Under the pieces are notes generated by a model. It had not been told where the DNA came from. It worked only from the letters and a program-made list of their open reading frames with translations, and did not search any database. 54,215 bases of DNA. It comes from a virus. Every line of letters starts with the position of its first letter. Position 1 is the stretch's first letter. A program made the translations under genes and the position numbers. The stretch is taken from IMG/VR virus record IMGVR_UViG_3300010151_000016, positions 1-54,215 of that record; one strand, 5' to 3'. Positions 1-54,215 of this stretch are shown here, piece by piece.

Positions 1-3000
1 GGGCGTGACATCGGTGATGGGCCATTCTCACTCGATCATCTCGGCAGCGGTGAAGGGTGGAAAGGCGTGATGCCTCTTGGTCCTGCGATCTATTTCGCCA
101 CGAACAAAAACATCGCGATGAGGTATTGCAAATACAGCGACGAATCTTATTTGTACGAGGTGTCTATCCCTACTTCCGGTCTGTACAACTCAACTTGGGG
201 AACACCGATTGACCTCAAAGATCGCCTTCGAGAAGCGGTAGTCGACGCAGAAGATCTAACAGGTAAAAAGATAAAGCACTCAATGGGCGGTACTAAAGAC
301 TTGTTTAGTCTCTTGGGCAACGACGCACATGAATTCCTACGTGATGCTGGATGCACTGGCTCATGGACTAATCTTGCTGCGGGTGGCGAAGAGATTGGCG
401 TATACGATCCATCTATTATCGAAATCGTCAACAAGGAACCGATAACCTCGAAGAAAGAAGCAGCGACAATTATCCCTGAGATGGGCGACGTTATTGCAGC
501 TATCGACATGAGCAAGGATATGGTCATGAGCGCGAATGACTGGAACGAGTTCGTCGATGCGCTGTCTCCTGTCCGCTACGCGCTACAAAAGCAGAACGTC
601 CACTTCTACTTGCAACGCGAGTTTGATGCACCACACTTCCTGTTTCCGCGACAGTTTGTCGTTGGTGGTGCGGTACAGACAAGACATTCAGGTGGGTCAC
701 AAAAGCCGATAGATTATTTCATGGCGCTCACAGTCTACCTGCCGCACAAAGACAACCTAGCTTGGTCTGTAATGCGGGACGAATTGATTGCTCGAATTGG
801 ACACGAACTCATTCACGTCAAACAAAAAGAGCTATCGGGTGGAATGTCTCGGTCTCCGCATCCACACAAAAGAGATATCTATGGACCTCTCACCAGAAAA
901 GAAGACAAGAAGAAGACGAAGCAAGACCTAGATTACACGAGGAATCCACAAGAGTTCGGTGCAAAGGCGTGGAACATCGCACAAGAGTTGGCGAGTCTTA
1001 CGCCCAGTGTATTTTACCACTCTTTTAGTGAGATACCTTGGAAGCTATCCGATGAATATGAACTTCAATATGCAGAAAAGCATGGCGATGAGAAGTTCCT
1101 GAAGAAGCTCAAGCGTAAGGTGGTCGACATTCTTCAGGACATGGAGAACAAGAAGACCGAGCAGACTCAGCGCGAATGGGCAGAGCAAGACGCACTCGGC
1201 AAGACAGCGGGCAAAGAAACGCTACCTGTGAATACGATTCTCTATCACGGAACAGTCGAAGAATTAGTTGGTGAGGGGATCAGACAGAGCGTCGACGGTC
1301 TCGCTTGGTTCGCTGAGAGTCCTTCTGTCTCTAAAAGTTACATTCCGACTGCGGGTATGCGCATGCGCGTGAGCCTTAGTAAAAGTGACTACCCGATACG
1401 CCCTGACAGAGATAACAAGGAACTCATAGAGCAGTTTTTCCCTGAAATCGTTTGGGAGATAGAATACTACGAAAACAATCCGCACAGTGTTCGGTCCTGG
1501 GGCGCGAAAGATTCCGAAGGTAATTATGTAGAGCCACCTACGTCTCCACAACTCATCGAAAAACTAGAAGCGTTGGGCTATGAAGACGACCCTGATAACT
1601 CTGGGATTCGTTGGAGCCCTAAATACGGTCTTCTTCTCGGAAACGGATGGGAGGTCATGCCTGCGGACTGGCAGGAACAAGGGCAGCTTATCTCGATTCG
1701 CGTTCGTCAACCGATCAGCTTGTACGACATGACTGAAGATGAAGGCGACTTGATGAACCCGCAGCACTTAGAGATCGACAAGTTCAATAAACTTCAAGAA
1801 GCTGGATATGACGGGGTACGGATCAACGATTTCTTGCAGCACAAGGAATGGGGCAACGTCGGTCATGAGTCCGTTGGGCTCTTCGCTTCAGGTCTAGCGA
1901 AGATTGATTATCACGACATAGAACCCGCTACACATCCGAGCAGCGAAGAACTCATGGGTCGCAAGGCCACAGCGTCGGCAACGTTAGAAGCGATGTACAA
2001 TGAGATTTACGAGCGAGCTAAAGCTGCCGGTGCTAGCGACATCGGTGGAGGTAAATTGCTTATCAGTGGGCTCCTCATCAGACCACCCAAGGAAGCACTC
2101 GAAGAATATTTGAACCGGGGAAGCGAGGGAGAAGTCCGCGCATATTTCATAGAAGAACTCGAACCAGCAATCATGGAGTTCGAGTTAGGGGCAGATGAAA
2201 GGCTCAAGCAAAACGAGCACGATCTGATGGAGACGCGCTTAGAGGGGCAGGCTCATGAAGTCGAGCGAGTTGAGGATTTACCTGAAGCGGGTCCGGTGTG
2301 GGCTTGGCACGGTACGTCAACGGCATTACTAGCTCGGATAAAGTCTGAAGGTCTTGATCCTCGCTTCTCCGGTTCTACTTGGCAGGGCCAACAAGAAGGG
2401 GTGTACCTGAGTCTGACGGGTGATGTCTCAGTTTACACCAGACGTGCAGTCGCGCAGCACGGTGGCGAGCCTGTCATCCTCCGTGTCCTTGTTGACTCTG
2501 CGGACCTCATTCCCGATCCAGATGATTCGGATATCTCGTCGGGTCAGTGGCAAGTTCTTCACATGGGTTCCATTCCACCGGGTTCCATTTGGCAGATCGA
2601 TGACCGTTGGGTGAAGACCGCAGCAGGGGAAATCGTGGAGCGCAAACTCGACGAACTTGCAGGAAGCGACATCGGTAAGCGTCGTCAACTAGAAGATGCA
2701 GCGATGGAACTCTATTCAGAAGGACTAGAGGATATGGAAGTCGCAGACGCGCTAGGTCGCCGCAGGGAACGGACACGCTTGGAGCAGACACCCAACTTCC
2801 CTGGCGCTGAGTTCATTGAAGAGTTTGGCGACTACTTGGTTTACCGAATCGATACCTACGAAGCCGCGAAAAGGTTGGGCACTAGGAACTGGTGCATCGT
2901 AAGAGATGAAAAGATCTGGGATCATTATCAAGAGCACGACCTCACATTTTGGTATCACATCGACAAAGAAGAAGGACCACCAGCGAAGTACGTTGTGGGA

Positions 3001-5736
3001 GAAATGCAAAAGGACGGCATGTCCGGTTTTGAGGTGTACAGCGATCAAGATGAAATGCAAATTGAATCCGTAGAAGACGTGAGTGAATCGCACGAAGAAC
3101 GTGGCAGCACTGACATGGGTGTCGCATTTTACGAAATGCTCTTGGCCGCAATTGATGGCGACCCTCTCGCGCAAAAGAGACTGCTCATGCGACCAGGGCC
3201 AGAACATGAAGGCATGGCGGCGACCACAGATTACGTCGTCAGGAAATTACTCAAGGAGAAACGTCTGCCTCCTGAATATCTGGTAGAACTCGCTGACGGC
3301 TTCGCTGAGAACATGGATGAGTTGTCTTATTCTTATGGGCATCATACAGACACGAAAACGATCACAGATTGGTTCGAAAGTGCGGGCCAGGACTTTCCAA
3401 ATGAGCTAGAAGAAGCTCTGCACCGGTTCGCTTCGATAAAGGTCGCCGCGCCGATTGATACAATGAAGACTAAGTATCCAAACCACCTTGATGAGTTGGA
3501 TAAACTGATCGAGTCAGATCCAACCGGTCGTAGACGCTATATCGATTGGCAGATGCGGCAAGTTGTTCGGGATGTGCGGCTCGAAGAATTGATACCCCTG
3601 ACGTGGCACTATCACAGGCTGTCGAAGCACATCGGCGGTAACATTGATGCCTTTCCAGACGTGGATAGCTTGTCTAAGGCTGTAGACGCTCAGATGAAGA
3701 AGGCTGTTCCACGGACGACAACTGAAGACACGGTAGAAGACAGCAAGTTACCGGAACCAGCTTACGTGACGCATCCACCAAGAGGGACAACGTATCGAGG
3801 ACTGAGCGGTGACTATGACGTATTCGACATTAGTTCACATTCGGGAAGCGTTGCACTCGGTACAAATAAGTGGTGCATCGTTCGCGGTCAGAAGACGTGG
3901 GATGACTACGCTAAGAGAGACATCAAATTTCGCTATCTCGTAAACCGCGAGAAGGGTCTACCGGCTGAGTACGCACTTGCGATACATTTGGACGGTAAGC
4001 TCACAGAAGTCTACGGTCCAAATGACGAAATCATTGTACGTCCGCCCGAAGCCGCCAAGGAACATGGCGAAGGGGAAATGGCCGCAGACGAACTCGACAG
4101 TAAGGTTCGCAGGGCGCTCGATCCAGATTTAGTTATCATGGACCCCGCGTCTTCGTCAGGAGAAGTTCCTTTGGAAAAAGGCATTGGTTCTCATCTCACG
4201 ACTGACTCTAGGTGGATTTACGCATTGGCGAAGGCGTATGACGCGGATACTTTCATCTCCATCGCAGATAGAGCGCACGAACACGCGAAAGACGGAGACC
4301 CCGGATATAGCAGCGAGCCGGGTTTCTATAAAGCGTATGCAGAAACCATCTTGAAGGGGAACCAACGACTGAAGCGCAAATTCGATTCATGGACACGTAT
4401 GCGATACGGAGTTCCCATGCAAAAAATGTACAGGCTCTCGAAGTTGGGCCTCACGCCTGAATGGGTAGAGGATTACAAAGCCAAAGGTATCACGAGTCTT
4501 CGCGCTATGAGCAAGCTCGTGAAGCAACGTGTAACACCTTTCGAGGTGCGTGACGCGCTAGACGTTTGGATTGAAGAAGGACTCGGTACACGGGATGCAC
4601 TGAAACTTAGGGATGTCAATCGTCGGTCGGGCCAATCCAGTTTCACCGTTGAAACATACAGAGAATACGTAGACCTTGGCATCACAGACATCGATCAGAT
4701 AGTCGCGCTCGCCTCACCTTTTGGTCGTAATAGATTGATGATTACACCCGAGCATGTCCGAGGATTCAAGGCAAATGGTGTCGATAGCGTAGAACGCATG
4801 CTAGAGGTTCGAAAAGAGCTAGCTCGTGGGTCCATTGGCGCACATGCGTGGTATCAAGATGACGTGGAACGCCTATTACGCGCAGTTGAAGAATTAGAAG
4901 ACCAGAAAAGACGAAAAGAATTAGAGGCCGAACATCAACGCTTGATGCCGAAGTTGAACGAGGCTTGGGAAAAGTTGCCTGAAGGTGAAGAAAAGGAACG
5001 AATTGCCGACTTAGATGCTTCGTTCTTCAATCGTTATAGTTATTTCATTCACGGATCACAAGGCGAAGGCTCGAAAGAAGCTGCGGAGTTTGTTGCGTGG
5101 GCACGTACAATCGTTCCCGGTGCGTTTCCGAGCTTCATGACTAAGGAAGCTGCGGGTCAGTCCTATAACCTATTACGTGGGCTCACAGAGGCTTCTGCGG
5201 ACTACGATTCTCCTCCATCTGACCAACCCGAAGAAGGCGCAGAGGGACCATGGGAAGAATCGCTCCCCGTGGAGCCTATCAAGAAGCGCAAGGACGACCA
5301 CTACATAGATCGGGAAGTAGACCCCGCAATAAGACAAAAATTTACCTACGAGAACATCGGATATGGAAAGGGTCCAGAGGGGATAGGTGAGGGTGACATG
5401 ACTGGCTATTCTCCTGCGTCCGAGACGGTCGAGCCGGGTGAGGGTGCCATCGTTCGCAGCGGTGAAGTCGTAGACAGCATCAAGTTAATCCTTGGGCTTG
5501 TTCCAGAAGACGTAGAGTGGAAGAAAAGCCCGTTACGAACAAGTTTGGAGTTTCTACAGCTAGAGCCAGAAGACATCGGCGACTGGGTAGAAAACAAAGA
5601 TCTGCGCGACACTGTCGTCAAAGAGATGGAAGAAGATGAAGGTTTAGAGATGCTTGGCTTAGGGCTCATCGAGTTTGGGGTCGCAGACAACATAAAGATA
5701 GACGACGGGTCGCTGGTTTTATGGCGACATGTATAA
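1..5736 (+). CDS. Giant multidomain 'polyvalent' protein: ART-like domains, zincin, duplicated Trp-Cys domain (5' end outside window)
   Basis: The frame is open to base 1, and the 22 residues before the GTG at 67 belong to the same fold, so the true start lies upstream. Numbering from that GTG: an ADP-ribosyltransferase (ART)-like domain at about 1-125 (GPAIYFA strand); a zinc-metallopeptidase-like domain at about 140-370 with HELIH at 246-250 and a candidate third-ligand Glu in NPQEFGAKA near 297; a second ART-like domain opening with YHGT at 393-396; a third, KptA/ART-like, with WHGTS at 747-751 followed by GVYLS; and two copies of a domain centred on Trp-Cys at 942 and 1269. The rest is helical and charged. 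Large phages are known to encode such polyvalent proteins, which can be packaged and injected to modify host proteins. That role is inferred here; the domain motifs are visible. It ends eight bases into the overlap with the next possible start. Confidence 0.8.
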   Translation, partial: GRDIGDGPFSLDHLGSGEGWKGVMPLGPAIYFATNKNIAMRYCKYSDESYLYEVSIPTSGLYNSTWGTPIDLKDRLREAVVDAEDLTGKKIKHSMGGTKDLFSLLGNDAHEFLRDAGCTGSWTNLAAGGEEIGVYDPSIIEIVNKEPITSKKEAATIIPEMGDVIAAIDMSKDMVMSANDWNEFVDALSPVRYALQKQNVHFYLQREFDAPHFLFPRQFVVGGAVQTRHSGGSQKPIDYFMALTVYLPHKDNLAWSVMRDELIARIGHELIHVKQKELSGGMSRSPHPHKRDIYGPLTRKEDKKKTKQDLDYTRNPQEFGAKAWNIAQELASLTPSVFYHSFSEIPWKLSDEYELQYAEKHGDEKFLKKLKRKVVDILQDMENKKTEQTQREWAEQDALGKTAGKETLPVNTILYHGTVEELVGEGIRQSVDGLAWFAESPSVSKSYIPTAGMRMRVSLSKSDYPIRPDRDNKELIEQFFPEIVWEIEYYENNPHSVRSWGAKDSEGNYVEPPTSPQLIEKLEALGYEDDPDNSGIRWSPKYGLLLGNGWEVMPADWQEQGQLISIRVRQPISLYDMTEDEGDLMNPQHLEIDKFNKLQEAGYDGVRINDFLQHKEWGNVGHESVGLFASGLAKIDYHDIEPATHPSSEELMGRKATASATLEAMYNEIYERAKAAGASDIGGGKLLISGLLIRPPKEALEEYLNRGSEGEVRAYFIEELEPAIMEFELGADERLKQNEHDLMETRLEGQAHEVERVEDLPEAGPVWAWHGTSTALLARIKSEGLDPRFSGSTWQGQQEGVYLSLTGDVSVYTRRAVAQHGGEPVILRVLVDSADLIPDPDDSDISSGQWQVLHMGSIPPGSIWQIDDRWVKTAAGEIVERKLDELAGSDIGKRRQLEDAAMELYSEGLEDMEVADALGRRRERTRLEQTPNFPGAEFIEEFGDYLVYRIDTYEAAKRLGTRNWCIVRDEKIWDHYQEHDLTFWYHIDKEEGPPAKYVVGEMQKDGMSGFEVYSDQDEMQIESVEDVSESHEERGSTDMGVAFYEMLLAAIDGDPLAQKRLLMRPGPEHEGMAATTDYVVRKLLKEKRLPPEYLVELADGFAENMDELSYSYGHHTDTKTITDWFESAGQDFPNELEEALHRFASIKVAAPIDTMKTKYPNHLDELDKLIESDPTGRRRYIDWQMRQVVRDVRLEELIPLTWHYHRLSKHIGGNIDAFPDVDSLSKAVDAQMKKAVPRTTTEDTVEDSKLPEPAYVTHPPRGTTYRGLSGDYDVFDISSHSGSVALGTNKWCIVRGQKTWDDYAKRDIKFRYLVNREKGLPAEYALAIHLDGKLTEVYGPNDEIIVRPPEAAKEHGEGEMAADELDSKVRRALDPDLVIMDPASSSGEVPLEKGIGSHLTTDSRWIYALAKAYDADTFISIADRAHEHAKDGDPGYSSEPGFYKAYAETILKGNQRLKRKFDSWTRMRYGVPMQKMYRLSKLGLTPEWVEDYKAKGITSLRAMSKLVKQRVTPFEVRDALDVWIEEGLGTRDALKLRDVNRRSGQSSFTVETYREYVDLGITDIDQIVALASPFGRNRLMITPEHVRGFKANGVDSVERMLEVRKELARGSIGAHAWYQDDVERLLRAVEELEDQKRRKELEAEHQRLMPKLNEAWEKLPEGEEKERIADLDASFFNRYSYFIHGSQGEGSKEAAEFVAWARTIVPGAFPSFMTKEAAGQSYNLLRGLTEASADYDSPPSDQPEEGAEGPWEESLPVEPIKKRKDDHYIDREVDPAIRQKFTYENIGYGKGPEGIGEGDMTGYSPASETVEPGEGAIVRSGEVVDSIKLILGLVPEDVEWKKSPLRTSLEFLQLEPEDIGDWVENKDLRDTVVKEMEEDEGLEMLGLGLIEFGVADNIKIDDGSLVLWRHV

Positions 5737-5749
5737 GACGAGGAATCAC

Positions 5750-7333
5750 ATGGTTACTGAAGCACAAAAGAAACGACGAGATCACAGACGCTTAAAGACG
5801 TATTCAAAGATCGGGCAAGCCCTGAAATGGAATATCGGACAGGGTGACGTCGACACTGGCGGGATGTTGGTCGGCGACGGACACCCCGGTATTGCCGGAA
5901 TTATGGCTGTGCGTGACGCGCTTGGCGGTTTCGATCTAGGTGGAGAGCTTGAAGCTCGATATGCGGGCATGACCCGTACATCAGAGCACGGGGCGCACGG
6001 CTTCGGTGACGAGGGTGAGGGTGATGGGATTGTACGTATCACCGCATCGATTCGTACTCCATCAGGTGTCAAAGTCCATTTCGACGTGCCGTTAGTCATC
6101 ACAGCAGGTCGGATCTTGCCCCCTAGCGTCCTCGTCCATGAGGGCACACCTCACATTCTCGCACAATCGACCTTTGATGCATTAGTCATGCCAGGAACGT
6201 TTCATCAACCGATTCCGAGACGGTCTACAATGTATTCGCCTGACGAGGCGGAAGGTGCGCAAGAGTCTGTCGTTCGACCCAAGACGCATTTGTACACCGT
6301 CGCTCGACTGGGCGGAAAGACCGCTGATGCCGAAGAATATATCGATCCTGCGGAACGCGAGTGCGAGTCGTTTTGTGTCGGTAGCGAAAAGAAACTCATT
6401 GAGGATTGTCGAGTAAGTGATCGAGGAGGTCGAACATATGACCTCTCAAAAGGATTCAAAGTCAAGATTCTCAAGGATATGTCAGGCGATGGATCGCAGT
6501 ACGAAGTCAAAGACGAAGACGGTGACATTTTTGTCATACCTGGCAAGTCCCTTACGAAGCAGGGCTCCCGAGAGGTAGCTCCCAAGCGCCCTTTTGACCG
6601 GACGGCAGCCGATCCTGAAGAAGGTGGTCCTATGGTAGTAGGAGGCACGCCGCCTTCAGTGGAAGAACTACAGCAACAGTCTGAAGCCATAGGCGGCCTC
6701 CAAGAATCCATACAACAGTTTGAGGAAGGTAGAGAACCAAGTCCCGATGAGGCTCCTCCTATGCAGCCCGAAACCGCAGACATGTCAGGGGTAATTGGAC
6801 AGGATGTCAGCCCAGATTTGAAGACCGTGAGCGGGGCCTTTGCAACTGCCAAGCTGCCTCTCCCATTGAAATTTACGTTTGCAGAAGTAGGTCAAGCGGT
6901 TGAAACAAGAGAAGGTGGACAGCACGCAGAGGTTGGAGATGCAATCATGACGGGCACAGAGGGCGAACGGTGGCCTATTCCTCGACAAACCTTTGAGGAA
7001 ACCTATGATGTATTAGAGCCCGGAGTAGCAGCGAAAAAAGATATTCCCGTACATGCTAAGCAGATGGACGAGCCCTTTTCAGTGAAACCACCTTGGTCCG
7101 ACACGGCGCTGCAAGGAGAAGCAGGAGATTATCTGGTTCAGTACGGTCCAGGTGATTACGGCACTGTTGGGCGGGAGATATTTGGGAAAACATACAAACA
7201 AGGATCTCGTGAGGAAGTGTTCGGTGCGCCTGATGAAAGAGAAACTGCGCTCGAAGCTGAGCGTCATCTGCTAACACGGGATGATACTGTACGTGCGCCT
7301 CCAGATCGGCAGGACACGTCAGTTAATGAGTAG
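5750..7333 (+). CDS. Large acidic protein of unknown function upstream of terminase
   Basis: I do not recognise the family. The ATG at 5750 is preferred because GACGAGG lies about 7 bases upstream; an in-frame ATG at 5729 overlaps the previous gene. The N-terminal third is Gly-rich with alternating strands, and residues about 100-140 look like a beta-rich fold (VKVHFDVPLVIT). The middle, about 285-360, is acidic, Pro/Gln-rich and probably disordered. The C-terminal part carries repeated short motifs such as YLVQYGPGDYGTV. Lys-Thr-Ala at about 190-192 and Arg-Thr-Ala-Ala near 285 match the possible processing motif seen in neighbouring head proteins. Its place between the giant protein and terminase suggests a virion-associated role, which is inference. 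Confidence 0.65.
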   Translation: MVTEAQKKRRDHRRLKTYSKIGQALKWNIGQGDVDTGGMLVGDGHPGIAGIMAVRDALGGFDLGGELEARYAGMTRTSEHGAHGFGDEGEGDGIVRITASIRTPSGVKVHFDVPLVITAGRILPPSVLVHEGTPHILAQSTFDALVMPGTFHQPIPRRSTMYSPDEAEGAQESVVRPKTHLYTVARLGGKTADAEEYIDPAERECESFCVGSEKKLIEDCRVSDRGGRTYDLSKGFKVKILKDMSGDGSQYEVKDEDGDIFVIPGKSLTKQGSREVAPKRPFDRTAADPEEGGPMVVGGTPPSVEELQQQSEAIGGLQESIQQFEEGREPSPDEAPPMQPETADMSGVIGQDVSPDLKTVSGAFATAKLPLPLKFTFAEVGQAVETREGGQHAEVGDAIMTGTEGERWPIPRQTFEETYDVLEPGVAAKKDIPVHAKQMDEPFSVKPPWSDTALQGEAGDYLVQYGPGDYGTVGREIFGKTYKQGSREEVFGAPDERETALEAERHLLTRDDTVRAPPDRQDTSVNE

Positions 7334-9317
7334 TTATTTCAACACTCTGAAGACTGCGGTTGGTGGTGCGATTAACATTGATGGATCGGCTAACAAGGTA
7401 GTCGATAAAGAACTCGCAGACATAAGAGTCAGTGCGCCCAACGCAATCGAATGGATTGTTGGGCGGGACTGGTGCAACGTACCTTCGACATACAAAATGT
7501 GGAGACAGTACGAATGTATCCGCGATGTCTTTCAGCTTCGATGCCCCATCTGCAATTCGGGCGACGGCTCATGTTGGGGCAAAACACAAACAGAACTAGA
7601 GGATGAACTCCTTCTCGTTTGGTCTGAAGACTTTCAAGAAGACGTCTGCCCGAAGTGTAATACTACTCGGTCACAACTCACCGAAGACGAAATCGTAAAA
7701 TCGTATAATATGCTCCATGCTGTCGTCGGGATGCGCAGCGGCAAGAGTGTCATGGCAGGGCTCATAGGAACCTACGTCGAACACAAGTGCTTGTCCTTAG
7801 CTTGGAACCATCCAGAGGGATTGCAGGGCTATCTCGACATGCCTGCTGCGGAGCAACTAGAGATAACGTTTCTCGCTTCTACAGATACACAGAGCTTCGA
7901 TACCATCTGGGCGAAATACCGAAACTATCGCGCAGCTTCGCCTTGGTTCAGAAAAGCAATCCCTTGGATTAAGGGCCAAGAAACGTCGCAGGCAACTCCA
8001 CCGGGTATGAAGCCTTGGCGTTATGATGAAGGTGACAAGCGAATACGCAACGAAATGCCAGGTGTCCGTCTGACCACAAATTCATTGAATTCAAACTCGG
8101 GCGGAATCGTAGGTCGTACACGTATCGGCTCATTTGCAGATGAGATCTCTCGCATGAAACAGACAGAGTCCGCACAGTCTGCATCTGAAATCTATCGAGG
8201 TCTCGAAAACTCTTTACGTACTGTGCGCTCATGCGCTCGGCGTGGCAACCTACTCCCGTGGCTGGGACTTATGGTGAGCGTGTCGAGCCCGATTAGCGAC
8301 GAAGACAAGGGCATGGAACTTTTGCGAATCGGTCAGTCTGGTCGTGTGAAAGGTATGATGGCTATCCATTCCGCGACCTGGAATTTCAACCCACTGGAGC
8401 CACGGGAGCATTTCGATGACGAATTTGCGAAAGATCCGGTGGGTGCTGAGCGTGATTTTGGCGCACACCCTCCGAAAGCTGCGCATCCTTTGATCCATGA
8501 CGAAGAAAGGTTTATCACATCGTCTATTGATCATGAGGCAGAACAATCCGCTACGCTGTCTACGATTACATTCGACGACGATCTCGGACAAAGTTATGTG
8601 GCCCCACAACTGGATTCATGTAGCCTCGTGCTCGATCATGCGCCTCGCTATGTTGCGTGTGATGCAGGTAAGAATTTCGATGCGTTCGCGATTGCGTGTG
8701 CCCATGGAGAGCAGCGCGGAAGTACATGGGTAACAGTGTTTGATTTTGTGTATCGCATTGTTCCGCCGAAAGGCACTGAAGTCCACTTCGATAGCTTCTA
8801 TGATGTCTTGGGTAAGCTACGCGATAAGATGCCTATCGTACAGGTAGAGTTCGACCGCTGGAATTCAATTCACTTAATCCAAAAGCTACGGCAACTCGGT
8901 GTTCGATCTGAACAAGTGTCTACGAAAACAAAAGACTTCCTGAATTTCGCGCAAGACGCTATGATTGGACGTGTTGCATTACTGCCACCAACTGAAGCCG
9001 ACGAGTCTGCCGAACCACCCTTGATGTCAGGCGCGGGTGTTGCGTTGTACGAATTGCAACGTCTCGAACGCGATCCTGTTTCCGACAAAGTATTCAATCC
9101 GCGAAAGGGGGAACGTCGCGGCTATAACTCAGACGACACCGCACAAGTCATCGTCCACTGCCACAAAATGATCCAGGGCCTAGGATACACCAAGAAAGCT
9201 GAAGACCGAACGAAATCTGCGCGAAGGGCTCGCGCCGAGGCCGGAAGTCTTCAGTGGGAAGGACAGCTTCACCGCGTACAGCAGCGTGGGGGAACAAGCA
9301 TGGGACGAGGTTGGTGA
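7326..9317 (+). CDS. terL: Terminase large subunit
   Basis: This is the ATP-driven packaging motor and genome-cutting nuclease that docks on the portal. Residues 135-141 form a Walker A-like loop (GMRSGKS). The C-terminal half has the RNase H-like nuclease acids: Asp446 in VACDAG, Asp510 in VEFDRW and Asp603/604 in NSDDTA. A zinc-ribbon-like insertion (C73-x2-C76, C108-x2-C111) sits before the ATPase. I chose the ATG at 7326, an 8-base overlap with the preceding stop; an in-frame ATG at 7281 would add 15 residues. Total about 663 residues, within the usual TerL range. No small terminase subunit is evident nearby. Confidence 0.95.
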   Translation: MSSYFNTLKTAVGGAINIDGSANKVVDKELADIRVSAPNAIEWIVGRDWCNVPSTYKMWRQYECIRDVFQLRCPICNSGDGSCWGKTQTELEDELLLVWSEDFQEDVCPKCNTTRSQLTEDEIVKSYNMLHAVVGMRSGKSVMAGLIGTYVEHKCLSLAWNHPEGLQGYLDMPAAEQLEITFLASTDTQSFDTIWAKYRNYRAASPWFRKAIPWIKGQETSQATPPGMKPWRYDEGDKRIRNEMPGVRLTTNSLNSNSGGIVGRTRIGSFADEISRMKQTESAQSASEIYRGLENSLRTVRSCARRGNLLPWLGLMVSVSSPISDEDKGMELLRIGQSGRVKGMMAIHSATWNFNPLEPREHFDDEFAKDPVGAERDFGAHPPKAAHPLIHDEERFITSSIDHEAEQSATLSTITFDDDLGQSYVAPQLDSCSLVLDHAPRYVACDAGKNFDAFAIACAHGEQRGSTWVTVFDFVYRIVPPKGTEVHFDSFYDVLGKLRDKMPIVQVEFDRWNSIHLIQKLRQLGVRSEQVSTKTKDFLNFAQDAMIGRVALLPPTEADESAEPPLMSGAGVALYELQRLERDPVSDKVFNPRKGERRGYNSDDTAQVIVHCHKMIQGLGYTKKAEDRTKSARRARAEAGSLQWEGQLHRVQQRGGTSMGRGW

Positions 9318-9760
9318 AAAGAGATACAGACCTTGATCACAGTATAGCGACTTCTGTTATGGGCTTGGCGGTCTGTGAGGGCTGGCAACTTGTCAATGGC
9401 GTTGTCTTACGTCAGTGCGATCATGCCTATGGCACTTGTTTTCCTATAGAAGCGCCTCCTGCATTTTCAGCGGATTTTGAACTTGCGTGGACTGTATGGA
9501 TGCGTGTATTGACGCTTTCACCTCCTGCCCAGTGGTATTGGACATTCGAGGCAACAGACACTATCGCTATCGTATGGCGACCTACAAACGATAGACCGCA
9601 GCAAGTCCTTGGGCCTCTCGCCTGGACAATCTGCACTGCTGCTTTATCTGCGTCGAACTATTGGTGGCGAGACGAAGAAGACGGTATCTTATGCCCCGCA
9701 TGTAAAATCCGCGTCCGCGTAGGCTGGAATGGATTTCATCAGCGCCAGTGTGGGTGTTGA
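9314..9760 (+). CDS. Phage ABA-sandwich-like protein with C-terminal zinc ribbon
   Basis: About 148 residues from the GTG at 9314, which overlaps the terminase stop (GTGA) and has GACGAGG about five bases upstream. The N-terminal half follows the phage ABA-sandwich pattern: an opening DLDHSIATSVMGL helix, then a PPAFSADFELAW segment and strands. The last 25 residues add a Cys-rich knuckle (CPAC, later CGC) that could bind zinc. ABA-sandwich proteins are common small phage proteins without an assigned function. The zinc tail may indicate nucleic-acid or protein contact. An upstream in-frame ATG at 9254 lies inside terminase and is less likely. Confidence 0.7.
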   Translation: MKRDTDLDHSIATSVMGLAVCEGWQLVNGVVLRQCDHAYGTCFPIEAPPAFSADFELAWTVWMRVLTLSPPAQWYWTFEATDTIAIVWRPTNDRPQQVLGPLAWTICTAALSASNYWWRDEEDGILCPACKIRVRVGWNGFHQRQCGC

Positions 9761-9791
9761 CATGTCGACCTTATTTCAGTGATATGGACCT

Positions 9792-10115
9792 ATGCGATTA
9801 ATAGCGGTAACAGATGGTGATTCATCGATGGACATCGTCGAACTCACTGGCGAGAAACGTCGCGTTTGTACAAGGAGTCTCGAATTCCTCCGTGACGCGG
9901 TGGTCCTTTACTGGGAAAGGCTACCTACGGTCATGGTCAATGCCGACAGGCAAACATGGCGAGCGACATGCGATCTTCGGACCTATGCTTCAGATCAAGA
10001 ATACAATCCCGAGGAAGACGTTGATGTGAATCACATGGTCCGTGTGCATCATCGAGCCAGCATAAGTAAGACAGGATATCCGTTCAGCCCCAGCAGTTTT
10101 AGTCATCATGCGTAA
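9792..10115 (+). CDS. Small protein of unknown function
   Basis: A 107-residue protein, not recognised. The first half alternates hydrophobic and polar residues like a small beta-rich domain (MRLIAVTDGD, then MDIVEL); the C-terminal tail is His/Ser-rich. It starts 31 bases after the ABA-sandwich gene without a clear ribosome-binding site. Its stop overlaps the start of the methyltransferase by eight bases, which supports co-translation and a real gene. Confidence 0.55.
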   Translation: MRLIAVTDGDSSMDIVELTGEKRRVCTRSLEFLRDAVVLYWERLPTVMVNADRQTWRATCDLRTYASDQEYNPEEDVDVNHMVRVHHRASISKTGYPFSPSSFSHHA

Positions 10116-10953
10116 AGCTAAACCTATTATTAAGATCCCAGGCGGCAAACGTCAGCTATCGAAGCGTATCTTAGAACACTTCCCTGTTGCATATCCGATT
10201 GAGCATTACTACGAACCATTCGCAGGAGGGCTAGCCGTATTCTTCGCCGCATGGAATTCTGGGTTTTTAGATAAGGCCGCTGCCCACCTTTCCGACGTTG
10301 GTCCTGGCCTAATGAACCTTTATCAAGAGGTCTTAGACGACCCAGAAAAAGTTCTCGCAGGCGCAAACCGCTTTGTCGCTCGGTATATGCGCGACCCAGA
10401 AGTTGCCTATTATGCGCTCCGTGATGAGTGGAATGGTGGCGCACAGACAGGGCTCAACCGCTTACTCATTAGTAAGACTGGATTCAATGGGCTTTGGCGC
10501 ATGAACAAGAAAGGCGAGTTGAACGTCGCCTGGAACAAGGAAAGTAAGATTCATCTACCAGACCTCGAATGTCTCACTGAGCTACAGCACGCACTTCATG
10601 GTACGCTCGCTCAACTAAATAAGCGTGATTTCAAGGATATATCCTCGAACGTGGTGAAGCGCGGAACCGTTTTGTACTTAGATCCACCGTATCACGGAGG
10701 GTTTACGGGGTATAACCACAGCGGTTTTAGTGATGACGACCACGTAAAAGTGGTGGCTATGGCAGCAAAATGGTCGAAAGCAGGCGCACATGTCATCCTT
10801 TCTTGTAGTGCAACTGAGCAAATGCGGACCTGGATCGGTTCTCACTGGCCTAACGCGAGAATTACAGAGATTGAAGCCTCCCGACGCATCAATAGAGACG
10901 GTGCAGGGCGCAAAGGCGTGAAAGAATTACTATGTATAAGTAGTGGTCAATAA
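10108..10953 (+). CDS. DNA adenine-N6 methyltransferase, D12 class (Dam-like)
   Basis: It transfers a methyl group from S-adenosylmethionine to adenine N6 in DNA. An N-terminal PGGK segment and EPFAGG form the cofactor site (motif I), and DPPY at 192-195 is the catalytic motif IV. The central NGLWRMNKKGELNVAW stretch is typical of the D12 family, and 281 residues is the normal length. Dam-type enzymes often act at GATC, and GATC is frequent in this window, but the target cannot be read from sequence. In phages such enzymes usually protect the genome from restriction or mark it for packaging; the position after terminase would suit either. Confidence 0.9.
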   Translation: MRKAKPIIKIPGGKRQLSKRILEHFPVAYPIEHYYEPFAGGLAVFFAAWNSGFLDKAAAHLSDVGPGLMNLYQEVLDDPEKVLAGANRFVARYMRDPEVAYYALRDEWNGGAQTGLNRLLISKTGFNGLWRMNKKGELNVAWNKESKIHLPDLECLTELQHALHGTLAQLNKRDFKDISSNVVKRGTVLYLDPPYHGGFTGYNHSGFSDDDHVKVVAMAAKWSKAGAHVILSCSATEQMRTWIGSHWPNARITEIEASRRINRDGAGRKGVKELLCISSGQ

Positions 10954-11143
10954 AGTTTACGCCACTGTCGAAGAAGCCGAACGCGCCATAAAGCTCTCTG
11001 TTCTCATGGAAGAGGGGATTCTCGACAAGGACGACATCGTTTCTGACGAGGATATAGACACCTATTACAGAGGACTCACCAATTTCCGGCGATTGAGGGA
11101 TCTCGTGCGCAAGTATAGCAGTGAGACAAAATGCGACGAATAA
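10943..11143 (+). CDS. Small helical protein of unknown function
   Basis: A 66-residue, charged and probably all-helical protein, not recognised. It starts at a GTG inside the last codons of the methyltransferase (11-base overlap) and ends inside the start of the HAD gene. The tight chaining on both sides is the main support. The ribosome-binding site is weak. Confidence 0.5.
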   Translation: MVNKVYATVEEAERAIKLSVLMEEGILDKDDIVSDEDIDTYYRGLTNFRRLRDLVRKYSSETKCDE

Positions 11144-11925
11144 AAAGTCATATAGTAGAACCGGGAGTCGAGGATAAACCGGCAGCGATGAAATCCCGGT
11201 TACGGTATGAACACACTACGACTATCGCCGATCCTCTTTCGAAGGGCGTAGGTAATGACGGTGTGGGTGGCCCTGATGCAGAAGCGCGTCGTGTCGAAGG
11301 TGACATGGGAGAAAGCATAACGAGCTTGACCGATGAGCCACGGGGCAGTCGCGCTACAGATGGACCTGTACTGGGACCGAGATCTGAAAGTCAGGACGAA
11401 GAAACGGTGCGTATGGGGCAGAAAGTTTCTCCCATGATTGCCATTGACCTCGACGGCACCATATTGGATGAGATCGATGTTGATACGAGCGAAGGTGAAT
11501 TTGGCGCACCGATACCAGGCGCAATCGAAGCACTTGGCGCACTCAAGGACTTAGGCTGGAAAATCATTATATGGACGGCTCGGCTCTCTTTCGCTCCTGA
11601 CGAAGACACACGAGACGAGTGGATCGAGGAAATCGCAGAGTACCTAGGTAGTCAGAACATACCCTTTGATGATATTGCAATTGAGAAGCCTCCCGCCGAC
11701 GTGTTCATAGATAACAAGCAAGTTGTGCAATTCGATGGAGACTGGGATGAGGTTGTTAGAATCGTGACACAGCAATATGTAGAGCGTCCAGATGCGGGAT
11801 TGACCGAAGAAGGCGAGATTGTCGCTGCTTTCGGTGGGTTTGGTCTAGGTGACGATCAGTATCAACGCGGGTCCGACAACTTAGGTGTCACACGACATCG
11901 GGACAGAGCGTACTATGAAGATTAA
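11131..11925 (+). CDS. HAD-superfamily hydrolase with a disordered N-terminal extension
   Basis: The phosphatase core covers about residues 100-215. Motif I is DLDGT with the nucleophile Asp106 and acid Asp108, motif II is WTAR, and the late acidic motif is PPADVFIDNK. This pattern resembles small phage phosphatases acting on nucleotides or polynucleotide ends; the substrate is unknown. The first 95 residues are charged and low in complexity, so translation may instead start at Met95 (base 11413) or Met102 (base 11434). It sits between methyltransferase and portal and overlaps the portal start. Confidence 0.75.
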   Translation: MRRIKSHIVEPGVEDKPAAMKSRLRYEHTTTIADPLSKGVGNDGVGGPDAEARRVEGDMGESITSLTDEPRGSRATDGPVLGPRSESQDEETVRMGQKVSPMIAIDLDGTILDEIDVDTSEGEFGAPIPGAIEALGALKDLGWKIIIWTARLSFAPDEDTRDEWIEEIAEYLGSQNIPFDDIAIEKPPADVFIDNKQVVQFDGDWDEVVRIVTQQYVERPDAGLTEEGEIVAAFGGFGLGDDQYQRGSDNLGVTRHRDRAYYED

Positions 11926-14083
11926 AACATTTAGCCAATACGGTGATGTGCGGAAACAAGCAGCGAGCGATCCTGTAGATCTCCCACACGGACTGACTTC
12001 TGCACAACACGAGGACATCGCACAGAAGTTCGCGTCGATGGAGCCCAAGCTCGTATCGGCGGGAAGCGCAACACGCATGGACGTCTTATCAGATAAGGGT
12101 CTTTTGCCTGACGGCGCATCATGGACACGTAGCGCATCAGAGTTGGGCGGTACGAGTAGCAGCATCGGCACTGGTGGTAACGTCATGACGAACCAGATGC
12201 CGTACCAGCCTGAGTTCAGTTCCCCAGACCGCCAGCAATATCCGGTTCATCGCCTCCTTGCGAACCGATATTGGCGACTGTTTCACAAAATGGACCCGGT
12301 TATCGGTACTGCGGTTGATATGATTTCAGACATGCCGTGGTCTAACTTCGAGCTTTCTGGTATTGGCGTCGACGGCGAAATCAAAAACGGATTCGAGGAT
12401 ATGTGCAGCGAGGTAAAACTTCGTTCCTTGTTGCCGTACTTTATTCGCGAATACCTCGTTGTCGGTGAGGCATGTCCTCACATGTTTTATGATGAGAGCA
12501 CGGGCGGTTGGTCACACATTACTCTTTTGAATCCAGATCAATTAGAGATCATAGACACACCGTTTATCAAGATGGATGCCGTCGCTGAGTTCGTTCCTGA
12601 TGATCGGTTACGCAACGTTCTCACGTCTACGAATCCAATGCTAAAGCCTATTCGAGATTCGCTACCCGCAGAACTCGTCTCAAAATTAGTCGCGAGACAA
12701 AACATACCATTGTCTTCAGTGAACTTCACGCATCTCCCCAGGAAGTTGCATCCATATGATGTTCGAGGCACTTCTATCATTACGCGCATGTGGAGAGCGT
12801 TGTTCCTAGAAGACGCAATCTTCAGTGCAACGATTACAACTGCACGAAGACAAGCGTCTCCGCTCAAAGTAGCGAAGCTCGGTGATCCGGCGACAGGTTG
12901 GATTCCCGGTCCAGAACAGCAAAGCCGCTTCTTGCAACTTTTGGCTCAAGCTGAATTAGATCCCGCTGCTTGGATCTGTTACAACTACGGACTCTCCTTC
13001 GAACTCGTTGGCGTACAAGAACGCGTAATGATGATTGATCGACATTGGGAGACTATCGAACGTATCAAACTGGTCGCACTCGGTATTAATAAAGGATTCC
13101 TGCACGGAGAAGTAACGTATGCAAGTTCTGCTGCGGGACTTACAGTCTTCTTGCAACGACTCCGTGCGTTACGTGAGCACTTTGAAAACGCGTGGCTATA
13201 TCCAAAGTTCTTCAAGCAAGTTTCGGAGATGAACGGCTGGATCATGCCGAAGACCGCAGAGGTCTCGGGTCCGGGTCCGTATGTTAGAACGCGCAGGTCT
13301 GCACAGGAACTTCGTGAAGACAATCGTTACATCGTACCCAAAATCGAATGGGACAGAAGTCTCGATCCTTCGGTCGATGGGGAGATGATTAATGCCATGA
13401 ACAATCTGTCCAGCCTCGGAATCAAGTTCTCCAAGACAACGCTCATGGCAACAGTGAACCGTGACTATGAGGCCGAACTTCACCAGATGGCCGCTGACGC
13501 GAAGTTAGAGCAAGAAGTTATCGCAGACAACCCAGAGCTTATGATGGCGCTGAGTGGCGGTGAAGAAGCTGAGGGCGGTATGGGTGGCGGTATGGGTGGC
13601 GGGCCGGTCATGCCAGGAATATCGCCAAGCGACATGGGACTTGGTGACGAACCATCGCTAGAAGGTCCGCCAATGGAAGAAGGTCCGCCAATGGAAGAAG
13701 GATTAGGCGCGTCCGCAGAGGAAGGTGCCGAGCACACTAAGCAAAAGACGCGAAATAGTAAAGAAGACAGTCACGCAGATAACTTGGTTTTCGCGATAGA
13801 GACGGGGAACATAAGCGAACTCAAAGACGACCCCATATTCGGGGAATTTTTCACAGAGAAATCCGAGGAAGGAATTAAGTTTAGTGGAGACGGACAAGAG
13901 GACTGGGTACAAGTATATGATTGGTTAGTTCAGAGGGGCTGGCCCGATGAAGACTTGCGTCAGTTTGAGGCTATCCTCATAAAACGGGGTATTTTACCTA
14001 AACAAGCGTTTAGTGATGAGCTTCGTGGAATAGAGGCCCAACTATCCGTAAATTCTAAAGATTCTGGCTTTTACGTAGGCTAG
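11915..14083 (+). CDS. Portal protein
   Basis: The portal is the dodecameric ring at the packaging vertex through which DNA enters and leaves. The evidence is the 720-residue length, its place between terminase and head protease, and core segments such as YRLLANRYWRLF-like helices, a PHMFYDES wing strand, an ARRQASPLKVAKL segment and a long C-terminal helical stem. The start is uncertain: ATG 11915 gives an 11-base overlap with the HAD gene, while a GTG at 11885 would add ten residues. Lys14-Gln-Ala-Ala near the N terminus resembles the capsid protein's Lys18-Val-Ala-Ser and may be a processing site. Residues after about 540 form a Gly/Met-rich tail with tandem PPMEEG units. Confidence 0.88.
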   Translation: MKIKTFSQYGDVRKQAASDPVDLPHGLTSAQHEDIAQKFASMEPKLVSAGSATRMDVLSDKGLLPDGASWTRSASELGGTSSSIGTGGNVMTNQMPYQPEFSSPDRQQYPVHRLLANRYWRLFHKMDPVIGTAVDMISDMPWSNFELSGIGVDGEIKNGFEDMCSEVKLRSLLPYFIREYLVVGEACPHMFYDESTGGWSHITLLNPDQLEIIDTPFIKMDAVAEFVPDDRLRNVLTSTNPMLKPIRDSLPAELVSKLVARQNIPLSSVNFTHLPRKLHPYDVRGTSIITRMWRALFLEDAIFSATITTARRQASPLKVAKLGDPATGWIPGPEQQSRFLQLLAQAELDPAAWICYNYGLSFELVGVQERVMMIDRHWETIERIKLVALGINKGFLHGEVTYASSAAGLTVFLQRLRALREHFENAWLYPKFFKQVSEMNGWIMPKTAEVSGPGPYVRTRRSAQELREDNRYIVPKIEWDRSLDPSVDGEMINAMNNLSSLGIKFSKTTLMATVNRDYEAELHQMAADAKLEQEVIADNPELMMALSGGEEAEGGMGGGMGGGPVMPGISPSDMGLGDEPSLEGPPMEEGPPMEEGLGASAEEGAEHTKQKTRNSKEDSHADNLVFAIETGNISELKDDPIFGEFFTEKSEEGIKFSGDGQEDWVQVYDWLVQRGWPDEDLRQFEAILIKRGILPKQAFSDELRGIEAQLSVNSKDSGFYVG
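13577..13702 (+). repeat. Short tandem repeats in the portal C-terminal tail
   Basis: Two short in-frame repeats: GGTATGGGTGGC units around 13577-13602 (Gly-Met-Gly-Gly) and an exact tandem of GAAGGTCCGCCAATG around 13661-13696 (Glu-Gly-Pro-Pro-Met). They encode a flexible acidic linker between the portal core and a small C-terminal domain, and could vary in copy number by slippage. Confidence 0.75.
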
Positions 14084-14146
14084 AAATGAAGGTCCGTTGA
14101 GGTTTTTCCGCACCACTGAACACATGGTGGGCCATTTATAGACTCG

Positions 14147-14308
14147 ATGGCAATTGAAGAAGGCTTTCGTCGTACCGGAACTGCCGAAAATTCTACATTA
14201 GGTTTAGTGTCATTGGACACGGACGATTCGCCTTCGCCGTCCCAGTCCCAGATCGATTCGTCAAGCGATGACGAGACTAAAGAAGAAGAAGACGAGCAAG
14301 ATAAATGA
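14147..14308 (+). CDS. Acidic 53-residue mini-protein between portal and protease
   Basis: An open frame from ATG 14147 encodes 53 residues with a Ser/Asp-rich middle and a run of acidic residues near the C terminus (DDETKEEEDEQDK). Its TGA overlaps the ATG of the following gene as ATGA, the arrangement used by many gene pairs here. No clear ribosome-binding site is visible, and no family is recognised. It could be a scaffold-like or internal head peptide. Without it the 221 bases after the portal would be an unusually long gap for this genome. Confidence 0.45.
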   Translation: MAIEEGFRRTGTAENSTLGLVSLDTDDSPSPSQSQIDSSSDDETKEEEDEQDK

Positions 14309-17070
14309 GCTTCTATAAAATCGGCAAAGTTGAATCGCTCGCGACGTATGACGTAGATAGCGAAGGTCATATTCGATCTGCGGCACAAGATTCCGATTCA
14401 CCTAACCGTTCTTATTATGCAGACGGTGCGCGAAAGATCGATGTGAACGCTATCCTCGAACGTGCTGCATCGAAATTCGATATTTCAGCCGACCCCAAAG
14501 ATTACTTGTTTGAAGCGATTCGAGCAAACACAACCAATATACCAAACGAGAACGAAGACGCATTTCATCGCGAGGAACTTCTCCGCTTCGACCGTCGTGA
14601 AGGTATGCCGGTCTACATGTCTTATACCGGAAAACCGCATCACGTAAATCACAAGACGGATAATCCGAAGACTGCACGAGGCGTTATCCTCGACGCACAC
14701 TACAATGATGACGCACCCTCTATCGCTTCTTGTCCTGGTTGCGCGTCAGACACACTAGACAAACGCGCTCGTGATGAGAGTGGTATTCATTGTCTGAAGT
14801 GTGGTGCAACAGTAAAAGACGAGTTCGTAGAGATCTTGGTCGCTGTTGACACGAGAAAAGATCCAGTATTCGCTAAAGGTGTGAGAACAGGTCAGCTAAA
14901 AGCTGGCTCAATGGGCTGTAATTGTGCGCGTACACAATGTAACGTTTGCGACCATATCGCCTACTCTCAACCGGAATTCTGCGAACACATTCGCGGAGGC
15001 AACAAAGGTACACTGTGGGCTAAATCAGCACGTGGACAATGGCAACGGGTAGAAAAGCGTTCTGCTGAACATACTCTCAAAAGGGCAGGCACGAAGTTGT
15101 CACCAGATTTTTGTTATGCGAAAGTCGGTGGCGTTGAGATTCGTAAAGCCTTTGAGCGATGTCAGGGCGTACAGTTCGACGAGTATTCTCGCGTTCATCA
15201 ACCTGCCGATCCAAAAGCAACGTCGATTGAAGTTCTACAAGCCACTGCTTCTGCATCAACGTCCTTAGAAACTGAGTCGGAACTTCTACTGCTGAAGACG
15301 CGGCTTGCTAAATTGGAGAGCAAAGTAGCTATGAAAAAAACAGCAGATGAAATTCCTCCCGGCCTGCCGCCGATGGAAGCAGACAAGACCGCAGACGAGT
15401 ATAGCTATGAAACCCCAGAAGGCGAGCACATCGTAGTCGCACCGAATCCCGATGGTGAAGGCGTTGTTATTGGACCAGAAGGAGTAAGTAGCGAACTACC
15501 TGAAGACGAATTGGCCCCCTCTATGGGCATTGATGAGTATCAAGAAGAACAACTTCCAGAGAACTCAACCGGAGAAGAGTTAGGTCTCGATCTTGGTGGC
15601 CCGTCTGAACCTGCACCTGAATCTATTGAAGATTCCCCACTTCCACCACCCCCAACAAGACGATCACCCCCGGTAGCTCCGGGTATGAGACAAGGAGCGC
15701 GTATGTTCAAGAGCAGTTACAATAAGTGGACTGTTGAAGTCACTGAGCGCGGAAATGCTCGCGTCATCGCCCCAGAAGGTGCAGTGATGTTGATCCGCGC
15801 TCGTCAAGCAAAGAAAACTGCAAGTAAGAAGGATTTTGGTAAAGAGATCTTATCGAGCTTGTTCGACGGTGGTCTCGTGAAGACTGCCAAAAAATACAAG
15901 GCGTTGATTTCGCCACGATTCGCAAGTATCACAGCCGATCCAATCGGCGATATGTCAATCAAACGTAGCGAACCTACGAATCCCGTTTCTGCTGGTGGCG
16001 ACTGCGATCAAAAAGATGGCTGTCCTCCCGCTTATTCCGGTCAATCTGCGACTGATGGTGGTGAAAGTGATGGACCTGAACGTGGAACCGGTGATTCTGT
16101 AACTGAAGCAGGTCATGCCGATCACGATAATAGAGGAGATGCAGCTACCAGTGCCCTCGAAGGTGGTATCACAGACGGACCTGAACACAAAAAGGTGAAC
16201 GTCGGAAAGGATACTCCGCTTGCAGATCCAGTGAATGATCGGGCTGCTTCGTATATCGGACGGCGCGTAGCCGCAAAAAGCTGGGCCAACGCTGACGCAG
16301 AAACGCTTCGAGAAGAAAGCTGGCTCGTAACCAAACGAGACGCTTCAGCGGATATGTACACACTTCGACGTGGTGAGGACACTTGTGAGATCGGAAACGA
16401 TGACCTCCAAGCTGCCTGGATCATGCTCGATAAGGTTGCGTTGCCTACCAGTAAAGTCGAAGATCGACTGAAGAAAATTCATGCTGCGCGAATCGCGAAG
16501 CTAGAAGATCAACAAAACGAGGCCGTGGAAGCTGGCATTTCTAAATTCATTCGAGCGTTGAAACTCGTTGCGGCTCGTCAAGCAATCAACGTAGAAGACG
16601 CACCGTTGAAAGAATCGTTAGGTGTCGCTCTCTCGAACGCTCGCGAAGTAGGTCGCGATGTCCGCACTGGACACTCGATCACCTACGAAGCCATGCCTGA
16701 AGATCTTGCTGTGCATCTCATTGAGTCTGCATGGAAAGATGGCGGTGATACCCACATCGACCAATTACTCTCTCGCGCTGCCGACCTTGCTGGACGCAGT
16801 GACGAATACTTGGCTGATGCCGAAGCTGACTTGTCAGCACGGCAGGGGTCACATCGCATCGCAACACTAACGTACAAAGAACAAGTCAGTTCTGAAGAGC
16901 GTCGAGCGGCAAGAATCCGCGAAGAAGCTCTTACAGGAAACTTGCAACTCAACACCTCGTCATCGGTAACGACTCCGGTTCCATCGAATGGGCACAATAA
17001 ATCTGCGTCTATTCGGGGAGCCTTGTCTAATACGAAGGCGGGCTTAATCAAACGTCAGTTCCAGTCCTGA
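14305..17070 (+). CDS. Prohead-protease-like protein fused to a scaffold-like region
   Basis: The N-terminal 290 residues fit the large-phage head-maturation protease pattern: a conserved His in NHKTDNPKTARG (His116), valine-rich strands, then Ser202 in SMGC as likely nucleophile, followed by a Cys/His cluster (CNC, CNVC, CEH). A rubredoxin-like pair (C143-x2-C146, C163-x2-C166) lies between His and Ser. From about 330 on it is acidic, Pro-rich and then helical, like a scaffold or core protein. Lys-Thr-Ala occurs at 345-347, 361-363, 504-506 and 526-528, mostly in linkers, possibly self-cleavage sites. It lies directly before the decoration and capsid genes, as expected for a protease-scaffold. 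The catalytic assignment is inferred from motif and position. Confidence 0.7.
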   Translation: MSFYKIGKVESLATYDVDSEGHIRSAAQDSDSPNRSYYADGARKIDVNAILERAASKFDISADPKDYLFEAIRANTTNIPNENEDAFHREELLRFDRREGMPVYMSYTGKPHHVNHKTDNPKTARGVILDAHYNDDAPSIASCPGCASDTLDKRARDESGIHCLKCGATVKDEFVEILVAVDTRKDPVFAKGVRTGQLKAGSMGCNCARTQCNVCDHIAYSQPEFCEHIRGGNKGTLWAKSARGQWQRVEKRSAEHTLKRAGTKLSPDFCYAKVGGVEIRKAFERCQGVQFDEYSRVHQPADPKATSIEVLQATASASTSLETESELLLLKTRLAKLESKVAMKKTADEIPPGLPPMEADKTADEYSYETPEGEHIVVAPNPDGEGVVIGPEGVSSELPEDELAPSMGIDEYQEEQLPENSTGEELGLDLGGPSEPAPESIEDSPLPPPPTRRSPPVAPGMRQGARMFKSSYNKWTVEVTERGNARVIAPEGAVMLIRARQAKKTASKKDFGKEILSSLFDGGLVKTAKKYKALISPRFASITADPIGDMSIKRSEPTNPVSAGGDCDQKDGCPPAYSGQSATDGGESDGPERGTGDSVTEAGHADHDNRGDAATSALEGGITDGPEHKKVNVGKDTPLADPVNDRAASYIGRRVAAKSWANADAETLREESWLVTKRDASADMYTLRRGEDTCEIGNDDLQAAWIMLDKVALPTSKVEDRLKKIHAARIAKLEDQQNEAVEAGISKFIRALKLVAARQAINVEDAPLKESLGVALSNAREVGRDVRTGHSITYEAMPEDLAVHLIESAWKDGGDTHIDQLLSRAADLAGRSDEYLADAEADLSARQGSHRIATLTYKEQVSSEERRAARIREEALTGNLQLNTSSSVTTPVPSNGHNKSASIRGALSNTKAGLIKRQFQS

Positions 17071-17101
17071 TCGGACCTGCTGACAGGGAAGGTGAACTAA
17101 T

Positions 17102-17854
17102 ATGGGTTCTCAAGGTTTAACCAGCGGTCGTCTCGCTGCCTTCCAGTCCGATGTTTTTGCTTCGGGACTGGATCTTGGCAGATGTGAGATTATCCGTAAT
17201 TTAGGTGTCTACAAAGCAGCAGATGCCGCAACTATTCGACAAGGTATGCTTGTCAAACTTGACGCAAGTGGTGAATTGGTCGCTTGCAATTCTGCGGGAG
17301 AAAAGGCTCTCGGTGTTGCTAAATGGAACAAAGTCACGCTCGGCCTTTTGAAGATCGCTGACGAGGCTTGGATTGCTCCAGCAAACGGCGCAACAACTGC
17401 CTTGTCACGAGCTAACGTCAGCAACGTAACGCTTCGCGCTGCTGTTGGTCACGCTGGTACACGTCTAGGAGAGTTTACTGTCGATGCGGCAACTGGCGTT
17501 ATTACAAACGATGACGCAGACGCCAGCACGTTTGTCGAAGGTACTACGTACTATGCGACGTATAACTCCGAGATGACCGAGACTGATTATCGTTTCCAGG
17601 GGAAGAATTTCTTCAATAACATGGATGACGCGACTATCGCTGAAGGGCGTATGTCAGTTATCCAAGGTCCAGGGACGATTTTCACTACGGAATACGCTTC
17701 TGGGAACTCTACTGCAATGACTATCGGCGCTCCTGTTTATACCACCACAGGTGGTCAATTCACGGCTGTTGCTGGGGGCGCTAACAGTATTGTTGGTCAC
17801 GTAATTCAGTTGCCCACTGCGGCTGATCCATTTTTGGGCGTAACGCTCGCTTAA
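17102..17854 (+). CDS. Candidate capsid decoration or stabilisation protein
   Basis: A 250-residue beta-rich, small-residue-rich protein with a good ribosome-binding site (GGGAAGGTGAAC upstream of ATG). Segments such as DAATIRQGMLVKLDASGELV and GAPVYTTTGGQFTAV look like repeated strands of a decoration or head-fibre protein. Its position immediately before the major capsid gene is where such genes usually lie. No signature motif proves the family. Confidence 0.6.
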   Translation: MGSQGLTSGRLAAFQSDVFASGLDLGRCEIIRNLGVYKAADAATIRQGMLVKLDASGELVACNSAGEKALGVAKWNKVTLGLLKIADEAWIAPANGATTALSRANVSNVTLRAAVGHAGTRLGEFTVDAATGVITNDDADASTFVEGTTYYATYNSEMTETDYRFQGKNFFNNMDDATIAEGRMSVIQGPGTIFTTEYASGNSTAMTIGAPVYTTTGGQFTAVAGGANSIVGHVIQLPTAADPFLGVTLA

Positions 17855-17872
17855 AGGAAGAGGTAATTAGAA

Positions 17873-19063
17873 ATGACAGATAAAGTTCTAAATCCTTACA
17901 AGCGTGCCGTTGAAGGTGTGCAGAAGGTCGCGTCTAAACAAGACGAAGCTAACATCGATCCTGCGGGCAATCCCAATCCGCAGTCCTTCCCAGGAAACGA
18001 TCCTAGTGCTATCCGCGCTGCGATCAGTGGAACTGGGCCGGTCTCTGAATCGAACCGTATGTTCGACAAAGAAGGTCAAATCAATGCTTGGGACCAAAAA
18101 GATGCGATGACGCAAATTGCTCATCTGCTTCAAAACGTTACCAAGAACACGGGTTCTACATTCTCGTCGCGTAATGCTTCCACGGTTGCTCCAGAAGAGC
18201 GCCGTAAAGTTTTGGCATCTGCGCTTCAAGATCCAACTGGCGAAGGCTTCGCTATCCTCGGTCAAGAGCTTTTGCTCCCGATCAAGGACATCGTTGACTA
18301 TGAGGGTTGGGCTCGCAAAGTATTGCGTGTTCGCCCCTTGGCTCAAGGTGAATTGTTCCGTATCGCGAAAGACGTCCGTGCAACTGCATGGGTTGTCGGT
18401 CAAGACGGTCAGAGCATCGAAAGCCGGTTGTACGGTAAATACGTTCAGCCGAGTGAGTTCAAGATCACTGCGTATCCCACGGTAGACATCGAAGATATCT
18501 ATCAGATGAACTATGATGTTCTGGATCGTGCGCAAGACACGGCTCGCCAGGAAATCGAACTCGAAGAAGACAAGCGATGCTTGGCTATCCTCGATGCGGC
18601 TTCTACTACGGTGAACGCGACTTCAGCGTTTGGTACTGATGGCGTAGATATCTCTGAAATGGAAGCGGTACGTTATCAGGTTGAACGTCACCGTCTCGTT
18701 TGTGAGAAATTCCTCATCAATCGTCAGGAACTTTCCGACTTGATTAGTCTTGGTAATGCTCTTGATCCTGTGACTCAGCGCGAATTGCTTCTCGCTGGTT
18801 ATGTTGGCACTTTGTTCAACGCACAGGTCATCACCGCTGCTGGTACTGGCGTAGAAGAAGTTGTTCCTGCCGGAACAATTTACGCATGCGCTGGTTCTGA
18901 GTATCTTGGTGAGATGGGCGTTCGTGTTGAATTATTCAGCGAACCTTTCAACAAGTTCTCACATCGTGAGAGCGTGAAAGGCTGGGCGTTTATTGAAATG
19001 GTCGGTTTTGGTATTACCAATCCTCGTGCCGTTGCTAGAATGAAAAAGGTTGGGACTCCGTAG
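17873..19063 (+). CDS. Major capsid protein (HK97-like fold)
   Basis: At 396 residues, following protease and decoration gene with a strong GGAAGAGGTAATT ribosome-binding site, this is the expected shell protein. Recognisable features are an N-terminal disordered arm, the long helix around QDTARQEIELEEDKRCLAIL (spine helix region), and C-terminal strands ending in GWAFIEMVGFGITNPRAVARM. Residues 18-21 (Lys-Val-Ala-Ser) resemble the portal's N-terminal Lys-Gln-Ala-Ala and may mark removal of the first 20 residues on maturation. The gene is followed by a hairpin that could limit read-through. Confidence 0.88.
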   Translation: MTDKVLNPYKRAVEGVQKVASKQDEANIDPAGNPNPQSFPGNDPSAIRAAISGTGPVSESNRMFDKEGQINAWDQKDAMTQIAHLLQNVTKNTGSTFSSRNASTVAPEERRKVLASALQDPTGEGFAILGQELLLPIKDIVDYEGWARKVLRVRPLAQGELFRIAKDVRATAWVVGQDGQSIESRLYGKYVQPSEFKITAYPTVDIEDIYQMNYDVLDRAQDTARQEIELEEDKRCLAILDAASTTVNATSAFGTDGVDISEMEAVRYQVERHRLVCEKFLINRQELSDLISLGNALDPVTQRELLLAGYVGTLFNAQVITAAGTGVEEVVPAGTIYACAGSEYLGEMGVRVELFSEPFNKFSHRESVKGWAFIEMVGFGITNPRAVARMKKVGTP

Positions 19064-19077
19064 ACAAATTCTTGTCA

Positions 19078-19111
19078 GACACCGGGTGGTTCGGCGTGAC
19101 CATCCGGTGTC
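19078..19111 (+). terminator. Hairpin after the major capsid gene
   Basis: GACACCGGGTGG pairs with CCATCCGGTGTC across a 10-base loop: a 12-bp stem with one G-U pair, starting 15 bases after the capsid stop. There is no following T-run, so it may act as an attenuator, RNA-stability element or processing site rather than a classical terminator. Its place directly behind the most highly expressed gene fits such a role. Confidence 0.55.
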
Positions 19112-19153
19112 AATTACTAACTCCACGTCGGCGAAACCGGGCGCTATCCTGCG

Positions 19154-20080
19154 ATGCATTGTGTGGTGCATGATAATAAACCAAAACGACCAGGCGACGT
19201 TCTCGTCCTCGATCATCGGAGGCAATTCATTGAATATGTTTCTCCAGCGGTCGCGAGGCGAGCACTCAAGAGTGGGGTTGCCTCAGTCTCTCGTAAAAGT
19301 CCGTTTACAATCATGCTTCCACCAGGAGTGCGACGTTGTCCGCGTCCGCACTCACGCAAGGGAGATAGGACAATGATCAATTTTACTGAATACTTCAAAG
19401 AAGAACGCGATGTGTGGGCACGCTGTCTGGTGCCTGGGCAAGTCGTTATATCGTTTCGCGATTCCACAGGTAGATCTCGTGGTGTGACGATTCCTTACGG
19501 AAAAGATCCCGTAAACTTGTCAGCAACCGCGACCTTTAACGACATAAAGGATTCAGGTAGTGTCCGAAGTTTGTTTTCTGCTGGTGCTCTCATGCTGATG
19601 ACGGTTGAAGAAGTAGAGACCTACTTTGAAGAAAAAGCGAAACGTCGAGGACTCGCAAGCGCGGACGAAGCACGTGCGCAAGCTGCGGAGCGTTACAATA
19701 AAATATATTCTCGACAGAAAATCGGACACGACCTTTCTCGTCCTCCCGCAAGTGCCTCCGTGTTCGATACCGAGGACGGAGAGAAATATGACGGAGTTAT
19801 CCGCGTTGAAGACACAATCACGCCTCGCGTGATGCATTTGTGTCGTCAAGTGGCCTCAGACTTACCAGATAATAACCGCATGCCCGCTAGCGAGCTTTTA
19901 GATGAACTCGAAGCCGTTGAGGGCACTCTCACGCTTGATGACCTGGAATACATCCGGGCTAATGGTACATACCACTCCGTAAAGAAATGGGCTGATGTGC
20001 GATCCCGAGCGAAGATAGAAGCAGATACGGGTGGTGGCATCGAAGATGACATTCCGGCTGAAAGAGTGAAATTACCATGA
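19154..20080 (+). CDS. Head-region protein with an N-terminal PLMP/RRXRR-like segment
   Basis: The first 60 residues read GDVLVLDHRRQ, then SPAVARRALKSGVA and SPFTIMLPPG. This closely follows the layout of the RRXRR/PLMP domain found before HNH nucleases and in IscB proteins; no nuclease follows here. After Met74 (ATG 19373, with a strong GGGAGATAGGA just upstream) comes a 235-residue protein beginning MINFTEYFKEERD, with a beta N-terminal part and helical C-terminal half. There is no stop between the parts, so this may be one fused protein, two nested products, or two genes. The downstream part is not recognised; its location suggests head completion. Confidence 0.6.
   Translation: MHCVVHDNKPKRPGDVLVLDHRRQFIEYVSPAVARRALKSGVASVSRKSPFTIMLPPGVRRCPRPHSRKGDRTMINFTEYFKEERDVWARCLVPGQVVISFRDSTGRSRGVTIPYGKDPVNLSATATFNDIKDSGSVRSLFSAGALMLMTVEEVETYFEEKAKRRGLASADEARAQAAERYNKIYSRQKIGHDLSRPPASASVFDTEDGEKYDGVIRVEDTITPRVMHLCRQVASDLPDNNRMPASELLDELEAVEGTLTLDDLEYIRANGTYHSVKKWADVRSRAKIEADTGGGIEDDIPAERVKLP
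19361..19370 (+). promoter_or_regulatory. Internal ribosome-binding site before ATG 19373
   Basis: GGAGATAGGA lies directly upstream of an in-frame ATG at 19373 within the longer reading frame. It is much stronger than anything before the ATG at 19154 and suggests that the downstream part is also, or only, translated from 19373. Confidence 0.6.
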
Positions 20081-20394
20081 CAGAAACAGCTACAACAGCG
20101 ATGACTGGGCTTTTGGATACAATGGCGCAGGCATACAGCAATCAAGCGTGGGCAGTGCTCGCAGGCGTCGTTTTGATGTTTGTGGTCATGGCCGCACGGA
20201 AATTCGTTCTTCCTGCCTTAGAGCCTACGCACACACGCTGGGTGGCTCTAGGATTGGCTATGGCGACCTCTGTCGGCGTAGGTCTTCAGTCCTCTCAGGA
20301 TTGGTTTACAATCGCTGTGACGGCAATCTCGACAGGCTTAGTGGCAATAGGAAGCTGGGAGACACTCGGAAAGGCGCTGAGGCGCAGTAAATGA
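20077..20394 (+). CDS. Holin-like membrane protein
   Basis: A 105-residue protein with three hydrophobic stretches at about residues 24-40, 56-70 and 76-92 and a basic C terminus (LRRSK), which is class-I-holin topology. Start and stop overlap both neighbours by ATGA. The next two genes resemble spanin-type proteins, which strengthens a lysis role. No endolysin is adjacent, so pore formation is inferred from topology and neighbours only. Confidence 0.55.
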   Translation: MTETATTAMTGLLDTMAQAYSNQAWAVLAGVVLMFVVMAARKFVLPALEPTHTRWVALGLAMATSVGVGLQSSQDWFTIAVTAISTGLVAIGSWETLGKALRRSK

Positions 20395-20684
20395 AGAGTG
20401 TTTGGGCTTGGTTCGTCGCAAGCGCGTTAGTTGTCCTCGCTGGAGTCTTGTATATCTTCAGAAGAAATGACAAAGCACGACGAACCATTTCCGCTTCTGT
20501 CGCTTATAGACAGAAGACCGAGATCGAAAAGCTCAAGTCGAAACTCGATACGGCGCAAGCTGCCGAAGTCGAGAAGATCAAGGCTAACATCGAAGGACGC
20601 AAGTCCAAGATACGCAAGGCGTTTGGCAACGCGGGGATGGCCCCTGGTGAGATTGTTCGTCGCATGCGCAATCTTTCACTTTAG
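20391..20684 (+). CDS. Membrane-anchored coiled-coil protein, possible inner-membrane spanin
   Basis: 97 residues: one N-terminal transmembrane segment (about 5-23) followed by a charged helix rich in Lys/Glu (about 40-75) typical of a coiled coil. This is the topology of Rz-type inner-membrane spanins. The last 38 bases overlap, in another frame, the start of a secreted or membrane protein, which recalls overlapping Rz/Rz1 pairs. No sequence signature confirms it. Confidence 0.5.
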   Translation: MKSVWAWFVASALVVLAGVLYIFRRNDKARRTISASVAYRQKTEIEKLKSKLDTAQAAEVEKIKANIEGRKSKIRKAFGNAGMAPGEIVRRMRNLSL

Positions 20685-21006
20685 CCTATCCTCAGCTTGG
20701 GCCGATTGCGGCGAAAAAGAACTCGCACACGAGGGCGCACCTGGAATATGGATGCCGTCCGAATGTGCAGAGAAGTACGTTAAAGCCGCCGAAGAACGAG
20801 ATGATCTGAGACTTATCGTCAAGGACTATGAAAAACTCGACCTCGCCCGTCTGCAACAAATAAACACGGCGACAACCGCGCTCGCAGCAACGCAGAGCCT
20901 TATCCCCGATCCTCCTGCTTGGTATGAAGCACCTTCAGTGATGATTGCTGTTGGGATGGTTCTCGGTATCGTGTCGATTACTGTAGCGACCAAGGTGGCA
21001 CAATGA
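20647..21006 (+). CDS. Secreted protein with C-terminal membrane segment; possible lysis partner
   Basis: About 119 residues from GTG 20647, preceded by GGGGATGG. An N-terminal signal-like stretch (VRLFVACAIFHF to SSAWAD) precedes a periplasmic-type part with two Cys, a helical segment and a C-terminal transmembrane helix (VMIAVGMVLGIVSITVA). A signal plus a C-terminal anchor matches unimolecular-spanin topology, but there is no clean lipobox. The frame is open further upstream to ATG 20431, but that part reads like a shadow of the previous gene. Confidence 0.5.
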   Translation: MRLFVACAIFHFSLSSAWADCGEKELAHEGAPGIWMPSECAEKYVKAAEERDDLRLIVKDYEKLDLARLQQINTATTALAATQSLIPDPPAWYEAPSVMIAVGMVLGIVSITVATKVAQ

Positions 21007-21317
21007 GAACTATACCTGCTCTACAATTCGGAAGTGGTAGTGCTGCTTCTGTGGACAAGGGATCGGCGGTGGTTACAGTAGCCACAATTGCAGCGAATGT
21101 GAATGTTACGGGCGCAGGAGTTGGCGCTAACATAGACGCACAACTGCCCACGTATAATGCAGATGATTTCAACGCAAATGTAGACGTTTATCACATGGGT
21201 ATTCTCCTTAGAAATGGCGACGACGTAAATATAGGGGATGATCCATCAACAGGTGATCTAAAGTTCGCATTTATATTAGAAGACACAGCAACGATCATTG
21301 TTGTTGTCCGAAGGTGA
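21003..21317 (+). CDS. Small beta-rich structural-type protein
   Basis: A 104-residue protein, unrecognised, with alternating short strands and Gly/Ala/Asp composition (AVVTVATIAANVNVTGAG) and an acidic GDDVNIGDDPSTGD loop. It overlaps the previous stop by ATGA. Composition resembles a small virion or fibre-associated protein. Confidence 0.5.
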   Translation: MRTIPALQFGSGSAASVDKGSAVVTVATIAANVNVTGAGVGANIDAQLPTYNADDFNANVDVYHMGILLRNGDDVNIGDDPSTGDLKFAFILEDTATIIVVVRR

Positions 21318-21329
21318 TGAGGTCATGAA

Positions 21330-21635
21330 TTGAAAGAAACAGAATATACAACAGACGACTTAGCGTTCGCTGCTACCCTTGCAGCACTTGGCGCTACGGT
21401 AAAGGGCGTAGAGTGGCGACCTGATAAACGTCGGTCTGATATTATTTTAGATCTGTCTACCTTAGACCTCAAAATAGCAGCAGGCATGGCACGAAACTTT
21501 GCGACTAGATTAGAAAGCATGTCAGAAGATATTTCGCCAGACGACTTAGAAGTGAGTTTTCGTGGCACTATAATTCATCATTGTTTTACGTGGCTAAACG
21601 ATCTCAGACAAATGGTTTTACGTAGACGCAAATGA
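21330..21635 (+). CDS. Small DUF5659-like protein (TTG start)
   Basis: 101 residues from a TTG with GAGGT six bases upstream, the only good start in the frame. The sequence opens with a short polar segment, DDLAFAATLAALGATVKG and a following strand, resembling small phage proteins of the DUF5659 type, whose function is unknown. The remainder is helical with Trp/Arg-rich ends. The family call is tentative. Confidence 0.5.
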   Translation: MKETEYTTDDLAFAATLAALGATVKGVEWRPDKRRSDIILDLSTLDLKIAAGMARNFATRLESMSEDISPDDLEVSFRGTIIHHCFTWLNDLRQMVLRRRK

Positions 21636-21727
21636 TGCTTGACGATACGTTGGTCTGTGATCATGGTATGTGTTCACACCTCCCCCGTTCTTCTCCTGCG
21701 ACGAACAAGTAAAAATTTAACTTTCAA

Positions 21728-21737
21728 AAAAGGAGTA
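21728..21737 (+). promoter_or_regulatory. Strong ribosome-binding site of the fibre gene
   Basis: AAAAGGAGTA is placed six bases before ATG 21744, at the end of a 108-base gap. It is one of the best Shine-Dalgarno matches in the window and suits a high-copy structural protein. The gap also contains TTGACG at 21639-21644 but no convincing -10 box at normal spacing. Confidence 0.6.
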
Positions 21738-21743
21738 ATCTGA

Positions 21744-24700
21744 ATGGCTTCAGGAACTTTTAATACACGCGCCTATCGCTTCCTCATGTGGGACGAGACA
21801 GGCAAACGAACTATGGCTATGCGCGACGATGCTGTCGTCGATTTCACGGCATCTAACGCACACAGCGGGCGACTCGCCCAACTCAAGGTCTCAGAGATCT
21901 ATGCTGACAATGACAGCAAAACTAAATTCTTCGTTGGCACTACCGAAACTCTAACTGTAAAATCTGCCGGTGTTGATGTCGCTGGCGATTTAGTCATTAG
22001 TGGCAACCTCACTGTCAGCGGCACGACAACTACAGTCGATGCAACTAACTTACTCATAGAAGATCCATTGATGGTTCTTTCGAGCGGTGCTACCGGATCG
22101 GCAGCAGTCGATGCTGGCTTCGTTGTCGAGCGTGGCGACGATACAAATGTCGCGCTTATGTGGGACGAGTCCTCAGATCAATGGGCACTGATTTCTACGA
22201 CAGAAGTCGGAACCACTGCGGGCAACGTATCGATTGCCGATTACGGTAACTTGCGCCTCGGCGCTTTGACCGTAGATGACACTATCACGTGCTCTAGTTC
22301 GATTACTGCTGCTGCTGGAAGTGGGTTCCTCTTCGGTTCTTGCGAACTTAGCGAGAGTGGAAGTGCGCTGCTTTTGGGTAACAACACAACTCGTGCTCCA
22401 TCCGTCCAACAGATGACTTCGACGCAAAGAGACGCCTTGACTGCCAGAAATGGTATGATGATCTACAACACCACGACTTCTCAATTAGAGGGTTACGACA
22501 CTGGCTGGGGCGCTTTGGGCTCTGGTGGTTCTGTACCCGGTACGGATAATCTATCTTTTGAGATCAATCAAGATAACACCAGTGAGGATGAAGATCCGTT
22601 CTTGCTCTTGACGGGTGGAGATGGAACTACAGAAAAACACGGTTATCTCAGATGGCACGCAGGCAACGAAGAGTTCGAACTGTATTCAGATGACAATGGC
22701 ACAAGTATTAAGTCGGTATTGAATCTTAATCCGAAAGGTAATGCGACTGATCTCGATTCTGCCTTGTACTTTAATGGCAACGATGACGCGGCGAATATCA
22801 CATACGACGCTGGTACTTATGACTTAGTCATTACCGGTGGAAATTCGATCTCTGCTGCGACGAACTTCGACGCAGAAGCAGGTCTCGATGTTAGCGGTGG
22901 TGCTCTAACCGTCACCAATCAGGCGATTACGCAATCTACTGGTGGACAAGTTACCTTTGCAGGTAATGTGGACGCTGGTGCTGGCCTAGACGTAGCTGGT
23001 GGCGCACTTACTCTTAGTGGTGGTGCTGCAACACTTACAGCTAACGCAGCTTCTTCGTTGACTACATCGAGTGGAGCACTTTTACTTCACGGGGCTAGCG
23101 GAATTAACATCGGCACAACTGCTGATGTGGCGGTCGACTTTGATGCTGCTGCGATGGATATTGATTGTTCAGGCGCTTACACGCTTGATGCAGCGGGAGT
23201 TTCAATTGACGCTGCTTCGGCCTCGAACCTAACGACATCGGCTGGCGCTCTCACCTTAGATGGTGCGGCTGGCATATCGATCATAGGTAACGCGGCAGAA
23301 GTTGATTTGACCACTACCGGCGCACTTGATCTTAATTCAGGTGCAGGTACGTGGGATGCTTCTACACTTAGTCTCGACAGCACTGGCAATACGAATATGA
23401 CGCTGTCTGCTGACTCATTGGAGGATAAGACCTTTACGATCAGTGCCTCTAATGTAGGCACGGGCGACGGTTTTATCACGATTGATGGAGATGCTGCACT
23501 TTATCTCAAATCAACAAGTGGTGGTGTCGTTGTAGAAGAGAACTGGACATTCGCGACAACTGCTATTTCGGGTACTGATCTTAGCATCGACGACGCGGGT
23601 ACGTTCACGATAGACGGTGACACTTCACTCGTTTTGGGGTCTGCTGCGGGTGCAGTAGACATAAATGCGAGCGGGGCAGTCACGGTTGATGGTAGTAGCT
23701 TTAGCTTAGATAGTACAAGCACGTCTAACGTAACCGTAACTGGTGACGCTCTTACAGTTGGAACAGTCACTAGCGGTGAACTGACCCTTCTTGGCGCAAG
23801 CGGTGTATCGATTGCAGGAAGCACTCTCGATATTTCCATGACAGGTGATACGGAGATAGATAGTGCCGGTACAATCAGTATTGGTACTTCTAGCGACGGC
23901 TCTGCTATTTCGATAGGTCACACTACTTCTGAGGTAACGATAAACGACAACCTTACGGTGACGGGTGATTTGACAGTAAATGGTAGTCAGACTTTTGCTG
24001 ACGCTACTACGATTCAAATCGGTGACACGCTCATCGAACTTGCAACAGACAACACAGCGAATGTCAAAGATCTAGGTTGGTATGCTAAATACAACGACGG
24101 ATCTGCAAAGAAGGCTGGTGTCTATTACGATGCCAGTGCTTCTGAGTTCAAGATGGCTAGTGAGCTTGGGACTGAGACTGATGGTGTGCTTGCTGCTCCT
24201 AGTGAGTATGGCAAACTTCATATTGGTGAGCTTGATGCTGATGGCGCTGCGAATATCGCGGGCGCTGCTACGTTGGAAGACTCACTCGATGTGGATGGTG
24301 CGACTACGTTAGACCAAGTGACGATTGATACTACTGATGGCGCTTTCGCTGTGAGTGGTGCCAACGCAATCAGTTTGGCCTCATCAGCCGCGTCATCATT
24401 CGACGTTACAAGTGCGCAGCTTCAATTGAAAACCACCACTGCTGGTGAGTTGGACATTACTGCTGCTGGATTGTTAGACATAAACGCCGCAGCAAACATG
24501 GACATTGACGTCACTGGCACTTATGACATGCTGGCTTCTAGTACCTTCTCTATTGATGGTACTGGGGCATCTAATGTCACGGCGACTTCTGGTGATCTGA
24601 CTGTAAAAACTGCTACAACTGGTTCGCTTATTCTTGACGGTGTTGACGGTGTCAGCCTCAAAGAGAATGGCGAGGATGTTATCGCGATTGATACCAATCG

Positions 24701-25274
24701 TGATGTGTTGTTTGGTCAAACTGGTGGATCAAGTGGTGATCCAGACGTCGAGATTGACGGTTATTTCCAAGTAGACGGAACCGCTGAGTTCAACGCAAAA
24801 GTTCAGATGGATGCCGAAGCTGAGTTCAACTCAGACATGGACATCAATGAGGACATGGTCATCGCGGAGGGTAAGGAAATCCGCTGGGAAGGCTATACTG
24901 CATCTGATACAGATACACCATCGAACAACGATCTCTTCTACATTGTAGAGGAAGATTCTACGATGAAGGCACGTAAGGTCAATGCAACTGAAACAGATTC
25001 TTCTGTCGATACAGCTAGATGCGCAGGCATTTGGCGTACCGGCGATGAAGCTGTTCTAGTCGGTGAGTGTTTAGCGGGAGTCCTCGACGCACAAGCCGGT
25101 TGTAGTATTGGTGATCGTCTCTATGCTTCGCCAGATCTCAAGGGTGCTTTGACTCCCTTAGTTCCGTCGAACAATGGGGAATTTGTGACCAAGGTCGGAA
25201 TCGCACGTAGCACGGCAAGTGCCTCAGCTACGATTGATTTCGTAATTGCAATTGAAGACCCACTTGCACTGTAG
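21744..25274 (+). CDS. Large repetitive fibre-like virion protein
   Basis: 1,176 residues dominated by short Ser/Thr/Gly/Ala/Asp-rich beta repeats such as GLDVSGGALTVT and GLDVAGGALTLS, typical of extended fibres. An early segment (MTSTQRDALTARNGMMIYNT to LEGYDTGWGAL) is a familiar tail-fibre motif. The last 250 residues change composition (EFNAKVQMDAEAEF, then a globular end containing four of the few Cys) and may form a tip domain. It stands alone between a strong ribosome-binding site and a terminator. Neighbouring glycosyltransferases may act on its Ser/Thr-rich shaft (inference). Tail versus head fibre cannot be decided. Confidence 0.75.
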   Translation: MASGTFNTRAYRFLMWDETGKRTMAMRDDAVVDFTASNAHSGRLAQLKVSEIYADNDSKTKFFVGTTETLTVKSAGVDVAGDLVISGNLTVSGTTTTVDATNLLIEDPLMVLSSGATGSAAVDAGFVVERGDDTNVALMWDESSDQWALISTTEVGTTAGNVSIADYGNLRLGALTVDDTITCSSSITAAAGSGFLFGSCELSESGSALLLGNNTTRAPSVQQMTSTQRDALTARNGMMIYNTTTSQLEGYDTGWGALGSGGSVPGTDNLSFEINQDNTSEDEDPFLLLTGGDGTTEKHGYLRWHAGNEEFELYSDDNGTSIKSVLNLNPKGNATDLDSALYFNGNDDAANITYDAGTYDLVITGGNSISAATNFDAEAGLDVSGGALTVTNQAITQSTGGQVTFAGNVDAGAGLDVAGGALTLSGGAATLTANAASSLTTSSGALLLHGASGINIGTTADVAVDFDAAAMDIDCSGAYTLDAAGVSIDAASASNLTTSAGALTLDGAAGISIIGNAAEVDLTTTGALDLNSGAGTWDASTLSLDSTGNTNMTLSADSLEDKTFTISASNVGTGDGFITIDGDAALYLKSTSGGVVVEENWTFATTAISGTDLSIDDAGTFTIDGDTSLVLGSAAGAVDINASGAVTVDGSSFSLDSTSTSNVTVTGDALTVGTVTSGELTLLGASGVSIAGSTLDISMTGDTEIDSAGTISIGTSSDGSAISIGHTTSEVTINDNLTVTGDLTVNGSQTFADATTIQIGDTLIELATDNTANVKDLGWYAKYNDGSAKKAGVYYDASASEFKMASELGTETDGVLAAPSEYGKLHIGELDADGAANIAGAATLEDSLDVDGATTLDQVTIDTTDGAFAVSGANAISLASSAASSFDVTSAQLQLKTTTAGELDITAAGLLDINAAANMDIDVTGTYDMLASSTFSIDGTGASNVTATSGDLTVKTATTGSLILDGVDGVSLKENGEDVIAIDTNRDVLFGQTGGSSGDPDVEIDGYFQVDGTAEFNAKVQMDAEAEFNSDMDINEDMVIAEGKEIRWEGYTASDTDTPSNNDLFYIVEEDSTMKARKVNATETDSSVDTARCAGIWRTGDEAVLVGECLAGVLDAQAGCSIGDRLYASPDLKGALTPLVPSNNGEFVTKVGIARSTASASATIDFVIAIEDPLAL

Positions 25275-25287
25275 GAATTAGTTATTA

Positions 25288-25336
25288 GACTGTTGGGGTC
25301 GGGACTGTGTTGCGGCCCCAACAGTCGTTTTCTTTT
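25288..25336 (+). terminator. Rho-independent terminator after the fibre gene
   Basis: A 13-bp stem (GACTGTTGGGGTC with GGCCCCAACAGTC, one G-U pair) and 13-base loop, followed by GTTTTCTTTT. It begins 13 bases after the fibre stop and separates the head/fibre block from the sugar genes. Confidence 0.92.
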
Positions 25337-25347
25337 GGTGTAATCAC

Positions 25348-26538
25348 GTGCGTCTTCTTATTTTCGGTGAGTCAGTCCTAAGTCAAACTGGACATGCTCG
25401 CGTTGCGCGAGAGATCGCGGACGTATGCCTTTCTCGTGACTGGGACGTTACGCAAGTCGCGTTCAATCACGTTGGAGATAAGACACGCTACAAGAACATG
25501 CGAATTATCCCTGCGCAACTAGGAAACAGTGTCACTGTTTATGGAGAGGACATTGTCTACAGAGAATACTTAGACGGCGAGTATGAGGCATTACTCATTA
25601 TTCAAGATCTCGAAGTAGGGACGAAATGGGCCTCTAACTTAGCTGTTATACGTGAACAAAGATCTGTCGTAGGGCGTCCTTATTGCCCAATATTCTATTA
25701 TTTCCCGGTCGACGGTCCTTACGAACACGATGTCGACCTCGTTCTAATCGCGGATACAATCGTTACGCATACTCGTTGGGGTCGCGAACTCCTTCGAGAT
25801 ATAATACCGAACGAAACTTTTGAAAGACTGAACGTCATTCCACATGGAACAAACGTTGACGTGTTCCATCCATTGACTGAGACCGAAAGAAAAGAAGCGC
25901 GTAAAGACATATTCTTCGTTGATGATGAAGACACATTTGTAGTCGTTTCCGTTAACCGGAATTCTGCTCGCAAAGACCTATTCCAAGTCATGCAAACGAT
26001 GGCTTCCCTGAAGCGCCGTAAAAGGGTGCCCAGACCATTTTTATACGTGCATACCGCTGCGATAGACAATGGGATCAATCTCGAAGCACAAACGCGCTGC
26101 CTGGGCCTGAGAACCAAGCGCGACGTACTTCTCGCTTCGCCCGGTCGCCTAAAATGGTCCGACGAAGAACTAAGCCGCGTGTATGCCGCTGCTGATTGCA
26201 TGCTCATTACAGCCCGAAGAGAGTCTTGGGGGCTAAGTGTCACTGAAGCGATGGCAGCAGGTTGTCCTGTCGTAGCCCCAGACTACGGGCCATTTAGACA
26301 GCACTTGGGCGATGACAGGGGCTTTCTACATGCGCCAAGTGGATTCATTTGGACTGCCCTAGATAATCGTGGTCCAGGCTGGCTAACCGATCCCGAAGCC
26401 GCCGCTAATCAAATAGAAAAACTTCATGTAAAAGGATTCGATCCTGAACCCGCACGACGATACGTAGAGAGCGCGACTTGGTCCGCTGTCGGAGAAATGT
26501 GGGCAGACTTATTGGAGAACAATACTCATGGAAAATGA
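25348..26538 (+). CDS. Glycosyltransferase, GT4-like (GT-B fold)
   Basis: It probably transfers a sugar from a nucleotide-sugar donor. The N-terminal Rossmann half begins MRLLIFGESVLSQTGHARVA. The C-terminal half has the GT4 donor site, E292-SWGLSVT-E300 (EX7E), followed by AMAAGCPVVAPDYG. 396 residues is the normal length. The GTG start at 25348 lies just after the fibre terminator, so a promoter may lie in or before this short region. First gene of the sugar cluster; acceptor unknown. Confidence 0.88.
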   Translation: MRLLIFGESVLSQTGHARVAREIADVCLSRDWDVTQVAFNHVGDKTRYKNMRIIPAQLGNSVTVYGEDIVYREYLDGEYEALLIIQDLEVGTKWASNLAVIREQRSVVGRPYCPIFYYFPVDGPYEHDVDLVLIADTIVTHTRWGRELLRDIIPNETFERLNVIPHGTNVDVFHPLTETERKEARKDIFFVDDEDTFVVVSVNRNSARKDLFQVMQTMASLKRRKRVPRPFLYVHTAAIDNGINLEAQTRCLGLRTKRDVLLASPGRLKWSDEELSRVYAAADCMLITARRESWGLSVTEAMAAGCPVVAPDYGPFRQHLGDDRGFLHAPSGFIWTALDNRGPGWLTDPEAAANQIEKLHVKGFDPEPARRYVESATWSAVGEMWADLLENNTHGK

Positions 26539-26609
26539 AATCGACCTCCTACTCAACCAAACACACGCACTAACAATGGAACTAAAGATCTGCGTAAAGG
26601 AGGTAGAAA

Positions 26610-26921
26610 ATGGTAAAAGAAATCGAGAAAATAGCTGCTCAGTTAGACGAGGCAGTGAAAATGGCTACAGACCTCCGTCTGCTAATTGTGACACAGCAGC
26701 AAGAACTCGGAACGGTAGCGAAACGTCTCGACGACCTCGAAACGGATGTAACTCAACTCAGAGAACTAACCACAAAAGTAGCACTGATCGAGCAGTCGTT
26801 GAGTCAACTGGAAGACACCAAGAAACGATGGTGGCCTATTATATTAGCGGTGATGAGTAGTGCCCTTCTAGGTGGTAGTGCGCCTGATGTAATCAAAGCC
26901 CTACTTGGAGCCGCTGGATGA
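26610..26921 (+). CDS. Coiled-coil membrane protein (XhlA-like topology)
   Basis: 103 residues: an N-terminal coiled coil with heptad-like Leu/Val spacing (about 5-70) and a C-terminal transmembrane segment (WWPIILAVMSSALLGGSA). This resembles haemolysin XhlA-type phage proteins that sit at the membrane with holins, or a scaffold tethering the glycosyltransferases. AAAGGAGGT lies six bases before the ATG, among the strongest sites here. It overlaps the next gene by ATGA. Confidence 0.65.
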   Translation: MVKEIEKIAAQLDEAVKMATDLRLLIVTQQQELGTVAKRLDDLETDVTQLRELTTKVALIEQSLSQLEDTKKRWWPIILAVMSSALLGGSAPDVIKALLGAAG

Positions 26922-28087
26922 CTCCGAAAGTCCGCTATGTCGGTGCAGTGCTCGACCCTTCCGGTTATGGTCACGCGGCGCGTTCATATATCTCCGCGCT
27001 TGTGGAAGCGGGCGTTGAGGTTACTATCGAGCCTGTTTCTTTCGAGCCGTATGCTACATCATATGGAGGTAAGGACAAGCTCATCCAAGGGCTTATCGAC
27101 CGAGAATTGGATTGGAATGTTCAGATATTACACTTAACACCTGAACAGTGGCACAAGCACATCAAAAGCGTGACGCCTAAAGGAAAGATGCCTTACACTA
27201 TTGGAAACACTGTTTGGGAGACCACGAACATCCATCCGTCCTGGGCGAAGTTTATTCGTGCGTCAGACGTTCTGATCGATGAGCTATGGCTTCCTAATGA
27301 GTTCAACATAGAAGTATTCAAGCGATCATTACCGAACGTCCCGATGACGTGTGTACCGCATGTAGTCGACTACGAAGATTTCGCTGTTCATCCTACGTTG
27401 GAGACTGCGTATGAGGGGTTCATGTTTTTTAGTGTGTTTCAGTGGACACTGAGAAAGAATCCAGAAGCCTTATTGAAGGCTTATTTCACGGAGTTTTCCC
27501 CGGATGAGAATGTTCGTCTAGTGCTAAAGACGTACAAGTCGAGCACGGAAAAAGACGAACAAGACAAAGTCACATATGAAATCGCAGAGATCATACGAAA
27601 CTTGGGGATGAAAAGGAAAGATCTACCTCATCTCGAACTCATACTAGATCTAGTCCCGTTCCCGAAAATGGTTGGTCTTTACAAGCGTTCCGACTGTTTC
27701 GTGTCGCCACATTACGGGGAAGGCTGGGGTCTCGGCATGTCAGATGCTATGGCCTGCGAGACACCTGTAATCGCGACCTCATGGTCAGGCAACATGGAGT
27801 TTTGTCGTTATGATCCACTGAACTTTTACCCTGTCGGCTATCAGATGACACCTGTTTATGGCATGCCGTGGATTCCTTGGTATGTCGCGAAGATGGACGG
27901 AGTCACGCAAGAGTGGGCCGAGGTCGATGTTTCCGACTTACGTAGGGCTATGCGAGAAGTTTACGAGGCAACACCTGAAGAACGCGAACGTATAGGACAA
28001 AGAGGACTACGCAGGATTGAGCGATACTCACCGAAAAAGATTGGCTCACTCATGCGTAGTCGCTTGGAGGATATATGCGAGCGGTAA
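26918..28087 (+). CDS. Glycosyltransferase, GT4-like, second copy
   Basis: 389 residues with GT-B architecture. The N terminus (GAVLDPSGYGHAAR) is a donor/acceptor Gly-rich loop typical of GT4 enzymes, and the C-terminal donor site reads E268-GWGLGMS-D276 then AMACETPVIATSWSG. The second acidic residue of EX7E is Asp rather than Glu. It is clearly different in sequence from the glycosyltransferase at 25348, so the two probably add different sugars. ATGA overlap upstream and a 13-base overlap downstream indicate one operon. Confidence 0.85.
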   Translation: MTPKVRYVGAVLDPSGYGHAARSYISALVEAGVEVTIEPVSFEPYATSYGGKDKLIQGLIDRELDWNVQILHLTPEQWHKHIKSVTPKGKMPYTIGNTVWETTNIHPSWAKFIRASDVLIDELWLPNEFNIEVFKRSLPNVPMTCVPHVVDYEDFAVHPTLETAYEGFMFFSVFQWTLRKNPEALLKAYFTEFSPDENVRLVLKTYKSSTEKDEQDKVTYEIAEIIRNLGMKRKDLPHLELILDLVPFPKMVGLYKRSDCFVSPHYGEGWGLGMSDAMACETPVIATSWSGNMEFCRYDPLNFYPVGYQMTPVYGMPWIPWYVAKMDGVTQEWAEVDVSDLRRAMREVYEATPEERERIGQRGLRRIERYSPKKIGSLMRSRLEDICER

Positions 28088-28275
28088 TAGGAACAGCCTG
28101 TTTAGTTTTGAGCTTCATCGGTATCTTAGTCTTAGCGGGATTGAGAATTAGTCACACAGACGCAACATTTTTAGAGGTCGTGTATCTTTATGGCATAGAG
28201 ACATGGCTTACTTCTATATTTTTGGGGTTAGGTATCTGGTGCTTAATCAAGGAGTTTGAGCACGATGACTATTGA
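28075..28275 (+). CDS. Small two-helix membrane protein
   Basis: 66 residues with hydrophobic segments at about 3-24 and 40-60 and an acidic tail. GGAGG lies five bases before the ATG. It is embedded between two glycosyltransferases with overlaps on both sides. Function unknown; it may anchor the sugar machinery at the membrane. Confidence 0.6.
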   Translation: MRAVIGTACLVLSFIGILVLAGLRISHTDATFLEVVYLYGIETWLTSIFLGLGIWCLIKEFEHDDY

Positions 28276-31105
28276 CAGGCGTTACCGTAAGCAGGTTGCG
28301 CGAGCATACCAAGATATCTTAGGTAGAGATCCTACAGAGAAAGAGATCGAAGAGAATTATGATCTAGGTTTAGCTACTGCAAGTGAGATCGCACAGCGTC
28401 TACGGTATGTGTACAAGGTAAAGAACCGTATCGACTTTGCGTCTATCCAGTCTCCGTGCGGTCGACCTCTCCACATGGAAGAGCTTGAGGCACGCAAGAA
28501 AGCTATCGAGCGTCAACGAAGTAAGCCTATTCAGCGCATAAAGGGACACGTTTTTTCAGGTGATCCAGTTGATGAAGTTTACCGTTGGGAAAAGATTGTC
28601 CGTCAAATGTACAGAAATTACCTGCACAGAGATCCGTTAGATCCCGACAATTTAGACCTGCCCGGTTTTTGTTCTTACGTCTATGAAGATACGCGTCCTC
28701 TTCTTGACACAGAAAACGAGATAGGAAATTCTCAAGAAGCCAGAAGCCTTATTTCTTTTTCGGAAATGATCGACTCGTCCGCCGAGACTGAACCCATATT
28801 TGATGCAGAGCCAGGAAAACCTAAGCTGGTTAGTCTTCTCATATCTGCATACAAAGCAGGTAAATGGATCGAAGGGTGCGTGGCTAACGTATTAGATCAA
28901 GAACTCCCCGTTGATTGGGACATAGAGATTATAGTTGGAATCGATGGTTGTTCATCTACGTTGGCTTCCGCTAAAAACATACAAGATCCCAGGGTCAAGG
29001 TTGTTTGGTTTCCAGAGAACAACGGAACCTATATCACATATAATTCTATTGTCCCTTATTCTCGTGGGTGCTTACTCGTCCGACATGACGCAGATGATCT
29101 TATGGGAGAAGGACGTCTGCTAATAATGATCGAGGAATTCCAACGAGACCGAGAACTTGGATTAGTGGGAACTTGGTATACTAACTGTGATGAAAACATG
29201 GTACGGCATCCATTGCAGTCAAAGGGGCGGTGCGCAGATGGCGTATTTATGTGGCGACGGTCTGTATGGATTGGAGTTATTGGCGGCTACAGGGGATGGC
29301 GGTGCGGTGCAGACACCGAGGCATTAGAACGTGCAAAGTATTTGAGAATCAGATCAAAGTGCATCAAGGATAGTGACTTGTATTTCCGTAGAATACATAG
29401 TAACTCACTAACCAGATCACCAGATACGTATCTAGCACACTCCAAAGGCCAGTCCGAACGTGGACCAGAGAGACATAAAAGTGCCCTTTGCTTGCTTTGG
29501 TTGGCGATGAAATATAAGAAGGGCTTAGAAACACCTAAGAGAGTAGAACCTAAAAAAGTTGAAGGTATTGTTTTTGGCTTCGGCTCCACCAGGACAGTGC
29601 TGGACACTATAACAGTTTCGCTCGCCAGTATTCCTGGAAGACGCGACACGCTTGAAAAAGTTGTAGCGTGTCTTCTTCCTCAAGTTGATCAGCTAAACGT
29701 CTACCTCAATAATTATCCAGACGTGCCTGAATTTCTATCTGCTGATAAAATAACTGTAGCTAGGAGCCAAGATCACGGAGACCACGCGAACCTAAGTAAA
29801 TTCTTTTGGATGGACGCGGCGCAGGGTTATTATATGACATGTGACGATGACATATTATATCCTAGTGATTACGTGGCAAAAACAATCGAAGGAATAGAAA
29901 GGTACAATCGTAGAGCAATTATTAGTTGGCATGCCTCAACACTTACAAAAGACTTCAGTAATTATTATAGAACCGCTACCCCGAAAACTCATGTTCCTTC
30001 GCGTATAGTGGACTGTTTTCATGGATTCAGTGGCGAAGACAAGGCTGTTCATGTCCCAGGCTCGGGTACATTAGGCATGCACACAGACCTAAAACTCCTC
30101 ACCCGAGATTCTTTTAGTGAGAGTTACCTAACTGATGTTGACATAGGACTCTTAGCACAGCGTGCCAGTGTCCCGATAATCACACCCAAAAGGGATAAGG
30201 GGTGGATTCCCGAAGGGCCAAATGATGCGGTGTCTTATTGGACGCGAGGAAGAGATGGAGAGTTTTCAGAAACGAACTCATATGTGTCTGATTTCCCTTG
30301 GAGAACGACACACACAACTGATCATGTTATCTCCGTGATAATTTCAGCGTGGCAAACAGAAGCGTGGGTAGAAGACGCGGTGCGCTCCGTATTAGCGCAA
30401 GACTTACCTGATGGTTGGAAAATAGAAGTCCTGTTAGGAACAGACGGGTGTGAATCGACCAAGGTAGCATGTGAGCCTCTTTATGCTGATGATCGAGTTG
30501 GCATAGTCCACTTTGACGAAAACAGAGGAAGCCCGGTTGTCTTCAATGATCTACTTTCTATTTGTTCAGGTGAACTGGTTTCAAGACATGACGCAGATGA
30601 TCTCATGTTGCCTGGAAGACTATCTTTAATCATCAAAGCCTTTGAGGACCAAAATGTAGACCTCGTCAACACTTTTTGGATTGACGGTCCTGAAGGAGAC
30701 AGCAGACCAGCAAAAGTGAAAGGAGGAAATTCCAAAGAGTTCCCGCAACCTCCAGCAAACGGAGTGTGGACTTGGAGACGTGAGGCAATTGAGAGACTAG
30801 GCGCATTTGATGATTGGCGCGTAGCTGAAGACGCAGAACTTCTTATGCAAGCAGACTTAGCTGAAATGAAAAGAGAGGTTATACCTCAACCGTTATACTT
30901 CCGACGCAGACACGCAAACAGCATTATTCATCAACAGGAAACATGCCCAACTAGCGAATACATGAAAGAAAAGCTCGCCGAACTTGAGAGACGCAAAAAG
31001 AACAAAATAAAAAGACCTCCATTTGTTCCCAAGAAAGTTCGGGGGGAATTCCGTGGCCGTCTTTGGGAAGGCGCTGTCATTATCGACGGCACTAAGTTTG
31101 AGTGA
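28265..31105 (+). CDS. Tandem glycosyltransferase with three GT-A-like domains
   Basis: About 946 residues. The N-terminal 60 residues resemble a DUF4214-type helical unit (AYQDILGRDPTEKEIEENY). Then come a GT2 domain from about 185 (LVSLLISAYKAGKWIEG; acidic D275-A-D-D), a middle GT-A-like domain from about 445 (RRDTLEKVVACLLPQVDQ; D527-D-D), and another GT2 domain from about 690 (VISVIISAWQTEAWVED; D776-A-D-D). The first and third are clearly homologous. Start ATG 28265 has AAGGAG ten bases upstream; an in-frame TTG at 28256 is too close to it. A polymerase-like enzyme that alternates sugars is one possibility. Confidence 0.85.
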   Translation: MTIDRRYRKQVARAYQDILGRDPTEKEIEENYDLGLATASEIAQRLRYVYKVKNRIDFASIQSPCGRPLHMEELEARKKAIERQRSKPIQRIKGHVFSGDPVDEVYRWEKIVRQMYRNYLHRDPLDPDNLDLPGFCSYVYEDTRPLLDTENEIGNSQEARSLISFSEMIDSSAETEPIFDAEPGKPKLVSLLISAYKAGKWIEGCVANVLDQELPVDWDIEIIVGIDGCSSTLASAKNIQDPRVKVVWFPENNGTYITYNSIVPYSRGCLLVRHDADDLMGEGRLLIMIEEFQRDRELGLVGTWYTNCDENMVRHPLQSKGRCADGVFMWRRSVWIGVIGGYRGWRCGADTEALERAKYLRIRSKCIKDSDLYFRRIHSNSLTRSPDTYLAHSKGQSERGPERHKSALCLLWLAMKYKKGLETPKRVEPKKVEGIVFGFGSTRTVLDTITVSLASIPGRRDTLEKVVACLLPQVDQLNVYLNNYPDVPEFLSADKITVARSQDHGDHANLSKFFWMDAAQGYYMTCDDDILYPSDYVAKTIEGIERYNRRAIISWHASTLTKDFSNYYRTATPKTHVPSRIVDCFHGFSGEDKAVHVPGSGTLGMHTDLKLLTRDSFSESYLTDVDIGLLAQRASVPIITPKRDKGWIPEGPNDAVSYWTRGRDGEFSETNSYVSDFPWRTTHTTDHVISVIISAWQTEAWVEDAVRSVLAQDLPDGWKIEVLLGTDGCESTKVACEPLYADDRVGIVHFDENRGSPVVFNDLLSICSGELVSRHDADDLMLPGRLSLIIKAFEDQNVDLVNTFWIDGPEGDSRPAKVKGGNSKEFPQPPANGVWTWRREAIERLGAFDDWRVAEDAELLMQADLAEMKREVIPQPLYFRRRHANSIIHQQETCPTSEYMKEKLAELERRKKNKIKRPPFVPKKVRGEFRGRLWEGAVIIDGTKFE

Positions 31106-31623
31106 CTAAGATGCTAATTACATTTTCAGACTTCCTAAGTAAGCAGAAATCCGATCCATACTGGAGAACAGAAAAGTGGGAACATATATCTGCAACGTTA
31201 GATGTCCTCCGTAGTCTTCGAATAGATAACTGGAAATCACTGGAAATCGGAACAAGAGGTCTTAGCTTGATAAAGACAAGTGTTGTCATGGACAAGCGAC
31301 GAACTTGGTCGCCTGACATAAGACATGATGCATCGAACATACCTTGGCCGTTTGCGGATAAGCAATTCGATATAGCTATAGGTTTGCTGGTCTGGGAACA
31401 CGTCAGAAATAGAGACGCAGGCGAAGCGTTCAAGGAACTTATGCGCGTGAGCAATTCAGCTATCTTGAGCTTCCCGTACAGGTGGAACGATGTACCAAAA
31501 GAAAACTGCCACCACAAGATCAGCATGAAAGATATACGAAAGTGGACTTGTAATGTTCATCCGACACAAGTTGTGATTGTCGGCGACAAAAGAAAAAGTC
31601 TCATTTGCCATTGGGTGTTCTAA
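31102..31623 (+). CDS. SAM-dependent methyltransferase-like protein (small)
   Basis: 173 residues with a class-I methyltransferase outline: SLEIGTRG (motif-I-like strand and loop), HDASNIPWPFADKQFDIAIG (motifs II-IV) and LLVWEHVRNRDAGEAFKELMRVS (the post-motif helix seen in Methyltransf_11 proteins). The motif-I loop is short, so activity is uncertain. It could methylate a sugar made by its neighbours. The start is GTG 31102 (GTGA overlap) or ATG 31111; neither has a strong ribosome-binding site. Confidence 0.65.
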   Translation: MTKMLITFSDFLSKQKSDPYWRTEKWEHISATLDVLRSLRIDNWKSLEIGTRGLSLIKTSVVMDKRRTWSPDIRHDASNIPWPFADKQFDIAIGLLVWEHVRNRDAGEAFKELMRVSNSAILSFPYRWNDVPKENCHHKISMKDIRKWTCNVHPTQVVIVGDKRKSLICHWVF

Positions 31624-32459
31624 TGAAAGTTGCTATGACTAGGAATAAGAGGCTTGTACATAGTCTCAAAGAGCTAAGGACCATATCAGATAAGGAAGAC
31701 ACTAAGTTTGATTATGTCAGCGAGAATTTTACGTATCAATGTCTGTGGAGACCTCATTGGACAGGTGAGCATGATCGATTATTTGTCTTATTTCACGGAG
31801 CCCAAGTGCGTACTGAGAACGGCCCTTATTGGCCTCGCTGGTCTTGGGACTTTCCCGGCGATGTTCTAGCTATATCCGATCCTACGCTAGATATTAGCCT
31901 GGACGAAGATATGACGATTACTTGGTATGCTGGTTCATTTGGAGAGTACGCGCTGGAGAAGATAACAAGAATAGTTAAGAGCGTAGCAAAATACAAAAAC
32001 ATACAGGAAAAAGATATCGTGTTTTATGGTTCGTCCGGTGGAGGGTTCGCTGCAATAGCTGCGTCTAGGTACATACCGAATTCCTTAGCTGTTAGCATAA
32101 ACGGTCAGACTGACATACTCAAGTATTACTCTGGACCTGGAAGCCGTTTCCAGGCCCTCGTGAGAAACGTCTTCCCTGGGTTCTCTGTGCAATCTGCATA
32201 TGAGAAATATTTCGAACGATTCAATTTAGTGGAAACGTATAAACCGAGAGAAGGTCGCATTTTATACGTGCAAGATAAGCTGGACACACATCATTATGAG
32301 AATCATTATCTTCCCTTTATGCGCAGGCATTCAGATTCCGTGGAAGCGGTTCTATTTGAAGACGGACGCCACGGAGGAGAACTTGGAAACACCAATGATG
32401 AAAAGAAAGAATGGGCAAAGAAGAATTTGTTCCCCCGTATAATCGAAATGACAGAATAG
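31623..32459 (+). CDS. Alpha/beta hydrolase-like protein
   Basis: 278 residues. The nucleophile elbow is GSSGG with Ser138, an acidic residue lies in VQDKLDTHH, and a late His in DGRHGGE completes a plausible triad. LFVLFHGAQ near residue 60 supplies the oxyanion-region HG. Esterase or deacetylase action on a glycan is a reasonable guess from context. ATG 31623 overlaps the previous TAA (TAATG). It converges with the minus-strand dehydratase, with one base between the stops. Confidence 0.7.
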   Translation: MKVAMTRNKRLVHSLKELRTISDKEDTKFDYVSENFTYQCLWRPHWTGEHDRLFVLFHGAQVRTENGPYWPRWSWDFPGDVLAISDPTLDISLDEDMTITWYAGSFGEYALEKITRIVKSVAKYKNIQEKDIVFYGSSGGGFAAIAASRYIPNSLAVSINGQTDILKYYSGPGSRFQALVRNVFPGFSVQSAYEKYFERFNLVETYKPREGRILYVQDKLDTHHYENHYLPFMRRHSDSVEAVLFEDGRHGGELGNTNDEKKEWAKKNLFPRIIEMTE

Positions 32460-32460
32460 C

Positions 32461-33288
32461 TTATTTTCTGTAGTGCTGTTCTAGTAGCTCGCATATTCCG
32501 TCTATCGACGGCTCAATTATCTTTATGCCTGGAGGTATGTCTTCTTCAGTCTTTTCTACGTCCAATATATCATATGTCGTTACCTTATCGTAGTTGTGGT
32601 ATTTGCAAAATGCGTCTCTCAAGTCGTGCAATCCGATCTTGTAACATTTCTCGACAGTGAATACGTCAGGATTACCAATTGAATCAATCAGTCTCTCGGT
32701 TACAACCGTTATCGGAGTGAAGTATCTTATCGCATCATTACCTCCAACAGTGATTGAGTCGCCGTCAATTCTTTGCTTATCCCAAATATCTAATACGCTA
32801 CCAGTGGAAAATAAGAAGTTCACTCCCCTAAATACGCCGAAACCCGACTCTTGGAAGAGTCTTTCCGCGAGGCACTTAGTCATGCCGTATACACACGAAG
32901 GGTTTATTGCCTTGTCGGTACTGATTAGTATTGCGTTTTTTACGTCGTGTCTTGTCGACGCCTCAACTATGTTAGCACTGCCGAGTAAATTTACCTTGAT
33001 GGACCTAGTCGGATTTCTCTCACAAATCCCAACGTGTTTTACTGCGCCAGCATGGATAACGTAGTCGACAGAGTGATCCTTCATTATTTGATGTATTTTA
33101 TGTCCGTCGCAACCAAGGTCAAAAGTGTAAATTTGTATAGCGCCCTTGAACGTTCGATTAAATTCTTCTGCACGTACCTCTGAATTTCCTGTGCCGACTA
33201 CAAGATAATCCAGGTCGAGCAACGCCTTGCACAAATGTCTGCCTAGGAAGCCCGTCGCACCTGTCACCAGAACTTTTTTCTCTGTCAT
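32461..33288 (-). CDS. Nucleotide-sugar 4,6-dehydratase/epimerase (extended SDR, CapD/PseB-like)
   Basis: 275 residues from ATG at 33288. NAD(P)-binding G10-x2-G13-x2-G16 lies in VTGATGFLG, AGAVKHVGICERNP is the typical substrate loop, and STDKAINPSCVYGMTK contains the catalytic Tyr134-x3-Lys138. This pattern is that of UDP-GlcNAc 4,6-dehydratases such as PseB, FlaA1 and CapD; it is somewhat short for them (about 330). The only minus-strand gene in the window. It probably supplies a modified sugar donor to the adjacent glycosyltransferases but must be transcribed separately. Confidence 0.88.
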   Translation of the reverse strand: MTEKKVLVTGATGFLGRHLCKALLDLDYLVVGTGNSEVRAEEFNRTFKGAIQIYTFDLGCDGHKIHQIMKDHSVDYVIHAGAVKHVGICERNPTRSIKVNLLGSANIVEASTRHDVKNAILISTDKAINPSCVYGMTKCLAERLFQESGFGVFRGVNFLFSTGSVLDIWDKQRIDGDSITVGGNDAIRYFTPITVVTERLIDSIGNPDVFTVEKCYKIGLHDLRDAFCKYHNYDKVTTYDILDVEKTEEDIPPGIKIIEPSIDGICELLEQHYRK

Positions 33289-33337
33289 CTTATTTATACA
33301 TGAGGACCAATCCAATCTTTTTTGTGATGTATAGGGC

Positions 33338-33604
33338 ATGGATACCAATATGACGCTCGGCTTGGGTGAGGCCATCGCTCGCTTGGTGCGTATTGAAACT
33401 CTGCAAACGCGAGGTCTTCGTCCTACAGAAGAAATGCGGGCTGAGGCTCAAATGATCGTAGACGCATTGAATCAGTATACGCTAGATCTCAATTTCGCTT
33501 GCAGCATAGAAGTCGCGCCTGATAACGGGATCGGCATTTTCGAACAATCAGTCGCGACGTCGTGTTGTAGGTTAGTGTCTACGTCAGACACAAGTCGTGG
33601 TTAG
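33338..33604 (+). CDS. Small protein of unknown function
   Basis: 88 residues; helical N-terminal half (EAIARLVRIETLQTRGL) and a Cys-containing C-terminal half (SVATSCCRLV). Divergent from the dehydratase, with 49 bases between starts. ATG 33350 is an alternative start. First gene of the rightward block that runs to the window end. Confidence 0.5.
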   Translation: MDTNMTLGLGEAIARLVRIETLQTRGLRPTEEMRAEAQMIVDALNQYTLDLNFACSIEVAPDNGIGIFEQSVATSCCRLVSTSDTSRG

Positions 33605-33616
33605 GGGAAAAATAAA

Positions 33617-33892
33617 ATGTTACTACAATTACTCATCGCTTACGCAATCTGCTTTGGTATACAGCACAAAGTTCCTGTACTCCGTGGCAAACTCAAGTTA
33701 CTGGATGACATGCTTACATGCACTTACTGCACAGGATTTCATGCAGGTTGGATGACGTGGGCATTTATTCATCTTAAGATACCGACCAATGCGACAGACG
33801 GATGCAATATGCTGGCTTGGTGCTTCGCATCTGCTGCTTTTTGTTACGTGCTTGATGCGGGTGTTCAATTCTTAGAAAGAGGTTCAAAATAA
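33617..33892 (+). CDS. Small membrane protein with CxxCxGFH motif (DUF1360-like)
   Basis: 91 residues with an N-terminal hydrophobic segment, a central CTYCTGFHAGW motif and a second hydrophobic helix. The Cys-x2-Cys-Thr-Gly-Phe pattern recalls DUF1360-type membrane proteins. GGGGAAAAATAAA precedes the ATG. Role unknown. Confidence 0.6.
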   Translation: MLLQLLIAYAICFGIQHKVPVLRGKLKLLDDMLTCTYCTGFHAGWMTWAFIHLKIPTNATDGCNMLAWCFASAAFCYVLDAGVQFLERGSK

Positions 33893-34191
33893 TGGCAGGA
33901 AAATCAATTCCGTTGCTCGAAGAAGATAAGCAGAAAATACTGGGGTGTGCTGCAAAGCTCGACAAAGCTAGAAGCAACGCATGGGCGGCAGAGCGAGTCG
34001 CAAAGCAACGCGGCGAAGAAGGTGTGAATGCAGCAGTGGCCGAGCTACAGGACACCCTGAAAGCGTTAGCTGATGAATACTTAGCAGACGAAGAAGATCG
34101 TGATTCTTGGAGCATCAATCTCGATGAGATGGAATTCAGGCAACCGGAACCAAAAGCGGAGACGGGGGCTGATGAAGAGACGGACGAATGA
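33892..34191 (+). CDS. Small helical acidic protein
   Basis: 99 residues, almost entirely charged helix (KLDKARSNAWAAERVAKQRG) with a disordered Glu/Pro-rich C terminus. It overlaps its neighbours at both ends by one to four bases. No family recognised. Confidence 0.55.
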   Translation: MAGKSIPLLEEDKQKILGCAAKLDKARSNAWAAERVAKQRGEEGVNAAVAELQDTLKALADEYLADEEDRDSWSINLDEMEFRQPEPKAETGADEETDE

Positions 34192-34844
34192 CACATTGTG
34201 TCACAATTCCTCGGGGTTCAATAGAGCGTATTGAAACAGCCCCTTTGTTCCTTGGAACATTGATGCTCACAGGACAGACGAATGTCCTTGTTTCGATTCG
34301 GCGACGTTCTGATGATGCTTGGCTAGATTTTGATGATGGTGCGTTCAAAGCTGCGGGCTGGACGACTAGGCAACAAGCTATGACCGAACTAGATGCAACG
34401 AACGACGCGGGTGTCTATTACTATAATTTTTCGACGGCGGGTCGCGACGATGATGTTTATGAAGTTCGCATTGAGCACGCGACAGCCTCAAACGCGCCTC
34501 AGATTGGGGAGATAAAGATAAGTGTAGATCGAGATGAGGTTTATCAATCGTTCACATACGACTCTACATCAAACTCAATTATAGCAAATATTTGGCTGGC
34601 AGATAGATCTCTGGATCTAGTAAATCAATCAAATGCGACACTGCGTCTTCGTGATTCTTCAGGAACACAATTAGCTGCGCCTTCTGCTGTTGCTGCGGCT
34701 GATGCACAAGGTGTGTTTCGCTTCAGCTTCGCGAACCCTGGATTAGCACTCGGCGATACTGCAACATACTCGGAAGCCAGCATCGATTATGCTGGGACAA
34801 CAATTCGGGGGATAGTAGGTGTCACGTTCAGCCGCGCTGTCTAA
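34188..34844 (+). CDS. Ig-like (BppU-like) structural protein
   Basis: 218 residues in what look like two beta-sandwich halves (about 20-115 and 120-215). Strand patterns such as TNVLVSIRRRSDDAWLDF and GVYYYNFST, and later LRLRDSSGTQL and GVFRFSFA, are typical of BppU-like receptor-binding or neck accessory modules. The protein at 35580 begins with a related module. Probably at the virion surface (inference). Confidence 0.6.
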   Translation: MTHCVTIPRGSIERIETAPLFLGTLMLTGQTNVLVSIRRRSDDAWLDFDDGAFKAAGWTTRQQAMTELDATNDAGVYYYNFSTAGRDDDVYEVRIEHATASNAPQIGEIKISVDRDEVYQSFTYDSTSNSIIANIWLADRSLDLVNQSNATLRLRDSSGTQLAAPSAVAAADAQGVFRFSFANPGLALGDTATYSEASIDYAGTTIRGIVGVTFSRAV

Positions 34845-35073
34845 AACTGTTTGGGCGATATTAGCGATATTAAACAGGGATAGAGAGATTTCCGTTTTAC
34901 ATCTCGCAGGAACAGTAGGATTGAGTAGAAACGACGTCTTAGACGCGATCTCTAGGATGGTTGATGCAAAGTGGATCGTTGTTACGGAGTACATTACCAA
35001 TGGCACATCATACGCAAGTAGAATTAGAATCACAGCCGAAGGGAACAGAGTGTGGAGAGTTAACCGACGTTGA
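34819..35073 (+). CDS. Winged-helix DNA-binding-like protein
   Basis: 84 residues from GTG 34819, preceded by GGGGGATAG, overlapping the end of the previous gene by 26 bases. The pattern of helix, helix-turn-helix (VLHLAGTVGLSRNDVLDAISRM) and wing (WIVVTEYITNGTSYASRIRIT) is that of small MarR/ArsR-like regulators. It may bind DNA to control late genes; placement within structural genes is unusual. Confidence 0.6.
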   Translation: MSRSAALSKTVWAILAILNRDREISVLHLAGTVGLSRNDVLDAISRMVDAKWIVVTEYITNGTSYASRIRITAEGNRVWRVNRR

Positions 35074-35200
35074 GTATGTCGGTTGGGACGGAGACGATCT
35101 CGTGCTCGGATTCACTGACAGTCATGTCTTACGAATACGAGACATAAGACTCGCCGTAAAGATCGGACTCGACGCACAAGAACAGATCGCACATGCCTAA
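35000..35200 (+). CDS. Small DUF2442-like protein (start uncertain)
   Basis: From ATG 35000, 66 residues; the later part (VEYVGWDGDDLVLGFTDSHV) resembles the strand pattern of DUF2442-type proteins. The first 25 residues overlap the winged-helix gene by 74 bases, so the actual start could be later, though no standard start codon with a good ribosome-binding site is visible. The stop overlaps the next gene start by eight bases. Confidence 0.45.
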   Translation: MAHHTQVELESQPKGTECGELTDVEYVGWDGDDLVLGFTDSHVLRIRDIRLAVKIGLDAQEQIAHA

Positions 35201-35576
35201 CAGTCGCCAGAACGCCTCAAGCACGCGGATCACGATCAAGGTAACGCCCTTGACTAGCGGTGTTACGCCTGGACATGAGACACTACCCGTTCGACGGGTG
35301 CGGGATCGATTGAGGATCGCGATGCCTGTGACGGTCACGCCCTTATCTGACGTACAACGTGATTCTATTGAGGGCACAGGTGCATTCGTGCGGGGCCTCA
35401 TGCATCAAGTCGTAGAGATCTGGCCCTCGGTTTCTATAGCCGCTCCCCCGATATCTGGCAGTGGTAGCGGTGGTGGCACTGCACTAAGACGAGACCAAAG
35501 CAGGACAAATATCAGTAAAGATCGAAGCAGGACAGTCATTCGACCGACGCGGAAGCCATTCAGGATCAATGTATAG
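35193..35576 (+). CDS. Basic protein of unknown function
   Basis: 127 residues, Arg/Thr-rich. It contains two similar segments (IKVTPLTSGV and VTVTPLSDV), a Gly/Ser-rich linker near residue 92, and a very basic tail (SRTNISKDRSRTVIRPTRK) that could contact nucleic acid or a capsid surface. It overlaps the upstream gene by eight bases. No family recognised. Confidence 0.5.
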   Translation: MPNSRQNASSTRITIKVTPLTSGVTPGHETLPVRRVRDRLRIAMPVTVTPLSDVQRDSIEGTGAFVRGLMHQVVEIWPSVSIAAPPISGSGSGGGTALRRDQSRTNISKDRSRTVIRPTRKPFRINV

Positions 35577-35579
35577 GTC

Positions 35580-36458
35580 ATGCCTGTAGTCAATTCACAA
35601 CCTATCGAGCTAATTCTCAAAGGGACCACAGAGCGCGTCGATATACTGGTCACAGACGAATCTGGGGTTCCCGTCGATGTGCAAGCGGGAGGGACACTTC
35701 AACTCACGCTTATGGACCTCACCGAAACTGTCCTCGTTTCTGACGACTTCCTCACGCCTCCTGCCGGGGGAACGCAGATTGTAAAACCAGCCGGGACTAC
35801 AGGACAGTATTACTTCAATTTTGGCTCAGAAACGCCTGTAAAGAACGTTACCACAACGCAGGGTGACTATTTGTTCCACTGGAAGATCGCCATAGACGCG
35901 ACATCGGAGTCAATCAACGTAGTTCAAACAGCGAGAGTGGTTTCTGCGCTTACAATGAGCCTTATCCCTGATTTTCGGTTACTTATCGATAAATCAGCTA
36001 AGCTAGTAGATGACAATCCAACAGATCCAGTGTTTTTGGGCTACACGGATTCGCAACTCATCTCATATCTCATGGGCGGACTCGGCATCATCAACGCATA
36101 TCCAGTCGGAGTCCTGTGGAGCGGACTAGACAACTTCCCTAGTCAATACTTCAAGCAAATTCTATTCGATTCGGGCTTGCTCGTCGGCGTAATGTCTCAA
36201 GAGCTTTTTGCTATTGATACCGATGTCGATAATTGGTCAGATCAAGGAAATACCTTCACGATTAGTCACCAACCCAAGCTCGCTTCTTTCCTAAACACGC
36301 TTTCACAACGCCTCGACAAAATCATACCTCTCATGAAACGACAGTGCATCCGAGACGGAGCAATTCGACTCGAAATGGGTCCGAATTTCCGTCTCGCACA
36401 ACTCGTAGCCGCTGCGCCTACTGGTGCGCTCTTCCGAAACGTATGGTTCAAGGGCTAA
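35580..36458 (+). CDS. Neck or adaptor-like structural protein with N-terminal Ig-like module
   Basis: 292 residues. The first 120 form a beta-rich module similar in style to the protein at 34188 (TTERVDILVTDESGVPVDV, GQYYFNFGSE). After about 125 the protein is helical (PDFRLLIDKSAKL, YTDSQLISYLMGGL), a pattern reminiscent of head-tail adaptors. The C-terminal MGPNFRLAQLVAAAPTGALFRNVWF may be a binding tail. The connector role is inferred from position before the neck and tail genes. Confidence 0.6.
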   Translation: MPVVNSQPIELILKGTTERVDILVTDESGVPVDVQAGGTLQLTLMDLTETVLVSDDFLTPPAGGTQIVKPAGTTGQYYFNFGSETPVKNVTTTQGDYLFHWKIAIDATSESINVVQTARVVSALTMSLIPDFRLLIDKSAKLVDDNPTDPVFLGYTDSQLISYLMGGLGIINAYPVGVLWSGLDNFPSQYFKQILFDSGLLVGVMSQELFAIDTDVDNWSDQGNTFTISHQPKLASFLNTLSQRLDKIIPLMKRQCIRDGAIRLEMGPNFRLAQLVAAAPTGALFRNVWFKG

Positions 36459-36697
36459 ACAAGAACTACTGCCTTATATGCAAAAAGCCAAAAGCTAAAC
36501 GAGCGAAATACTGTTCACCTAGTTGCTATCATCAATCACTTCGCGTCATCAACTGGCCTTCATGGGAATCACTTCAACTTCGCGTATTCGCTACTTCTTA
36601 CAGGCAAGTAGCTAAAGAACTTGGCGTTAAGTATTCAACACTCGTGTCTTATGCACGACGGAAAAGAGATGAAAAAAGAAAAACCTTGGGGCCATGA
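36443..36697 (+). CDS. Zinc-knuckle plus helix-turn-helix protein
   Basis: 84 residues from ATG 36443, overlapping the previous gene by 16 bases. The N terminus has C10-x2-C13, C24-x3-C28, a treble-clef-like metal site, and the C-terminal half a helix-turn-helix (TSYRQVAKELGVKYSTLVSYA). This looks like a small DNA-binding regulator or the remnant of a homing-type protein without nuclease. It overlaps the cupin by 29 bases. Confidence 0.65.
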   Translation: MVQGLNKNYCLICKKPKAKRAKYCSPSCYHQSLRVINWPSWESLQLRVFATSYRQVAKELGVKYSTLVSYARRKRDEKRKTLGP

Positions 36698-37001
36698 GAT
36701 TATTTGGGCACTTACAGACAAATACGCAGGTAAAATTCTTTCTATCAAAGGGGGCAAACGTCTTTCGCTTCAATACCACGAGAAGAAAGACGAAACTGTG
36801 TACGTCCTTTGGGGCAAGATGGAGCTTCAATTAGGAGAGAATAAAACTGTCTTATTGCCAGGTGATTTTCGTCGAATAAAGGCTGGACAAGTCCATCGCA
36901 TGACGGCCATTACTGACGTTATCTGCATAGAGGCGTCTACGCCAGAGGTCGATGATGTCGTGCGACTTGAAGATGACTATAATCGACTTGACAGTAATTA
37001 G
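36669..37001 (+). CDS. Cupin, sugar-isomerase type
   Basis: About 110 residues from ATG 36669. KPWGHEIIW opens the domain; GGKRLSLQYHEKKDETVYVL is cupin motif 1 with metal-binding His and Glu, PGDFRRIKAGQVHRM is motif 2, and the end DDVVRLEDDYNR is typical of the mannose-6-phosphate-isomerase C-terminal family. It may isomerise or process a sugar phosphate and so belong functionally with the glycosyltransferase cluster 4 kb upstream. Confidence 0.8.
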   Translation: MKKEKPWGHEIIWALTDKYAGKILSIKGGKRLSLQYHEKKDETVYVLWGKMELQLGENKTVLLPGDFRRIKAGQVHRMTAITDVICIEASTPEVDDVVRLEDDYNRLDSN

Positions 37002-37022
37002 ACTGTCAATTAGCGTTCATGC

Positions 37023-37364
37023 ATGTCACACACCGTTTTTCCTCACGACCTAATTGCTTATTCAGAAGACGACATGAACCTCATACGAGAATCACTAAAC
37101 AACGGCTTGTCGTATCGAGATCTCAAGGACATTGGTTACCCAACGTCGGTCACGCGCAAGGCGAAAGACGGCGCACACATGAGTTTTGTGCGGGGCGTAC
37201 TTCCCGCAGCGAAGCGGATTGGTGTATCCCCAGAGACTTATGTTGCGTATCGCCTTCTCGACTATTGTTGGTGCTGGCGTGCTCGCCATTGGATTCATGA
37301 GAGCGATAGGGCTATTGGTGCAGACTATTGCCGTGCATGTGACGTCCGTAGGAAGCGTGTATGA
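37023..37364 (+). CDS. HTH-like protein with Cys-rich C terminus
   Basis: 113 residues. SLNNGLSYRDLKDIGYPTS resembles a helix-turn-helix with an N-terminal sensing helix, followed by RKAKDG. The C-terminal 35 residues contain CWC and CRAC, a possible zinc site. The stop overlaps the next start by ATGA. The ribosome-binding site is poor. Possibly DNA-binding; no family named. Confidence 0.5.
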   Translation: MSHTVFPHDLIAYSEDDMNLIRESLNNGLSYRDLKDIGYPTSVTRKAKDGAHMSFVRGVLPAAKRIGVSPETYVAYRLLDYCWCWRARHWIHESDRAIGADYCRACDVRRKRV

Positions 37365-37777
37365 GGTTACTCTGGCCTACAGAAGTTTTGCCTATCCGAC
37401 TTCGCGTTCATCCCGACGCTGAGCATTGGCGTGAGCAGGTCGAGTATGAAGCACGTGCATTGAACATGCAGATTCGTCGTTGTGTCTTTCATGTTATGGA
37501 TGCTTCGGCGCATTGGAGCGTGGCTGACGGTCTCATTGTACACATAGAGGTCAAAGATGGAGCACCCGCGCAAACAGTCTTCCGTCGCATCTCGAACGGT
37601 GGTGTAGATCTATCTCCGGTCTATTTGCCATCTAAACTAGGTCAAGATGCCGATTGCGTAGTCGCTCGGGAACTCCATTCTCTACTGGGCTTGCCTCCTA
37701 CAGCAAAGACCAAATGGCAACTTCCAGAGCCGCAACGTGGTCTTCTCCAGTCCATGTATAGACTGTGTCGAAGATAA
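37361..37777 (+). CDS. Protein with a degenerate zincin-like motif
   Basis: 138 residues. DADCVVARELHSLLGLPPT near residues 95-113 aligns with the matrixin-type HExxHxxGL site, but both metal-binding His positions are displaced or lost (ARELHS instead of HELGH). The preceding strands (GLIVHIEV, VDLSPVYLPS) fit the family's fold. If related, it is probably a non-catalytic structural relative. ATGA overlap upstream and a 13-base overlap downstream. Confidence 0.5.
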   Translation: MRLLWPTEVLPIRLRVHPDAEHWREQVEYEARALNMQIRRCVFHVMDASAHWSVADGLIVHIEVKDGAPAQTVFRRISNGGVDLSPVYLPSKLGQDADCVVARELHSLLGLPPTAKTKWQLPEPQRGLLQSMYRLCRR

Positions 37778-38811
37778 AAAACGCTCATACTGCCGTTGGA
37801 TACTGGGGCCGGTCGCCCAATCGCCGTATTATCGATGCAGAGCAGATGCCACAACGGACCAAAGTGTTCCTATACGACAAGATGCGAGCACTCGGGAAAC
37901 CTGTTCACCTATATCTACCTGTTCACAGTGGTACTTCTGGCGCAGTTGCGTGTACTTGCATTGGTGAGACTACGAGACAGTCTGATCGACCGTGTTACAC
38001 CTGTTATGGGGCTCAATATGCACCCGGTTTCCTTCGCTTTGGGCACCAGACGCTTTTTTGGGCATCTGCGGAAGCCTCTGGATGGACATTGTCCAACTGT
38101 TCACTAGATACGAGGATTCAACCGCATAGAATCCTTTTGGATAGTAACGCACTAACCGGAACCATCACAACAACGGTCAAAGCCTTCACGAACCCCAAAA
38201 ATGCAGACTGGGAATATCAGATCGATTCTTTCTTGCGTGGCACGGGCAATACGGTGACTGGCACGTTCTCGACAGACGGTGGGACCAATTGGTACGCATT
38301 GGCAGACATAAACGGCGCGAATAAGCCTGGTGTCGATGGCGGAAATATTCAGTTACGCGTTGAAATGACACGCACTGCTGCGGGGGATAAGTCGCCTGCG
38401 TTCGAGATTGCACGGATTAGGCGAGCCATGTCCGAAAACGCGAATACGCTCCTTACCGATACTCGTTCAGATTATTCTGCGGGTCAGATTCTAGTTTTGC
38501 GTACTTGGGTCATGGAAAAAGCAGGTCTCGACGCTGCACGAGGTAGACAAATCGATCACGTATCCGACCGAGGATGGACGCTTCCCTTGGATATTTTCGA
38601 TACGTCAATAACAACCGATACCCCCGCTGTCCTCATTGACGACAGCACTCCCGGCCCGCATCCTTGGTATATGCGCACTACCGGTGTCCAACAGGGCAAT
38701 CGATACGCGCTTACGCAGGTCTCGCTGAGTGAGCAACTTGGTATAATGACGCATCAGACATTCTCAGACAGGCGTGCTCAAAGTGGGGAAGTATATCACT
38801 TGGTGTTTTGA
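37765..38811 (+). CDS. Tail or neck structural protein with CxC...CxxC zinc motif
   Basis: 348 residues from GTG 37765. An N-terminal helical part is followed by CTC, RPCYTCYGAQYAPG near residues 63-85, a four-Cys motif common in phage baseplate and connector proteins. The rest is beta-rich (TVTGTFSTDGGTNWYAL resembles a carbohydrate-binding-like strand set). Between the small proteins and the neck/sheath genes, it is probably a virion component. Confidence 0.6.
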   Translation: MSKIKNAHTAVGYWGRSPNRRIIDAEQMPQRTKVFLYDKMRALGKPVHLYLPVHSGTSGAVACTCIGETTRQSDRPCYTCYGAQYAPGFLRFGHQTLFWASAEASGWTLSNCSLDTRIQPHRILLDSNALTGTITTTVKAFTNPKNADWEYQIDSFLRGTGNTVTGTFSTDGGTNWYALADINGANKPGVDGGNIQLRVEMTRTAAGDKSPAFEIARIRRAMSENANTLLTDTRSDYSAGQILVLRTWVMEKAGLDAARGRQIDHVSDRGWTLPLDIFDTSITTDTPAVLIDDSTPGPHPWYMRTTGVQQGNRYALTQVSLSEQLGIMTHQTFSDRRAQSGEVYHLVF

Positions 38812-38835
38812 GGTAGACATGCTAGTTATCTTGCC

Positions 38836-39462
38836 ATGTCAACAACACCGCAATTTATCTGGGTAGAAGGTATTTTAGGTGCAGGCAAGACGACGCTGGT
38901 TGAACGTCTCGCAAAGCAACTGAATTACCGACCTATTTACGAACCTGTAGATACGAATCCGTATTTGAATCTCTTTTACGCAAACACGGCACGTTGGGCC
39001 TATCCAATGCAGGTTCATCTTCTCGCGGAACGATTCCAGCTTCAACGTCTTGCCGCTGCGGAAGTTATGACAGGGCGCGGTGCTATCCTCGACCGGGGTC
39101 TTCCAGGTGATCGCGTGTTCTGTAAGCTCATGCACGACCAAGGGCACATTTCGTATATTGAATGGCAGACGTACCAACGTTTCTATGACATCATGTGCGC
39201 CGATTTACGTCCTCCGAGTCTTCTCGTTTATTTAGACGTGCAGCCCAAAACGGCTTATCTGCGTATGGTTTCGCGGCAGCGCGATTGTGAAGAAGGTGTT
39301 CCATTAGATTACCTTATGCAGCTTCATGCGGGTTACGAGGAAATGCTTGCAGAGATTGAAAGTGGCGATCACTTATGGTCGCGAGGCACTAAGATCTTAC
39401 GTTGGCCTTGGGACGAGACACACGCATCTATCGACGAGTTATGTATAGCCTGTGGCACGTGA
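38836..39462 (+). CDS. Deoxynucleoside kinase
   Basis: 208 residues. P-loop G12-ILGAG-K18-TT, a DRG motif (AILDRGLPGDRVF) and the lid Arg region (RMVSRQRDCEEGVP) match the cellular and viral deoxynucleoside kinase family, which phosphorylates deoxynucleosides to feed dNTP pools. It starts after a 24-base gap and overlaps the next gene by 11 bases. An isolated metabolic gene inside the tail block. Confidence 0.9.
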   Translation: MSTTPQFIWVEGILGAGKTTLVERLAKQLNYRPIYEPVDTNPYLNLFYANTARWAYPMQVHLLAERFQLQRLAAAEVMTGRGAILDRGLPGDRVFCKLMHDQGHISYIEWQTYQRFYDIMCADLRPPSLLVYLDVQPKTAYLRMVSRQRDCEEGVPLDYLMQLHAGYEEMLAEIESGDHLWSRGTKILRWPWDETHASIDELCIACGT

Positions 39463-40819
39463 TCTTTTCGAACAACGTAAATTCAGGGCAGTTACCGAAC
39501 CGACTCGTTTCGGTCAGGTCATCGAAACCGCTAAAAATGCGCTCGTCTGGGAACTGAGACGTTTCCTCGATCAAGGCGAGGGCATCACTGAGCGTCTGAC
39601 CGAAATACCCACGCTCGAAAAGTATCAATTCGGCTTCGATCAAGGGCTCGATCCATACGAGACAGTCGTTCAGATCTTGCGCAAGAACCCAGAAGTCCTC
39701 GAAGCCTTACCTCATATCGCGGTACTTGCCGTTGGAGGACAGTGGAAACCTCTCAGCGTTGGTACACCACAACTGGCGACTGTCCAAGATGCTCCAAGGA
39801 TAGTGACCTCTGATGGACCCTGGGACTTTTCAGCAGATCCGGCAGCGACCCCTCTCGATTTCCCAGCCGACCGGGACACCATTTCCGTCCGCACGTTCGA
39901 GGGAACACAGGACATCATTTTACGGACCACTGATTTCGCAACCTTGAGCGCGGTGACTCCGGCAGAACTCGCACGGGCCATCAACGCTCGTGCCAAGCAT
40001 GTAACGGCGGTAGTGAAAAGTAGCGCAGTAGAAATCCGCTGCAAACGTCCTACGCCGAACAGTGTCGAAATCGTTCCCTCACGTCCTGCAACGGCTGAAC
40101 TCACCGGAATCGGGCCAATTGTACCTCCGACTGCATTGAGCCTCATTACGGCAAGCACCCCAAGAACAATCGCAGAGCCCGTAGTAGGTACAATCACCGT
40201 CGATGGCAACGGCACCATGACCCTCACACGTGGAGGGACAGATACGTTTCCTGTAGGTGTCGCGGACCCAGGAAAGACCATCACAGTTACGGGTTCACCC
40301 TATCTTCCAAATAATGGTCGTTACGTAATTTTGACGCGCACGGATACAGCGGTTACGTTCGCGCATCCAGGGGGGCAAGCGGCCTCAGCCGATTGGTCTA
40401 TTGGTCTACAGGATGACTGGAAAAATGTAGCGCGACCACCGAAGCATCGCTATGCGATGGCTTGGGATCTTACTTTAGAACTTCAAACGCTGACTGAAGA
40501 CGAGAATACCCGACAAGAACTCTCCGATCTCATTATCAGCTTTTTGACATTTTACATGGAACAACAGCACTTTACGCTGCTCGGACGTTCAGTTACCGAC
40601 GAGTCCGTTACGGGCGAACATTGGCAGATCGTCCTTTTGCCAAATATCCGTGCGGGCAGTGAGGTCGAGGTCGCTCGGACAGATGATGGGATAGACAAAA
40701 TCTACACGGCTCGGTTTGACGTCAGTCTCAACATTTCGATGTATATTGATCGAGAGGTCGAACACCCGGATAATCCTGGTGTTCCTTGGTACATTACCCC
40801 TTCCGACCTAACAGGCTAG
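39452..40819 (+). CDS. Tail-completion or neck protein with beta-sandwich insertion
   Basis: 455 residues from GTG 39452. The N-terminal 120 and C-terminal 140 residues frame a beta-rich middle (about 120-300). AELARAINARAKHVTAVVKSS-type helix and strand segments echo the duplicated insert seen in the sheath protein. The C-terminal YTARFDVSLNISMYIDRE strand pair is typical of neck or tail-terminator proteins. Located immediately before the sheath, as head-tail joining genes usually are. Confidence 0.6.
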   Translation: MARDLFEQRKFRAVTEPTRFGQVIETAKNALVWELRRFLDQGEGITERLTEIPTLEKYQFGFDQGLDPYETVVQILRKNPEVLEALPHIAVLAVGGQWKPLSVGTPQLATVQDAPRIVTSDGPWDFSADPAATPLDFPADRDTISVRTFEGTQDIILRTTDFATLSAVTPAELARAINARAKHVTAVVKSSAVEIRCKRPTPNSVEIVPSRPATAELTGIGPIVPPTALSLITASTPRTIAEPVVGTITVDGNGTMTLTRGGTDTFPVGVADPGKTITVTGSPYLPNNGRYVILTRTDTAVTFAHPGGQAASADWSIGLQDDWKNVARPPKHRYAMAWDLTLELQTLTEDENTRQELSDLIISFLTFYMEQQHFTLLGRSVTDESVTGEHWQIVLLPNIRAGSEVEVARTDDGIDKIYTARFDVSLNISMYIDREVEHPDNPGVPWYITPSDLTG

Positions 40820-40857
40820 TGACCACCAGCGCCGTTCCCTTCTTGTATTGAGGTGAC

Positions 40858-43416
40858 ATGGCACTAAATACGTCTAAATACACCGACCCAGGTGCGTACA
40901 TTGGTGAAGTTCTCGTTCCTGGCGCGATCAACATCGCAGGGCAAGCGTTCGTCACCTGTCTCATCGGCACGGGCAACCGTTCTAAGAACGTTTCCAACGA
41001 AGCGGCTGTTCGAGGCTTTGTTGGCAGCGAGAGTATCATCTGGTATACCACGGCGGTCAGTGGCTATCATCTTTCGTCCGTATTCGCTAATCGCGGTGAT
41101 CGAAAGACAGCGAACACCGTCGTTTACAAAGATGGAACCGCTATCGCGGATACGCTTCTTCGGTATCCTCCTGCGTACATCACCGGCACCGCATTGTTGG
41201 GCGGGACGTTTACACTTGATGTTAATGAGCGTTCACTCGTTATTGGATTCGACGGAAAAGTTCCTCTCACGGTCAAGACGGCAGTTCAAGGAACAGCCGG
41301 AAATACAACAATTAGTGCGACGAGCACATACGTTGTATCCGATACCGGTGCTGCAAATGTAACTGTGTTTACGAAAGCACTAATTGTTGCGGCGATCAAT
41401 TCAGCGTTCGAAGATCACCCTTCTTATGGTGCGAGCTACGCTGGTGTAGCTTCAATATCAGGCAATTACATAAAGCTCACTTCTCCGACTTCTGGAGCAA
41501 CGTCTGACGTTGTCATCTTCAATGCGATTGGGGGAACAGGTGCGACAGAGCTATTTGGTGGCGCACCGACCGCTGCCGCACCTCTTCGACCGGGCACGCA
41601 GGTAGAAATTGCTGCGAGTCAATACTCCGCTAGTTCAACCTACACAGTCGATTATGTTTCTGACGCCCTTTCGCCTGACGCAGACGGCCTCGTGCAGACA
41701 ACGGGCGTTACAGCAATCAGTCAAGTCGGAGACTTCGCAGGCACAGATACCTATGGCACTGATGCTGAAGGTTATACGCTTGCATCGAGTAAGGTGTCTT
41801 GGGCAGGAGCCGCATGGACAACCGCCTCGATCACAGGCTCGACCATCACGGTCGGGGATGCACTGGCGGAAGGCGCTTCAGACGTTCTCAAGATCGCCAT
41901 TGATAACAAAGCTGCGTTGGAAATAGACCTCGTCGGAACGATGACCCAAGATGGATGGACGACTGCACCGGGGTCTACCGCCACAGACATCGCGACAAAC
42001 ATCAACATTAAGCTAGCAGATTCTTTGGTCTACGGTCCTGCATACCAAGCTGTAGCAAGTGCCGTAGGTAGTGTTATCGTTCTCACGTCTCCGACAAAGG
42101 GAAGAAACGGCGCACTTCAATTATTCGCTCCTGCCGCGAACGATGCGACAGGGAGTCTGTTTTCTAACGTAGTCGTAGCGTCTTCATACACACAGGGCAC
42201 AGGCAAGGCACCAGGAGTCGGCTCGACCTACTTCGTTTCATATACTCATGATCGCCCATCAACAGATTACGCTTCCAGCACTGCGGGTCGCCTAACCCGT
42301 CACTTCTCACTAGACTCAGCGTTTGACGAAGTCGGAGGACATGGAGCCGCGACGTCTGCTCCATCGAATCCTTTAGCTATGGCAATAGAGATCGCATTTG
42401 CTAATGGTGCAGAGAGTGTAGTCATCGCGCAGATTGATGATTCGACAACTGCTGGTACGCCCTCGATGCCTGAGATCCAAGAAGCCTTGGACGTTGTTGG
42501 TGAGTCTGGGATACCGACCGAGATCTGCTTAGTCGGCGCTGCGGGCACATTACTCGCTGCGCAGGTTGCCTTGAAAGATCACATTGAGAACAATAGCGGT
42601 CCTTTCAATAAGCAATACCGACGTGCCTGGATGGGCTTAGGTCGCGATGCTCAAATTGGCGACAAAGAAACAGCAGACACGATCATTTATACAGCCGCTA
42701 AAACCTTGCAAGTATCGGCGAACTCCGCTGCTCGCGGACGCTTGATTGTGATGGCACCTCCACAAGTGGGCGTGCTCACGAAAACAGTGCGGCTTACGGA
42801 CGGCACAATCATAAACGACGTTGCGCTCGACTCGACCTATTTGGCAGTCGCAGCAGCAGCAAGACAGACATCGTTTGATTCACCTTCCGATACGCTAGCT
42901 CGTCAGACCTTGGCCGGTTTTGATATTGACACCATCACGCGACCGATTAGCACAGTAGAGCGTGCTCAAATGGCTTCAGCGGGTGTGACAGTCGTAACAT
43001 ATGACGCAGGCAATCTCAGGCTACTCGATCCAATTACGACCGAGAGGGCTGGTGGGGCCATGATCAGTTTCGAACAGATCCAGGCATCACTGCAAAAAGA
43101 CAACGTCACCCGCAAAATGACTCAAGGACTAGACGCTAATCTCGTCGCGATTGTGCCGACCGACCTATCCTCGTTCGTCTTGGACATCAAGAGTGTAATC
43201 GGATCTATCATATCGGGTGAGATAAGCGCGGGCTCGGTTGGTCCGTATCTCACAGATTCGGGGTTGCCTAGACCTGTGAGTTATGTCGATGACATGGAAG
43301 TCACGCAAGATCCAAACGACCCGACGAAGTTCAACTTTAAGTACTTTTACAACTTACGCTATCCAGCACTTCGATTGTTTGGTGAATACAGCGTCGACAA
43401 TCCGTTCTTCGGATAA
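40858..43416 (+). CDS. Tail sheath protein
   Basis: The contractile outer tube of the tail. 852 residues, longer than T4 gp18 (659). The N terminus (TDPGAYIGEVLVPGAINIAGQAF) and the C-terminal block (SFEQIQASLQKDN, KFNFKYFYNLRYPALRLFGEYSV) are characteristic sheath segments. The extra length is two similar insert domains around bases 41230-41560 and 41830-42165, probably surface-exposed on the tail. GAGGTGAC lies just before the ATG. Followed by tube genes. Confidence 0.9.
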   Translation: MALNTSKYTDPGAYIGEVLVPGAINIAGQAFVTCLIGTGNRSKNVSNEAAVRGFVGSESIIWYTTAVSGYHLSSVFANRGDRKTANTVVYKDGTAIADTLLRYPPAYITGTALLGGTFTLDVNERSLVIGFDGKVPLTVKTAVQGTAGNTTISATSTYVVSDTGAANVTVFTKALIVAAINSAFEDHPSYGASYAGVASISGNYIKLTSPTSGATSDVVIFNAIGGTGATELFGGAPTAAAPLRPGTQVEIAASQYSASSTYTVDYVSDALSPDADGLVQTTGVTAISQVGDFAGTDTYGTDAEGYTLASSKVSWAGAAWTTASITGSTITVGDALAEGASDVLKIAIDNKAALEIDLVGTMTQDGWTTAPGSTATDIATNINIKLADSLVYGPAYQAVASAVGSVIVLTSPTKGRNGALQLFAPAANDATGSLFSNVVVASSYTQGTGKAPGVGSTYFVSYTHDRPSTDYASSTAGRLTRHFSLDSAFDEVGGHGAATSAPSNPLAMAIEIAFANGAESVVIAQIDDSTTAGTPSMPEIQEALDVVGESGIPTEICLVGAAGTLLAAQVALKDHIENNSGPFNKQYRRAWMGLGRDAQIGDKETADTIIYTAAKTLQVSANSAARGRLIVMAPPQVGVLTKTVRLTDGTIINDVALDSTYLAVAAAARQTSFDSPSDTLARQTLAGFDIDTITRPISTVERAQMASAGVTVVTYDAGNLRLLDPITTERAGGAMISFEQIQASLQKDNVTRKMTQGLDANLVAIVPTDLSSFVLDIKSVIGSIISGEISAGSVGPYLTDSGLPRPVSYVDDMEVTQDPNDPTKFNFKYFYNLRYPALRLFGEYSVDNPFFG

Positions 43417-43433
43417 GGGCAGGATAAGAAACG

Positions 43434-43940
43434 ATGAGTAACGTACAACCCCCATTAACTTCTACTTTTACCAATCATGGCATGGTCATCCGGGCCAAAG
43501 GCGTAAACGTAGGCGCGATTAGTCAATGGAACACTTCTCAGACCCGAGGGCACACTGCTGTATATGCTTTTGGTGGCACACCACCCACAGGAGCCGGTAT
43601 AAGTTATCCTGCTAGTGGACCAGGCGAAGCCTACGAAAAAGTACCTGGGAATGTCTCTGGAACTACGATCTCCGTAAACCGCTACGACCTCTATGTCGCA
43701 CGCATGGAAGAAGTGTTCGGCGCTGAATCTGACTTGAACATGCTCTCTGAACAACACAGTCCATTTGATATTGTAGAATTTTGGAATACTCCAACCGCTA
43801 CGGGCGCAAACCTGTCTCAACTAAAGTATCAATATACCGGTTGCTGGTTTTCCAATTTAGGTCGAACTCAATCGACAACTGGTGATCGAATCGTAAATGT
43901 AAACGCAACCATCGAATACGTGCGAAGAAAGAAGATGTAA
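43434..43940 (+). CDS. Tail tube protein, copy 1
   Basis: 168 residues. Strands such as GMVIRAKGVNVGAISQWN, an ISVNRYDLYVARMEEVFG hairpin and the end YQYTGCWFSNLGRTQSTTGDRIVNVNATIEYVRRK are tube-type. It shares this layout with the next gene. Located directly after the sheath, as expected for the inner tube. Confidence 0.8.
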   Translation: MSNVQPPLTSTFTNHGMVIRAKGVNVGAISQWNTSQTRGHTAVYAFGGTPPTGAGISYPASGPGEAYEKVPGNVSGTTISVNRYDLYVARMEEVFGAESDLNMLSEQHSPFDIVEFWNTPTATGANLSQLKYQYTGCWFSNLGRTQSTTGDRIVNVNATIEYVRRKKM

Positions 43941-43985
43941 ATGTTGTCATAGACACGTTTTTACCCGCTTAAGCGGAGGCTACAA

Positions 43986-44591
43986 TTGGCTAAATTTGAT
44001 CCAGGAAACATCGACCACTATAAAGTGGACTTCTTACGGCAGAAGGCTAAGTCCGGTGGCTGGAACATGGGCAAGAGTTCGCCGAAAGAAGCGCCGAACA
44101 CTGCTACACGAACAAACCATGCACTGACGATACACGGGATACACGGTTCAAAACGTCGCGTCATCGGCGCAATTAGTGACTTCAACGTCCAACAATCACG
44201 AGCACTCACCGAAATACAAGAAGTCAATGTCAATGCTTATGGTCAACCGGTAGACATCATCCCAGGACACATGACAACGCGGACGATCAATGTTCAGCGT
44301 TACGACCTCTATTCTAAAGTCATAGAAGAACTCTTTGCAGATGACACTGCGCCATTCAAAGAATGGAACATGCTACTCGACCAGACGCGCCCATTTGTAC
44401 TCAGAACAGTCTGGTTGAATCCGTCAGGAGGAACCTTTGGAGCCATCGGTGGCGCTCTTTCAGGGAAGCGCGTCTACGAATTTCTGGGTTGCTGGTTCAC
44501 CAGCATGGGACGAACGATTAGCTCCAAGGGTGATCGAATTATCAACGTCAACGCAACAATACAATGGAAGGAAAGAAGGCGAATCAAATGA
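43986..44591 (+). CDS. Tail tube protein, copy 2 (TTG start)
   Basis: 201 residues from TTG 43986, supported by CGGAGG seven bases upstream; there is no suitable ATG. It is a paralogue of the previous gene: ISDFNVQQSRALTEIQ, NVQRYDLYSKVIEELF and FLGCWFTSMGRTISSKGDRIINVNATIQW correspond to the same segments in copy 1. It carries a 40-residue N-terminal extension. One copy may form the tube and the other an initiator or cap. It overlaps the chaperone by ATGA. Confidence 0.78.
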   Translation: MAKFDPGNIDHYKVDFLRQKAKSGGWNMGKSSPKEAPNTATRTNHALTIHGIHGSKRRVIGAISDFNVQQSRALTEIQEVNVNAYGQPVDIIPGHMTTRTINVQRYDLYSKVIEELFADDTAPFKEWNMLLDQTRPFVLRTVWLNPSGGTFGAIGGALSGKRVYEFLGCWFTSMGRTISSKGDRIINVNATIQWKERRRIK

Positions 44592-45094
44592 AGGCAAAAC
44601 GACATCAACTACTAGAAAAACTCATACAAGGTAAACCTGTAACAGCCGATGTAGAAATCGACGGACACACGTACACTGTACAGACGCTAAACACCGCAGA
44701 GGAAGACTGGGTCAACCAGTATCTTTTTGGCGCTACACCGACGCAAATGGCAGCGGGTATCATGACACCGAAGGTATCTGCATCATTGACCGCGATTGAT
44801 GGGATATCCGTCAATGATTTATTTAGCCTTCCTGCTGACGCTGGCGAAGACCTCAGAGAAGAAATGAAAGACGCGAAAGTCAAACGTGCGTGGGTCCGAA
44901 GTCAAGTCCATGAATTTGTCGGCGAACTCAAGCCGTCGACCACGGTTAAACTTCTCACCACGCTCACGGGGCTCGATGAAAAAATCCTCGACGCAGAGGA
45001 AGACCTGGGAAACTCATCAAGGAGGATTACTTCTGGGGGGTCAAATCTTACGTCCTCGCCAGGAAAGGAATCCTCCTTACAGACCCAAGTGTAG
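44588..45094 (+). CDS. Tail assembly chaperone, short form
   Basis: 168 residues from ATG 44588, overlapping copy 2 of the tube by four bases. The body up to about residue 140 (IDGHTYTVQTLNTAEEDWVNQYLFG, then an acidic Asp/Glu-rich helical part) is chaperone-like. The last 26 residues (NSSRRITSGGSNLTSSPG onwards) are low-complexity and lie in the wrong frame relative to the conserved continuation. This is the lambda gpG-like product; the long gpGT-like product arises by a -1 shift at 45007-45013. Both bind the tape measure during tail assembly in known phages. Confidence 0.8.
   Translation: MKAKRHQLLEKLIQGKPVTADVEIDGHTYTVQTLNTAEEDWVNQYLFGATPTQMAAGIMTPKVSASLTAIDGISVNDLFSLPADAGEDLREEMKDAKVKRAWVRSQVHEFVGELKPSTTVKLLTTLTGLDEKILDAEEDLGNSSRRITSGGSNLTSSPGKESSLQTQV
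45007..45013 (+). promoter_or_regulatory. Programmed -1 ribosomal frameshift slippery site GGGAAAC
   Basis: In the chaperone frame the codons read CTG GGA AAC, so G GGA AAC is the canonical X XXY YYZ heptamer. The -1 frame continues at once into protein-like sequence (KLIKEDYFWGVKSYVLARKG) joined to the gene ending at 45447. Five bases downstream AAGGAGGATT (45019-45028) pairs perfectly with AATCCTCCTT (45069-45078): a 10-bp stem with a 40-base loop, the expected stimulator. Lambda uses the nearly identical GGGAAAG. Confidence 0.9.
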
Positions 45095-45447
45095 AGATGA
45101 TGACGCGGGTACAATGGCTTTTTGAATTCCACTCGCTCAAAGATAGAGAGGAATCACTTTTAGACGCAGTAGTAAGTCTTCTTGGACTTAAGATTGGCCG
45201 TAAAGAGAAAGTCGTACCATTGTCAATGCTCGTAGGTAATCCAAAGATTCTACAACATTTCGCTAAAGAAGCGGAGACAGAAGAAGCGGTGGACGATGAA
45301 GCCTTTGATAAGTTCAGTGACCTATTAGCTAAAGGAGATCTCGATCCTCTTTTCGAGTTACCCGAAGAGATGTCTCCCGAAGAGAACTGGGACTCACCTG
45401 ATGTACAACAAACGCTTGATGCACTGGGAATAAAACGCGATGGCTGA
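45013..45447 (+). CDS. Tail assembly chaperone, frameshift extension (gpT-like)
   Basis: The frame is open from 44980 and needs no start of its own. Read after the slip it gives about 144 residues (KEDYFWGVKSYVL, then WLFEFHSLKDREESLLDAVVSLLG, acidic C terminus). Added to 142 upstream residues this makes a chaperone of about 286 residues. An ATG at 45097 exists and is what gene callers would choose, but it would remove the first 28 residues, which look protein-like. Eight-base overlap with the tape-measure gene, its expected partner. Confidence 0.8.
   Translation, partial: LIKEDYFWGVKSYVLARKGILLTDPSVEMMTRVQWLFEFHSLKDREESLLDAVVSLLGLKIGRKEKVVPLSMLVGNPKILQHFAKEAETEEAVDDEAFDKFSDLLAKGDLDPLFELPEEMSPEENWDSPDVQQTLDALGIKRDG
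45019..45078 (+). promoter_or_regulatory. Stimulatory stem-loop for the -1 frameshift
   Basis: A perfect 10-bp inverted repeat (AAGGAGGATT / AATCCTCCTT) with a 40-base loop, five bases after the slippery heptamer. The left arm also resembles a Shine-Dalgarno sequence, which could add to ribosome pausing. Confidence 0.8.
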
Positions 45448-47572
45448 TAACCAAGACGTCATAGACGCAATCAATAGTCTAGTTCGTCTTATAGAACAAA
45501 ACGCACGTGTGCGTCCCAGTGAATCAACGACGTCTTTCGTAAGCGGCACTGCGAGTAATGACTCGCACCAAAAGAGAATGGAGAACATTCGCAAGGAGCG
45601 CGAAGAAGAAGAAAAGACTGTCGATTTAGTCTCAAGTAGATGGGAACAGTTCTGGAACAAAAGAAAAGACCACGAAGAAAAATGGGCCACTAGACGAGAT
45701 CAAGCGAATCAGGCCGCAACTGACTTCATGAAAAAGAACCGAGATGGGACACTCGGCGAAGGACAGACAGGCATACTTTCTGGGAAGTCGGGAGGTGCAA
45801 ATTTTCAGGCTTTCACACGGGGCTTACTTCAAGGCATGCCTTTTGGCGGTCTCATAGGATTTTTACTATTAGGTGAGATCAAACGACAAGAATTCGAAGC
45901 AAGTGGAAACATAATCAATCTAGCGTTCGACGATATAGGTAAGCGCGGCAAAGATCTGAATGGTGTGTTTGGCTCTATGCAACGTAGTCTTGACAAAATG
46001 TCGATTGGAGGGAAAGCAGATCTCGAAGCTGTAGGCTCTGCTTTTGCGAGCGCAGGCATCAAAGCAGAAGACATGATGAAAAATGTCTTCGGTAAGGCTA
46101 AAGGCGAAAGGGGGGGTCCAACCAATATGCTCCGCGATTCTTTGGCAGGAATCACTTTTTCGATGGACAAGGTCTTTAACATGGCCGCAGGTACAGGAGC
46201 TAAAGCACTTTCTGGAAGCATACGCGATATCGGCCAAGATATAGCTAAAACAAGTCAAGAGTTTGTCGGCTTTTCTTTAGCCTATTCTGATTTAGGTGTA
46301 AAAGGCTCACTTCTAGTCAACACGTTCTCAGAGGTCACGTCTGCTCTGCGTCTACAACGCTCTAGCATGGAAGGCACACTTCCCATGTTTGGAGCCCTCC
46401 TCGGGAACAAGGGCGGGGGAATAGCTCCAGAGGCAAATCTACAGCACAGACAACAGATGGCCGCGCAAGGAATGACAGGTATGGCGGGTGCCGTTGGCGG
46501 AATGCGTCCAGGGCTTTCTGCGTTATTCGGTGAGAAAATTTTCGGGAAGCAAGGTATTGACGCAGTTATCGGTTGGCAAGAAGGCTTCGCTAACATGAAA
46601 TCGGGCGACACTAAGGGGGATGGCTTCTTCGCAAAGGCAGCAGGAGGAATCTCTAAGTGGCTAAGTGATACGTTTGGAAAAGATACCAATATGCAGAAGT
46701 GGGGCGCACAGAAAGCATTAGGTGTTGATCCATTGACTGCACGTGCCTTCGTTGCTTTTGCCCAAGGTGCAGCGGAAAACAAGAGTTCAAATAAAACTGC
46801 TGCTCAGAAAAGAGCCGCACTAAATACACTCATCAAACAATTGAATACTGATATGAAGGACCGTCAGCCTCTTAAGGTGGCAGATTTCCTACGTGAGCAG
46901 AAGAAGTTACAAGTCCTTCTTCAAAAGATAGCGTCTTCGTTGTTGCAATTCCTCATGAAAAGTTTAGACCTGATCGCTACTACTTTAATGGGGATTTTAA
47001 TGGTCGTGTCTGACCCCACGCGCACGGATGGCAGAAATAGAAAAATCGCGAAGCATGTGAAAGGGCGGTGGATAACGGATTCATTTAGCATGGAAAAAGA
47101 CCTAAAGACTATCTGGAATAACGCCGCAGAAATCCCTGGTGTTGCGGAGGACATGGTCAAAGATCTAGGAGGCATGTCTGGTGGTTCTTTTCAAGGAGTG
47201 CGCGGTTTAATCAATCTGTCGAAACCATCAAAGGTGGCGAAGGCAAAGCGAGAGAGCCAACGCTCAGAGATAAGGGCGAAACTAAGAAACAAATTTTCAG
47301 GACATGCGCTAACGAACCAAGAGCTTGATGAGTTAGCAGGCACCTATATTACGCCGGAAGGTGGTGAAGCCTATGGTGGCAAGTCTACGAGATGGAACGA
47401 GCGAACGACAATACTCAATCGGATCGCAGCACAACGCAAGATGCCCCCAAAAGCCAAAACAGAACTGCTTCGAATAGGTAGACTAAAAATAGCATTTACT
47501 ACTACGGCCACAGTCGTTGACGATGGTGTAGACAAGACGGAGCCTGGTTCTGATGTTGTTCCAAGCACATGA
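45440..47572 (+). CDS. Tape measure protein
   Basis: 710 residues: charged helical N terminus with coiled-coil stretches (EREEEEKTV), Gly/Ala-rich hydrophobic segments at about 135-155 (GMPFGGLIGFLLLGEI) and 490-525, and long helical, basic remainder. Tape measure proteins set tail length by about 0.15 nm per residue, which would predict a tail near 105 nm. Position after the chaperone pair and before baseplate genes is diagnostic. Confidence 0.82.
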   Translation: MADNQDVIDAINSLVRLIEQNARVRPSESTTSFVSGTASNDSHQKRMENIRKEREEEEKTVDLVSSRWEQFWNKRKDHEEKWATRRDQANQAATDFMKKNRDGTLGEGQTGILSGKSGGANFQAFTRGLLQGMPFGGLIGFLLLGEIKRQEFEASGNIINLAFDDIGKRGKDLNGVFGSMQRSLDKMSIGGKADLEAVGSAFASAGIKAEDMMKNVFGKAKGERGGPTNMLRDSLAGITFSMDKVFNMAAGTGAKALSGSIRDIGQDIAKTSQEFVGFSLAYSDLGVKGSLLVNTFSEVTSALRLQRSSMEGTLPMFGALLGNKGGGIAPEANLQHRQQMAAQGMTGMAGAVGGMRPGLSALFGEKIFGKQGIDAVIGWQEGFANMKSGDTKGDGFFAKAAGGISKWLSDTFGKDTNMQKWGAQKALGVDPLTARAFVAFAQGAAENKSSNKTAAQKRAALNTLIKQLNTDMKDRQPLKVADFLREQKKLQVLLQKIASSLLQFLMKSLDLIATTLMGILMVVSDPTRTDGRNRKIAKHVKGRWITDSFSMEKDLKTIWNNAAEIPGVAEDMVKDLGGMSGGSFQGVRGLINLSKPSKVAKAKRESQRSEIRAKLRNKFSGHALTNQELDELAGTYITPEGGEAYGGKSTRWNERTTILNRIAAQRKMPPKAKTELLRIGRLKIAFTTTATVVDDGVDKTEPGSDVVPST

Positions 47573-47608
47573 TGTGGTAGGTAGCGCAAGTCTCTAGGAG
47601 TAAAATAA

Positions 47609-48409
47609 ATGGCATTGATAGGATCAGGATACGGAGAGGCACACAACACCAACTATGACAGTGTACGTGTACCTATATCTTTTACGAGTACATACCGTCT
47701 CGGTGCAGAGAAGATACGAAACACGGCGCTAAAAGAGGCTCGCAACAAGAAAACGTCTTTGAGCGTAGACGAGATAAAGAAAGAATGGAATTACGACAAC
47801 GCGTCTAAAAACATTTTCAAGAATGTTGAAATGTTGATCAATCCGCATACGATACAATTCACGCAACCTAAACGTTTCACCAAAATGGACCATAGAAACG
47901 GATCTGTATTCTTTCACTTCGCAAACGAAAAAGGACAAAACAACGACATATTGAAACTGACATTCAATGGGAATACAGGAAACATTGACCGTCGTTCCTA
48001 TGCTGGTGCGGATAAAAAGAAAAAGAAAGAAAGAGATTACTCGAACTGGAATAAACTGCTCGCGTGGCACAATCTGTACCAACTTACGCGAGAGCCGGTA
48101 GTCTTAAAAGACGGAACGAGGAACGAATTTATCATAACTTACATGTCTCCGCTATTTCCTGTACCTATCGACTTTTACGGATTCTATAATAATGTGCTCA
48201 CTTTTTCTGAGGCAGGAATTACACCGTTCTCACGTGAATACACCTTCGAGTTCACGGTTAGTCACACGGAACCGGACTTGGATTCTATTCTCGATGCTGT
48301 TCAAGTTTCTACAGAAGAAGTAGCAGCACACCCAAAGAGTACCGGAAGTGTGTTCCCTAGTCTCGACGCAACGGGTCCGGGTGTAATCGTAATCGGAGTC
48401 ACAGAATGA
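47609..48409 (+). CDS. Baseplate or hub-associated protein
   Basis: 266 residues. It starts with MALIGSGYGEAHNTNYDSV; the core (EMLINPHTIQFTQPKRFTKMD, VVLKDGTRNEFIITYMSPLFP, REYTFEFTVSHTEPDL) is beta-rich and looks like a distal-tail or hub domain. It lies between tape measure and hub and overlaps the hub by four bases. No family is named with certainty. Confidence 0.65.
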   Translation: MALIGSGYGEAHNTNYDSVRVPISFTSTYRLGAEKIRNTALKEARNKKTSLSVDEIKKEWNYDNASKNIFKNVEMLINPHTIQFTQPKRFTKMDHRNGSVFFHFANEKGQNNDILKLTFNGNTGNIDRRSYAGADKKKKKERDYSNWNKLLAWHNLYQLTREPVVLKDGTRNEFIITYMSPLFPVPIDFYGFYNNVLTFSEAGITPFSREYTFEFTVSHTEPDLDSILDAVQVSTEEVAAHPKSTGSVFPSLDATGPGVIVIGVTE

Positions 48410-50610
48410 CGACAAAGGGACAAGTTACGAACGCGTTTCCTGCGTGGCGAATATTCATTTTCGGGCAAGAAGTCACCGAGGACGTCACTTCGTGTCACGT
48501 TACGCACAACGATGGCCGCAGTCCAAACTCTGCGGAGGTCACGCTTTTGTCTCCAGGTGATCGTTATGTCGTTACTGCGCAAGACATAGAAGCCTTGTAC
48601 AATAACGTCACACTTAAAGACTTAGCAGCGGATGGCGCGTACCAATTGGTTTCTTGGAACAGTGATCGCAGTATGCGCATGCAGAATATCACCCCGGACC
48701 AAGTCGCGGCTTTCTCTTCGAAAACACGTGAAGTTATACAGGATAAAATAACAGATCAAATTAAAGAGGATGTTATCCTCGCGAAATTCGATAAATCAGT
48801 ACAGGTGAATCAGCCTAAGCTCGGCGACCTAGGCTACGAGAACTCAATAAACATCGACATCAAAACGGCCAAGGAATTATCTGGAGAGGCATTTCGCTAC
48901 CCATTTCAAGAGGGCGATTGCATCTTTCATTCAAGTGACGCTGTCCGCATCTTTTGGCGAGATCCATTCAATCCGAAACAATGGCATCACATGTTCGCAG
49001 GCTTCGTGACAGATTGGTCAGAGGAATCAACCGCAGATCATGCGAGCACCGTCAAAATAAGATTCGAAGATGCATCACGTGTTCTCCGACATGCGAGGAT
49101 ATCTTTACAACCTGGATTCTATGATATTGAAGCACTGGCCGTTCAAGCGATTGATGCCGTTATACGCACAGTCTGGGCTGACGGGTTCTCCAGGTTGTCA
49201 TTGACTGAATTATTATTCACTTTGCTGTTTGGTGTTCAAACGGCGGGCACTGAGGCAAAGACGGGCACTACAAGTTCGTCAGGCGAAAACGAAAAAGGCG
49301 TAGACAAAAAAATAAAACCTGCTACAGCGTGGACGGACTCACGCTATGGTGTCCATGCACCGGAAGGAGTAGAATATTCCGCGCACGATGATGCCCTAGG
49401 TGCTTTTAGCTACTCACGTTCGCAAATATACTATTACGGGCTAGAGGGAGTCCCAGCGGAAGGTACGGAAGACAAGTTACCTACGGAACTGCAAGAACGA
49501 GTAGAGAAAATAAACTCCGACGAACTGGATGTATACTTACGCGATCCACGTGTCCGCACAGAGGTAATGCCTTCAGATCTTGAGTGGCTAAAATTGGATG
49601 GATCAACGGGAGACTCCCTCGACCTGCCCACTGATCTAGTTGCACAGCAGAACTTCATCATGAAAGAGTTGGGCGAGCACCCAGAACTCTATCCAGTTGA
49701 CGGTGGTGGTCTTGTCATGTTGCTGCCCAGTTCTCTTGGTCCAGAGGTTAATAAGACTCTCCTCATGAACGATATTGCCACCGACTTTGCTGGCACGCGC
49801 ACAAAATGGATGACGAGACTCGGCATAATATACGACATGATTCAGCGCATTGATTTTTCTTTCCATGTTTCACCTAAAGGGCACCTACTTTGCGAAATGC
49901 CTCTATACGATTTTAGTCCGCTAACTAATTTACCTGACAGGACGGATGGAGAGCGTGAATATGTCGTCCAAAAGGGAGAAGGTAATACATTCGACGATAC
50001 AGTGTTGGACTTACCTCCAGTTAGCGCCACGTTAATTGTTCCAGAGTCGAGAATTATTAGCTGGACGCGTTCGTTTTCGGAGGAAAATGTAAAAACATTA
50101 ATGTCTACACCTTGGTATATCGCGAAGAATTGGCTAGCTACAGGTCTGTCCATTGATGCAGCACAACCACCCTCCATTACACTTTTGCGTTCCCTAGTAC
50201 CTCAATTCGGTGTCCGTGCTGAAACGGTTAAGCCGGAAGGGTATATTGCATCCGAAGCAGCAGCACAGGTTTTCGGGAACGTAAAACTAAGGCAACTGAA
50301 CTCAAATGTTCGGACAGCAAACGTTTCAATTATACCTCGACTGGGCATCTTACCTAACCGCCCCATATATTTTGGTGCGCGTAATTTCATTGGTTGTTCT
50401 AGGTCCATAAAACATGAACTCACCTGGAATAGCAGTATGACCATGTCGATAGACGTCAATTATCTTCGTGGCTGGGACGGACAAACCAACGAGGGTAAGC
50501 AGATGATACACACGGAAATTGGTGGCGTAGCCACTGCCGGTGGGCTCAATTATGCGAGTATGCACAAAGCTGGGCTCCCAGTCGCGTCGTCTAAGCCCAG
50601 GAAAAAATAG
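48406..50610 (+). CDS. Baseplate hub protein
   Basis: 734 residues. FRYPFQEGDCIFHSSDAVRIFWRDP followed by FAGFVTDWSEESTADHASTVKIRFEDASRVL is the late-control/hub pattern of gp27/gpD-like proteins, which join tube and spike. The C-terminal domain (NVRTANVSIIPRLGILPNRPIYF, SMTMSIDVNYLRGW) is also typical. A Gly/Ser/Lys-rich linker at about residues 285-305 marks an insertion. Next to the spike gene, as expected. Confidence 0.78.
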   Translation: MTTKGQVTNAFPAWRIFIFGQEVTEDVTSCHVTHNDGRSPNSAEVTLLSPGDRYVVTAQDIEALYNNVTLKDLAADGAYQLVSWNSDRSMRMQNITPDQVAAFSSKTREVIQDKITDQIKEDVILAKFDKSVQVNQPKLGDLGYENSINIDIKTAKELSGEAFRYPFQEGDCIFHSSDAVRIFWRDPFNPKQWHHMFAGFVTDWSEESTADHASTVKIRFEDASRVLRHARISLQPGFYDIEALAVQAIDAVIRTVWADGFSRLSLTELLFTLLFGVQTAGTEAKTGTTSSSGENEKGVDKKIKPATAWTDSRYGVHAPEGVEYSAHDDALGAFSYSRSQIYYYGLEGVPAEGTEDKLPTELQERVEKINSDELDVYLRDPRVRTEVMPSDLEWLKLDGSTGDSLDLPTDLVAQQNFIMKELGEHPELYPVDGGGLVMLLPSSLGPEVNKTLLMNDIATDFAGTRTKWMTRLGIIYDMIQRIDFSFHVSPKGHLLCEMPLYDFSPLTNLPDRTDGEREYVVQKGEGNTFDDTVLDLPPVSATLIVPESRIISWTRSFSEENVKTLMSTPWYIAKNWLATGLSIDAAQPPSITLLRSLVPQFGVRAETVKPEGYIASEAAAQVFGNVKLRQLNSNVRTANVSIIPRLGILPNRPIYFGARNFIGCSRSIKHELTWNSSMTMSIDVNYLRGWDGQTNEGKQMIHTEIGGVATAGGLNYASMHKAGLPVASSKPRKK

Positions 50611-50612
50611 TC

Positions 50613-51824
50613 ATGAGCACGGTTAATAGTTACCTACATGAATTCGCGTATAAAAGTCGTCTATGGCTTGGTCAGATCGTGGACATAAAAGAAGAAGACG
50701 GTACGGCTACGGTAAAAGTTATAGGTCAAAATCCTGGTGCCGCAGACCAAGACCTAATTATACCTTGCGCTGTTTCAATACCAAACGCAAACGGCACAAA
50801 ATCTTCTTGGCAAAGGTACATGCCACAAAAGCACGACTACGTAAAACTAACTTACCGTACAGACGGGCATGCAGAGATCGTGTGTATGGCGATGTACGGT
50901 GGTATCAAAGAGAAAGAGAAAAAGTCTGCTCAAGGCCAAACCTACGCGGTTCTCAAGGAAATGAACGCCAGCAAAAATTACTTCGGTCTTCGTGACTTTC
51001 GACCGCTCAAACAAGGCGAATGGGACATGCGAAGTAGTGGCGGCGCGTACATATTTGGATCGAACAAAGGTCGTCTAATCCTAAGAAGTGGAATGTCTCA
51101 AATATCTGTAGAGAGACAACAGGATGAGATAAGGCAAGTAACGGGTCTTTTGAAGCTAAAGACAACGAACAGTGAGCTTCGTTTTGGTAACGTCAAACGA
51201 ACATCAGCATCAGATCCATTGAAAGAAGAAGGCAAGCCTGAAAATGCGCCTGGACAAGAATTCAGTGTATCTTTAGTAGCTGCCGCGCTTGTTCCGTTAC
51301 CTATCTACGAGCACAAAGCAGGCAACGTATACGACTCTTTAGGGATCGAAGTAATGTCATCTACAGGAAAGTCGCTTAGAAGTCAGACCATCGCCTATGA
51401 TGATACCGGCGTTATAGAAGTGCTCAAGACTACGGTAGACTCAGTAGGAAACACGTCTGTAACACAAGGACCGAATTCAACTAACTTCGACATCATTGGT
51501 GGAACAGGCTCGGAATTGTCGTCCACGTTCAACACGGTCGCAATAACTGGGACTACGAGTGTCGACATATCGTCTGCGAGCATAACACTGAAAACTGCTG
51601 CGTCTGGTGTTCCCACTGAAGGCGTTATCCTAGGCAATACTTTCTTCGACAACATGCAGCAGTGTATCTCGAAGCTCTCAGCGGCTATAGCTATTGCTGC
51701 AACATCAACGCAATATTCGGTTGGGGCCGCTGGACCAAACGCAGCAGCGCAAATTGGTGAAGCGATGGTGGCATTCCAGGCAGCGAAGTTATCCGTATCT
51801 AGTACGGTAAAGGTGAGTCTGTAG
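50613..51824 (+). CDS. Baseplate spike protein (gpV/gp5-like)
   Basis: 403 residues. The N-terminal OB-fold-like domain (RLWLGQIVDIKEEDGTATVKVIGQNPGAADQDLIIPCAV, HDYVKLTYRTDGHAEIVC) is that of gpV/gp5 spikes; the Thr/Ser-rich C-terminal part (NTVAITGTTSVDISSASITLKTAA) fits a trimeric beta-helix. No lysozyme domain is seen. The spike pierces the outer membrane on contraction. Confidence 0.82.
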   Translation: MSTVNSYLHEFAYKSRLWLGQIVDIKEEDGTATVKVIGQNPGAADQDLIIPCAVSIPNANGTKSSWQRYMPQKHDYVKLTYRTDGHAEIVCMAMYGGIKEKEKKSAQGQTYAVLKEMNASKNYFGLRDFRPLKQGEWDMRSSGGAYIFGSNKGRLILRSGMSQISVERQQDEIRQVTGLLKLKTTNSELRFGNVKRTSASDPLKEEGKPENAPGQEFSVSLVAAALVPLPIYEHKAGNVYDSLGIEVMSSTGKSLRSQTIAYDDTGVIEVLKTTVDSVGNTSVTQGPNSTNFDIIGGTGSELSSTFNTVAITGTTSVDISSASITLKTAASGVPTEGVILGNTFFDNMQQCISKLSAAIAIAATSTQYSVGAAGPNAAAQIGEAMVAFQAAKLSVSSTVKVSL

Positions 51825-51827
51825 GCT

Positions 51828-52328
51828 ATGGCAATCTCTGGAGAAGCGCCAACAACCGCTCTAATCAATCATGATGTTGACAAGGAATTAAGTCCGTGCG
51901 TGAAATCTATCCTTTGTGGGCTCAACGCAGCGGCTAAAGATGCACTAATTGCGTTCTTAGATCTATACATCGCGCAAGGTCGCACACAAGTAAATGTTTA
52001 CAAGGCTCAGTTACTTCAGTTTGATATCGCAGTAATACCTGTGCAGATAGCACGTGGGATTGCGGATCAGGTGATTGCAGAGATAAAGAAATATACGCAG
52101 GTTCTACCTCTTGGGCTTTTTCAGGGTTGCTCAGATTTAGGCGACTTGAATCAAGCAGCAACCGCGTTTATCGACGAGTACGCTGCTGAGGCTAATATAA
52201 TATTGGACGACTTAGAACGCCTTCTATCGTTCAAGTTGTATTTAGAGGCAACCATAAGGGCACTGGAAGAACTTCTCAAATATTTGACTTCTCTTTTAGA
52301 CATATTCGAAGGATGTGATTCAAAATGA
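51828..52328 (+). CDS. Helical baseplate-associated protein
   Basis: 166 residues, nearly all helical with amphipathic Leu/Ile patterns in the C-terminal half (RLLSFKLYLEATIRALEELLKYLTSLLDIF). Two Cys in the N-terminal half. Between spike and gp25-like gene; it may be a small hub chaperone or wedge component. Not recognised as a family. ATGA-type overlap with the next gene. Confidence 0.6.
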   Translation: MAISGEAPTTALINHDVDKELSPCVKSILCGLNAAAKDALIAFLDLYIAQGRTQVNVYKAQLLQFDIAVIPVQIARGIADQVIAEIKKYTQVLPLGLFQGCSDLGDLNQAATAFIDEYAAEANIILDDLERLLSFKLYLEATIRALEELLKYLTSLLDIFEGCDSK

Positions 52329-52750
52329 CAACAACGTTCAAAATGGAAGGAGGAGATATTGTACTCGATGGTGTTGGACACCCGACGATTATCTCTGACG
52401 GACAAAAACTCAATCAAGACATTTCAGAGATGCTGGCTATACAAACAAAGATTTATGGCTTTGGTGCAGGACTCGAAAGTATGGTCGGTCATATCGGAAG
52501 CACTATTAGTCACACAATGGGAATCTCGCGCCTTGTTCGTGACGGTGTCTCAACGATGATAGCTCTTCAAAAGAAATTTCAGTACACAGAAAGGCCCGAC
52601 GAAGAACGCATTAGTCTGATTAGATCACTTAATGTCTATCCTGTAAGTACGGGTTCGGCAGGTATATCAGCGAAGACGGCATTTGCGTTTCGCGTCGATA
52701 TACAAACTACAGATAACAAGACAAAATCAGCAACAGGAGCGATAGTGTAA
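52325..52750 (+). CDS. Baseplate wedge protein (gp25-like)
   Basis: 141 residues. The pattern of an N-terminal strand (GDIVLDGVGHPTIISDGQKLNQDISEML), a central helical segment, and C-terminal strands (YPVSTGSAGISAKTAFAFRVDIQT) matches gp25/W-like wedge proteins, which link the wedge to the sheath. Overlaps the J-like gene by one base. Confidence 0.7.
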   Translation: MTTTFKMEGGDIVLDGVGHPTIISDGQKLNQDISEMLAIQTKIYGFGAGLESMVGHIGSTISHTMGISRLVRDGVSTMIALQKKFQYTERPDEERISLIRSLNVYPVSTGSAGISAKTAFAFRVDIQTTDNKTKSATGAIV

Positions 52751-54183
52751 TGGCTATTGATAAAGTTACAGCAGCAGAATTCCAGACTAAGATACGTTCT
52801 GGTATTACATCACGTACAGCAACGCATGACACTTCTTATGGTCCTATAAGAGACATTGTCATCGACCCTATCGCGGAGGTCTTCGAAGATCAGAACGACC
52901 GCGTAAGAAAGGTCTCTGACTTATTGTCTCTTCTAAATATCAGCACATTTGAAGACGAAGACTTAGACGAACTTGTTTACAATGAAGGTCTTGTTAGAAG
53001 CCAAGGAAAGCAAGCGTCAGTTATGGCGACCTTTTCTTCGTCAAATGTTCCAAGTAGCGATCTGGTCGTTTTTCAGGGCTACCCCATATCTTCAGATGAT
53101 GGAGTCACGTTCGTAGTTACAGAGACCACAACATTACCTGTTGCAAGCTCGTCGGCATATTTCAACATCGACACCAATAAATACGAACTCTCTGTGCCCA
53201 TGATTGCAGTAACAACGGGCGCAGCAGGCAATATAGGCTCTGGTCGTCTAACGGGACTACTCAGACCGATGGTTTCTGGGTTTAGCGCCGTTACGAACAC
53301 AGACGCGGCAACGGGTGGCGGTGACGTAGAAACGAATACGCAACTCACAGAGCGTTATCTCCTAGCCATTCTCGGTCGCCAGATGAGCACGGCTTTAGGT
53401 CTCGAACGATTTATCCGTGACGAGTATTCAACTGTGGAGGATGTACATATTGTTCACGGTACAGATCCATTACTCACTCGTGCAGCTACGGACGCTGGTG
53501 CAGTAGACTCTTACATCATCGGTGATCAGCTTCTCACTGTGTCTCCCAGTGAAGTACATGCCTATATTGGGCTCGGTCAGCTTATTGCAGTAACAAAGAC
53601 ACCAGTTAGACAGATCGTGTCTATTGTAAATGGCGCAAATACACACGTTGAAGGTGACGATTACGAAGTCGTGTTTGACACATCAGGGATAGCAAAATCA
53701 ACGAGGTCTGTAGAAGGCATAAAGTTCTTAGCGGGAGGCACTTACTCCGCTGCACTGACTGCTGGCGATGCGATCACAATAACCTATACGTACAATAACC
53801 TTGTTAGAACAGTTCAAGCTGCGCTGGACGAGGAAGGAAGTGCTGTTCTCGGGCGCGACGTTCTCGTAAAAGAGGCTACAAAGATCAATGTCAGACTTTC
53901 CGCTAATCTAACGATTGAGACTGGATTCAATGCGGCAACAATACAGACTGCGGTGTCTTCCGCGATTCTAACGTTCATCAACGCGTTTGAACTCAACGAC
54001 GATGTAGAAGCATCCGACATCCAAGGAGAGGTAAGAAAGGTTACAGGCGTTGATAACTTTGTCATCACGGACCTGAACAATAATACAGCGGCAGCATCAC
54101 CGCTCGTGATTGCAGACCTTGCAATTGGGGGAAGTGAATATCCACGAATGGACGCATTAGACCTCCTCATAACGGTGGTGTAA
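52750..54183 (+). CDS. Baseplate J-like wedge protein
   Basis: 477 residues. The N-terminal helical part (GPIRDIVIDPIAEVFEDQNDRVRKV, EDEDLDELVYNEGLVRSQG) and middle (VTTGAAGNIGSGRLTG, TNTDAATGGGDVETNTQLTERYLLAI) are the conserved body of J/gp47-like wedge proteins. The C-terminal part (FINAFELNDDVEASDIQGEVRKVTGVDNFVIT) is also typical. Complete within the window. Confidence 0.85.
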   Translation: MAIDKVTAAEFQTKIRSGITSRTATHDTSYGPIRDIVIDPIAEVFEDQNDRVRKVSDLLSLLNISTFEDEDLDELVYNEGLVRSQGKQASVMATFSSSNVPSSDLVVFQGYPISSDDGVTFVVTETTTLPVASSSAYFNIDTNKYELSVPMIAVTTGAAGNIGSGRLTGLLRPMVSGFSAVTNTDAATGGGDVETNTQLTERYLLAILGRQMSTALGLERFIRDEYSTVEDVHIVHGTDPLLTRAATDAGAVDSYIIGDQLLTVSPSEVHAYIGLGQLIAVTKTPVRQIVSIVNGANTHVEGDDYEVVFDTSGIAKSTRSVEGIKFLAGGTYSAALTAGDAITITYTYNNLVRTVQAALDEEGSAVLGRDVLVKEATKINVRLSANLTIETGFNAATIQTAVSSAILTFINAFELNDDVEASDIQGEVRKVTGVDNFVITDLNNNTAAASPLVIADLAIGGSEYPRMDALDLLITVV

Positions 54184-54215
54184 ATGCTTCATACAGGCAC
54201 ATATAAAACAACACC
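54184..54215 (+). CDS. Start of a further baseplate gene (cut by window end)
   Basis: An ATG follows the J-like stop directly (TAAATG) and the ten codons visible (MLHTGTYKTT) are open. The rest lies outside the window. By position it is likely another wedge or tail-fibre gene. Confidence 0.35.
   Translation, partial: MLHTGTYKTT

What the first reader, a model, noticed from the sequence alone, without database searches (positions are those of the whole stretch)
1..5736. Giant polyvalent protein with three ART-like domains, a metallopeptidase and a duplicated unnamed domain
One open frame of at least 1,911 residues carries ART-like motifs at its N terminus, at residue 393 and at residue 747, and HELIH at 246. 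This resembles injected polyvalent phage proteins, but the combination and the count of ART-like domains are unusual. If active, it could modify host proteins or nucleic acids as soon as DNA enters. Catalytic status of each ART domain is not proven: only the YHGT, WHGTS and GVYLS type motifs are visible.
Basis: partly seen in the sequence, partly recalled or inferred. Interest (0 to 1): 0.7.

Follow-up and report, generated by a model that had tools for sequence, protein, structure and literature searches.

The report
Giant multi-enzyme phage head-cassette protein
A large tailed phage seems to carry, among its head genes, one giant protein that strings together several predicted host-attack enzymes, probably packed in the virus particle and perhaps cut apart there; such proteins are known, but this one sits where the relatives we found keep a different domain.

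Summary
The frame 1-5736 is real and coding, but the window starts inside it, so the N-terminus, including the first ART motif, is missing. ART3 (residues ~762-868) has the best ART support, all of it weak: PARP, RNA 2'-phosphotransferase, phage proteins annotated as ARTs. ART1 and ART2 match Pfam ART-PolyVal only below its cut-off. The zincin is supported by HELIH plus a downstream Glu, both kept in a 2,183-aa protein of jumbo phage Rctr197k. The duplicated domain (34% identical) models at pLDDT 78 and resembles domains of other phage proteins; sequence profiles do not confirm this. ARTs in up to 12 copies, and zincins, are already described in polyvalent proteins: the count is not unusual.

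New here: the last ~75 residues are the C-terminal domain of a gene just upstream of terminase; 16 ORFs carry it, 15 with DUF192, the window's without. K-[TEV]-A-[AG] stretches lie at its domain joints; the strict form KTA[ASG] is enriched in the relatives' head protease, capsid and next-gene families, not in terminase or near portals, and hardly in the DUF192 genes. I infer a head-packed polyprotein cut by the head protease, as T4 Alt is; cutting, packing and injection are unshown.

The parts
1..5736 (+). giant multi-domain ORF (P0001, at least 1,911 aa; N-terminus off the window)
   Evidence: frame score best in 10 of 10 windows, the last marginally
1..438 (+). ART-like domain 1 (residues 1-146), cut by the window edge: AIYF at 29, YDPS at 135, strand-1 motif missing
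   Evidence: PF18760 E 0.009 in the whole protein, 0.16 as a segment, below cut-off
454..465 (+). KEAA, putative processing site between ART1 and zincin
   Evidence: cleavage inferred
478..1185 (+). zincin-like metallopeptidase module (residues ~160-395)
   Evidence: homologous to residues 1603-1712 of a 2,183-aa Rctr197k ORF: phmmer E 4.7e-5, 1.2e-4 over the whole record; alignment
802..816 (+). HELIH (residues 268-272); candidate third zinc ligand E318 (in NPQE) at 952-954
1201..1212 (+). KTAG, putative processing site between zincin and ART2
   Evidence: cleavage inferred
1231..1935 (+). ART-like domain 2 (residues ~411-645): YHGT 415, Trp436 in place of Tyr, YDGV 603
   Evidence: PF18760 E 0.076 over residues 575-610, below cut-off; single-sequence model pLDDT 35.7, no use
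2284..2604 (+). ART-like domain 3 (residues ~762-868): H770, Y802; best supported ART
   Evidence: PARP E 0.0026, phrog_5470 RNA 2'-phosphotransferase E 0.27, tblastn E 0.1 or worse to phage proteins annotated ART or KptA, hhalign prob 94 to four phage proteins chosen because they hit
2614..2625 (+). KTAA, putative processing site just after ART3
   Evidence: cleavage inferred
2776..3096 (+). WC domain, copy 1 (residues 926-1032)
   Evidence: AF2 model pLDDT 78.1 from the two copies
3439..3450 (+). KVAA, putative processing site between the WC copies
   Evidence: cleavage inferred
3763..4071 (+). WC domain, copy 2 (residues 1255-1357)
5074..5085 (+). KEAA at residue 1692
   Evidence: looks helical by eye, the weakest of the six
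5143..5154 (+). KEAA, putative processing site before the C-terminal region
   Evidence: cleavage inferred
5512..5730 (+). C-terminal slot domain (residues ~1838-1910), shared with DUF192 proteins at the same place in relatives
   Evidence: hmmsearch E 8.2e-6 with a profile that did not contain it; hhalign prob 96.4
5729..7333 (+). PGDYG-containing protein; its homologues are enriched in KTA[ASG]
   Evidence: PF14083 1.4e-17; motif
7281..9317 (+). terminase large subunit
   Evidence: phrog_17415 1e-50; 50% identical to Rctr197k
11885..14083 (+). portal protein, RKQAAS near the N-terminus (KQAA at residue 24, nt 11954-11965)
   Evidence: phrog_16240 1.2e-79
14305..17070 (+). head maturation protease with a long C-terminal region holding K-x-A stretches; proposed cutter
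   Evidence: phrog_18299 2.3e-27
17873..19063 (+). major capsid protein with KVAS at residue 18 (nt 17924-17935)
   Evidence: phrog_2522 5.5e-61

Best explanation
A polyvalent effector polyprotein made with the head proteins of a large tailed phage. The C-terminal domain shared with the slot's DUF192 proteins probably targets or anchors it during head assembly. In the prohead the phage's head protease cuts it at K-[TEV]-A-[AG] stretches into separate modules (ART1, zincin, ART2, ART3, WC copies), which stay in the capsid and enter the host with the DNA. There ART3, and perhaps ART1, would modify host proteins or nucleic acids using NAD; the zincin would cut host or phage proteins or do part of the processing. 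Shown: the coding frame, the duplicated domain, homology of zincin and C-terminal domain, the place among head genes, the motif enrichment. Inferred: cutting, packing, injection, every enzymatic activity.
For: Place in the head cassette. Zincin homology to Rctr197k including HExxH, Glu and AKAWNI. Weak but agreeing ART signals for ART3 and ART-PolyVal for ART1 and ART2. The C-terminal domain is the slot domain: E 8.2e-6, hhalign 96.4%; 16 ORFs carry it, 15 with DUF192, P0001 without; all 15 lie 463-2,685 nt upstream of the terminase ORF, 12 of 15 with a homologue of the next gene between. Motif: in 29 portal, protease and capsid proteins 'KTA.' was seen 50 times against 8.0 expected; in 30 other ORFs of 600 aa or more (P0001 included) KTA[ASG] 9 against 2.1 +- 1.4, reversed 0. 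In 31 nearer loci: protease family 27 against 1.9 +- 1.3 (reversed 2), capsid 5 against 0.3 (0), homologues of the next gene 7 against 0.7 (0), terminase 0 against 1.0 (1), minus-strand shadow ORFs 2 against 2.1 (3). P0001 has 2 KTA[ASG] (p 0.0026) and 6 K[TEVS]A[ASG] against 0.46, 0 of 5,000 shuffles; 6 of 6 lie outside the domains as I drew them (p 0.014). The zincin module is bracketed by such stretches here (152, 401) and, more loosely (KTAV, RTAA), in Rctr197k (1472, 1755). Precedent: T4 Alt is trimmed at both ends by the head protease (PMC5694885, passages).
Against: No cleavage, virion or activity data. The set K[TEVS]A[ASG] was chosen after seeing P0001, which has only two strict KTA[ASG]. 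A wider set, [KR][TEVQSI]A[AGS], gives 6 against 1.2 in P0001 (p 0.001) and barely separates the other window ORFs from their reversed control (11 against 9). In the protease family the reversed control of a wide set is itself raised (30 against 15 by shuffling), so part of the signal is K/A-rich sequence. Counts come from related proteins and are not independent. Portals of the nearer loci have no KTA[ASG] (0 against 1.0), only a looser form near the N-terminus, 11 of 25 against 4 of 25 reversed; distant portals have 4 against 1.2. Only 1 of the 15 DUF192 slot genes has KTA[ASG]. ART1 and ART2 never pass a curated cut-off; the Acinetobacter phage proteins that ART3 resembles get no ART family from Pfam themselves. 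No relatives of ART1-3 or WC turned up in the ORFs of 80 related loci. Domain boundaries were drawn by hand.
Confidence: 0.55

Rival explanations
1. Classical polyvalent protein: packed and injected as one chain, or self-cut by its own zincin as Iyer et al. propose, with the K-T-A stretches being ordinary linkers and no role for the head protease.
For: N4 virion RNA polymerase is packed uncut although it carries a zincin, and zincin self-processing is the published proposal (PMC5512222 section 8). Zincin present. Strict KTA[ASG] occurs only twice in P0001 and in 1 of 15 DUF192 slot genes.
Against: The same motif is enriched, against reversed and shuffled controls, in the head protease, capsid and next-gene families but not in terminase, and similar stretches bracket the homologous zincin module in two otherwise different giants.
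Confidence: 0.3
2. Chiefly a head morphogenesis or scaffold-like protein whose ART-like and zincin-like folds have no catalysis; the C-terminal slot domain does the essential work.
For: Only the C-terminal domain is found at this place in relatives, where a DUF192 protein fills the slot. ART2 has Trp for Tyr and no clear Asp; ART3's third residue is unclear (by eye). A PA5oct protein of WC-like predicted fold is annotated as a structural protein seen by mass spectrometry, next to terminase.
Against: HExxH and the downstream Glu of the zincin are kept in Rctr197k; H770 and Y802 of ART3 are intact; genes downstream of terminase in relatives carry other enzyme domains (pyrophosphatase, 2'-5' RNA ligase-like, GNAT).
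Confidence: 0.1
3. Mis-reading: motifs by chance in an unrelated large structural protein, with no ART or zincin fold.
For: No domain passes a curated Pfam cut-off; no hit among solved structures for the whole chain; Pfam gives no ART family for the Acinetobacter phage proteins that ART3 resembles.
Against: Zincin homology with E 4.7e-5 and 1.2e-4; PARP, RNA 2'-phosphotransferase and KptA signals on the same ART3 stretch.
Confidence: 0.05

Closest known systems
Polyvalent proteins of phages (Iyer et al. 2017, PMC5512222; section 8 and passages read)
   Same: very long chain, zincin plus several ART-like domains plus unnamed domains, encoded with head/packaging genes
   Different: sits in a slot that in relatives holds a DUF192 protein; carries K-[TEV]-A-[AG] stretches at domain joints, of a kind enriched in the phage group's head protease and capsid proteins; N-terminus unknown; ART2 lacks the Tyr of the H-Y-D clade
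2,183-aa ORF of Virus Rctr197k (KX853510, feature Rctr197k_045, record 46139-52666)
   Same: homologous zincin bracketed by KTA/RTA stretches, giant chain beside the terminase gene
   Different: directly downstream of terminase, with GNAT, a HAD-like end and a second HExxH; no sequence match to ART1-3 or WC
T4 Alt (PMC5694885, passages; clade from PMC5512222, passages)
   Same: head-packed, injected ART trimmed at both ends by the head protease
   Different: single ART of the R-S-E type, cleavage after Glu, not a polyprotein
PA5oct EST35_0205 and PcfJ-like phage proteins
   Same: similar predicted fold to the WC domain: PA5oct structural protein prob 0.96, E 0.11; best PcfJ-like row prob 0.98, E 0.11; six of the 50 rows shown are named PcfJ-like; GTxWC motif in PA5oct by eye; next to terminase in PA5oct
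   Different: no match reached E 0.001; profile comparison finds no sequence relation (hhalign prob 1.1%; the A9 profile misses P0001). That the Foldseek row is EST35_0205 is inferred from its length (482 aa), name and motif
DUF192 slot proteins of relatives
   Same: same C-terminal domain and gene position
   Different: 277-602 aa, with DUF192 instead of the ART/zincin/WC array

Membership tests
Phage polyvalent proteins | two or more unrelated effector domains in one long chain | tested here: met
   zincin homology, ART3 signals, duplicated WC domain; single domains stay below Pfam cut-offs, so this rests on several weak lines
Phage polyvalent proteins | encoded with portal/terminase packaging genes | tested here: met
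   terminase, portal, head protease and capsid genes follow
Phage polyvalent proteins | packed in the virion and injected | not testable with these tools
   no virion of this phage is at hand
ART-PolyVal (PF18760) | score above the curated cut-off of 31.2 bits | tested here: not met
   17.2 bits whole protein, 13.1 (ART1) and 14.2 (ART2) as segments; ART1 is truncated
ART H-Y-D clade | His in strand 1, Tyr in strand 2, Asp in strand 5 | tested here: inconclusive
   by eye: ART1 Y31 and D136, His off the window; ART2 H416, Trp436, no clear Asp; ART3 H770, Y802, third residue unclear
ART fold | ART fold in a predicted structure | tested here: inconclusive
   ART2 single-sequence model pLDDT 35.7; ART1 and ART3 not modelled
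Zincin metallopeptidase | HExxH plus a downstream Glu, kept in a homologue | tested here: met
   HELIH 268-272 and E318; HELVH and NPQE in Rctr197k; fold not modelled
PcfJ (PF14284) | match to the Pfam model | tested here: not met
   no match in the window at E 10
PcfJ-like fold | same fold as PcfJ-like phage proteins | tested here: inconclusive
   Foldseek prob up to 0.98 but E 0.11 or worse for PcfJ-like rows; sequence profiles of the PA5oct group negative
Head-protease substrate | cleavage at a site shared with capsid and protease | not testable with these tools
   motif enrichment only

The most novel reading that the evidence does not exclude
In this group of large phages, host-attack enzymes are made as polyproteins written in the same cleavage code (around K-T-A-A) that the head protease uses on its own scaffold-like tail and on the capsid protein, so that capsid maturation itself frees the injected enzymes, and modules flanked by the code can be swapped in, as happened here when a DUF192 module was replaced by ARTs, a zincin and WC domains.
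Probability: 0.35. Interest if true: 0.75.

Novelty: new member of a known kind. Interest (0 to 1): 0.45.

Why it matters
If the modules are freed by the head protease, capsid maturation doubles as the step that releases injected enzymes, and a short code would help to find and delimit injected effectors in large phages from sequence alone. It also gives a clear case of module replacement at one head-gene slot, next to terminase.

Tried and rejected
Viral-contig scans for relatives of the whole protein, the zincin and ART3 as single queries, of the WC pair and of the zincin pair found none; nor did genome contigs with the terminase alignment or the zincin pair. The scans start from short peptide patterns, so distant relatives can be missed. 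ART1, ART2 and WC gave nothing useful against phages by tblastn; P0001 gave nothing among solved structures, ART3 one meaningless hit at E 1.7. ART3 also touched DUF7457 at E 0.049. The single-sequence fold of ART2 failed. PDB matches of the WC model are GNAT-like but at Z 5.2 or less, within chance for such models. The PcfJ link was not confirmed by sequence. ART-PolyVal occurs in 0 of the first 12 related records and in 1 of 50 further ones, below cut-off. I considered KTA[ASG] alone as proof of processing and rejected it: near portals do not show it, P0001 has only two strict copies, and 1 of 15 DUF192 slot genes has one.

Not in print: the searches returned no paper that, by its listing and the passages I read, links polyvalent proteins to a K-T-A head-protease code. 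The library lacks most subscription journals, and most listed papers were not opened.

Full report
What is there. The window is a whole virus record of 54,215 bases. The frame from base 1 to the stop at 5736 (1,911 codons) is open at the 5' edge and scores best of six frames in 10 of 10 windows by codon usage, the last one marginally. The protein's start is therefore unknown.

Surroundings. Downstream on the same strand lie a PGDYG protein (5729-7333, PF14083 1.4e-17), terminase large subunit (7281-9317), a Dam-like methyltransferase (10108-10953; PF02086 2.1e-35), a HAD-like protein (11131-11925; PF00702 0.0018, below cut-off), portal, head maturation protease and capsid protein. The terminase is 50% identical to that of Virus Rctr197k, a 197-kb record.

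Domains. ART1 (1-146, cut), zincin (~160-395), ART2 (~411-645), ART3 (~762-868), two WC copies (926-1032, 1255-1357), a helix-rich stretch (by eye), and a C-terminal domain (1838-1910). ART1 and ART2 reach Pfam ART-PolyVal only below its cut-off. ART3 reaches PARP (E 0.0026, below cut-off), phrog_5470, RNA 2'-phosphotransferase (E 0.27), and phrog_13493 (8e-5, function unknown). By tblastn, at E 0.1 or worse, it touches 63 phage records, 50 of them Acinetobacter, some annotated 'putative ADP-ribosyl transferase', and a clostridial phage KptA. That KptA is a true family member (PF01885 2.6e-47); two Acinetobacter proteins and one Vibrio protein scanned get no ART family above cut-off, the nearest being Arr-ms at E 0.12 for the Vibrio one. 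hhalign of ART3 to four such proteins gives prob 94 and BLASTP to the KptA E 3e-9 for that single pair; all were picked because they hit, so both figures flatter. The zincin has no Pfam hit but is homologous to residues 1603-1712 of a 2,183-aa Rctr197k ORF (E 4.7e-5 among 893 ORFs; 1.2e-4 over the whole record), with HELIH/HELVH, NPQE and AKAWNI in common.

The duplicated domain. The two copies folded together give a good model (pLDDT 78.1, two sequences). Foldseek against viral models gives no match at E 0.001 or better; the first are uncharacterised phage proteins (best E 0.007, prob 1.00), six of the 50 rows shown are named PcfJ-like (best E 0.11), and rank 11 is a structural protein of phage PA5oct (E 0.11, prob 0.96). 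By length, name and motif that is EST35_0205, marked as seen by mass spectrometry, directly after EST35_0204, which the RefSeq copy calls terminase large subunit. By eye both share GTxWC. But profile comparison does not support homology (prob 1.1%), and PF14284 has no match in the window. PDB matches are GNAT-like at Z 5.2 or less.

The slot. Terminase-based scans gave 5, 10 and then 79 loci (the last kept the best 80 of 180 matches). A profile of the C-terminal domain from eight relatives (A6) finds P0001 at E 8.2e-6 without having contained it (hhalign 96.4%). After iteration over 44 window ORFs and the 5,017 ORFs of 80 loci, 16 ORFs carry the domain; 15 also carry DUF192 and P0001 does not; none of the 44 window ORFs does. 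All 15 lie 463-2,685 nt upstream of the terminase ORF, and in 12 of 15 a homologue of the window's next gene lies between, as in the window. So a DUF192 module was replaced by the effector array, or lost; since the N-terminus is off the window, a DUF192 further upstream is not excluded. Of 38 proteins of relatives scanned (25 downstream of terminase, 13 upstream), 8 carry inorganic pyrophosphatase, 5 a 2'-5' RNA ligase-like domain, 3 GGACT, 2 GNAT, 13 DUF192 (the answer does not say which protein carries which beyond the first).

The K-T-A stretches. Reading P0001 I saw KEAA, KTAG, KTAA, KVAA and KEAA between domains. To test this apart from P0001 I counted short patterns in 29 portal, protease and capsid proteins: 'KTA.' (50 seen, 8.0 expected) ranks eighth, after two glycine runs and five strings seen 10-13 times each that I take to be conserved portal positions. 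In 30 other ORFs of 600 aa or more (P0001 and homologues of the next gene included) KTA[ASG] was seen 9 times against 2.1 +- 1.4, reversed 0; K[TEVS]A[ASG] 26 against 9.4 +- 3.3, reversed 7. In 31 nearer loci, KTA[ASG]: protease family (20 proteins) 27 against 1.9, reversed 2; capsid (14) 5 against 0.3, reversed 0; next-gene homologues (26) 7 against 0.7, reversed 0; unclassified ORFs of 500 aa or more (68) 9 against 3.5, reversed 1; terminase (31) 0 against 1.0; portal (30) 0 against 1.0; homologues of the 17102 protein (17) 0 against 0.4; minus-strand shadow ORFs (533) 2 against 2.1; the window's other 39 ORFs 2 against 1.0. Distant portals (29) have 4 against 1.2. Terminase has KTA without the fourth residue 14 times, 12 of them in GKTA, which I take to be its ATP-binding loop. 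P0001 has 2 strict copies (p 0.0026) and 6 of the looser form against 0.46 (0 of 5,000 shuffles); the looser form was chosen after the fact. A still wider form gives 6 against 1.2 (p 0.001), and 11 against 9 reversed in the other window ORFs. All 6 lie outside the domains I drew (p 0.014). In Rctr197k the homologous zincin is bracketed by KTAV (1472) and RTAA (1755). Only 1 of the 15 DUF192 slot genes has a strict copy.

Reading. Giant phages cut head and injected proteins with a head protease at a short code (SPN3US after AxE; T4 also after Glu; PMC10052503 and PMC5694885, passages), and T4 Alt, an injected ART, is trimmed at both ends. I propose the same here with a different code and a polyprotein. 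The published alternative is self-cutting by zincins (PMC5512222 section 8). Neither is tested. PMC9503650 (passages) already notes ARTs beside terminase and portal genes in many phages, which supports the general picture and lowers the novelty. PMC7824862 (passages) and PMC7412058 (passages) gave context only; of PMC12810830 I saw the outline and abstract.

Noticed in passing
window 25348-33375: A stretch, lower in GC from about 28 kb on, with three glycosyltransferase-like genes (25348-26538, 26918-28087, 28256-31105) and, on the minus strand, a polysaccharide-biosynthesis epimerase (32461-33375, PF02719 1.6e-39).
   Followed up: no
window 10108-10953: Dam-like adenine methyltransferase between terminase and portal (TIGR00571 9.1e-46); phmmer with it found no homologue at E 1e-4 among the ORFs of the first 12 related loci.
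   Followed up: partly
window 4459-4830 (residues ~1487-1610): Helix-rich stretch with about four ~33-aa units of the form [LIV]TPExV...GI.S...M, a possible helical repeat; seen by eye only.
   Followed up: no
L012 11901-17090; L003 12583-15267; L002 11962-13857: Multi-domain proteins downstream of terminase in relatives: 2'-5' RNA ligase-like with two HExxH (L012), pyrophosphatase (L003), pyrophosphatase plus GGACT (L002); perhaps further injected-enzyme sets.
   Followed up: partly
L010, L022-L027, L054-L059, L064, L067, L068: DUF192 without the C-terminal slot domain in 16 ORFs of the 80 loci: DUF192 recurs near head genes of these large phages.
   Followed up: no
window 14305-17070: The head protease ORF is 921 aa, with the protease match at its N-terminus and a long region holding K-x-A stretches, as if protease and scaffold were one polyprotein.
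   Followed up: partly

Follow-up and report, generated by a model that had tools for sequence, protein, structure and literature searches.

The two overlapping reading frames between the tail-tube-like genes and the tape-measure-type gene of a large phage raise the question of whether they encode two separate proteins or, by programmed −1 frameshifting, one short protein and a longer fusion of both. The evidence set out below indicates that the locus is very probably the tail assembly chaperone cassette (G/GT) of a myovirus-like phage, with the fusion product made via a −1 frameshift at the heptamer G GGA AAC. Judged from sequence, the frameshift is almost certainly real.

Layout of the G/T locus

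The window is the whole 54,215-base virus record that was analyzed. Among its genes are those for terminase and portal, and it also encodes a domain resembling head maturation proteases. The tail genes follow the order sheath, tubes, G/T, and tape measure, which is shared with the related loci L002 and L003 (Table 1). The start codon of G overlaps the stop codon of the preceding tube gene (ATGA), and a second in-frame ATG for G is present upstream, at position 44564. The putative sheath protein itself matched nothing in PHROG or Pfam, and the tube-like genes weakly matched a PHROG family of virion structural proteins. In the relatives, two or three genes are found at the place of the two tandem tube-like genes of the window.

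An earlier note on this DNA had proposed a canonical programmed −1 frameshift from three features: an in-phase heptamer, a perfect 10-bp stem five bases past it, and a −1 frame that is open from 44980 with its first ATG at 45097. All three features were confirmed. The zero-frame codons at the slip site are GGA (45008-45010) and AAC (45011-45013), which is the X XXY YYZ phase; the arms of the stem are perfect complements over 10 bp and enclose a 40-nt loop (45029-45068); and the −1 frame is free of stops from 44980 to 45447, with the ATG at 45097 as its first ATG, GTG, or TTG. In-phase X XXY YYZ heptamers occupy 24 of the 14,720 codons (0.16%) in the window's large open reading frames, and approximately 0.06 would be expected by chance in the 112-nt G/T overlap. 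Perfect stems of at least 10 bp beginning 3 to 9 nt past a given point are found at 0.04% of positions. The 83-nt segment downstream of the heptamer has a predicted folding energy of -28.3 kcal/mol (z = -2.5 versus dinucleotide shuffles), and a search of positions 44500-45600 against Rfam returned no match.

Table 1. Coordinates of the tail genes and frameshift elements in the window
Feature	Coordinates	Strand	Basis or remark
Putative tail sheath protein	40858..43416	+	Size, position, conserved ends; anchor for finding relatives
Two tandem paralogous tail-tube-like genes	43434-43940 and 43986-44591	+	35% identity to each other
Gene G, zero frame, putative short tail assembly chaperone, 168 aa, start ATG 44588	44588..45094	+	Homologues in 28 loci; predicted fold
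Predicted GT fusion, ~286 aa: zero frame to 45013, −1 slip, −1 frame to stop 45445-45447	44588..45447	+	Frame arithmetic and family conservation
Slippery heptamer G GGA AAC, in phase	45007..45013	+	In-phase heptamer at homologous place in 26/28 loci
T domain, −1 frame after slip, 145 codons from AAA 45010 plus stop	45010..45447	+	
Spacer between heptamer and stem, 5 nt	45014..45018	+	5 nt likewise in L003 and L009; 5 to 6 nt in most relatives
Stem left arm, AAGGAGGATT	45019..45028	+	Folding, covariation, helix scan
Stem right arm, AATCCTCCTT	45069..45078	+	Folding, covariation, helix scan
Tape-measure-type gene directly 3′ of T, overlapping the end of T	45440..47572	+	Position; homologue in L003

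Related loci

Relatives were collected with a sheath-profile scan of viral contigs, which yielded 33 contigs, and open reading frame profile searches of these contigs gave 28 distinct G/T pairs. L003, which was added by another profile scan, carries the heptamer AAAAAAT and a register-matched stem of 12 to 13 bp. Scans of viral contigs with the single sequences of G, T, or the sheath alone returned no matches, and neither did a nucleotide search of a phage collection. Scans of genome contigs with the T and sheath alignments were also without matches, and thus gave no link to a prophage or host.

The sole named relative is Virus Rctr197k (KX853510), whose genes 069 and 070 are homologous to G and T. 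The Rctr197k T frame aligns with the T of the window from end to end (35% identity, E 2e-24). The match takes in the block WGVxxYVLARKGxL, which is upstream of the annotated start, and T is conserved well before that start. In the deposited record, 069 and 070 are separate hypothetical genes, just as the earlier note had anticipated of a standard annotation; they look like one −1 frameshift pair, with CCCTTTA in phase. Gene 071, deposited as a misc_feature, corresponds to the tape-measure position.

A covarying stem-loop downstream of the slip site

The stem was analyzed in two groups, with group 1 being the ten loci whose T layout is closest to that of the window and group 2 comprising 15 loci. 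The group 1 helix has 12 pairs, of which five have double changes; 76.7% of its cells are paired and 11 are doubly changed, and its covariation score and paired percentage were reached by 0 of 500 shuffles, which ignore kinship. The group 2 helix has 13 pairs, with 94.4% of cells paired and 14 doubly changed, and its covariation score was likewise reached by 0 of 500 shuffles that ignore kinship. Pairing fell sharply in both groups when the arms were displaced by one, two, or three columns, and the family stem was the only long helix found in each group by an unguided conserved-helix scan over 160 nt. A conserved pseudoknot was rejected because the same scan gave no conserved loop-to-downstream helix in either group, although a pseudoknot confined to one lineage may exist.

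The conserved helix is 12 to 13 bp long, starts 5 to 6 nt past the heptamer, and uses different codons in each subgroup; L009 carries a perfect 13-bp version. In loci of group 2, the conserved T block lies approximately 18 codons farther from the slip site, and their right arm is located in a different region of the code with the spacing to the heptamer kept. Thus, the stem follows the slip site and not the protein. No convincing stem was detected in L022, L036, or Rctr197k; in Rctr197k, the family stem has at best 6 bp and is not the MFE fold.

The left arm of the stem is also Shine-Dalgarno (SD)-like, and the earlier note had suggested that it acts as a second pausing signal combined with the stem. 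The sequence AGGAGG is present within the arm. Across the family the left arm is rich in purines, and its anti-SD energy near +11/+12 averages -7.4 kcal/mol. Stimulatory SDs of the dnaX type, however, are situated ∼10 to 14 nt upstream of the slip site, whereas this arm is 3′ of it: for a ribosome bound at the heptamer, it lies ahead, in the mRNA entry channel, paired in the stem and beyond the 16S tail. Since the arm is ahead of the ribosome and inside a helix, ribosome geometry implies that it would not pair with 16S rRNA during slipping. The purine bias is accounted for by the G-rich base of the stem, and no ATG, GTG, or TTG is found at SD spacing past the arm. A real frameshift in which the left arm adds a second, anti-SD-mediated pause is therefore very unlikely, and this addition was rejected on account of the downstream position of the arm and its pairing in the stem.

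Upstream of the heptamer, the SD-like stretch of the window is weak (-6.0 kcal/mol at -14). Strong upstream SD-like stretches (GAGGAGG/GGGAGG, -11 to -13 kcal/mol) are present ∼12 to 25 nt before the heptamer in L015, L019, L024, L025, L026, L029, L032, and L035. Their placement is near the dnaX arrangement, and they may be a by-product of Arg-Glu-rich codons.

Conservation of the −1 frame and exchange of the heptamer

T is in the −1 frame of G in all 28 distinct loci, and 26 of these possess an in-phase X XXY YYZ heptamer at the homologous spot in the overlap, versus approximately 2 expected. Together with the covariation of the stem, the 28 loci strongly support the proposal that a programmed −1 frameshift of the canonical type, with a stem past the slip site, takes place here. 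Beyond the heptamer, the zero frame runs on for anywhere between 0 and 32 codons, which indicates that the conserved reading past the heptamer is the −1 frame. The conserved block WGVxxYVLARKGxL precedes any start codon in the window and in most close relatives.

These data bear on whether T might be a separate gene, started at ATG 45097 by termination-reinitiation or from a weak ribosome-binding site. This ATG is three bases past the G stop codon (TAG, 45092-45094), and Rctr197k gene 070 is annotated from the equivalent ATG, but a start there would omit 30 of the most strongly conserved codons in T. Across the family, T begun at the first possible start codon past the heptamer would lose typically 27 to 60 codons, and L036 has no possible T start in the first 200 nt. 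A separate gene would, moreover, leave the in-phase heptamers and the covarying stem unexplained. On these grounds an independent T gene was rejected as very unlikely.

The heptamer letters observed across the loci are GGGAAAC, CCCTTTA, CCCAAAC, AAAAAAT, AAAAAAA, AAAAAAC, and GGGAAAA, and at least nine changes among nine site types are needed on the sheath tree. Many relatives carry runs of 6 to 7 A, where RNA polymerase can slip, so that the fusion could in principle be made by transcriptional slippage instead of ribosomal frameshifting. No run is longer than ∼5, however, in the window (GGGAAAC) or in the members with CCCTTTA, CCCAAAC, or GGGAAAA, and a covarying RNA stem at fixed spacing suits a ribosomal stimulator. 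Transcriptional slippage was rejected for these two reasons and is hardly credible as the source of the fusion. That one gene was split by an error of sequencing or assembly is conceivable for a metagenomic contig, but this has a negligible probability and was rejected for the family, as the same −1 relation recurs in 28 divergent loci from many samples.

The two loci that lack a standard heptamer plausibly have weaker sites. At the homologous slip position, L006 (9057-9063) has an in-phase G GAT TTC, which looks weaker; the stem is kept with 10 of 12 pairs. L022 (13676-13684) reads TCT TTT TGA, with no heptamer-like site, and its zero frame stops exactly where re-pairing on TTT in the −1 frame would open T. 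A single tRNA could possibly re-pair on TTT with the stop codon in the A site, amounting to a stop-codon-assisted slip; alternatively, a sequencing error in the T run is possible.

Predicted fold and function of G

No family match was found in Pfam or PHROG for the G or T of the window, and one of the 28 family members weakly matches phrog_2792, a tail assembly chaperone (E 0.022). Because no sequence-profile library recognizes G, its function was assigned from fold, position, and frameshift. Structures were predicted on an alignment without the Rctr197k sequence. The AlphaFold model of G is confident (pLDDT 90.8, pTM 0.81) and has as its best solved match the HK97 tail assembly chaperone 2OB9 (Foldseek probability 0.96, E 0.04), with a modest Z of 7.5 where the tool's caution level is 8; the second solved match is YqbN (3KLU). 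Among predicted viral proteins (BFVD), the model matches the chaperone of Rhodococcus phage Finch (E 6.9e-6) and that of Bacillus phage Gemini. The predicted fold of G is thus closest to that of the HK97 tail assembly chaperone. The model of T is poor (pTM 0.42).

Comparison with known frameshift systems

G-T frameshifting is widely conserved among long-tailed double-stranded DNA phages (PMC5009743), and thousands of tail-chaperone frameshifts formed the training set of a prediction tool (PMC10885494). The locus is a known kind of frameshift, that of lambda G/GT (Levin 1993; Xu, Hendrix and Duda 2004, as cited in PMC5009743), and an ordinary phenomenon in an uncharacterized large phage with a contractile-type tail. 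The earlier note had not placed the locus in this classical class of tail-chaperone frameshifts, and a newly discovered recoded gene would have been much more unexpected. The window shares with lambda the order tube, G, −1 T, and tape measure, and a short zero-frame protein with a −1 fusion and an XXXYYYZ heptamer near the G end. It differs in having no detectable sequence similarity to lambda, a heptamer whose last three letters are AAC and not AAG, a stem 5 to 6 nt downstream that is conserved and covaries, and a sheath (myovirus-like). G_GGA_AAC is also the reported site in the haloarchaeal tailed virus HCTV-1 (PMC5009743), where the likeness consists of two features, the identical heptamer and the same gene role; HCTV-1 is a siphovirus with an archaeal host.

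Rctr197k is alike in its homologous G and T, gene order, and in-phase heptamer, and differs in the letters of that heptamer and in its poorly formed stem. The fold search with the G model also returned gp181 and gp182 of Bacillus phage G, a G-sized and a larger product. In Escherichia coli dnaX, a heptamer is followed by a simple stem-loop at short spacing, as in the window, but dnaX uses A AAA AAG with an upstream SD, whereas the upstream SD-like stretch of the window is weak.

Proposed mechanism and its variation

Most ribosomes would read G through to its stop codon at 45094, yielding the short chaperone. A minority would pause at the simple stem-loop, whose base begins 6 nt past the heptamer G GGA AAC, slip by −1, and continue into T. 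If the phage behaves like lambda, the tape-measure protein would be coated by many G and few GT molecules, with the T part recruiting tube subunits. The gene position, the frames, the heptamer, the stem, their conservation, and the chaperone-like fold of G are seen from sequence; the G:GT ratio, a role of the stem in stimulating the slip, and the part played in assembly are inferred.

We lean toward the view that the frameshift is set by the covarying simple stem-loop, which keeps its distance to the heptamer and has shifted its place in the protein code from one subgroup to the other, that the heptamer has been exchanged several times, and that, unlike in lambda, the ratio is under direct selection via RNA structure. 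What the comparison of stems shows, and the exchanges of the heptamer, add to a general picture that is unchanged, and involve no new mechanism. The approximately 28 natural variants, with at least seven heptamers and two stem placements, bear on how the level of tail assembly frameshifting is tuned, with the covarying stem-loop providing a natural mutational series. In practice, the names G and GT can be given to two "hypothetical" genes throughout a large phage clade that lacks annotation and to which the deposited genome Rctr197k belongs.

Other genes in the window

The head maturation protease-like domain is at the N-terminus of a 921-aa protein (14305-17070), possibly a protease-scaffold fusion. 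A nucleotide-sugar epimerase/dehydratase gene (32461-33375, minus strand) is located among plus-strand genes and near a two-domain glycosyltransferase gene (28256-31105), with which it may form a module for glycosylation of the virion or host surface.
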